This document shows, in pieces, positions 1 through 35,341 of a stretch of DNA of 35,341 bases. Numbering within the stretch: position 1 is the first letter of the stretch; the number at the start of each line of letters is the position of its first letter. This DNA comes from Lachnospiraceae bacterium (GTDB lineage: Bacteria > Bacillota > Clostridia > Lachnospirales > Lachnospiraceae). Made by a program: the position numbers and the translations under genes. The notes beneath the pieces are model-generated. The model did no database searches and was not told the origin of the DNA. It saw nothing but the letters and a program-made list of their open reading frames with translations. The stretch covers positions 1 through 35,341 of the forward strand of contig JAIECJ010000015.1 of NCBI GenBank assembly GCA_029068555.1. Direction: 5' to 3'.

Positions 1-77
1 TTGAAAAATGCTTTCTGCCAGATGTGCGTCACAGTTTGTGGGAGATTTGTGCCAAATGAAGGAGGCATAGCGGGCTT
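1..77 (-). repeat. Truncated copy of a miniature inverted-repeat element
   Basis: The first ~77 bases match the reverse complement of the right half of the element at 21165-21332 almost base for base, including TTGAAAAATGCTTTCTGCC at the end and the block around GTGCCAAATGAAGGAGGC. The match stops abruptly after GCGGGCT. The outer terminal bases (CTAGAGCGTGT) would lie left of the window, so only one end of this copy is visible. It is non-coding and is either a partial copy or one truncated by the sequence that follows. Confidence 0.75.
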
Positions 78-215
78 GAATATTAAGTAATTGGCAGTTT
101 GACTTACCTATTTTCCTAATAGCACTACTCCCCAAGTCTCGACGTAGCCACCGCTACGCCTGCGTTTGTGAAGCAGCACGCTCAGAAAAATATTCAGCGC
201 CAAACTATCCCAAAA
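78..215. other. Non-coding hairpin-containing stretch downstream of the AraC gene
   Basis: This short region has no convincing reading frame. It contains a GTAGC-CACC-GCTAC hairpin near 147-160, and GAATATT near its left end pairs with AATATTC near 190. The sharp change from the inverted-repeat element at about 77 suggests a second repetitive sequence inserted here or adjoining it, but no other copy exists in the window to prove that. No clear terminator with a T-run was found for the AraC gene. Confidence 0.3.
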
Positions 216-1076
216 TTACCCTTTCAAATCATTTCGGTACTGAACAGGCGTCTTCCCGGTAGCTTTCTTAAACGCCTGGGAAAAATACGACTGCGAGGAA
301 AATCCAAGAATATTTGAAATCTGTGATATTGAGTATGACGTGGATTCAAGCAGGGATTTTCCCTCCTGTATGCGCTTCTGAAGAAGATATGTGATAGGGG
401 AAACTCCTATATATTTTGTAAAAGCATGCGCCATATAGTATTTGTTCATATGTGAAAGTGATGCCAGCATATCCAGCGTAATATTCTCAGAATAATTAGC
501 GTCCAGATAGTTCTTAATCTGGGTACATTCCCTGTTCAGCAGGGCATTGCTGTTCTGCACAATGTCCAGATTATTGTTCCTGAGCATACAGATCATAATC
601 ACTTCCAAAAGATTCCTGCATACAGCCTCATAATTATCCTCTTTTCTTGACAGCTCCTCCAGCATAATATTCAGATAGGCATATACATACGAGCTTTGTG
701 TATTATATTTGTATACGCCGCCCGACGCAGTCTGCATATATACTCCATCCTGGACAGATGTCATACTTTCAAACGAAAACGAAAGCCCGTCAATCCCGAG
801 CGCGATATACTCCAGCGGTGTCGTAGGCAGCGACTTCTCCGTGTGCAGCACATGTGGATTAATAATAACCATGTCATTTTTACACACGGGAAATTCCATA
901 CCTTCTGTGACAAAAGAGCCTTTGCCGTCCACAACATAAAACAGCTCGCTGAACGGATGTGAGTGCAGTATACTCTGCCAGTCCCCCTCATATTTTGATG
1001 TGGACACATACAAAAGCTTCAGGGCATCCAAACTGGAAGGTTTACTGCCCTCTATACAATGTCTTGTATTTCCCAT
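216..1076 (-). CDS. AraC-family transcriptional regulator (cupin + HTH)
   Basis: An AraC/XylS-type activator of about 286 residues. The N-terminal ~130 residues form a cupin-like sugar-sensing domain (HSHPFSELFYVVDGKG, then an INPHVLH stretch). The last ~100 residues carry the two helix-turn-helices, with the family signature around SISQISNILGFSSQSYFSQA and the ending KKATGKTPVQYRND. An ATG at 1082 is only 3 nt from AGGAGG, whereas the ATG at 1076 has a 9 nt gap, so I prefer 1076. The gene is divergent from the sugar ABC operon across 530 AT-rich bases, so it most likely activates that operon in response to the imported disaccharide or a derivative. The family is certain; the ligand and target are inferred from position. 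Confidence 0.93.
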   Translation of the reverse strand: MGNTRHCIEGSKPSSLDALKLLYVSTSKYEGDWQSILHSHPFSELFYVVDGKGSFVTEGMEFPVCKNDMVIINPHVLHTEKSLPTTPLEYIALGIDGLSFSFESMTSVQDGVYMQTASGGVYKYNTQSSYVYAYLNIMLEELSRKEDNYEAVCRNLLEVIMICMLRNNNLDIVQNSNALLNRECTQIKNYLDANYSENITLDMLASLSHMNKYYMAHAFTKYIGVSPITYLLQKRIQEGKSLLESTSYSISQISNILGFSSQSYFSQAFKKATGKTPVQYRNDLKG

Positions 1077-1082
1077 AGCCAT

Positions 1083-1610
1083 CTTCCTCCTGTTCCGGCT
1101 GCCTAAAATTCTTTTGAAAACATACCAAATCCCAAAACAACCCTATAAAAAATATAACAGAATTTATATTTTTTGTCCACATACAACAAAATCTAAAAAT
1201 ATCTAAAAATTCTTCTTTTTTTCACTTTGTCTATACAGCACACACAAAAAAGATTTTTTCCCATATGCAAAATATTTGTGTTGGAAATGTGCATAAAAAT
1301 TTAACAGACACATGATTTAAATATACATTATATACAATTTCCAATAAATAACATCTTGCTTTTTAAAAAATTTTGTCTAAAAGCAAGATATATAAAATTT
1401 CCAGCAACAATCAGATTGATTCTAACAAATGTTTTTACTATACTTAACATATACTTAATAACAAAACCAACAATGGCAAAACAGAATGCTTTATGTCATG
1501 CACAAAAGTATTCCCGCAATTCCCCTGTATCTGCATTTACATCATTAAATGTAACAGAACAGACAGTGAATTTCGGAAACATATCCTAAATAAAAGGGAG
1601 GGAATTATTT
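1083..1610. promoter_or_regulatory. Divergent AT-rich regulatory region between araC-type gene and sugar operon
   Basis: No gene is supported in these 528 bases; the reading frames here are low-complexity. The strongest structure is a perfect 11-bp inverted repeat, ATCTTGCTTTT (1353-1363) and AAAAGCAAGAT (1379-1389), with a 15-nt spacer. It has no T-run, so it looks more like an operator than a terminator. An AATTTCCA motif occurs just before it and again just after it. A GGGAGG ribosome site precedes the binding-protein start at 1611. Confidence 0.5.
1439..1458 (+). promoter_or_regulatory. Tandem TATACTTAA direct repeat
   Basis: TATACTTAA occurs at 1439-1447 and again at 1450-1458. The two perfect 9-base copies are offset by 11 bp, about one helical turn. 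AraC proteins often bind direct repeats through their two HTH units, so this is a candidate activator site. One copy could instead contribute a -10 element. It lies about 150 bp upstream of the binding-protein gene. Confidence 0.4.
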
Positions 1611-3023
1611 ATGAAAAAGAAAAAAGTTCTTTCATCGTTACTGGCAGCTGCAATGGCTGCATCACTTCTCGCCGGATGCAGCAGCTCTGACAAAGCACCT
1701 GCAACAGACAGCACGCCGGCTGACAACACAGCAGCGTCCAATACCGCCGCACCGGCAGAGCAGACTCCTCAGGATTCCGGAGATACTGCTGTCACGGAGC
1801 AGACATTAAAAGTAGCTGCTTTTGAGGGCGGATATGGTGCAGATATGTGGTCTGAAGTTGTGTCAGCCTTTGAGACCTCCCATCCTGGGGTGACTGTGGA
1901 GCTCACTATTGACAAGAAAATCGAGGATATCATCAGTCCTGCCATGAAGGCCGGAGATTATCCGGATGTAGTGCATCTTGCAACAGGACGTGAAGCAGCG
2001 CTGACAGAAACACTGACAAAAGAAAATGCACTTCTTCCACTGTCAGATGTCCTTGACATGAACGTTCCAGGTGAAGACATAACCGTCCGGGACAAAATCA
2101 TTCCTGGTTTCCTTGATACCCTGGCTACCAACCCCTATGGAGATGGGGTAACCTACTATGCACCAATGTTTTACAGTCCTTGCGGATTGTTCTACAATGC
2201 AGGATTATTCAAGGAAAAGGGCTGGGATGTACCTACGACATGGGAAGAAATGTGGGCGCTTGGCGACACAGCAGCGGCTGACGGCATCGCACTCTTCACT
2301 TATCCCACAACAGGATATTTCGATGCATTTACATACGCGACACTGGCATCATCAGGTGGTGCAGACTTCTTTAACAGCTGCATGACATATGAGGACGGTA
2401 TCTGGGAAAGCGACTATGCGACCAAAGTATTTGAATTAGTTGGCCAGCTTGCAAAGTATACAGAAGGCACAACCGTTGCCAATGCAAACAATGACAATTT
2501 TACAAAGAACCAGCAGCTGATTCTTGACAACAAAGCAATCTTCTGCCCGAATGGAACATGGCTTCCAGGCGAAATGGCAGATGCGCCGAGAGCGGACGGC
2601 TTTGAGTGGGGATTCATGGCAATCCCGGCAGTGAACGAAGGCGGTTCCGGATGCTCTTTCTGCTGGTTCGAACAAATGTGGATTCCGGCAGCAGCACAGA
2701 ATCAGGACATGGCGAAAGAATTTGTGGCATATATGTACTCTGACGAGGCTGCACAGATTTTCGCAAAAGCTACAGCAATCCAGCCCATCACAGGTGTAAG
2801 TGACAGTCTGGAAGGCGACAACAAGATGTTCTACAGCATCTACGACAATGGCGCTACCGCTGTTATGGGCGGTTTCGCATCAACCGCGCCAGTAGAAGGC
2901 GTCAACATGCTGGATACCCTGTGTGGAACAGTCAACAGTGTTGTGAGCGGCGACAAGACTGTTGCTGAGTGGCAGGCAGCTGTTGAGGAAGTAAGTGACA
3001 AATTGAGAGCGGCAATGGAATAA
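1611..3023 (+). CDS. ABC sugar-binding lipoprotein (CUT1; probable GNB/LNB receptor)
   Basis: A 470-residue extracellular solute-binding protein. It starts with a lipoprotein signal peptide (MKKKK, hydrophobic core, lipobox LLAGC), so it should be lipid-anchored outside the membrane. An Ala/Thr/Pro/Asp-rich linker to about residue 60 leads into a family-1 binding fold (LKVAAFEGGYGADMW, DYPDVVHLATG, LFYNAGLFKEKGWDVPTTWEE). It delivers sugar to the two permeases just downstream. The phosphorylase and kinase in the same operon make galacto-N-biose or lacto-N-biose the likely ligand; this is inferred from context. A good GGGAGG site precedes the ATG. Confidence 0.93.
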   Translation: MKKKKVLSSLLAAAMAASLLAGCSSSDKAPATDSTPADNTAASNTAAPAEQTPQDSGDTAVTEQTLKVAAFEGGYGADMWSEVVSAFETSHPGVTVELTIDKKIEDIISPAMKAGDYPDVVHLATGREAALTETLTKENALLPLSDVLDMNVPGEDITVRDKIIPGFLDTLATNPYGDGVTYYAPMFYSPCGLFYNAGLFKEKGWDVPTTWEEMWALGDTAAADGIALFTYPTTGYFDAFTYATLASSGGADFFNSCMTYEDGIWESDYATKVFELVGQLAKYTEGTTVANANNDNFTKNQQLILDNKAIFCPNGTWLPGEMADAPRADGFEWGFMAIPAVNEGGSGCSFCWFEQMWIPAAAQNQDMAKEFVAYMYSDEAAQIFAKATAIQPITGVSDSLEGDNKMFYSIYDNGATAVMGGFASTAPVEGVNMLDTLCGTVNSVVSGDKTVAEWQAAVEEVSDKLRAAME

Positions 3024-3032
3024 GGTTTTAGG

Positions 3033-3071
3033 AGCGCTCCAAAGGTTTCTGCCTTTGGGGTGCTTTTTTTT
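3033..3071 (+). terminator. Terminator-like hairpin between binding protein and permease
   Basis: A 13-bp stem (3033-3045 with 3052-3064, two G-T pairs) around a 6-nt loop is followed by a run of eight T. It sits 9 nt after the binding-protein stop codon and just before the permease ribosome site. The geometry is that of an intrinsic terminator. Placed inside an operon, it probably lets some transcripts end here, giving more receptor than permease, and it may protect the receptor mRNA 3' end. Confidence 0.85.
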
Positions 3072-3091
3072 CAAAAATTGGAGGTGTGAAT

Positions 3092-3985
3092 GTGAAAAAG
3101 GTAAAAGAAAGAACAATTTTTATTACCGTCTGTGTAGCGCCGGCAGTCATACTGTTTATCATTTTTATGCTGATTCCCACTTTTAATGTCTTTAAGATGT
3201 CTCTGTATAAATGGGGAGGCTACTCCAACAACAAACAGTTTGTCGGTCTGAACAATTTTAAAATTCTGATGGAGGACATGAATTTTTTCCGTTCTTTCCA
3301 GAATACGGTTCTCTTAATTGTCTGTGTGACAATTGTAACCATGGCACTCTCCTTGATTTTTGCGGCGATTCTCTCGCGGGAAAAGATTAAAGGACAAAAT
3401 TTCTTCCGGATTATCTTTTACATCCCGAATATTTTGTCCGTAGTTGTTATCTCTGCTATCTTCTCGGCAATTTATGACCCAAACAGCGGACTTCTGAACA
3501 GTATCATCGCCATTTTCAGGGGAAGTGAAAAAACACCTATCCTTTGGCTGGGTGACCAGAAACTGGTCATCTACAGTCTGGTGATTGCCATGATTTGGCA
3601 GGCAATCGGGTACTACATGGTTATGTACATGGCAAGCATGGCAAGCGTACCAGAAAGCCTCTATGAGTCCGCAAATCTTGAAGGCGCCGGGAGAATAACA
3701 CAATTTTTCTCCATCACGCTTCCGCTCATCTGGACAAATGTAAGAACGACCCTGACTTTCTTTGTGATTAGTTCCATCAATCTAAGTTTCCTGATTGTGA
3801 AAGCGCTCACAAACGGCGGTCCTGACGGGGCGACGGAAGTGTTCCTCAGCTATATGTACAAACAGGCTTATACCAACTCCTCCTACGGATATGGTATGGC
3901 AATCGGAGTCGTTGTATTCCTGTTCTCCTTTGGGCTGTCAGCGCTGATCAACTTCGTCACCAGGCGAGAGCCTTTGGAATTTTAA
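3092..3985 (+). CDS. CUT1 ABC sugar permease, first subunit (MalF-like)
   Basis: A membrane subunit of about 297 residues with some six transmembrane segments (first one AVILFIIFMLIPTFNVFKMS). It carries the BPD_transp_1 coupling loop near residues 190-215 (SVPESLYESANLEGAGRITQ, the EAA motif that docks the ATPase). I chose GTG at 3092 because GGAGG (3080-3084) is 7 nt away; an in-frame GTG at 3086 would lie only 1 nt from it. It forms a heterodimer with the next gene for import of the disaccharide. No ATPase gene is present, so it probably uses a shared MsmK-type ATPase. Confidence 0.92.
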   Translation: MKKVKERTIFITVCVAPAVILFIIFMLIPTFNVFKMSLYKWGGYSNNKQFVGLNNFKILMEDMNFFRSFQNTVLLIVCVTIVTMALSLIFAAILSREKIKGQNFFRIIFYIPNILSVVVISAIFSAIYDPNSGLLNSIIAIFRGSEKTPILWLGDQKLVIYSLVIAMIWQAIGYYMVMYMASMASVPESLYESANLEGAGRITQFFSITLPLIWTNVRTTLTFFVISSINLSFLIVKALTNGGPDGATEVFLSYMYKQAYTNSSYGYGMAIGVVVFLFSFGLSALINFVTRREPLEF

Positions 3986-4000
3986 GGGAGGGATAGCGAA

Positions 4001-4864
4001 ATGAGTTTTAACAAATTATATAAAATATTTATCTATGTTGCCCTGATAACACTCGCTGTCAGCATTGTGATACCTGTTGGCTGGGTATTTCTGGCATCCA
4101 TTAAGGAAAATTCCGAATTTTACGGCAATCCATGGACACTGCCAAAGGGTATCTATTTCCAGAACTTTGCTGATGCTTTCGAGAAGGCAAAGATGGGCGA
4201 ATACTTTATGAACTCTATACTGGTAACGGCTCTTGCCCTTGTCATACTGCTAGTCGTGGCGCTTCCTGCAGCCTATGTACTTGCACGCTACCGCTTCTTT
4301 GGCAGCAAACTGATCAACGTCATGTTTATGGGCGGACTGTTTATCAACGTAAATTACATTGTTGTCCCGATTTTCCTTATGTTTGTGGATGCTGACAAGC
4401 TTTTGCGCAGCTGGGGCGGGGACGGCTTTTTTCTGAACAACCTCTTTATCGTGGCGCTTGTCTATGCAGCAACGGCACTGCCTTTTACCATTTACCTGCT
4501 CTCCGGCTTCTTTGTCACGATACCGCGAGATTACGAGGAGGCAGCTTACATGGATGGAAGCAGTTATTTCAGGACAATGGTTCAGATTATGATGCCAATG
4601 GCGCTGCCGAGCATCATCACAGTAATCCTGTTCAACTTCCTGTCATTCTGGAATGAATACATCATTTCCATGACATTGCTTACCAAAGGATCCAAAACAC
4701 TTCCCGTCGGACTGATGCAGCTGATGCAGGCACAGAAGGCAGCTGCAAATTACGGACAGCTTTACGCAGGACTTGTCATCGTAATGCTCCCAACTTTAAT
4801 TCTATATATCTTAGTCCAGAAAAAACTGACGCAGGGCATGAGCCTTGGCGGATTGAAAGGATAG
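4001..4864 (+). CDS. CUT1 ABC sugar permease, second subunit (MalG-like)
   Basis: A 287-residue permease with six predicted membrane spans. Its C-terminal coupling motif reads REYEEAAYMDG-like (here RDYEEAAYMDGSSYFRTMVQ), followed by the typical MMPMALPSII and the FWNEYI segment. The ATG at 4001 follows GGGAGG with normal spacing, 15 nt after the first permease. It is the partner subunit of the importer. The stop TAG overlaps the ribosome site of the next small gene, indicating tight co-transcription. Confidence 0.93.
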   Translation: MSFNKLYKIFIYVALITLAVSIVIPVGWVFLASIKENSEFYGNPWTLPKGIYFQNFADAFEKAKMGEYFMNSILVTALALVILLVVALPAAYVLARYRFFGSKLINVMFMGGLFINVNYIVVPIFLMFVDADKLLRSWGGDGFFLNNLFIVALVYAATALPFTIYLLSGFFVTIPRDYEEAAYMDGSSYFRTMVQIMMPMALPSIITVILFNFLSFWNEYIISMTLLTKGSKTLPVGLMQLMQAQKAAANYGQLYAGLVIVMLPTLILYILVQKKLTQGMSLGGLKG

Positions 4865-4876
4865 GAGGTTTGGTTC

Positions 4877-5041
4877 ATGAAATATATTATCCGAATTATT
4901 TACCTGCTTATTTTTGCTGCCAGTATGATACTAATCGTGACAGGACAACGCAATATCGGACCTATTGGGCTTCTGACAATGCTTGTCGGTCTGGCAGGAA
5001 TATTAGTGCTCCTCTATCTCTACAACAAAAAATATCTCTAA
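4877..5041 (+). CDS. Small 54-residue membrane protein of the GNB/LNB operon
   Basis: A 54-codon gene. The peptide begins MKYIIRIIYLLIFAASMILI, passes through a short polar turn (TGQRNIGPIG), and ends in a second hydrophobic helix and a basic tail (YNKKYL), so it is a two-helix hairpin membrane protein. AGGAGG overlaps the stop codon of the permease gene and lies 8 nt before the ATG, which strongly supports translation. Small proteins of this kind (I recall the DUF6903 label, not verified) occur in similar sugar operons. Its position between permease and phosphorylase suggests a transporter accessory, but nothing in the sequence proves a function. Confidence 0.75.
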   Translation: MKYIIRIIYLLIFAASMILIVTGQRNIGPIGLLTMLVGLAGILVLLYLYNKKYL

Positions 5042-5197
5042 ATATGCAGCAATTGAGCCTTTGACTTCCTGTTGCGGGCATCAAGCCGTGCAACTCAAAA
5101 CTGCATGTCATGGCCTGATGCTTCTCAGCCACTATGCTTTTTTGCTGAATTTGTAAGCTACATACTATCATTTCAAGTTAAAAGGAGGTGTCCCACA
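5042..5197 (+). promoter_or_regulatory. Leader of the phosphorylase gene with an imperfect hairpin
   Basis: These 156 bases hold no gene; an upstream in-frame extension of the phosphorylase from 5072 reads as unrelated residues and lacks a ribosome site. GCATCAAGCC (5078-5087) pairs with GGCCTGATGC (5112-5121) with a single A-C mismatch across a 24-nt loop. There is no T-run, so it may be an mRNA processing or stabilising structure rather than a terminator. A strong AAAGGAGGTG site ends 7 nt before the ATG at 5198. Confidence 0.4.
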
Positions 5198-7396
5198 ATG
5201 AACATGGAAAATACAGGCAGGCTGACTCTGCCTACAGATGTCGACATGGTTGAAGAAACCATTCGTCTGAAAAATCTGCTGGGTGCAGATGCACTGCGGG
5301 ACTGCGATGGAACAACCATGCCGGAGGAACTGCTGAGTCAGGATGCCAAAATTTACGCAACGTACTATACCACCCGCAAGGACAATAACTGGGCGATGCG
5401 AAATCCCGAAGAAATCCAGCAGGAATACCTCATCAGCGACCGGATTACGGCAAAAGGAGAAAGTCTTCGCATTGAACTGATGAAAGGTTTTCATACCGAA
5501 CAGCTCAAAGTCAACACCATTGATTCCCCGAAACGCTGGTGGGAAGTCATAGACAGAACTACTGGTGAGATTGTCCCCACGAATAAATGGGACTACGACG
5601 AGGCAGCCGGCGAAGTTGTGATTGAAACAATTCCCTACCACCAATATACCGTCAGCTTCCTCGCATTCCTGATATGGGATCCGGTACATATGTACAACTT
5701 TATCACAAATGACTGGAAGAACGCCCCCCACCAGCTGACCTTTGACGTGCGGCAGCCTAAAACCCAGATTTATGTAAAGGAAAAGTTGAAAAAGTGGTGT
5801 GAGGACAATCCACATGTCAATGTTGTTCGTTTTACCACGTTTTTTCATCAATTTACCTTAACCTTTGACGACCACAAGCGGGAAAAATATGTGGAATGGT
5901 TTGGTTACAGCGCCAGTGTCAGCCCCTATATCTTAGAACAGTTCGAAAAATGGGCTGGCTATCCATTCCGCCCCGAATACATTGTAGATCAGGGATATCA
6001 CAACTCCACATTCCGGGTTCCGTCCAAAGAATTCCGTGATTTTATGGAGTTCCAACAGATTGAAGTCTCCAAACTTGCAAAGGAGCTGGTGGACATCGTG
6101 CACAGCTATGGCAAGGAAGCCATGATGTTTCTGGGCGATCACTGGATTGGGACCGAGCCTTTTGGAAAATACTTTCAGCATATTGGTCTTGACGCCGTTG
6201 TCGGCTCTGTTGGAGATGGCGTCACACTGCGGATGATTTCGGACATTGAAGGTGTGAAATACACGGAAGGACGGCTGCTCCCCTACTTTTTCCCCGACGT
6301 ATTTACAGCGGGCGGCGACCCGATCGGCGAGGCACAAAACAACTGGCTGAAAGCAAGAAGAGCCATCCTGCGCTCGCCACTCGACCGAATCGGCTATGGC
6401 GGATACCTCAAACTGGCTGCTGAATGGCCAGGCTTTATCGACCAGATTCAAAAGGTCGTGGACGAATTTCGACAGATACACCAGAATATGCAAGGCTCAA
6501 AGGCTTACACAGCACCCTTTAAGGTGGGCATCTTAAACTGCTGGGGCAGCATCCGGCGGTGGATGTCCAATCAGGTTCACCATGCCCTGTGGTATCGGGA
6601 AATTTATTCCTACGTGGGTGTAATTGAATGCCTGAGCGGAATGCCGATTGATGTGGAATTTATTGACTTCACACAGATAAAGAATGGGATTGACCCTGCA
6701 ATCCGGGTTATTATCAATGCTGGGGATGCCTACACATCATGGAGCGGCGCAGAGAACTGGAAGGATGAAAAGGTAGTCTGTGCAATCCGCCGATTTGTTG
6801 ATACGGGCGGCGGTTTTATCGGCGTAGGTGAGCCCAGCGCCTGTCAGTATCAGGGACGCTATTTCCAGCTCAGCGATGTGCTCGGCGTCGACAGGGAACT
6901 CGGCTTTTCCATGAGTACCGACAAATACAATGAACTGGACAACAGACACTTTATTCTGGAAGATATTCCAGGTGAAATTGATTTTGGTGAAGGAAAAAGC
7001 CGCATCTATGCGCAGGGCGAACATTACCAGATTCTGAATATGGACGGAAAATACAGCCGTCTGGTGGTCAACGAATATGGAAAAGGCAGAAGCGTCTATT
7101 TTGCAGGACTTCCATACTCACCCCAGAACTGCCGTCTCTTGCTACGCGCCATTTACTTTGCTGCGCATCATGAAAATGAAATGAAAAAGTTCTATGTGAC
7201 AAATGTAGATACGGAGCTTGCCGTTTTTGAACAGACCGGAAAAATTGCAGTCATCAATAACGCCAAAGAGTCCAGGGCAACAGATTTGTATATTCAGGGA
7301 ACACTTTTTACCCATCTTGACATGGCGCCAATGGAAATGCGGTGGCTGGATCTTGCAGAAGAATCATCAGCGCATAATCAGGAGGATACATTATGA
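5198..7396 (+). CDS. lnpA: 1,3-beta-galactosyl-N-acetylhexosamine phosphorylase (GH112)
   Basis: A 732-residue cytoplasmic enzyme, the usual GH112 length. It phosphorolyses galacto-N-biose and lacto-N-biose I (Gal-beta-1,3-GalNAc or GlcNAc) to galactose 1-phosphate and the free N-acetylhexosamine. Family hallmarks include the N-terminal GRLTLPTDVDM, the catalytic-domain stretch FLGDHWIGTEPFGKYFQ, and the GFIGVGEPSACQYQGRYFQL block of the Rossmann-like domain. Asp314 in GDHWIG aligns in position with the general acid known at about residue 313 of the bifidobacterial enzyme. ATG 5198 was chosen for its AGGAGG site. The stop overlaps the next start by ATGA. GNB versus LNB preference cannot be read from the sequence. 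Confidence 0.95.
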   Translation: MNMENTGRLTLPTDVDMVEETIRLKNLLGADALRDCDGTTMPEELLSQDAKIYATYYTTRKDNNWAMRNPEEIQQEYLISDRITAKGESLRIELMKGFHTEQLKVNTIDSPKRWWEVIDRTTGEIVPTNKWDYDEAAGEVVIETIPYHQYTVSFLAFLIWDPVHMYNFITNDWKNAPHQLTFDVRQPKTQIYVKEKLKKWCEDNPHVNVVRFTTFFHQFTLTFDDHKREKYVEWFGYSASVSPYILEQFEKWAGYPFRPEYIVDQGYHNSTFRVPSKEFRDFMEFQQIEVSKLAKELVDIVHSYGKEAMMFLGDHWIGTEPFGKYFQHIGLDAVVGSVGDGVTLRMISDIEGVKYTEGRLLPYFFPDVFTAGGDPIGEAQNNWLKARRAILRSPLDRIGYGGYLKLAAEWPGFIDQIQKVVDEFRQIHQNMQGSKAYTAPFKVGILNCWGSIRRWMSNQVHHALWYREIYSYVGVIECLSGMPIDVEFIDFTQIKNGIDPAIRVIINAGDAYTSWSGAENWKDEKVVCAIRRFVDTGGGFIGVGEPSACQYQGRYFQLSDVLGVDRELGFSMSTDKYNELDNRHFILEDIPGEIDFGEGKSRIYAQGEHYQILNMDGKYSRLVVNEYGKGRSVYFAGLPYSPQNCRLLLRAIYFAAHHENEMKKFYVTNVDTELAVFEQTGKIAVINNAKESRATDLYIQGTLFTHLDMAPMEMRWLDLAEESSAHNQEDTL

Positions 7397-8532
7397 ACAT
7401 GGAAAATCCGGCTTGTGACAAAATAGATGAAGCGATTGCGGCATTTGCCCTTGAAACCGGCACAAATAGCAGGCTGGCATCAAAGATCCCATATGGAAAC
7501 GGGCATATCAATGATACTTTCCTGCTTTGCTTCCAAACGCCTGAAAACACCGAAAAAAGATATATCCTGCAGCGAATGAACCACAGCATTTTCAAAAATC
7601 CGCCACAGCTTATGGAAAATATGGTTCACGTCACGGAATATCTGCGAGAGAAAATCATTTCCCAGGGCGGTAATCCGGAAAGGGAAACTTTAAATGTACT
7701 AAAGACAAAAAAAGGCGCAGACTGGTTTCAGGACAGCAGCAAAAATTACTGGCGGGTTTTTCCGTTTATTGAAAATACAATGTGTCTTGAAAAAGTGGAA
7801 AGTGAAAAAGACTTCTATGACAGTGCAGTCGCTTTTGGCAGCTTTCAGCGAATGCTGGCGGATTATCCTGCCGAAACACTCCATGAAACCATTCCTGACT
7901 TTCACAACACCCCCTGCCGCTTTCAGGACTTCCAAAAGGCAGTTTCGGAGGGAGATCCGGCGCGTACCGTCCTCGCACAAAAAGAAATTGCTTTTGCACT
8001 TGACAGGAAGCAGGACGCGCCCATTCTGACTGACCTTTTGTCTGAAAGAAAACTGCCGCTGCGGGTAACGCACAATGACACAAAGCTGAACAATATCCTG
8101 TTTGACACAGACACACGTAAAGCACTGTGTATTATCGACCTTGATACTGTCATGCCCGGATTGTCCCTGTATGATTTCGGAGATTCTATCCGGTTCGGGG
8201 CAAGCACAGGCGCGGAGGATGAAACGGAACTGGCAAAAGTGGAGCTGAGCCTGTCCCTGTTTGAAGCATTCACAAGAGGATATCTGGAAGGCTGCAAGGG
8301 AAGTCTCACTGCAAAGGAAATCGAGATGCTTCCCATGGGGGCAAAGCTGATGACCTACGAATGTGGATTACGTTTTCTGACTGATTTTCTGACTGGAGAC
8401 CATTACTTTAAAATTCACCGCGAAAACCACAACCTAGACCGTGCACGTACACAGTTTAAGCTGGTTGCGGATATGGAAGCTAAATGGAATGAAATGAAAG
8501 CCATTGTACTAAAATATGGGAACCCCTCTTAA
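7393..8532 (+). CDS. nahK: N-acetylhexosamine 1-kinase
   Basis: A 379-residue aminoglycoside-phosphotransferase-fold kinase that phosphorylates the N-acetylhexosamine released by the phosphorylase at the anomeric position, feeding it toward UDP-sugar and glycolytic routes. N-terminal nucleotide-binding elements include PYGNGHINDTFLL. The Brenner motif is THNDTKLNNILFD with catalytic Asp229, and the metal-binding IIDLDTVMPG carries Asp249. It overlaps the phosphorylase by 4 nt (ATGA) with GGAGG inside the preceding gene, so the two are translationally coupled and made in step. The galactose 1-phosphate uridylyltransferase and epimerase that usually complete the pathway are not in the window. 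Confidence 0.93.
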   Translation: MNMENPACDKIDEAIAAFALETGTNSRLASKIPYGNGHINDTFLLCFQTPENTEKRYILQRMNHSIFKNPPQLMENMVHVTEYLREKIISQGGNPERETLNVLKTKKGADWFQDSSKNYWRVFPFIENTMCLEKVESEKDFYDSAVAFGSFQRMLADYPAETLHETIPDFHNTPCRFQDFQKAVSEGDPARTVLAQKEIAFALDRKQDAPILTDLLSERKLPLRVTHNDTKLNNILFDTDTRKALCIIDLDTVMPGLSLYDFGDSIRFGASTGAEDETELAKVELSLSLFEAFTRGYLEGCKGSLTAKEIEMLPMGAKLMTYECGLRFLTDFLTGDHYFKIHRENHNLDRARTQFKLVADMEAKWNEMKAIVLKYGNPS

Positions 8533-8544
8533 AAAGGGGTTCCC
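8518..8544. terminator. Bidirectional terminator between convergent genes
   Basis: A perfect 10-bp inverted repeat, GGGAACCCCT (8518-8527) and AGGGGTTCCC (8535-8544), has a 7-nt loop that contains the kinase stop codon. The GH18-type gene on the other strand ends 3 nt beyond it. T-rich sequence follows on each strand (CTATTTT on plus, ATATTTTAG on minus), so it can serve both transcripts. Confidence 0.8.
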
Positions 8545-8547
8545 AAA

Positions 8548-9684
8548 CTATTTTACAATATCAAATGTATCTGCAAGCAGAAGCCAGTTTGCGCGAAATA
8601 GTTTCATAACCTGCCAGTACCCCATTCCGCGAAGTCCATATTCCACAATCAGATCAAATTTCTCCCGCATGCTTCTCACATCCTCAAACCATACTTCATG
8701 CTGCACTCCGTCCCTTTCATAGCGAAAAAACGGGGACATGGCAATCTGGTCAAACTGTATTGCCGCATTATTTTCCACTGCCAGCTGAACCGCCTCCGCA
8801 TTTCCGACTGTCCGCGCCTTAGAGCTGCCCTGCACAAAGGGCAGTGTCCAGTCATACCCGTAATTCGGAATCCCAAGGTCTATTTTTTCCGTCGGAATTT
8901 CTGTCACCGCATACTCCACAACCTCACGCACCTTGTTAATGGGCGCGACTGCCATAGGCGGACCATACGTATAACCCCACTCATAAGTCATTAACAGTAC
9001 ACTGTCCGCCGCCGCACCAAGCAGCTTATAATCCTTCCCCTCATACAAAAGTCCTTTCTGATCTGCCGAAGTCTTCGGTGCAAGTGCCACGGAGACAGGA
9101 TATCCCTTTGGTGCTGCCTGATTCCTGACATTTGCGACAAAGTCTGCGTATGCTACCCTGTCCTGTGGCAAAATATATTCAAAGTCAATATCAATGCCTG
9201 CATATCCTTTGTTTTCCATTGTCAAAAAAATCTGATCTATCAGATTCTGTTGTGCTTCCATATTGTGAGTAATCTCACTAATCAGATAATTGTTGAACAT
9301 TCCTGACTGGTCAAAAGGAGTCAGAACCAGAAGCGGCGCTGTGCCCTGACTCCAAGCCTCATTGATTATCCGGCTGTCATCCACCTGCGGCGGAATCAGA
9401 TTCCCACTCGTAGTAAAACCATAGGAAAATACAGAAATATTGGTCAGATATGGCAATGTTTCGGAAAGCACCTCATCCCGTATGTATGGATATGCATAAC
9501 CGTTGACACGAACCGCCCTCTTCTGGTGTGTCTCCCCCTCCACCGGAATCAATAATGCCTGCCCTACTGCAAGGCGATAAGGTTCCGGTATCTGATTATC
9601 ATATGCAATCTCCTCTGCACTGACAGCAAACGCTGCCGCAATACTGTCCAAGCGATCTCCTTCTTTTACTACATAAATCTGCAT
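8548..9684 (-). CDS. LysM-GH18 spore cortex-lytic-type glycosidase (SleL/YaaH-like)
   Basis: A 378-residue protein with one LysM peptidoglycan-binding domain at residues 2-48 (IYVVKEGDRLDSIAAAFAVS ... ALLIP) and a GH18 domain from about residue 58. The GH18 catalytic signature GYAGIDIDFEY puts the likely catalytic Glu at 169. LysM-GH18 proteins of this build are spore-associated N-acetylglucosaminidases that cut cortex fragments during germination. I chose ATG 9684, where MQIYVV starts the LysM domain directly after AAAGGA; the frame runs upstream to 9753 but that part overlaps the subtilase gene. Having a germination-protease relative as its neighbour fits a germination role. No signal peptide is visible, as is common for spore-coat proteins. 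Confidence 0.88.
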   Translation of the reverse strand: MQIYVVKEGDRLDSIAAAFAVSAEEIAYDNQIPEPYRLAVGQALLIPVEGETHQKRAVRVNGYAYPYIRDEVLSETLPYLTNISVFSYGFTTSGNLIPPQVDDSRIINEAWSQGTAPLLVLTPFDQSGMFNNYLISEITHNMEAQQNLIDQIFLTMENKGYAGIDIDFEYILPQDRVAYADFVANVRNQAAPKGYPVSVALAPKTSADQKGLLYEGKDYKLLGAAADSVLLMTYEWGYTYGPPMAVAPINKVREVVEYAVTEIPTEKIDLGIPNYGYDWTLPFVQGSSKARTVGNAEAVQLAVENNAAIQFDQIAMSPFFRYERDGVQHEVWFEDVRSMREKFDLIVEYGLRGMGYWQVMKLFRANWLLLADTFDIVK

Positions 9685-9719
9685 ATAATCATAATCCTTT
9701 CCTGTTTCCGCGTTTTCTT

Positions 9720-11129
9720 TTACCTCACATTTGCCAATGCACCCTCCACGCACAACGTTCCCCAGCCTGTTTTGCTGTTGGGTCGGACTGATATATCAGA
9801 AAGAGACTGTGATCCCCGTATCAGACTTGCTTTTAGCCGTTCCCCATACAGAAACCGGTCATTTCCGCGAACAATCCCCCACTCCATCAAAAGCGCTGCT
9901 GCCCCTGTGACAAACGGTGTCGCAAAGGAGGTTCCTGACACCTGCTCATATCCGCCGTTTGGCATAGGTACTGTGATATCCACTCCCGGGGCTGTCAGAT
10001 CAGGCTTCACATCTGCGATAATCTGCTGCCCTCCTGCCATATCTGTCCTGCCATCATCATAACGGTAAACATATCCCCTCCCCGAAAAATCCGCATAACT
10101 TCTGCGTGATACATCATAAGCGCCAACTGTAACAGCCCTCCTTGCCGTCGAAGGAATCGTGATTGTCATTTCTGGTGTCGGCAGGAAAAATCCGGTTGCA
10201 GCGTTTCTTGCCGCATATCCCGGAAGATAGAACCTGTATTCTCCAGTCACTAGCGATACCGGCTGAAGTTCTATGCGCCACACCCCACTGTTTATATAGC
10301 TTCCCGTCGGTATCATGTCAATGAATATTTCCTGCTGTACATTATAGGGGAGCGGTTTTCCCAGATAACATAGCAGCTGGGTCTGTTCCAGCGTGCGCCG
10401 CACAGCCTGTGCTTCCCTGAGACCAGAAAGCTCCAGTGTCACCTGTTCCTTTCCAGGCGATGTGATAACCAGATTAAAGACATCCTGATAAAACTTCCAC
10501 AGCTGTATGCTGAGTCCCGTCTCATAATCCGCCACCGCAAGTTCAGTCACATGACTACTATCCCGCATTACGCCTGCAGTATGACCTCTCGATGCCCCCT
10601 CATTTCCGCTTCCTATAACCAGAATGCTTCTCCCTATTTCAGAAGCGTTGTCGACAAAGCGCTCTAGCAGGGAATTGCCCTGATGATCACCATACGTGTT
10701 GCCAAAGCTGATGTTCACCGCTACTGGCTTATTCAGCTCCACGCCAAACTTCACTGCATAGTCGATTCCTCTCATCAGCTGTGTGGTTCTCGGGAAAGAG
10801 TCAGCCCGCGGGGTTCCAAGCCTGACAATCAGCAAATCCGCTTTGGGCGCTATCCCCATCCCCGTCCCAGCTGCCACGCCTGCCACTGCTGTCCCATGAC
10901 CTGACAAGTCAAAAACAGGCACCAGCCTTTGTCCGCTTTCGCGTCCTAAAGCCAGTGCCTCGTTAATCATCTCTCTCGTATAAAGCACACCTTCCCGGTA
11001 TCCCGCAGGAGGCAGCCTTCCCTGTTCCTCATCAGGCTGCCCCGTCTGATCCCAGATTGCCAGAATCCGTGTCTGTCCGTCTGCATCGCGAAATTCTGGA
11101 AGGAAGTAGTCAATCCCCTCTCCTGTCAA
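9720..11129 (-). pseudogene. Csp-like subtilase, 5' end removed by mobile element
   Basis: A 469-residue remnant of a clostridial subtilisin-like (S8) protease of the CspA/B/C type; the best-known members activate the cortex hydrolase SleC at germination. The His motif SGHGTAVAGVAAG (His78), the oxyanion-hole region GSGNEGASRGHTAG and the Ser motif SGTSFATPFVTGAAALL (Ser401) are intact. The N-terminal part is missing: homology starts at GIDYFLPEFRDADG, which normally directly follows the catalytic Asp segment (IDSG). The visible frame opens with a TTG lacking a good ribosome site. The break coincides with the recombinase element edge. It is inactive as it stands unless excision restores it. 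The GH18 gene follows in the same orientation after 35 nt. Confidence 0.87.
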
Positions 11130-11263
11130 GTAGTTGCAAACACTTTTTTAACTTTTTTTCAAGGGCCTTACCACTTTTTCGCTCCAAATAGATACCTGCT
11201 GTTAAACCATTGCTTGATAATACGAACTTCCGTGTTAGATAACTGCAAAATTCCAAAGCCTGA
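11112..11263. other. Junction between csp-like gene and recombinase element
   Basis: Protease-like coding sequence is recognisable up to roughly 11115-11125. Beyond that the sequence changes to an A/T-rich stretch (on minus, AAAAAAAGTTAAAAAAGTG) and then non-coding DNA before the stop of the first recombinase. This is where one attachment site of the element should lie. No second copy of the core was found in the window, so the exact crossover cannot be fixed. Confidence 0.6.
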
Positions 11264-12790
11264 CTATGCCATGTCAGCTTTTTCTTTCCAAAAAATTTCT
11301 ATATGCTTTTCATCATAGACCACAATTTTATCAATATAATGCTCTATCATTTCTTTTGACAGTACTGCGAATCGTTTTCCGAAGTTCAGACTGTCATGCC
11401 CGCATTCCAATTTGGTATATACTGCTTCCATTTCCCGAATATCATCATTCAGACCTGTCCGTTCATCCTCTATTGATTTTACCATGATTTCACCAGAGTG
11501 GAAACTGTCTGTTTTACCAGACACATAATCCTGATATGCCTCAAAATTCTGCTGCTTTATCTTTTGTATTCTTGCTGACAATAAGCTCCTTTTGTTCTTT
11601 AGTTCCTTAATCTCCTTATCTATCCTGACCATCGCTTCTATACGAAGCTTTTCCAGCTCTCCGTCTGCCTGCAGTTTCTCCTGCATCTTATAAAGAACAT
11701 ATTGCTCCATAAACATCACATTTATCTGATCCACACAGTCATTCATCCCACTAGAATAGCGGTGATGACAGGTAAAGTACGGATTAAGTCCCTTGCGATA
11801 ACTTAAATTCTTTTTACAGCACCCACATACCATTTTCCCAACAAGCGGATGTATGGGCGTATTCTGCGGATTTCTTTTCTTTCCCCGACCTTCCTGCACT
11901 TTATCAAACACATTCCTGTCAATAATCGGTTCATGGTGATTGTAACGAACCATCCATTCCTCACGGGGCTTTATGTGGTTCCTTCCCCCCACAAAATCCT
12001 TTTCGTACTTTTTCTGTACAATATTTCCTACATATATTTCATTCCTAAGTATCTGACAGATTGTGCTGTTGCTCCACAAAAACCGTTCACCTTTTGGCTC
12101 TCTGCTTGTTTTTCCCTTTTCAATCTTAAATTCAATCGGTGTCTTAACACGATTCTCATTAAATAGTTTGGCTATCTCTACCGAAGTATATCCTTCCACA
12201 GTTAAAGAGAAGATTTGTCTGACAATCTCTGCCTCGTCCTCGGCAATCAGCAATGCGTGTCTGTCCTCCGGATCCTTTTCATATCCAAATGGACTGTTTG
12301 CACTTACATATTGCCCCTTTTCCTTTCTAATAGCCAGGGAAGAACGGACTTTCTGGGATAAATCCTTACTATATAAATCATAGAGAAGATTTTTAAAATT
12401 CACATCAATATCCGCAATACTTCCCTGATAGTTCTGACTATCATAGTTATCATTGACGGAAATAAAGCGGACACCCATAAACGGAAATATCTGCTCAAGA
12501 TATGAACCAAGTTTAATATAATCCCTTGCAAATCTCGAAAAGTCCTTTACTACAATACAGTTGATTTCAGAATTTCTGACCATTTCCAGCATATTCTGCA
12601 TACCGGGACGTTCAAAATTCGTTCCAGTATATCCATCATCGCAAAACGCAAGCAGGTCATAGTCTGAGAAATGCTCTGCAACAAACCTCTGCAAAAGTAT
12701 TCTCTGCATTGTAATACTGTTACTTTCACACCTTTTTTTATCATCTTCTTTTGACAATCGAATATACATTGCAATCTGATACTTTTTCAC
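11264..12790 (-). CDS. Large serine recombinase 1
   Basis: A 508-residue site-specific DNA integrase/resolvase. The N-terminal resolvase domain has the nucleophile Ser13 in MYIRLSKEDD and the helix motif VVKDFSRFARDYIKLGSYLE. A Recombinase (PF07508-type) domain covers about 155-280. A zinc ribbon follows (VCGCCKKNLSYRKG ... FTCHHRYSSGMNDC), then a C-terminal coiled coil rich in Glu/Lys. The start is GTG at 12790, with AGGAGG 9 nt upstream. It is the last of three recombinases, nearest the disrupted protease gene. It probably acts with the other two in integration or excision. Confidence 0.95.
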   Translation of the reverse strand: MKKYQIAMYIRLSKEDDKKRCESNSITMQRILLQRFVAEHFSDYDLLAFCDDGYTGTNFERPGMQNMLEMVRNSEINCIVVKDFSRFARDYIKLGSYLEQIFPFMGVRFISVNDNYDSQNYQGSIADIDVNFKNLLYDLYSKDLSQKVRSSLAIRKEKGQYVSANSPFGYEKDPEDRHALLIAEDEAEIVRQIFSLTVEGYTSVEIAKLFNENRVKTPIEFKIEKGKTSREPKGERFLWSNSTICQILRNEIYVGNIVQKKYEKDFVGGRNHIKPREEWMVRYNHHEPIIDRNVFDKVQEGRGKKRNPQNTPIHPLVGKMVCGCCKKNLSYRKGLNPYFTCHHRYSSGMNDCVDQINVMFMEQYVLYKMQEKLQADGELEKLRIEAMVRIDKEIKELKNKRSLLSARIQKIKQQNFEAYQDYVSGKTDSFHSGEIMVKSIEDERTGLNDDIREMEAVYTKLECGHDSLNFGKRFAVLSKEMIEHYIDKIVVYDEKHIEIFWKEKADMA

Positions 12791-12810
12791 CTTAAACGAC
12801 CTCCTTTTCC

Positions 12811-12839
12811 GCTAGAGCATTTTTCAGATACGCTCTAGC
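12811..12839. repeat. Palindrome at recombinase 2 3' end resembling the miniature element ends
   Basis: GCTAGAGC (12811-12818) and GCTCTAGC (12832-12839) form a perfect 8-bp inverted repeat around 13 nt. Read on the minus strand it is GCTAGAGCGTATCTGAAAAA followed by TGCTCTAGC. The first 26 bases match the terminus of the miniature elements at 17814 and 21332 at 23 positions. The repeat encodes the last residues and stop of recombinase 2 (LER-I-stop). It could be an intercistronic hairpin, a remnant of an element end, or a recombinase recognition site. Confidence 0.7.
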
Positions 12840-14503
12840 AGGACATCATTTCTTTTGAAAGTAAAAATAACCTTCACACGATGATCCGGATAAATTTCTA
12901 TTCTATGAATCAATGTTCCGACTACTTCTGCTGTCAGCTCACCCTTTTCATTTCCCTTAACCAGCGTACGCAAAAAGTGATTTTTCTGAACCGTCTCGTA
13001 ATCTATTGTCGTGAGCTTTTCTGCAACATCTGCACGTTTCTTTTGAAAAGAAGTAATCTTTTTATCATTTTCCTCCTTCATCCGCTTAAAGCTTTCAGCA
13101 TCCATTTCTCCCATTCTGTATTTCAGATACTGCTCACTGGTACGCTTTGTTAGATTTTCAATTTTTCTCTCCAATTCCAACAGTTCTTCATTCCAATCTG
13201 CTTTTAACTGCTCTGCTTCCTTATTATTGCTCTCTGCTAAATCTTTTGGCCGCATGGCTGATAATGAAAATTCCTGCCGAATTGCTTCCCGTACAAGGTT
13301 ATTCAGAGAATTTAGCGTGATGCTCTTTGCAGTACACCTGTCATCATCAATACGGTCCGTCTTAGGGCAGTTGTAACTGTATGTCCGAATACTATCTTTA
13401 GAACCAAACGTCTTTATGGCACTTATCCTTTTCATTTTAAAACCACAATCGCCACAATACAGAACATCGGCATATATATCTTCGTCTATCGGAATCTTTT
13501 TTGAATACCCGTTCTTATTACAATATATGGAAGATTTTTCAAACTTCCCAGCAGCCTTAAAAAACAATTCCTCATTTATGATTGCTTCATGGGTATGCTC
13601 CTTTACGGACCAGTCCTCAGAATCAATGTCATGTCTGTCCCGCATCATATAGTCTTTTCCACAAGTTCTCCCCTGCACAAGGCACCCCCTATATACAGGA
13701 TTTGTCAAAATCATTTTAACAGTTCCCCTTGACCACTGCTGCAGTTTCTCGCCATCCTGACAATAAACGTGCCCTGTCTTATGATATTCCGTAGGTCTGA
13801 CTATTTTTTCTCCATAGAGCCATATAACTATTTCCTTCATGTTTTTACCGGAAAGAAACAAATCAAATATCTTTTTCACAATATCTGCGGCGGCGTCCTC
13901 TACAAAAAGGCATTTTTTATCTCCAATCCACTCCGCCTTATATCCATATGGTGCAACTCCGCCTGTATAACTGCCCTGTTCCCATTTTGCCTGCCTGCTG
14001 GATTTGACCTTTACGGCAATATCCTTTGCATACATTTCATTCACAAGGTTTTTCAGATTTACACGCAACGTTTCATTCTGTCCGGATATGTTCATACTGT
14101 CAAAGTTATCTGTAACAGCAATAAACCTCACTCCCATAAATGGAAATATCTTTTCGATATAGTTCCCAGTTTCAATGTGGTTTCTTCCAAACCGTGACAA
14201 ATCTTTTACAACGATGCAGTCTATCCTCCTCATCCTGACATCACGCATCATACGCTCAAAACCCTCACGCTCAAAGTTTGTTCCGGTTTTTCCTATATCT
14301 GTATAGCAGTCAAATAAACCTAAATCACTCTGTCTGCTTATGAAAGCCTTTGCTATCTCTATCTGCGTTTCAATAGATTCGTTCTTTCTGTCATTTGCAT
14401 CCACAGATAATCTTGCATATATCCCAACAGAATATATTTTTGACGGTCTTGCATTTACAGTTAAATTCTCATTTGTCTGTTTCTTCTTAGAGGTTCTTGC
14501 CAT
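12824..14503 (-). CDS. Large serine recombinase 2
   Basis: A 559-residue large serine recombinase. The resolvase domain starts late, after a ~25-residue basic tail (MARTSKKKQ). The nucleophile is Ser33 in GIYARLSVDAND, and VVKDLSRFGRNHIETGNYIE is the conserved helix. The middle recombinase domain contains VAPYGYKAEWIGDKKCLFVE. A zinc ribbon (LYCGDCGFKMKR ... YNCPKTDRIDDDRC) precedes a coiled-coil C-terminus. ATG follows the previous gene's stop directly (TAAATG), with GAGGAGG just upstream inside recombinase 3. Its last codons lie in the palindrome shared with the miniature elements. Confidence 0.95.
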   Translation of the reverse strand: MARTSKKKQTNENLTVNARPSKIYSVGIYARLSVDANDRKNESIETQIEIAKAFISRQSDLGLFDCYTDIGKTGTNFEREGFERMMRDVRMRRIDCIVVKDLSRFGRNHIETGNYIEKIFPFMGVRFIAVTDNFDSMNISGQNETLRVNLKNLVNEMYAKDIAVKVKSSRQAKWEQGSYTGGVAPYGYKAEWIGDKKCLFVEDAAADIVKKIFDLFLSGKNMKEIVIWLYGEKIVRPTEYHKTGHVYCQDGEKLQQWSRGTVKMILTNPVYRGCLVQGRTCGKDYMMRDRHDIDSEDWSVKEHTHEAIINEELFFKAAGKFEKSSIYCNKNGYSKKIPIDEDIYADVLYCGDCGFKMKRISAIKTFGSKDSIRTYSYNCPKTDRIDDDRCTAKSITLNSLNNLVREAIRQEFSLSAMRPKDLAESNNKEAEQLKADWNEELLELERKIENLTKRTSEQYLKYRMGEMDAESFKRMKEENDKKITSFQKKRADVAEKLTTIDYETVQKNHFLRTLVKGNEKGELTAEVVGTLIHRIEIYPDHRVKVIFTFKRNDVLLERI

Positions 14504-16159
14504 TTACACCACCTCCTCTCTAAGCTGCCTGCTTGATTCTACATAGTCTGCAAGCATTATGACTTTTGAAAAAAGTTCCTTATAACGAAACTCCAGATAT
14601 ACCCTTTTATCTTCATATACAAAAATGCGCTTTACAAAAGAAACCAATGTTACCCTATCAAGCTCCGTGATATGCAGTGTAGTTTTCATTCGTTCCAGAT
14701 TCATTCCTGCGGTTACGCCTGACTTAAAGAGCTTTTTAATGGTTTCCTCCTGATTGTGAATTGCCTGCTGAAGTTCCTGATAACGCAGCTCGTATATTTG
14801 TCTGAAACTCTTAAAATCTTCCTCCGTAATAATCTGTTTTTTCAAATCTTCATACAGACCTGCTCTAAGGGTTAAATATTTATCCTGTTCACTATGCAGC
14901 CTTTCAATTTCCTTATTAAAAGAAACCACCTCCTCAAAGTTAATCTCCATCTGATCAATGCTCTTAAGCACATTACTTTTATTTAAAAACAAAGACACCT
15001 GCTGTCTAAGTCCGGTTAATACAAGATGATTCAGATCATCTTCCAAAATCGTGTGCCTGCTGCAATTCCCGCGCTTGTTCTTTGTGGAACAGATAAATGA
15101 AACCGTTTCTTTTCCCTTGTAGCGGTTCACTCTGCGTATCATTGGCTCTTTGCAGTCACCACAGAACAATATACCTGCATAAATATGGGATTTTTTCTCC
15201 CCGTTTCCTGCGCGGGTATCTATTTTCAGTAAATCCTGCACAATATCAAAATCTTCCTTTTGAATAATGGCTTCATGCGCATCATGTGCCTTCGTCCATT
15301 TCTCCTGCGGTTTCATTACTGATTTCTTTACTTTGTAATTTACCTTTTCTTCCTTGCCCTGCACTAAGGTTCCGGTATAATTTTCATTTGTCAGAATCCG
15401 CTTTACTGCAACTGCTGACCATTTCGTTTTCACTCCGGTTACAAAACCCGTCTGAAATTTCTCTCCCTGCATCCTTTTATATTCCATTGGAGAAAGTACC
15501 CCTAAATTATCCAATAATTCAGCAATCGCAAGATTGCTGTACCCCTCTATTTTCCATGCAAAAATCTTTCGTACAATATCGGCAGCATAATCATCGGGTA
15601 CAAGCAGATTCCGGTTATCTTCACTTTTCTTATATCCATAAACTGCAAATGCACCAATGAAATCTCCATTTTCCCTCTTGATTTTCTGATGGCTTCTTAC
15701 CTTGCCGGATATATCTCTGGAATAAGAATCATTGACAAAGTTCTTTACCGGTACAACTAAAGATGTCTCATTGTAATCTGCTGTTAAGGAATCAAAATGG
15801 TCTGTCAACGCAATAAAACGTACAGAAAAAGCCGGGAAGGTCTTTTGAATCAACCGCCCGGCTTCTATATAATCTCGTCCTAATCTGGATAAATCTTTTA
15901 CTATTACACAATCAACATTGCCAGCTTCAATATCTTTCATCATCCGCTTAAACTCAGGTCTGTCAAAGTTTGTTCCAGTAAAGCCGTCATCTACATATAT
16001 ATCGTAGATTTCCATGTTGTCCTGCTTTCTGATGTATGAGCGAATCATGTCTCTTTGTGAGCTGATACTATTACTTTCCGCTTTGTTGCCATCAATATCC
16101 CCATCATCACGGCTTAAACGGAGATAAATGGCTACATTATAAAATTCTTTTGCTTTCAT
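14504..16159 (-). CDS. Large serine recombinase 3
   Basis: A 551-residue large serine recombinase and the first gene of the recombinase operon. The nucleophile is Ser16 in VAIYLRLSRDDGD, and VIVKDLSRLGRDYIEAGRLI is the conserved helix. It has a recombinase domain with FAVYGYKKSEDNRN, a zinc ribbon (LFCGDCKEPMIRR ... FICSTKNKRGNC), and a coiled-coil tail. ATG at 16159 has AGGAGG 8-9 nt upstream. The three paralogues differ strongly in sequence, so they are not recent duplicates; the trio is a set that probably works together. Confidence 0.95.
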   Translation of the reverse strand: MKAKEFYNVAIYLRLSRDDGDIDGNKAESNSISSQRDMIRSYIRKQDNMEIYDIYVDDGFTGTNFDRPEFKRMMKDIEAGNVDCVIVKDLSRLGRDYIEAGRLIQKTFPAFSVRFIALTDHFDSLTADYNETSLVVPVKNFVNDSYSRDISGKVRSHQKIKRENGDFIGAFAVYGYKKSEDNRNLLVPDDYAADIVRKIFAWKIEGYSNLAIAELLDNLGVLSPMEYKRMQGEKFQTGFVTGVKTKWSAVAVKRILTNENYTGTLVQGKEEKVNYKVKKSVMKPQEKWTKAHDAHEAIIQKEDFDIVQDLLKIDTRAGNGEKKSHIYAGILFCGDCKEPMIRRVNRYKGKETVSFICSTKNKRGNCSRHTILEDDLNHLVLTGLRQQVSLFLNKSNVLKSIDQMEINFEEVVSFNKEIERLHSEQDKYLTLRAGLYEDLKKQIITEEDFKSFRQIYELRYQELQQAIHNQEETIKKLFKSGVTAGMNLERMKTTLHITELDRVTLVSFVKRIFVYEDKRVYLEFRYKELFSKVIMLADYVESSRQLREEVV

Positions 16160-16293
16160 CTGCGTTCCTCCTGATTAAACAACTTTCGTTGTCGCGATAT
16201 TCGTCAAATGAATCTGCAAGCACATTCATTTTCCTCATTATTTCGCGAATTTAACATAATTGTATTTGTCTGTAAACAGCCTTCGCTCATTTC

Positions 16294-16566
16294 TCAGACC
16301 ATGATCTGTGTTTTTCTCTTGGTTAGCAAAATCATGCGGTCATCAATCAAATCATCTGTTTCCTCCATAAAACCAATCTGCAAAATAAATTCTCCAACAT
16401 TCTGCGCAAATGGATTTCCTGTCTGTTCAATAAAAGATTTTATACGACTTTCCACACACTTTTTTGTATCTATCACAATATCTTCTGCATTAGCAAGTTC
16501 TTCTCTTTTTAATTCCATAATATTCATAGACTGCATACGCTTTAAATCTTCTATTGATAAATCCAT
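16294..16566 (-). CDS. Small recombinase-associated protein (DUF6870-like)
   Basis: A 90-residue acidic protein. It begins MDLSIEDLKRMQSMNIMELK and contains ERIKSF-like and NPFAQNVGEFILQIGF segments, which match my recollection of the DUF6870 pattern (a conserved NPY/F and a beta strand). ATG 16566 has GAGG 7 nt upstream, so it is preferred over the TTG two codons earlier. It lies just upstream of the recombinase operon in the same direction, where such proteins are often found. Its function is unknown; an accessory or regulatory role in the element is a guess. Confidence 0.65.
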   Translation of the reverse strand: MDLSIEDLKRMQSMNIMELKREELANAEDIVIDTKKCVESRIKSFIEQTGNPFAQNVGEFILQIGFMEETDDLIDDRMILLTKRKTQIMV

Positions 16567-16721
16567 ATCCAAACCTCAATACACCTACTCTTTCTATTTT
16601 ATTTCTATGGCAGATTGTCCTATGACATGATTTTCTGCTTTCCTTACCTTAAAGTTCTCTTGTTCCAAATATTCTTTAACAGCAAACTAAATAAAGTGCA
16701 GGCATATCCTGGAAAGGGAAG

Positions 16722-16895
16722 GTGAATAAACAAAGGAAAGTTGACTGTATATGCCAGGAACAGAAAGGATTACACCTACATTTCAATTCTCCGCACTTTG
16801 AAGTTGCGCAATTGAAAAAATTAGCACATATAGATTGGTTGCAACTTGTCGAGGAGAATACTATACTGATAATGCAGCGCGGCGCAAGAAAATAA
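16722..16895 (+). CDS. Possible small ORF upstream of XRE regulator
   Basis: A 57-codon frame with GTG at 16722 and a modest AAGGGAAG site upstream. It ends in LVEENTILIMQRGARK, 14 nt before the regulator's ATG. The residue usage looks protein-like but I do not recognise it, and no homologue comes to mind. It may be a short upstream gene, or the C-terminal scrap of a lost one, as the frame is open from about 16695. Treat it as tentative. Confidence 0.3.
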   Translation: MNKQRKVDCICQEQKGLHLHFNSPHFEVAQLKKLAHIDWLQLVEENTILIMQRGARK

Positions 16896-16909
16896 AAGGA
16901 GAATATTTT

Positions 16910-17578
16910 ATGAGTTTTGGAAAAAATTTACAATTCTTAAGACATTTGAAAGGAAATATGACGCAAGAGGATTTGGCTGAAAAAATGAATATCAGTCGTC
17001 AAACCGTATCAAAGTGGGAGCTGGATACAGCACAGCCCGAAATGGACAAGGCTATAGAACTTTGCAAGCTTTTCAATTGCTCGCTGGACAACTTGTTCCG
17101 CGATGACATGGCCGCTTGTGATGAAGCGTACACAAATTTGCGTGTCGAAACTGTCCCCGCTTTCCGCTATATAAAACATGCCGTTATCAGCTCCAATCCC
17201 GAGGGAGACGCTATCGACAGAGTATTTTCCATTGCCCGTGGCTGCGGTGTGGATAACCCTCGTGTAATCGGTTGGGATTTTCCCCATGTGTCACAGGAAC
17301 AGATCAATGTTTTCAATATGCATGGATACGAAGCGGCATGGATACTGCCCGACGGAGTCATTCCTCCCGACATGGAAATATACGAGCAGGCGGATCACAG
17401 GTATGCAGCGGTACACATTGAAGCGCCTTTCGGAAATCCTTTTGTGACCATTCCCAACGCATACAAGACGCTTATGGAGTATATGCATGTGAATGCTCTG
17501 GAACACACGGAAAAGGATGTGATCCCCTGCTTTGAAACCGATGGGGATAGTATGGATATTTATATTGCTTGTAAGTAG
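16910..17578 (+). CDS. XRE-type regulator with GyrI-like effector-binding domain
   Basis: A 222-residue one-component regulator. Residues 1-65 are a Cro/CI helix-turn-helix (MTQEDLAEKMNISRQTVSKW). From about residue 75 a GyrI-like/AraC effector-binding fold follows (VETVPAFRYIKHAVIS, AAVHIEAPFGNPFVTIP, and the ending VIPCFETDGDSMDIYI). Such domains bind small hydrophobic or cationic ligands, and the regulators often control efflux. The ATG at 16910 follows AAAGGAG; the frame is open to 16835, but the added residues are not HTH-like. No adjacent target gene remains, because a miniature element and pseudogenes follow. Confidence 0.9.
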   Translation: MSFGKNLQFLRHLKGNMTQEDLAEKMNISRQTVSKWELDTAQPEMDKAIELCKLFNCSLDNLFRDDMAACDEAYTNLRVETVPAFRYIKHAVISSNPEGDAIDRVFSIARGCGVDNPRVIGWDFPHVSQEQINVFNMHGYEAAWILPDGVIPPDMEIYEQADHRYAAVHIEAPFGNPFVTIPNAYKTLMEYMHVNALEHTEKDVIPCFETDGDSMDIYIACK

Positions 17579-17606
17579 CTCATTTCATTGTACAAAACTT
17601 ACTCGT

Positions 17607-17814
17607 CTAGAGCGTGTTTGAAAAAACATTCCTGCCGCCTGCATAGCGACGCCAAGGCGTCGTATTCACCACTTTGCGTGATATTTGCACCAAATTCAGT
17701 CAGCATAAGGCATTGCCCTTTATGCCTTTGCCCCTGCACCTTCTTCATTTGGTACAAATCTCCCACAAACTGTGACGCACATCCGACAGAAAGCATTTTT
17801 CAAACACGCTCTAG
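17607..17814. mobile_element. Miniature inverted-repeat element (208 bp)
   Basis: Both ends carry the perfect 19-bp terminal inverted repeat CTAGAGCGTGTTTGAAAAA (left 17607-17625; right 17796-17814, inverted). The interior has nested inverted repeats, so the whole unit can fold into a long hairpin; it has no gene. A second, shorter copy is at 21165-21332 and a partial one at 1-77. It is typical of a MITE moved in trans. CTAG at each end may be a duplicated target or part of the repeat. It cuts off the remnant gene to its right. Confidence 0.85.
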
Positions 17815-17998
17815 CAGGATGACTTTCCGATGCCAAATAATGAGCCTCACTTTTTGAAGTCACCTTTCGCAGCTGTATAGCCCTCTCTGTCAAACTCATA
17901 TTGTTTTCATAACGAGAGTTTAAGGCTTTCAAATTCTTTTGCTGCAATTGATAATTCATTTAATAGTCGCGAAAATGCAGTTCATTGTTATCACCCAT
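17815..17998 (-). pseudogene. Unrecognised gene remnant truncated by the miniature element
   Basis: Reading leftwards, the frame starts at ATG 17998 (MGDNNELHFRDY), meets an in-frame TAA, then continues MNYQLQQKNLKALNSRYENN and on to KSEAHYLASES, where the miniature element begins. The helical, Gln/Asn-rich sequence looks protein-derived but I cannot assign a family. The in-frame stop and the element insertion both indicate a dead gene. Confidence 0.45.
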
Positions 17999-18042
17999 GT
18001 ATCTGTCAGGACGGATAAGAAAAAGAAGCACCAAGTAAAATC

Positions 18043-18234
18043 TTATGATTCGAAAGGGTTAATATATACAATATCTTTTGTATTGGCAATTTCATAAAAT
18101 TCACCGACATATGTTTCAAGATAATTCTTTACATCGTCCCAATTTACAGACCGGGAGTTTGACAGTTGAATATTAAGAAAAGTGCCTACAGGTATTGATT
18201 TACCTGCATTTTTAGACAAACGGCAAGTTATCAT
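18043..18234 (-). CDS. Hypothetical 63-residue protein
   Basis: A short frame beginning MITCRLSKNAGKSIPVG and ending DIVYINPFES. Its ATG overlaps the stop of the frame to its right by ATGA, as in translationally coupled genes. It could equally be the C-terminal part of the same decayed gene. I do not recognise it, and it has no signal peptide or membrane helix. Confidence 0.4.
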   Translation of the reverse strand: MITCRLSKNAGKSIPVGTFLNIQLSNSRSVNWDDVKNYLETYVGEFYEIANTKDIVYINPFES

Positions 18235-18812
18235 TCCGCGTCAATATCTAATGTTTCAATCAAAAAGCTAACCCAATATATATCTATCCAATATGTTGTA
18301 CGGTTTGAACGATTTCCTCTGTCTTCTACAACAAACGATGAACAACTCGTACCATTTACATCTATACTTTTGTCCATGTAAATTGTAGTTCCTAATTTAA
18401 CTTTCGTATTTGTTGTATTTCCAGTTTTTGTAGTTACATTGATATGCATTGCACACATGCCGACTGTTGGTGTTTTTCCACTGGCTGTCAGAGCGCCAGA
18501 TTTAGCCACATAAGCTGTTCAATCCTGCTCTGTCTTGTTTATCTTTGTAGACATTGCTGACTTTGTTAAAGAATATTCCACCGAATCTGAAGCTTGGGTA
18601 TTAGGAATCCGAGTTGCCAAACTGGAAAATAGTGATACTTTTTCTGCATTCAGTCCTTCTTCAATCGCCACTGTTACTCCTTCCTGCATTTCCCCACAAT
18701 CAGCACTATAGCTATAGTATAATACCGTACAGACAAATGGTAAACCATTTGTATTATATATTAAGTAAATAGTACAATCAGGGAAATAGAATAAAGAATC
18801 CCAGGCAATCAA
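18231..18812 (-). pseudogene. Decayed gene with an in-frame stop, unknown family
   Basis: Two frames in the same register are separated by one in-frame TGA (just after MSTKINKTEQD). The second continues AYVAKSGALTASGKTPTVG. The joined product has a Thr/Asn/Gly-rich, beta-like middle (VTTKTGNTTNTKVKLG, SCSSFVVEDRGNRSNRTT) resembling a surface or exported protein. The apparent N-terminus before residue ~30 looks out of frame and no signal peptide is visible. I cannot name a family. On the other strand at 18790-18918, another remnant-like frame ends QDKVYHTLSDPKTATLYKPT. Confidence 0.45.
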
Positions 18813-18979
18813 TGGGTATACGATTGAATATTCGCAGCATTTCAGTTCTAAGCAAGATAAAGTATATCATACGCTCTCTGATCCAAAGACGGCTACTTTG
18901 TACAAACCAACCGTTTAACAGATATTTAGTGAGGTATTAATATAAAGGCATAACATGCTACTTATGGACACTGACGGCA

Positions 18980-20155
18980 CTATCCCATCATATTAATTTT
19001 CGCAATACTGATCTTTTCCTCAGATGAATCAATCTGCATGCATGCACTGCCATCCAAAGTATGCCAGATATTGCCATAGGAATATTCTTCACCAAACAAA
19101 AGCAGATTTGTGTACGTCTGTGTCTCCGGTTCAATACACCATATTCCGTTTCTCGTAGATACGATAATCAGATCATCCAATAGCATGTAAGCAAATTTTC
19201 CGCCCATCTCCTCGAGGGAAATACATTCCAATTGCCCTGACTGGTAATCATATAGCCACAATTCATCATCTGACTCATAGGATTCTCCCCAGATGCAGAA
19301 TTTATCATTTGCGACCGGATGCATTATTTTTGATGGCGTCAATAACGTAATCTTTCCATCTTTTTCCCTGTCTTCAATGTAGATACTGCCGGTTTTAAAA
19401 TATTTTTGTTTTGCACCATCAGGAGTGTGCATTTCATAAGTACATATTTTGCCGTCAATAATGGATATCTGTTCATACGGTGACGCCAGATCCAGTCCCT
19501 CTTTTTCGAGCTTTATTTCTTTCCTTATGATATCATAGCTATAAAGTTTGATCGGATGTCCATTCTTTTCCAGGTCGTCCTGATCATACCAGTATATTTT
19601 CTGTTCCGCCAGATTTGGTATGATATCCCAGAGCCCTCCTTCTGTATCGCCATCTGAAAAGATTGTCTCCGCCACGCTGTCCTTCTCTGTCAATGACAGC
19701 ATTTTTATACGCCATGACATATTTTCCCGTCTCGGATACTCCTCCCAAATCAGTATCTTCCCATCTGTACATAGATCCGTAATTGCGATAATGTCTTCCG
19801 CCTGATACAATATTTTTGTATCTCCGGACTGTATATCATATGACATCACCTTCGTGCAATACTCTGATGTCGGTTCTATGGCGTCTTTCCCTTCATGGTC
19901 TGTCAGATAATCAATATAGTCTGCTTCATAATAGACCATTTCATCATATACAGTCCATGCAGATACATATGCGTATTCTGATTTTGGAACATCTATAATC
20001 TCTAAACGGACCCGTTCTTTAAGATGGTCCGCTTCTGTATAGATTGCCATTTCTTTTTTCTGTTCCCGAAAATCTAAAACACTGTCGTCCCTGCCGCCAC
20101 AGCCTGTAATACTGACTATGATCATACATATTAGCGCTATACACCGTTTTCCCAT
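18980..20155 (-). CDS. Lipoprotein with beta-propeller-like repeats
   Basis: A 391-residue protein with a lipoprotein signal (MGKRCIALICMIIVSITGC; lipobox Cys19). The body is a series of short beta-rich repeats of the type KVMSYDIQSGDTKILYQAED, KLYSYDIIRKEIKLEKEGL and LWLYDYQSGQLECISLEEMG, the pattern of a beta-propeller exposed outside the membrane. The frame is intact and the ribosome site weak (GAGAG). Upstream on the same strand is a broken BlaI-type repressor gene, so this may be the surviving member of a BlaI-BlaR1-like sensor operon. Ligand and role are unknown. Confidence 0.75.
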   Translation of the reverse strand: MGKRCIALICMIIVSITGCGGRDDSVLDFREQKKEMAIYTEADHLKERVRLEIIDVPKSEYAYVSAWTVYDEMVYYEADYIDYLTDHEGKDAIEPTSEYCTKVMSYDIQSGDTKILYQAEDIIAITDLCTDGKILIWEEYPRRENMSWRIKMLSLTEKDSVAETIFSDGDTEGGLWDIIPNLAEQKIYWYDQDDLEKNGHPIKLYSYDIIRKEIKLEKEGLDLASPYEQISIIDGKICTYEMHTPDGAKQKYFKTGSIYIEDREKDGKITLLTPSKIMHPVANDKFCIWGESYESDDELWLYDYQSGQLECISLEEMGGKFAYMLLDDLIIVSTRNGIWCIEPETQTYTNLLLFGEEYSYGNIWHTLDGSACMQIDSSEEKISIAKINMMG

Positions 20156-20301
20156 AAATCTGCTACTCTCTTTTAATAAATTAAATATCTTTCTGATTCC
20201 TTATTAATGCTGTTGAAGGCTTCTGATAATGTCACATAATGAATACCATAATATGCACCATTATTTTACAGTCAACAATCCGAACTATATCTGTAGTTCT
20301 A

Positions 20302-20466
20302 TTAATCCTGCTGCTGCATCCTGAACAGGAACGTATTGAGGGTCTGCTTTTTCCAGTCCTTTTGTGTTCTCGCATTGAAATCATCCAAAAGCTCTCCCAG
20401 AAATACCGGCTCTCCTTTTGCCCACAATGTTTCCATGATTTCCAATTACGCTTCTGTCATATCCAT
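20302..20466 (-). pseudogene. BlaI/MecI-family repressor remnant
   Basis: From ATG 20466, preceded by AAGGAG, the frame reads MDMTEA, an in-frame TAA, then LEIMETLWAKGEPVF, FNARTQKDWKKQTLNTF and RMQQQD before another stop. This is the N-terminal winged-helix of BlaI/MecI/CopY repressors (consensus L..aELeIM..lW..gep ... t.kdW...Tv.tfL.rL). It has about 54 codons where intact members have 120-130. The early stop and the truncation show it is dead. Its partner BlaR1-type metallopeptidase is absent. Confidence 0.75.
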
Positions 20467-20553
20467 CTTCTCCTTAACAAGTACTATATTTATAGAATAA
20501 TACGATACAGGAGAAAATTCAATACTTTTATTAGACAAAATCCGGTTTTCCTA

Positions 20554-20832
20554 TCACCTCCACTCTTTCCGGATATCCGGCTGATAACCTGCCGTAGCCT
20601 GTTTTCCATTTCTTACAACAGGGGTTTTCAGAACCTTCTGGTTTTCAAGTATTTTTTCGTCTTTGTCCTCATCTGCGGTATATTTTATCAGCGCAAGCAA
20701 ATCCTTGTCCCTACACTTTTCGTCAAGAAGATTCCCACTGCCGCCCACTGCCTGCGGAATGTATTTTTTTCTTTATTCACCCAAACCCTTGTGCCTTATA
20801 TTTCTTTTGGTTTCTCTGTATTCCTTTTTCAT
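20554..20832 (-). pseudogene. ArsC/Spx-like (arsenate reductase family) remnant
   Basis: The C-terminal ~64 residues (VGGSGNLLDEKCRDKDLLAL, then KTPVVRNGKQATAGYQPDI) match the end of the ArsC-like thioredoxin-fold family, where the P-V-V-R-N-G-K segment is conserved. Upstream in the same frame there is a TAA stop at 20773-20775, preceded by a degraded stretch starting at ATG 20832. The N-terminal catalytic Cys region is lost. It is a clear pseudogene on the minus strand. Confidence 0.7.
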
Positions 20833-20859
20833 CTATAACTGCCTTTTCCCAAACCACTT

Positions 20860-21176
20860 ATGACAAGTTTCCTTTACTACCATGATTATGATTCGCTTGA
20901 CGAAGATACCCGCAGTCTGTACCGTCAGGGCATTTCCGCTTTCGGCGGCATATCCCCCACTTATCAGATCGCGCTTGAAAAGGATTCTCCCGTTATCGTA
21001 TGAGATTTCCATTCCCTACTTGTCATGGTGCAGATGTGCTTTTCATTCATGCTCACGGATAAGGGCAGTGATATGCGTATGTGCAAACACTGTAAAAAAG
21101 CCTTTGTCGCAAGCCGGAAGGGGAATGAATTTTGCAGCCAGAGGTGCAAGAACCAGTTTAATGTCTATAAATCGTG
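20860..21176 (+). pseudogene. DUF6076-like zinc-binding protein remnant
   Basis: From ATG 20860 the frame reads MTSFLYYHDYDSLDEDTRSL ... EKDSPVIV, hits TGA at 21001-21003, then continues DFHSLLVMVQMCFSFMLTD and a Cys cluster: CKHCKKAFVASRKGNEFCSQ followed by RCKNQFNVYKS. That C-terminal zinc-ribbon pattern is the one I associate with DUF6076 proteins of gut Clostridia (recalled, not checked). The gene is interrupted by the stop and cut off by the miniature element. Confidence 0.65.
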
Positions 21177-21332
21177 TTTGAAAAATCATTCCTGCCACCT
21201 GCACGCCCCACTTTGCCTGATATTTGCGCCAAATTCAGTCAACATAGCCCGCTATGCCTCCTTCATTTGGCACAAATCTCCCACAAATTGTGACGCACAT
21301 CTGGCAGAAAGCATTTTTCAAACACGCTCTAG
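21165..21332. mobile_element. Miniature inverted-repeat element, shorter copy
   Basis: This is a second copy of the 208-bp element, lacking internal segments (about 165 bp). The right end is the complete CTAGAGCGTGTTTGAAAAA inverted repeat (21314-21332). The left end keeps CGTGTTTGAAAAA but has CTATAAAT in place of CTAGAG, so it is mutated or was inserted imperfectly. Its left half resembles the copy at 17607 and its right half is nearly identical to that at position 1. It terminates the DUF6076-like remnant. Confidence 0.8.
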
Positions 21333-21491
21333 CCAAATAACACCTTTACATTGATTAAAGCCCTTGAATTTGTCATACCTTTGTCGTATGGCACACATTT
21401 TGTCGTACTCTCTGTCAGTCCTAGCTGGACTCTTTCCTAAAATACATCTAATTTGTGTGCTAAGTTTTGAATTGCTTACGGCGCTAAAAAT

Positions 21492-21635
21492 ATGTTAAAG
21501 CGCCTCGGAATCGACACCAGAAACCTTGATGTGGAAAAACTGCGCAGCGAATACAATACGCTATATTCCAAAAAAGTAACCCTGCAAAAACATATAAGTC
21601 TGCAACATATGAATAAAATTACCAAAACCCTCTAA
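21492..21635 (+). pseudogene. C-terminal scrap of a relaxase-like gene
   Basis: The frame reads MLKRLGIDTRNLDVEKLRSE, YNTLYSKKVTLQKHI and stops at 21635. The pattern (R-G-I-x-x-x-x-L-D-V-E-K-L followed by a helical tail) is what I recall from C-termini of mobilisation relaxases in Lachnospiraceae. The N-terminal relaxase domain is absent. It is a probable leftover of a conjugative or mobilisable element; identification is from memory of the tail only. Confidence 0.4.
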
Positions 21636-21647
21636 ATTCGACATTAA

Positions 21648-21693
21648 AAAAGTGTATCATGCAGAAAGCTGTTACTTCTCACGATACACTTTT
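21648..21693. terminator. Inverted repeat, possible bidirectional terminator
   Basis: AAAAGTGTATC (21648-21658) and GATACACTTTT (21683-21693) are a perfect 11-bp inverted repeat with a 24-nt loop, followed by AATTTTTG. It lies after the relaxase-like scrap on plus and downstream of the small gene at 21961 on minus. The stem is AT-rich and the loop long, so efficiency is doubtful. The remaining sequence to 21960 holds no supported gene. Confidence 0.5.
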
Positions 21694-21960
21694 AATTTTT
21701 GCAGTCTTTGGACACCTTTCCCGTTACGCTTTCGTGCCTCTATATATCTTTTTATCACTATGTTTTTCCCCTGACTTATCCGGTTTTCCCCTACTTATAT
21801 TACAAGGCATATCCGGTGGGAAAACCAACAGCATACTACTGCTATTGATTCCCCCTGTATCCTTTTTCCTTTTCCAACATTTGTCTATGAAATGGGCTGT
21901 CCGATATAGACAGCCCATGCAAAATGTATTTGCAAATCACTACACACTGTCTCGTTGTTC

Positions 21961-22155
21961 CTATTTACTGGTAATCGTTATTGTCTTATCCTCGCTTGAA
22001 CATGATGTCGATTCTACTTCCATTCCGGTTTCTTCTGCCAGATGGTCGATAATGTAGTCCTCAAGCCCTCCGTCTACAAACCATGTGAAAAAATTCTGTG
22101 CAACTGATTCTGCATCTTTTCCTTCAAATATAAATGTTACCTTACTGTTTCCCAT
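21961..22155 (-). CDS. Hypothetical small acidic protein
   Basis: A 64-residue product, MGNSKVTFIFEGKDAESVAQ, then FFTWFVDGGLEDYIIDHL and a Ser/Thr-rich end. It has an AGGAGG site at ideal distance, which argues for a real gene. It has no membrane helix and no family that I recognise. It follows the frameshifted membrane-protein gene after about 70 nt in the same direction, so the two may be co-transcribed. Confidence 0.65.
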   Translation of the reverse strand: MGNSKVTFIFEGKDAESVAQNFFTWFVDGGLEDYIIDHLAEETGMEVESTSCSSEDKTITITSK

Positions 22156-22227
22156 TTCGTTTCCTCCTTATACTATTTGTTGTTATGTAGTGTTGAAAAT
22201 ACATTATTGCTTTATTTAATACCTACT

Positions 22228-23237
22228 TCAACTTTCCTGTTCGTCCTGTTTCCTACTATTTCTCCGAATAACAATCCAACTTATCAAAATAAGCGCTATG
22301 ATAATCGCCAGCCAGATAAAGTAACAGATACCTAAGAATGTCGGCGGATAAAATTTTCCTGTGGTTTCCTCCAGCCAGCCCAACTGGTATCCGGGGCGTT
22401 CTGGCTTTCTGAATTTCACGGCAGTCGGACGTTTGTAACTGAACACATACTCGTGTTTTTCCTCCGTATCAACGGCGTCCCCTGTATAGATAATCCTCGC
22501 CCGGTATAAGACATCCGCATCTATGGTATTCAAGCCCGGTATATTGTCCACAACCATCAATCGCTGATTGATCGTACTCGCTTTTTCTACCGTACATACA
22601 ATATAAACAGGCTTTGCTTCCTGATGAATCTCCTGTTCTGTCTCATTGGTAATCTCGTCAGCCTTATAATTAACAATATCTAATCTATATGTCCAGCTAT
22701 CCTCACTATCGCTTTGTCCTATCGTAACATGATCCTCGTCATTAGCCGGCAATAAACCGCTGTTTTCATGAGTTGCACAATCCTTATGATTGCTGTCCTT
22801 GACCGTTTTCCAAAAATCGGAGTCTGAAACAATACCTCCTGCCCATGTGCTTTGGTGTCAGCATCGCAATCATAACAGCAGCTGACCCCAACCCGATCCC
22901 ATATCTTACCGGTTTTCCTCATGTTCAAAACATTTCCACTATTACTATTCCATGTCAGTTTGTCTATGTTACCGCTATTAATCAAAGCTTTAACCGTAAA
23001 GCTGGGACAGATTTCTGCCTCCGCCCATAGTTCCACATCCGATTCCTCTATGATGTTTTCTGAATTTGCATCTCCAAATACTACATAATCACTATAGTTG
23101 ATCTTAACATGACCGTTAGCCATGAGGTCTTTATAACCCTTTTGCATCATTTCCATTTCTTTTGTGCGAGCCGTATCTTCCATGCCCTCCATACTCTCCG
23201 TTATTGCTACATTTTCCAAGTTTTCTGTATTCTCCAT
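22228..23237 (-). pseudogene. Membrane-anchored protein gene with a frameshift
   Basis: ATG 23237 (AGGAGG upstream) opens MENTENLENVAITESMEGME. The frame holds to about QEVLFQ (~22825), where a one-base shift is needed to continue as DSDFWKTVKDSNHKDCATHE and GLLPANDEDHVTIGQSDSED into the second frame ending at 22228. Joined, it gives roughly 330 residues. There is no signal peptide, a beta-rich middle, one C-terminal membrane helix (YFIWLAIIIALILISWIVI) and a basic/acidic tail. I do not recognise the family. It lies downstream of the Agr-like kinases, so it may once have been regulated by them. Either a dead gene or a phase-variable site. Confidence 0.65.
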
Positions 23238-23300
23238 TTGTTTCCTCCTTTTTGATTTGATTTATGAGTCTCCGTGAAACCGTGAAACCATTTAAGCAGA

Positions 23301-23340
23301 AGCTCTTTCACTATCTTTCACTAATTTTCATTAATTTTCT
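23301..23340 (-). repeat. Four tandem 10-bp units upstream of the frameshifted gene
   Basis: On the plus strand the 40 bases divide into AGCTCTTTCA, CTATCTTTCA, CTAATTTTCA and TTAATTTTCT. These are four imperfect 10-bp units, so TGAAA recurs once per helical turn on the minus strand. They lie 64-103 bp upstream of the start at 23237. This could be a regulator-binding array or simple AT-rich drift. The ~280 bp between this gene and the truncated kinase hold nothing else I can support. Confidence 0.4.
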
Positions 23341-23517
23341 GCGTTTTTCCTCTTTTGTCTTTATTACCCATATTTATTGGTATATTGATTGTTCTATTTT
23401 TTCATTTTATGTGTGCTATTATAACAAAAAAAACACTTAAAAAGTGGCTTTGGCAGATTTGGTCGGTTTTTAGGCAGATTTGGTTGAAGATTTTTTCAAG
23501 AAATATATTGAAAAAAT

Positions 23518-24219
23518 TTATAAGTTCAAGACCGCACAGACGGAACAGACTTCCTTTTCTATCTTGTAGTCCAGATTTCCATCATACTTCCGGCAGACAG
23601 AGAGGATACTGGATATGCCAACACTTTTCTTTGCGGGCAGACCGCCTGCAAGCTCCATGTCATCCGAACAGGTGTTGTTGCACAGAATGATCAGTCTTTT
23701 GTTCTGCAATCGGATATGGACCTCAATACTTATGTTTTCTTTCCCGGATTCCTGACATCCGTGCAGGGCATTTTCAAGCAGGTTCCCCAAGAGGGCAATC
23801 AGGTCGATCTCCCGCACCTTTAGTTCTTTTGGGACATTACATCGGATCAGAAAATCAATGCCACTTTCCCTTGCCTTATCCGCATAGGCAAAAAGAATAC
23901 TGTTTATCGTCCGGTTTTCAGAGTATCTCTTTACTGCCGCCCCTGATATTTCTGTACTGTATTCTCCGATATAGGCAAGGATCGCAGAAGTGTCGCATGT
24001 TTTTGCATATTCTGCAATCGCATCAATATGGTGCCGCATATCATGCCGGAGTCTGCGGTTTGCTTCCTCTGCATTTTGCAAAACAGACAGCCGGTTAGAA
24101 AGATATTCTGCGTTCTGCCGGACTAATGCCGCCTCTGCATCCCTTTTCATGTAGCTGATATTGCTGAATACAACGCCATATACCGCACACATAATAAAGC
24201 TGGTTACGACAAACGTCAA
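23518..24219 (-). pseudogene. GHKL sensor kinase (AgrC-like), N-terminally truncated
   Basis: A 233-residue remnant of an AgrC-type histidine kinase. It keeps a final membrane helix (TFVVTSFIMCAVYGVVF), a linker helix, the phosphoacceptor region RRLRHDMRHHIDAI (His59), the N box LLGNLLENALHGC and a G-box-like KKSVGISSILSVCRKYDG. The usual five or six upstream membrane helices are missing; a stop lies just upstream in frame and the only start is TTG. It stands where an agrB gene would be expected after agrD, so a deletion may have removed agrB together with this kinase's N-terminus. It could still be expressed as a cytoplasmic fragment. Confidence 0.75.
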
Positions 24220-24526
24220 GAAATATGCTGAGACAAGAACCCATCAGCATAAACGAGCACTCCCGTTAACTTCCCGTAAATTTTTGCGTCTGCTCTTTGG
24301 TCTGCTGGACAAGAGCCAACTCTACTCTCCGGAGAAGCGTAGGTAATCCATAGTATATACTGAACTTACGTTCTTTTTTGACCGTAGGTCTATTAAGGTT
24401 ACCATTTCACGCTTTTTATTAGGATTTCGCGCTGATTTTCATTACATTACAAAAAACTCCCTTTCGTATCATTTCAAATTGATTCAAAAGAGAGCTTTCA
24501 GTAAAATTTCTATTGGACCATCCGAT
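24220..24526. other. Gap between truncated kinase and AgrD-like gene
   Basis: About 307 bases with only short frames (the longest convincing minus-strand start, ATG with AAAGGGAG upstream, stops after one codon). I see no AgrB remnant and no clear terminator. The region probably carries the scar of a deletion or rearrangement. Confidence 0.4.
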
Positions 24527-24670
24527 TTACTTCTTGATCCTCTTCAGTCCCGCCGGCTGCTTGGGCTGGTGGTAAATATACATACATCTGCTGTCTGCGG
24601 CTGCCTGTGCCGATCTTCCTGCTACATTTTTCATCAATTTTGCCAATACGTTTTTGTTGGTTCCTTTCAT
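24527..24670 (-). CDS. agrD: AgrD-like cyclic lactone autoinducer precursor
   Basis: A 47-codon gene. ATG 24670 is 8-10 nt after AAGGAGG. The peptide has an N-terminal amphipathic helix (MKGTNKNVLAKLMKNVAGRS), a short AAADSR linker, a core CMYIY with Cys29, and a charged tail beginning HQPKQPAGLKRIKK. This aligns with staphylococcal AgrD, where the five-residue thiolactone ring is followed by a tail with P-x-x-P. AgrB would cut after Tyr33 and close the ring on Cys29; the exported peptide would be sensed by the GHKL kinase encoded just upstream. The gene follows that kinase by ~117 nt in the same direction. No AgrB gene is visible. Confidence 0.88.
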   Translation of the reverse strand: MKGTNKNVLAKLMKNVAGRSAQAAADSRCMYIYHQPKQPAGLKRIKK

Positions 24671-24700
24671 CTGTGAAATACCTCCTTATCAATATATTTA

Positions 24701-24727
24701 ACATAGTAAAATTATTTTTTACTATGT
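24701..24727 (-). promoter_or_regulatory. Hairpin/operator-like palindrome upstream of agrD
   Basis: ACATAGTAAA (24701-24710) and TTTACTATGT (24718-24727) form a perfect 10-bp inverted repeat with a 7-nt loop, starting 31 bp upstream of the agrD start codon. A second small palindrome, CTCGTA-TACGAG, is at 24763-24779, close to the kinase stop. The AT-rich stem lies in the kinase-agrD gap and could be a regulator site for autoinduction, or an mRNA hairpin that separates agrD levels from the kinase. Confidence 0.5.
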
Positions 24728-24787
24728 TTTAGTATATATCCTTTACCATTTTCTCTTTGTTGCTCGTAATAAATACGAGTATCTGCG

Positions 24788-26092
24788 TCATTTTTCCCCT
24801 TCGCCGCCGTACATTACCACCGATACCCTAAACACGCCGTCCTGTCCATCCGCATCCACCTGACCACAGTAGGCTTCCACCGCCTGTTCCACAGATGAAA
24901 GCCCCAGTCCGTGGCTTCTGCAGTCTTTCTTTGTCGTGACGTATTTCCCTGCACGGTTCTTCCGCCGCTCCCCGCGGTATGGGTTCGTGACCGCTATCAT
25001 AAGGACTTCCTTTTCATACGAAGCGTCCAGCGTGACATAGCGCTTTCCCGCCTCAACTTCCAGACATGCTTCCAGTGCATTATCCAGCAGGTTCCCGAAG
25101 ACTATGGTAAGATGCCCGCCCAGAAAAGGCAGCTCAGCGGGCAGAAACACATTAGCGTCAAAGGCGATGCCCTCCGCTCTAGCAATACCGCATTTATGGT
25201 TCACAAGACTGTCCACGATGGCGTTGCCGGTTCGGGAAACGTCCTCCGTCCGGCATTCCGGGGCTCCCTGAAGCATCCCGCGCACGTATTCCTCCGCCCT
25301 TTTCGTGTCATCTCCCTGCAACATTCCTAGCAGGCTCGACATATGGTGCTTCATATCATGCCGCAACCGCCTCATCTCCGTGTCGTATGCCTCCCGCTCC
25401 TGCGCATGCTTGTTTAAAAGGTCAAGTTCTTGTTCATAAAGCAGATTTTTCTCCTGGGCCTCCGCATCATCCACCATGCGGTCATAGACCTCGAATATCA
25501 TATAAATCAGCAGAAGAAGTAGGAGACCCGAAATGATGGCGAACGAGGTGTATTCCTCATGCTGTGCCGTTATCAGGAAAATATTGTGCATCAGGTAAGC
25601 GCTGCCTGCGGGGACAGTGAGAACCGCAACGGCATACCGAGACGGGATGTCGCACTGTTCCGTCCGCCTCACATAATGCCCCGCAATGACGGCTAGCAGG
25701 TACATGAGCATTAATGATATAACAGTTCCCGCTGTCTGTAGCTCCCATCCGTCCATTCCGGCCAGTCGTAGGTTGATGTCAGTTGAAGTCTCCACGAGCA
25801 TCCACACGACACACACCAGAACAGAAAAGATGCAGTGCCTTTTTATGCCTGCATTATAGGATATGGAACTGATTATGAGTACAATCGCCATATTTAGGGA
25901 AAACATTATCAGCGGGGATATGACCACGCCCAGAACGGGAGCCGCTTGTAAGATATAATAGACGGTCCATACTGCAAAACGCAGCGGATTTCCCGATGGG
26001 CGGGAAAAGAATGCCTTCATTAACTTATGCATGATGAGTATGTAAAAGCATGACGTCAGCAAGCTGCCGGCGTAGGTAAATACAGGGTTCAT
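24788..26092 (-). CDS. AgrC-like GHKL sensor histidine kinase
   Basis: A 434-residue membrane kinase. The N-terminal ~200 residues contain six to seven hydrophobic spans (for example VLGVVISPLIMFSLNMAIVL and AIISGLLLLLLIYMIF). A coiled coil leads to the phosphoacceptor motif RRLRHDMKHHMSSLLGM (His245), the N box VFGNLLDNALEAC (Asn338) and the G box SHGLGLSSVEQAVEAY. This is the AgrC build; it should sense the cyclic peptide made from the agrD product and phosphorylate the LytTR regulator. The start ATG overlaps the stop of the regulator gene (ATGA), so regulator and sensor are translationally coupled. Confidence 0.92.
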   Translation of the reverse strand: MNPVFTYAGSLLTSCFYILIMHKLMKAFFSRPSGNPLRFAVWTVYYILQAAPVLGVVISPLIMFSLNMAIVLIISSISYNAGIKRHCIFSVLVCVVWMLVETSTDINLRLAGMDGWELQTAGTVISLMLMYLLAVIAGHYVRRTEQCDIPSRYAVAVLTVPAGSAYLMHNIFLITAQHEEYTSFAIISGLLLLLLIYMIFEVYDRMVDDAEAQEKNLLYEQELDLLNKHAQEREAYDTEMRRLRHDMKHHMSSLLGMLQGDDTKRAEEYVRGMLQGAPECRTEDVSRTGNAIVDSLVNHKCGIARAEGIAFDANVFLPAELPFLGGHLTIVFGNLLDNALEACLEVEAGKRYVTLDASYEKEVLMIAVTNPYRGERRKNRAGKYVTTKKDCRSHGLGLSSVEQAVEAYCGQVDADGQDGVFRVSVVMYGGEGEK

Positions 26093-26841
26093 CCGTCCAC
26101 CGCCTTCCCACCCGCCATGTTGCAGAGGCGCGAGCGCACCGCTTTCTCCCTGTCTTCGCTGATCTTCAGGTCAATCCGATTCCCATTCCCGAAAATCACC
26201 GTCACCATAGAAAAGTTCATCTTTTCTATGTAACTGTAATTCACAAGGAACGACTGATGTATCCGCAGAAACTCCTGACGCCCCTCTGAAAGCTCTTTTT
26301 CGACAGCGTTGAGTCTGCCATAGAAACGCTCTGTCGAGCCATCTGCCATGAATATATGTACTATCCGGTTGCGGCTCTCAAAATACACAACGTCCCTGAC
26401 CGCAACTTTCCGAATCTCCTTATTAAAGGAAAATTGGTAGTAGACTTCTGTCTCCCCTATGCGGGCACAGGCATCGCGAAAATATCTTCGGAACTTCGTC
26501 ATATCAACAGGCTTTGAAAGAAACCGGAACGGCTCTACCTCAAAGAGCTCCTTTAAATACTGTTCGTAGCCGGACACATAAATAAGAAGCGCCGATCGAT
26601 CAATGCGGCGTATCTGCCGCGCAGCGTTTATTCCGTTTACCCTCTCCATCTCTATATCAAGAAAAATCAGGTCGTAACTATAGCTTTTTTCAATATCTGC
26701 AACCAAAGTATCGCCGTCAGAATACGCTTCCGTCTCCACGCTGATCCCCGCATCCGCCGCTTCGCGGCGCACCATTTCCTCCAGCTCCGCCGTAAAGCGC
26801 ATGTCATCGTCACATACTGCTATTCTCACCATCCACATCAT
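26089..26841 (-). CDS. LytTR-family response regulator (AgrA-like)
   Basis: A 250-residue two-component regulator. The receiver domain (about 5-125) has the acidic pocket VCDDD, phosphoacceptor Asp62 in LIFLDIEM and Lys in FRFLSKPVD. The LytTR DNA-binding domain (about 140-243) contains VAVRDVVYFESRNRIVHIFM and FLRIHQSFLVNYSYIEKMN. Three ATGs are close together (26841, 26838, 26832); the last gives MVRIAVCDDD and the best ribosome-site spacing, so the true start may be 26832. It overlaps the XRE gene upstream and the kinase downstream, making a tight three-gene unit. Predicted to activate agrD and nearby promoters. Confidence 0.92.
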   Translation of the reverse strand: MMWMVRIAVCDDDMRFTAELEEMVRREAADAGISVETEAYSDGDTLVADIEKSYSYDLIFLDIEMERVNGINAARQIRRIDRSALLIYVSGYEQYLKELFEVEPFRFLSKPVDMTKFRRYFRDACARIGETEVYYQFSFNKEIRKVAVRDVVYFESRNRIVHIFMADGSTERFYGRLNAVEKELSEGRQEFLRIHQSFLVNYSYIEKMNFSMVTVIFGNGNRIDLKISEDREKAVRSRLCNMAGGKAVDG

Positions 26842-27226
26842 CTTCCTTCTGGTATAATTCCCCTGTTACAAGTTTTTCCTGTTCGCCCTGTGCCTGCTCT
26901 AAACGCTCCAGCATTGCCATCATGGTCTTTTTATTGATGTCCGTTAGGCGCTGGTAACGCAATATAATATCGTAATACTTGTCCATCTCATGGTTCATAC
27001 GAACCTGACCGCTCAGATCACGCTTAATGTCAGAGCAGGCAAGTATGTAGTCAGTGGTGACATTAAACAGTTCCGACATCTTAATCAACAGGTCTGTTGG
27101 TATATCGTAAGCGCCAATCTCCATGCGGCTAACAGCTTGCTGCGTGGTGCCGAGAATGGCAGCAAGGTTTTCCTGAGACAAGTTCATATTCTTCCTAAGC
27201 TCTCTAATACGGTTCTTGGTCTCCAT
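26810..27226 (-). CDS. XRE-family regulator of the Agr-like operon
   Basis: A 138-residue protein with an N-terminal Cro/CI helix-turn-helix (RELRKNMNLSQENLAAILGT, TQQAVSRMEIG, residues 6-62). A helical second half includes YYDIILRYQRLTDINKKTMM and a Gln/Glu-rich tail (RLEQAQGEQEKL). It is the first gene of the regulator-sensor-agrD unit and overlaps the response-regulator gene by ~32 nt. It probably sets the basal expression of the operon or gates quorum sensing against another state. Upstream, 27227-27380 is AT-rich promoter space with no other gene. Confidence 0.9.
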   Translation of the reverse strand: METKNRIRELRKNMNLSQENLAAILGTTQQAVSRMEIGAYDIPTDLLIKMSELFNVTTDYILACSDIKRDLSGQVRMNHEMDKYYDIILRYQRLTDINKKTMMAMLERLEQAQGEQEKLVTGELYQKEDDVDGENSSM

Positions 27227-27382
27227 AGTTGTATCATCCTTTCTCTCTTTTTCATTTTACATAAAAATATATCGAATGATTACAACTATACACTGTATCT
27301 TATTTACTCGTATATGTGTTTTTTAATATTATGAAAATGCATAACTTAGTTTTTGCTATAAACAAAGGTTTGACATTAACTC

Positions 27383-27415
27383 AAAGAAGCCGTCCATAAG
27401 CTGGGCGGCTTCTTT
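27383..27415 (-). terminator. Terminator downstream of amidase gene
   Basis: A 13-bp stem (AAAGAAGCCGTCC at 27383-27395 with 27403-27415, one G-T pair) around a 7-nt loop, with T-rich tails on both sides. It lies 20 nt after the amidase-domain gene stop, before the Agr-like operon promoter region. Its place isolates the Agr unit from upstream transcription. Confidence 0.75.
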
Positions 27416-27434
27416 TCTGCGAAATAGTAACATT

Positions 27435-28538
27435 TTATACCTGCGGCACATAAAATGTTACATTATCCGTGCTGCTGTTATATACATAATACACACTATT
27501 CTTTGTTACATTTGAATGGTGTGAATATTTAATTGTAGAACCATCAATCAGCGTCACCATGGCAACATGACTTTTATTGTTGTAATACATAATGCTGCCT
27601 AATGTTGCGCTGCTGCTTGAAGAAACCGCTGCAAAATACCCCTTTCCGGTCAGATACGGAACAACTCCGCCATTCTTGTTATAGCCCGTGCGAATCCAGT
27701 TCGTGGAGCCCTGATACCAATTCCCGCTCCTATCCTGCGGAATTCCTCCCGCATTTACACACTTAGAGACGAAATTTGCGCAATCACTGCCATTATTGTT
27801 TGCGGCGCTGTATTCTGGTACATCCTTCGCATGTTCCACTGCATAAGCCACTGCATCAGACTTACTGTAGGAAACCGCCGTTGTTGACAGCGGACTTACC
27901 AGCACTTCATTGATATGTTCCCTGCCATCCTCAGCATCACCAATCTCAGTGTATGTTTCATTATCAGAAACTTCTGACAGGATCACTTCCTCATCAGTGA
28001 TATCCATTCTGTGATACATATCAAATTCAAATGCACCTTCCGCATCCATTGCCATCGTCATCGGAACGTATACGCGATACAGAAAGCCTGTTAATATCGG
28101 CAGGTTATAATACGGCATAACCATCTCAAGATACGCATCCAGTTCCTGCTGTGCAAATTCTTTCTCTGCAGCATCTTCAATCTCATCAACCGCCGCTTTC
28201 ATGCCTAATACATAGGGACTGTCCTGAGGGTTGCGGATCAGTGTCATATCCACCAGAACATCAACATCTATGCCAAGCATTCCATCTTCTTCCATCTCAT
28301 TATGGATTGTAATGTCATAATTGGCGAACGCATACACCTCAGCATAATTCTGCTCAATGTTCTCCACAACCGCATCGACGATGATATCAATCTGATCTTC
28401 CTGTAGTCTGATGTTGTCAAGTGTCACGTTGCTTGTCTGCGCCGCGCTGACAGACATACCCGGCAGCATCGTTGACACCAGCATAACACTTGCCATAACA
28501 AATGAATTTACTTTTTGTTTCAATTTCTTTGATTGCAT
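27435..28538 (-). CDS. Secreted amidase-domain (Amidase_6-type) protein
   Basis: A 367-residue exported protein. A Sec signal peptide (to about SVSAAQ, residue 34) is followed by an acidic helical domain (~40-215). The C-terminal ~150-residue putative amidase domain of the NlpC/P60-CHAP-like class holds the nucleophile Cys253 in NNNGSDCANFVSKCVNAGG, an intervening GNWYQGSTNWI block, and His324 in NNKSHVAMVTLIDG. Such proteins act on cell-wall peptides or exported substrates. It has a strong AGGAGG site and its own terminator, and an inverted repeat sits upstream of the start, suggesting its own control. Its position beside an Agr-like system makes quorum control plausible but unproven. Confidence 0.9.
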   Translation of the reverse strand: MQSKKLKQKVNSFVMASVMLVSTMLPGMSVSAAQTSNVTLDNIRLQEDQIDIIVDAVVENIEQNYAEVYAFANYDITIHNEMEEDGMLGIDVDVLVDMTLIRNPQDSPYVLGMKAAVDEIEDAAEKEFAQQELDAYLEMVMPYYNLPILTGFLYRVYVPMTMAMDAEGAFEFDMYHRMDITDEEVILSEVSDNETYTEIGDAEDGREHINEVLVSPLSTTAVSYSKSDAVAYAVEHAKDVPEYSAANNNGSDCANFVSKCVNAGGIPQDRSGNWYQGSTNWIRTGYNKNGGVVPYLTGKGYFAAVSSSSSATLGSIMYYNNKSHVAMVTLIDGSTIKYSHHSNVTKNSVYYVYNSSTDNVTFYVPQV

Positions 28539-28578
28539 AGTTATTCCTCCTTTTTTAGTTTAGTCAATCATGAAACCT

Positions 28579-28597
28579 TTACTGACTTATTCAGTAA
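28579..28597 (-). promoter_or_regulatory. Perfect inverted repeat in amidase promoter region
   Basis: TTACTGA (28579-28585) and TCAGTAA (28591-28597) form a perfect 7-bp inverted repeat with a 5-nt spacer, about 40-60 bp upstream of the amidase start and within AT-rich DNA. There is no T-run, so an operator is more likely than a terminator. The rest of the 270-bp gap holds only the terminator at 28732. Confidence 0.45.
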
Positions 28598-28731
28598 TAA
28601 AAATATATCATTTTATTTTATTCATTATTTTTTGAACGTAAAAAAAACGATACTGTAGGTTATTTTTCCGCTTTATATAAGATAACATCAATGGAATAGG
28701 TAAAATATATAAAAATTTCTCATCTAACGCA

Positions 28732-28762
28732 AAAGACAGAGGGATATTTTCCTTCTGTCTTT
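28732..28762 (-). terminator. Terminator of the upstream lipoprotein/ABC-2 cluster
   Basis: AAAGACAGA (28732-28740) pairs with the TCTGTCTTT segment ending at 28762, extended by GGGA/TCC pairs around a short AT loop. On minus the hairpin is followed by TTTTGCG. It comes 48 nt after the stop of the frameshifted lipoprotein gene and probably ends that transcript. Confidence 0.7.
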
Positions 28763-28809
28763 ATACCGTCAGTTTATATGGCAACTGCTATTATATATAT
28801 GACACTTTT

Positions 28810-30642
28810 CTATTCCTGCAGATACAGTCCCACTCTGTTCTGAATCACGTCCACCACGCTCTTCACATCCTTCTGCCCACGGAAATAGCCTTCAGCCTCC
28901 TCATAGATGATATTCATTACCGCCATATCATCAAATGCAAAATGGTGCACTCCTTTAATAAAATCTACCGTCCTGTCTAGCTGCTCCGATGTCAGAGCCG
29001 GCAGTTTCATATATTCATCATTGATAAAACAATAACCCTCAAACTCTGCCGCATCCTGCACGTTATCCTCGAAGACATCCCTTCTGGTAGGCAATCCGCC
29101 GCCCCTGTCAAAGAGCCCTCCCTGATAATCCACCGTCAATAAATATCTTGCAAATGACCACGCCTCCGTAAATCTGCAATACTCCGCCTTCCCCGCTGTC
29201 ACTAGGAAAACCTACATAAGAGCCGTCTTCTCCTAATGCGCCATTTATCCTTGAACATAAATCCTTTATACGGGTTATTGACACCGGCTGAAGCAACACC
29301 TTATCCTCTATGTATCTGGAATCAAACATATAACCTTGGGGGTAGACCGTATACTCCCCCTCACCATAGATTTCCGCCGTTTCCGGGAGAGTGGCTGCAA
29401 ACTCCAGGGCGGTTATGAAGTCTGGCGAAGCAAAATGACAGGTTCCTGACTCATAATCTATGATTCCGTCTGCACAGGCATCCATGTAAGCAGTGATATA
29501 ATCCTGCCTTGACATTTCTGACACCACTTCTATACCTTCCGGAAGGGCTGCCAGCACATAGGAAAATTCTTCCGCATTCCATCCCGTTCTGTCTCCTACA
29601 ATGGACCGCTTGGCAATCAATGTATCCACAGTAAAACTGGGTACGATCTGGTACAGTATACCATCCACACGCAAGGCGTCAAAAACATTTTCCATGAACT
29701 CAACGTCCGAAAGCTCCGCATCCTGAGAAATCAATTCTCCAACATCCGCCAGCAATCCCTTTGAAATAAGGCTTTGGAGTTGGACACTTGAATCAAGCGC
29801 CAGAATATCCGGCATATTTCCTGCGAGAATATCCATATTCAGCTGCGCGTAGGCATCCAGTTCGTCACTATAGGAGACATAATGCTTTACAGTGATCCTG
29901 CACCCGTTATCCTTCTGGTTAAAGTCAAGTATCCTGTCCTTGGGGATATCAGACTCATTAAACACCCCCATCACGATTACCCAGAGATCCTCCGGCGCTT
30001 CCGTGCGCCTGAACAACCCCAGTATGCTATCCATCCCCTCGTAATAGGTTCCCGCATAGTGCGTTTCATCTATCTGCCACACCAGCTGGAACCTTTCAAT
30101 GCCTAATCCCGCATCAATATATGTGACTGCCGCAACCGGCGCATCACTTTCTACGTCATAGCCATATACCCCCTCAGTGTCGCACAGCAGGACATCCGTG
30201 AAAGTTCCCTGAAAGACCTGGTATTGGCTGAAATTATCTGCAAAGTGATCTTATCAGATACTGACCTCTGGCTTCCGTCCAGCAAACAGGACATGACCTG
30301 ATAAAAGATTTCCGATGGCTCGTCATCCGCTGCTCCTTCATCCCAATTCTTCACTTCCATCAGAACATAGACCTTATCCCCCTTGCCCGCCACATCGCAG
30401 ACATCTACCCGGTCCCCATATTCCGAAAAAGTGACGGTATCACTGGGATAAATATACTGTACGGGTGCCACCGCATCAATAACTGTTTCTGATTGCCCAC
30501 TGTTTTCTAGGCTGCTTCCACTATCCTCTCCTCTCTGCCTGATTTCCCGCTCTTTTGAGGAACACGCTGCCATACTAAGCAGAACAAGAATACTTAAAGC
30601 AGCCAGAACGCCCCTCTGGAATTTACTTGCCCAATTGTTCAT
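28810..30642 (-). pseudogene. Lipoprotein with solute-binding-like domain, two frameshifts
   Basis: The gene starts at ATG 30642 with a lipoprotein signal (LSILVLLSMAACSSKE). A beta-rich N-terminal part (VTFSEYGDRVDVCDVAGKGD) runs to about 30245, where the frame must shift to continue NFSQYQVFQGTFTDVLLCDT, then VWQIDETHYAGTYYEG. A family-1 solute-binding-like domain follows (MDILAGNMPDILALDSSVQL). Near 29175 a second shift joins GEGGVLQ to FTEAWSFARYLLTVDYQGG. The intact product would be about 610 residues, a propeller-plus-SBP lipoprotein. Two independent shifts argue for decay or sequencing error. It is in line with the peptidase and ABC-2 genes upstream. Confidence 0.75.
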
Positions 30643-30746
30643 GGTCTGCCCCCTTTCTTACCACTTTTAATCCCTCAAACCTCTCGGAGAAAGATAAATC
30701 CAATGCAGTCCCTTTCTCCGTAGACCTGTTCCACCTTCACATGCTC

Positions 30747-31118
30747 TTATTGCAGAAATGCCAGCACTATTCCCAACCTGCTTCTCTGTATCAGATATTT
30801 GTCATTTTCTACCGAACATAAATCATATAAGTCCTTGTCTGCAATTTCCAAGCCTGCAACGACAATCCCCATTTGATATGTAGACACAATGATTTTATTA
30901 TTCCCTTTGCTGAAAATGTCTATCATTCCGCACATAGCCTCATACAGCGCACGGTATACGTCTTCTCCTATTGCAATCTCTTTTTCAAACGCCCCATCTT
31001 TTGGCATGGATTTCATCTGATAACTGCTGTCTGCATAGCGTTCCTTCATTTCTTCACACAAGCGCAGACATAATGCAGCCAAATTCATTTTTTGATTTAA
31101 CACAGCAACATTTCCCAT
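30747..31118 (-). CDS. Hypothetical protein, possibly degenerate ATPase-like
   Basis: A 123-residue protein, MGNVAVLNQKMNLAALCLRL, with an ordered helical start and a later stretch EDVYRALYEAMCGMIDIFSK, GNNKIIVSTYQMGIVVAGLE. The latter loosely follows the N-box/strand layout of histidine-kinase ATPase domains but without the Asn or a G box. Its ATG lies right after the C39 peptidase stop (TAATAAATG), with GAGAAAGGA inside that gene's end, so translation is linked. Family not recognised. 30643-30746 between it and the lipoprotein gene shows no feature. Confidence 0.65.
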   Translation of the reverse strand: MGNVAVLNQKMNLAALCLRLCEEMKERYADSSYQMKSMPKDGAFEKEIAIGEDVYRALYEAMCGMIDIFSKGNNKIIVSTYQMGIVVAGLEIADKDLYDLCSVENDKYLIQRSRLGIVLAFLQ

Positions 31119-31121
31119 TTA

Positions 31122-32099
31122 TTACCATCCTTTCTCATATCCCCAAATATTCTTAAACTGTGGCTCCAACTCATCAAAAGTCCACCTTCTGCTGCTTCTT
31201 GCAACGCAATTCGGATCATTTACCTTAAAACCTTTGGAATCGTATCCATAAATAACAATAAAATGCCCTGACACCGTAAAATCTCCTTCTCCCATAGCGC
31301 ATACGATGATCCCCCCATTGTCCAGTACACTTTTCATGGCACGCTCAGACATTCTTGGTTTCGTAACCGTAATGTCATACAGCTTTGAAATATCTTCCAT
31401 CAACGCCCATGCTGTCCCTGTTCCTTCCACATAATATCCGTTTCCCATGCTATATGCAGCGATCTTGTCTGGTGTAAGTTTTTCATCTCTGGTTAGATAG
31501 AACAATACCATTGACATACATGTCGGCCCACAGCCTGCCAGTCCGATATTATCTGTTCCATATGGTTGATATCCCCAACGAGGATCCCACTGGAGAAATA
31601 ATGGGAAATCCTGTTCTTTTTCCAGACTTGTCAGACCACCTGCCATATTTTTCTCTCCACTCAGATAGCCGGCGGCAAAATCCGCCATTTCCGGATTGTT
31701 GGCGAGTGCCGCCAACAAATTTTCTGGATACTGTGTATGGTTATTGTATATCATATTAATAACAGGATTGTTCTGCCCTAGTTCACTCAATCTTTCCAAA
31801 ACCTGTGAACTTGTACGTTGCACCGGCTTTCCTACATTCACAACACCGATGCTGCTGACATAATCCACTTCTTCTTGCACCCATGTACCCGATTCAGCAG
31901 TACCATATTGCAACACCTCTATCCGTTTTAGCAGAATCTGTAGTTCGCCCAACTGTGTATTTATACTCTTGATGTAGAGCACCAGCACAACCAAAATCAA
32001 CACTCTAGCAAGTAGAAATATCCTATTTCTAAATAGCTTTCTTTTTCTGTCCACTGCACATTTAGGGTTGATTCTAGTACGCCTAATGTTGTTCCCCAT
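31122..32099 (-). CDS. Membrane-anchored C39-type cysteine peptidase
   Basis: A 325-residue protein. A basic N-terminus and one membrane helix (LARVLILVVLVLYIKS, residues 30-46) anchor an external domain. The C-terminal Peptidase_C39_2-like fold (about 165-325) has FPLFLQWDPRWGYQPYG, nucleophile Cys190 in AGCGPTCMSM, and His279 in TVSGHFIVIYGYD followed by VNDPNC. C39 peptidases cut double-glycine leaders of exported peptides or modify the envelope. This one is a stand-alone, not fused to a transporter. AGGAG upstream is good. It follows the two ABC-2 permeases in the same direction, suggesting a joint export or maturation function. Confidence 0.88.
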   Translation of the reverse strand: MGNNIRRTRINPKCAVDRKRKLFRNRIFLLARVLILVVLVLYIKSINTQLGELQILLKRIEVLQYGTAESGTWVQEEVDYVSSIGVVNVGKPVQRTSSQVLERLSELGQNNPVINMIYNNHTQYPENLLAALANNPEMADFAAGYLSGEKNMAGGLTSLEKEQDFPLFLQWDPRWGYQPYGTDNIGLAGCGPTCMSMVLFYLTRDEKLTPDKIAAYSMGNGYYVEGTGTAWALMEDISKLYDITVTKPRMSERAMKSVLDNGGIIVCAMGEGDFTVSGHFIVIYGYDSKGFKVNDPNCVARSSRRWTFDELEPQFKNIWGYEKGW

Positions 32100-32176
32100 C
32101 CTTGTTTCTCCTGATAGTAAGTAACTTTTTCACTAAAATGCTTTAAATAATTGTCCTTTTGTGGTCATATCTCTGA

Positions 32177-33340
32177 TTATCCGAATAATCCTTTCTTCCT
32201 ATTAATGTATAGCACTGTCATCCCAACTACCAAAAAGATCACGGATAGAATTAAGGATACGACAATGCTCCAGCTCATACAGGAGATGCTAAATCCACAA
32301 ATTCGATATAATTCATTTCCTGTATAAAAATGCCAGAAATTGGTCATTCTCACTGGCATAAAATTTGTGAACCAGTGGTTTACCGAATAAAGATATACTT
32401 GGTCAAAAATCACAAGCATCACCAGAAAAAGCGCTACGACAGAAGCACCTGCCAAAATATTCTTTAAAAGAATCGTAACCATCAGCACCAGACTTACCAT
32501 AAAGACGAGTACCACATACCCTCTAAACAAATTCCATAAAAATTGCTGCAAGTAGGTAATATTGTAAAGGGAAAAAAATGTTCTTACATTACTCTGGATT
32601 GGCTGACTTGCTCCATCAAAACCAAAAGGCAGCATCACAATGACAAAATAAATCGCCACACTGCATACATAAAGAGCAGTTGCTGTCAAATAAGCCGCTA
32701 TAATCCTCGCTGTATCCAACTGCCTTTTTCCGTATCTGCTGGAGCGTACTAGCTCCTCCATCTGCACCGCCGGGTCACGTCCAAACAGCGGCAATACCAA
32801 AACCGCTACAATGATAACAATCAGGAAAATAAAGTTCCCCATCTTTTCCACTAATACTTTCCAACCTTCGGCATACTCCATAGATAAAGCGGTCAGCGAT
32901 TCCGCCCTATTCATAAAATCCTCTATTTCTTCATCTGTATAACCCACTTTGGTGTCCAACACGAGATTCTCATAAATTGTCTCTGCTCTTATATGAAAAA
33001 AACGATCCATATCATTATCAGATAATTCCTCTAAGGTTTTTCTTTCAAAGTTGCTGGATATCAATTCCATAATATTCTCGCCATTAAGATAGCCATATAG
33101 GTCATCATCTTTCCGCAGACTTTCCATACACTCCTTATCCAGATAAATCCCTATGGAATCGCTTCTCGCTTCCGACAGGTTATCTTTCCAAGTGACCACA
33201 ATTCCTTGCGCGTCACGCACATTATATCTATCCAAATTTCTATGACTGTCATAAACAGAAATAATAAAAACAAATATCAGAAATCCAAAAAAAATTATTC
33301 TATTTGTTATCCGCTTGCACTCTAATATTGTAATCTTCAT
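32177..33340 (-). CDS. ABC-2-type membrane permease, subunit 2
   Basis: A 387-residue membrane protein. The first helix (IIFFGFLIFVFIISVYDS) is followed by a ~130-residue outside loop and then five helices (including FIFLIVIIVAVLVLPLFG and VVSLILSVIFLVVGMTVLYI). This is the ABC-2 exporter layout with the large loop after helix 1. ATG 33340 was taken rather than GTG 33343; the ribosome site is poor (GGTGG), and the gene starts 13 nt after the stop of the other permease, so coupling is likely. It probably forms a heterodimer with that subunit. The required ATPase is not in the window. Confidence 0.85.
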   Translation of the reverse strand: MKITILECKRITNRIIFFGFLIFVFIISVYDSHRNLDRYNVRDAQGIVVTWKDNLSEARSDSIGIYLDKECMESLRKDDDLYGYLNGENIMELISSNFERKTLEELSDNDMDRFFHIRAETIYENLVLDTKVGYTDEEIEDFMNRAESLTALSMEYAEGWKVLVEKMGNFIFLIVIIVAVLVLPLFGRDPAVQMEELVRSSRYGKRQLDTARIIAAYLTATALYVCSVAIYFVIVMLPFGFDGASQPIQSNVRTFFSLYNITYLQQFLWNLFRGYVVLVFMVSLVLMVTILLKNILAGASVVALFLVMLVIFDQVYLYSVNHWFTNFMPVRMTNFWHFYTGNELYRICGFSISCMSWSIVVSLILSVIFLVVGMTVLYINRKKGLFG

Positions 33341-33353
33341 CACATCACCACCG

Positions 33354-34568
33354 TCAGTTTATATGATATTTTTTATAAGACATCCTTATATTAATATATA
33401 ATATCGCCACATATAATGCCGTCAAAATAAAGACAACAATAAAATAGGGCACTGCTGTATTTCCTATGAACATATAAATGTCAACCAGATAATCGCGTTC
33501 AAAATTCATTGGACTAAGAAATCCACCTATGCTATACATATTTGTTGTGCGTGTAAGCATTGCTACTGTTACAGCAGAAAGAATGGCTGCCAGTTTCATG
33601 TTTTTTGTCTTTATAGAAAACAGCATAACAACATTCCCAACAACAAGAGCCCCAAGCAGACCGCCAACAAACATAATGAGTAGCCCCGTTCCGAATGTCA
33701 TATTATATAGACATGTAAACCACATCATTTGAGCCGACACATTCCAGCCGTCCAAAGTACCGATCAGTCCATTTACAACCAACTGCGTACCAAGATAGAT
33801 CAAATATACACTTGCTATAAACAAATTTCCGGCAATCCATCGTGCATTCAAATTCTTTTTTCTTCCATATTGGGAAGAAAGGGTAAGTTCCGTGATTCCG
33901 CCAGCATTATCTTTTGCAAATAAGCCTGCCAAACCGAATACCAGTACAAAAAACACTAAGCTATAATCCATAATATACCATGATCTGAGATTAGCTAGTC
34001 CTTGATAATATCCCGTAGAAAAAGGTGTTTTTAAATTGTCTACCTTCTTATTAAGGACAAGCAGCTGTTCATCTGTATACATATTCGTATACAGATTGTC
34101 ATCTTCTAAATGTTCTTTTACCATTTCCTTATAAGTTGTGTAAAACATTTCCTCCGATTCAAGGAAATCGTAATCCAAACCGACCTTATTATTTCCATTT
34201 GACATATATGGTCCATAATAAGCGTAGTTGATAAAATAATTAGGAACCATATACTTTGTCATGCCACCTGTTCCTAAAAACCCTTTATGCTCTACCATAT
34301 ATGCTTTGTCAAAACTGCTATTATAACTTATTATTAGGTTCTGTATATACTCCCCGTCCATAACTCCTTCAAGTTCTTTAGATGCTTCCCTCAATGCCCT
34401 GTAAGATGCCAAACCCTCCACAATTTCTCCCCGGCTGTCTATTGACCGATACTGAAGGTTCAGGTATATGAGCAGATGTAGTACCACCACAACACACATG
34501 GAAATGACCGCCACGCCAGCTATTTTATTCCATAGCTTTCGATATTCCATCCATATTTGTTTTTTCAT
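33354..34568 (-). CDS. ABC-2-type membrane permease, subunit 1
   Basis: A 404-residue membrane protein with the same ABC-2 layout: a first helix (IAGVAVISMCVVVVLHLLIY), a long external loop (~50-205), then five or six helices (SLVFFVLVFGLAGLFAKD, LLIMFVGGLLGALVVGNVVM, PYFIVVFILTALYVAILYI). The segment AKDNAGGITELTLSSQYGRK resembles RDPAVQMEELVRSSRYGKRQ in its partner, the conserved cytoplasmic coupling region of this permease type. ATG 34568 has AGGAG 7 nt upstream. Substrate unknown; the adjacent peptidase and lipoproteins suggest peptide export or self-protection. Confidence 0.85.
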   Translation of the reverse strand: MKKQIWMEYRKLWNKIAGVAVISMCVVVVLHLLIYLNLQYRSIDSRGEIVEGLASYRALREASKELEGVMDGEYIQNLIISYNSSFDKAYMVEHKGFLGTGGMTKYMVPNYFINYAYYGPYMSNGNNKVGLDYDFLESEEMFYTTYKEMVKEHLEDDNLYTNMYTDEQLLVLNKKVDNLKTPFSTGYYQGLANLRSWYIMDYSLVFFVLVFGLAGLFAKDNAGGITELTLSSQYGRKKNLNARWIAGNLFIASVYLIYLGTQLVVNGLIGTLDGWNVSAQMMWFTCLYNMTFGTGLLIMFVGGLLGALVVGNVVMLFSIKTKNMKLAAILSAVTVAMLTRTTNMYSIGGFLSPMNFERDYLVDIYMFIGNTAVPYFIVVFILTALYVAILYINIRMSYKKYHIN

Positions 34569-34586
34569 TTTATCGCTCCTATCACA

Positions 34587-35261
34587 CTATTCCGTTTTGT
34601 AGCTGCTACCATGATGCAGCACTTTCCAATCAGAGCCTTTTTTTTCCCTGACAAGAATCAGATACTGCCAGTTTCCATTGTCGTTATATTCACAGAGAAA
34701 TATATTATCCGCATCATATCCGTTCGCCACTCCTTTATCTTCATCTTCATAGATAGCTGTCATTCTTGGATCGATGCATGCCCATACATCTCCATCCAAA
34801 TTCAGCGTACCTTTAATATAATCGTCTGCCACTTTAAACGCCTCATTCAATTCTCGGGAGTCAAATCTGGATGTGTAGCTACTGCCATCACCAACATTAT
34901 AATTATAATTCTCCTCATTCGGAAGTTGCACCATCGTATAATTTCCAAGAGAAGAAGTTCCTTTCTCTCGCTCAGCTCGATAAGCAGCCAGTTCCTTCTC
35001 GATATCATCTGTGGTCTCTACAGACTGGGACTGCCCATTTTCTTCTATCTGCTCGTCCTCAATATTTGTCTGACTTTCCTGTTCGTCCTCAATATTTGCC
35101 TGGCTTTCGCGCTCTCCTGCATTCAGTTCAGCATCTTCCATATCTATAGAAATAATGCTGTTTAATTCCGCATCTGCATTATTGTCATTTGAACCACATC
35201 CTGCCATAAACGCCAAAACAAGCATTCCTGCTACCATTAACTTTATCTGATTTTTTTTCAT
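34587..35261 (-). CDS. Lipoprotein with acidic repeat linker
   Basis: A 224-residue lipoprotein. The signal peptide MKKNQIKLMVAGMLVLAFMAGC (lipobox FMAGC) is followed by an acidic Asn/Glu-rich linker containing the duplicated QANIEDEQESQTNIEDEQ-like unit. A folded C-terminal domain (~100-224) has YTSRFDSRELNEAFKVADDY, DPRMTAIYEDEDKGVANGYD and the ending WKVLHHGSSYKTE. ATG 35261 was chosen for its AGGAG site and signal peptide; the frame is open to 35297. It precedes the ABC-2 permease by 18 nt, so it is in the same operon. It may be an accessory or immunity lipoprotein; no family recognised. Confidence 0.8.
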   Translation of the reverse strand: MKKNQIKLMVAGMLVLAFMAGCGSNDNNADAELNSIISIDMEDAELNAGERESQANIEDEQESQTNIEDEQIEENGQSQSVETTDDIEKELAAYRAEREKGTSSLGNYTMVQLPNEENYNYNVGDGSSYTSRFDSRELNEAFKVADDYIKGTLNLDGDVWACIDPRMTAIYEDEDKGVANGYDADNIFLCEYNDNGNWQYLILVREKKGSDWKVLHHGSSYKTE

Positions 35262-35341
35262 ATCATTCCACTCCTCGTATAATAAGTTTGTAAGCAAGAA
35301 AAACAGCTTACAGACTTATTCTTTTTTGATTAGACAGAAGG
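35262..35341 (-). promoter_or_regulatory. Upstream region of the lipoprotein gene, window edge
   Basis: Eighty bases with the lipoprotein ribosome site (AGGAG) and CTTATT/AATAAG motifs. CTGTAAGCTG-like inverted elements appear around 35290-35315 (GTAAGC with GCTTAC). The promoter may lie here or further right beyond the window; an ABC ATPase gene would be expected just outside if the cassette is complete. Confidence 0.3.

Follow-up and report, generated by a model that had tools for sequence, protein, structure and literature searches.

A csp germination protease gene of Lachnospiraceae split within its catalytic D-[S/T]-G codons by an element with three tandem serine recombinases

The interrupted csp gene and the element beside it

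The window, by which we mean the whole 35,341-nucleotide stretch analysed, is an entire contig of a draft genome, G000 in what follows. It contains the 3′ half of a csp gene, a host gene directly downstream, and an element that spans position 11118 to the contig end at 35341 (Table 1). The csp ORF, 9720-11129 on the minus strand, has a translation that begins (M)TGEGIDYFLPEF and keeps both SGHGTAVAG, with the catalytic His, and SGTSFATPFV, with the catalytic Ser. The catalytic-Asp segment is absent from this ORF and, as the ORFs and their translations read, stops lie in frame upstream. The product matches Peptidase_S8 of Pfam and aligns with the CspBA model over its positions 95-517 (317 bits, E 2.5e-94), a C. 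difficile-specific model whose own cut-off of 1250 bits lies above this score. The sequence-only reading had described a Csp-like protease with His and Ser motifs and no Asp segment, and the ORF and both matches bear it out. By homology, the split gene is assigned to the CspB-like germination subtilases. It shares with the clostridial CspB family the subtilase triad and the alignment to the CspB part of CspBA, but differs in being interrupted by an element and in having, in the window's genus, its prodomain in a separate gene nearby.

Table 1. Features of the csp locus and of the adjoining element in the window
Feature	Coordinates	Strand	Description
LysM + GH18 protein, cortex-lytic type	8548..9753	-	Host; directly downstream of csp; PF01476, PF00704
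csp 3′ half	9720..11117	-	Host; His and Ser motifs, without catalytic Asp; open to its natural stop
2-bp core GG	11116..11117	-	Opening two bases of the Gly codon that follows the catalytic Asp; putative, from junction comparison
Element right end (attR arm), TTTGCAACTACTTGACAGGAGAG	11118..11140	-	Pattern match 11116-11140
Large serine recombinase, external	11264..12790	-	Resolvase and Recombinase domains; Zn ribbon below cut-off (Pfam)
Large serine recombinase, middle	12824..14503	-	Resolvase and Recombinase domains
Large serine recombinase, internal	14504..16159	-	Resolvase and Recombinase domains
DUF6870 protein, 92 aa	16294..16572	-	TTG start; PF21757, 2.6e-18
Remaining right arm	16573..35341	.	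HTH regulators, GHKL kinases, LytTR regulator, amidase, C39-like peptidase, proteins without Pfam match

The boundary between host and element is the GG at 11116-11117, not the end of the ORF at 11129, the bases from 11118 to 11129 being element DNA. Base composition changes nearby: the two 1-kb intervals before 11001 have a GC content of 0.475-0.513, and the next six one of 0.35-0.42. On the host side, the LysM and GH18 gene adjoins csp in several intact relatives as well.

On the element side stand three tandem recombinase genes (11264-16159), all on the minus strand and oriented towards csp. Their distance from the csp ORF was correctly given as 135 bp in the sequence-only reading, but the gap flanks the 3′ end of the external recombinase, with its stop at 11264, and not a gene start. 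The external recombinase is 80% identical to its counterpart in G035 and 77% to that in G190. Homologues of the DUF6870 protein precede the triplet in G035, G190, G373 and G397, and by reading in G331 too; in the 4.8 kb unit of G397, it is the sole ORF noted besides the recombinases. By position only, DUF6870 is a candidate directionality factor.

The rest of the right arm is assigned to the element because the host flanks are contiguous in intact relatives, as described below. In the window, where the element is incomplete, no conjugation or mobilisation gene was recognised in the ORFs searched with Pfam, and scans of the window with Rfam at the gathering threshold and for tRNAs were empty. 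Searches of plasmid and phage collections gave only matches below 60%. Among ten window proteins compared with PHROGs, one HTH protein had regulator matches, and there was one weak match of unknown function. A phage origin was considered and rejected: the csp query had no relative in viral contigs, and relatives of the recombinases there were at most 64% identical over the best segment.

The 5′ half, the empty site and the crossover core

The 5′ part of csp, which the sequence-only reading proposed to seek in the full genome, lies elsewhere in the same genome, on contig C172 (C172:10589-10690, 42-aa query). It comprises 34 codons that translate as MNDYEKVQSCVVQVTQQEPYLTGENVMIAVLDSG and end in VLDSG, past which the frame exits the gene. 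The triad is thus divided between contigs, with Asp in the 5′ half on C172 and His and Ser in the 3′ half in the window, and the 5′ half stops at the same GG at which the 3′ half begins. When 13 relatives were compared with both contigs, the flanks were contiguous and in the same orientation in all 12 intact ones, and the thirteenth, L023, was interrupted too. The reading that a serine-recombinase element splits csp is borne out, and the intact relatives show the empty site. A frame error or a chance resemblance at the csp 5′ end was also considered, and is ruled out by the 5′ half elsewhere in the genome together with the intact relatives.

The CspB prodomain (PF18425) is not within the split gene; it is encoded by a separate, divergent gene at C172:7986-8384 (-), 2.2 kb upstream. 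The two parts of the CspB-type protein would accordingly be encoded separately in the window's genus, as judged from these gene positions. A stand-alone PF18425 gene apart from the protease-domain gene is found in a similar arrangement in G035, G007, G010 and G331.

Where is the crossover point? In the junctions compared, the host codon to the left of GG varies (AGC, ACT, TCC, ACG, AGT, TCG), and so does the host wobble base to the right (G, C, T, A), while the element's own ends are alike, not identical, across insertions. Since host codons vary on both sides of GG, the comparison points, as the probable core, to the GG that opens the Gly codon following the catalytic Asp, within the D-[S/T]-G codons. 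Two other cores, AT and GGGGAT, were considered, as both ends share GGGGAT; they would imply a frameshift in G000. They were rejected because the base after GG follows the host's own Gly codon elsewhere and because an intact allele in G123, described below, matches from GG onward.

When the short flanks are rejoined at this core, D-[S/T]-G-I is restored in frame in all seven genomes with both ends: LDSGIDY in G000 and G035, IDTGIRY in G373, VDTGIDY in G331, and IDSGIDY in G397, G309 and G341. The frameshifted product that the sequence-only reading had named as contrary evidence is not what rejoining gives. In-frame rejoining is, however, expected of any conservative insertion, and it therefore speaks for reversibility in principle and not for a switch.

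The left arm in G000 is short. C172 matches the left arm of G035 only to position 10877 and is out of the element after about 240 bp; from 10926 it continues with sequence that is repeated in the genus, and then with core genes including hom and lysC. The draft is therefore misjoined at this place or the left arm has been rearranged. The three relatives compared become similar to this contig around hom only from C172:11865-11873 onward, and hence do not decide whether the join in C172 is real. The repeat itself (C172:10926-11236, L086), which stands where the left arm yields to core genes, is about 300 bp long and has copies in many genomes of the genus. Comparison of the right end of the window with the other contigs of the genome gave no useful overlap.

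These observations bear on the possibility that the insertion in G000 is one-way, its left arm having been lost by recombination at the dispersed repeat so that csp stays broken. We consider this unlikely. In its favour, C172 departs from the element about 240 bp in and passes through a repeat that occurs elsewhere in the genus to core genes, and no contig end matches the right arm. Against it, the draft is in 242 contigs and has its join at a repeat, a likely place for misassembly, and the 3′ half shows no decay. With the left arm at about 240 bp and the right arm running off its contig, excision may or may not occur in G000 itself. The destructive insertion named as the alternative by the sequence-only reading is weakened for the element family, and it may still apply to the G000 strain.

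Recurrence across genera, and the cargo at the site

Of 80 csp relatives taken from a public set of genomes, 75 keep a single frame through the D-[S/T] stretch. The other five (L023, L038, L060, L062 and L073) are all broken at one codon, each next to a related element end; the split is therefore not due to chance. All five truncated genes have the element end, so that the same truncated gene in strains lacking the element, a finding that would have weighed against an insertion, was not met with in this set. A different truncation occurs at G332 C37:69892-71070, where the csp match starts at residue 99 of a 504-aa query within a 424-aa frame.

Patterns made from the element ends matched 4 (left end) and 7 (right end) of 397 sampled family genomes, with no control match among the matches listed; the attR-arm pattern, with at most two mismatches, was found in six genomes other than G000. 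All 11 matches lie at csp halves, in nine genomes. Other searches added the interruptions in G331, G397 and G341, which brings the count to at least 12 of 397, G000 included, a lower bound to be read beside the 261 of 397 genomes with a csp match at E≤1e-30. With L038, L062 and L073, which were judged from junction letters alone, the total is 15 genomes or MAGs, L023 and L060 apparently being the same as G035 and G309. Although the sources are mostly draft genomes and MAGs, it is scarcely credible that the split is an assembly artefact, given the same junction in all 15 and, in three of these genomes, a single contig (94, 291 or 369 kb) that carries both parts of csp.

G123, a genome 61% complete, has one contig (C28) in which the element end runs into the csp 3′ half and another (C13) with an intact csp, the two agreeing in 157 of the 159 bases that begin with GG. 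This pair of alleles may represent the excised form or a second strain in the bin.

Between G000 and G190, which belong to different genera, the external, middle and internal recombinases are 77, 81 and 91% identical, against only 31% for the interrupted csp genes. The recombinases group by position in the triplet, the best matches being external to external, middle to middle and internal to internal. A recombinase match at E≤1e-120 was found in 11 of 378 genomes searched, and csp lies on the same contig in eight of these (G000, G035, G190, G373, G309, G397, G251 and G331). In G298, attR is on a separate contig and the right end beside the recombinases is altered. A related recombinase in G341 (C108, L204) adjoins a different subtilase, directly behind the catalytic-Asp region of the latter, which hints at a target motif broader than csp, and beside the related recombinase of G166 no subtilase was found. 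Consequently, csp is not the only site of these recombinases. The triplet ends in G298 (L200) and G166 (L205) stand beside genes resembling those for methyl-accepting chemotaxis proteins, named by reading only; motility cargo may recur.

Three insertions are complete, of 8.2, 15.8 and 70.7 kb (G331, G397 and G341, respectively). That of G331, with 8,215 bp between cores on a contig of 369 kb, contains the triplet, the DUF6870 homologue, an HD-domain response regulator and FapA. The 15,848 bp insertion of G397 (C55:841-16689, L215) has the order 4.8 kb unit of DUF6870 and triplet, attP-like junction, chemotaxis gene cluster, csp 3′ half; CheA, CheB and an MCP of the cluster were identified by Pfam and its other members by reading. 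These tandem modules suggest accretion at one site. In G341, a 70.7 kb flagellar and chemotaxis island (C41:93536-164285, L247-L250) sits in csp at the same GG core; it was named from its ORFs and from Pfam on seven proteins (FlhA, FlhB, FliP, FliM, MotA, flagellin and CheA). No recombinase match was found inside this island, and thus some occupants of the site cannot excise themselves.

It is tempting to regard the csp occupants as ordinary integrative elements, ICE- or IME-like, for which csp is a conserved landing site and which excise occasionally with no regulatory role, and this seems to us somewhat probable. The streptococcal ICEs with triplet serine integrases disrupt genes with repeats of 2-8 bp, according to the available text of PMC4701971; the csp element resembles them in its tandem triplet, its grouping by position, its same orientation with respect to the target, and gene disruption with a very short repeat, here GG. 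The spread across genera also favours an ordinary element, as do the ParM-like actin and the SpaA-type adhesin in the left arm of G035, which encodes a KAP NTPase as well. The streptococcal elements differ, however, in their targets (mutT, traG and hsdM) and in their conjugation modules, as described in the same text, and no gene for conjugation or mobilisation was recognised in the window ORFs submitted to Pfam or among the ORFs read in the three complete insertions. That absence is itself qualified, the elements of G000 and G035 being seen in part.

Reversibility and the question of a germination switch

Taken as a full explanation, a reversible, csp-targeting family of triplet-serine-recombinase elements with a 2-bp GG core is very probably correct. 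Within it, the case for a csp-targeting family with a triplet of recombinases, as read from these genomes, is solid, and reversibility by design is a well supported reading of the junctions. What the genomes show directly is the split and its common site, the ends of the element, the empty sites, the open halves, and the spread over genera and csp classes. An element with three tandem large serine recombinases and DUF6870 would integrate site-specifically at GG in the catalytic D-[S/T]-G codons, and csp would be split into an Asp-bearing 5′ part and a His- and Ser-bearing 3′ part. Because these residues are on separate halves, neither half alone should be an active protease; because the insertion would be conservative, recombination between the element ends would restore csp exactly and in frame. 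We infer the acting recombinase, the role of DUF6870 as directionality factor, and excision itself.

The interrupted gene shows no clear decay. For the csp 3′ half of G000, dN/dS is 0.077 against L034 and 0.052-0.077 over five pairs, compared with 0.047-0.123 in nine intact pairs of the same group; the split copy of G035 is slightly higher, at 0.090-0.117 against 0.059-0.079 in nearby intact pairs. These values come from 21 chosen pairs, of which L034-L005 is undefined. Either the insertion is of recent date, or csp remains in use after excision. G000 has one other clear Csp gene, CspA/CspC-like, on C204, and the split gene is the sole CspB-like one found there. A further Csp gene reads through in 11 of the 12 interrupted genomes; in the remaining one, G359 (89% complete), the search at the chosen threshold gave no such gene.

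Several intact relatives show, upstream of csp, a CATATGATA-like box about 14 bases after ACATA, a pair that resembles the sigma-E consensus. A sporulation promoter drawn from this box was set aside as evidence for want of a control.

Could the element act as skin does, being excised in the mother cell during sporulation so that csp is rebuilt there, and staying in the spore chromosome? We regard such a developmental switch as a tentative possibility. The target belongs to a sporulation and germination family, and the csp operon of C. difficile is sigma-E dependent, as stated in the part of PMC3789822 available to us. The halves of csp stay open, the split gene is the only CspB-like one found in G000, and gin, another non-phage element with three recombinases, behaves in this way in gerE (PMC5595907, available text). 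On the other side, any conservative insertion should rejoin in frame, the arrangement occurs sporadically (12 of 397 sampled genomes) and is not a fixed trait of any lineage, G000 has a left arm that seems rearranged or misjoined, and another intact Csp is present in 11 of the 12.

Gin of Bacillus cereus ATCC10987 is like the csp element in being non-phage, in having three serine recombinases and in splitting a sporulation gene, and its excision rebuilds gerE. It differs in its target, in its 9 bp overlap and 28.6 kb length, and in having only two recombinases in an operon and the third apart, whereas the three of the csp element are in tandem; furthermore, the timing of gin excision and the factors GirC and GirX were established experimentally (PMC5595907, as far as its text was available). 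Skin in sigK, SP-beta in spsM, vfbin in spoVFB and yin in yabG are likewise serine-recombinase elements in sporulation genes whose excision rebuilds the host gene; unlike the csp element, they are described as prophages or prophage-like, use one recombinase for their rearrangement and have other targets (PMC10747680 and PMC5595907, available portions). In the accessible parts of the literature, the interrupted genes named are sigK, spsM, spoVFB, gerE, yabG and kamA, and no description of an element inside csp was found in the open-licence literature searched, as far as its texts were available. Lachnospiraceae Csps are described in the available part of PMC6636752 as single proteins with intact triads.

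With the csp gene, a germination protease joins the spore genes split by recombinase elements. The insertion site is unusual, since it consists of catalytic-triad codons, which are conserved in both csp paralogue classes and so offer a target in many genera. In its strongest form, the proposal would make csp-intervening elements a widespread reversible germination switch in Lachnospiraceae, with csp kept split in the germ line, and rebuilt in the mother cell, by recombinases adapted to its active-site codons, and with exchangeable modules such as chemotaxis and flagellar islands carried at the site, tying motility cargo to germination; we think this improbable. If excision of the csp element is timed, gut commensals would have a genetic germination switch, and new recombinases and attachment sites would come with it. 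If it is not timed, the insertions would account for the apparent lack of one Csp protease in some spore formers of the gut, and csp would be a docking place for large modules, even a flagellar island of 70 kb.
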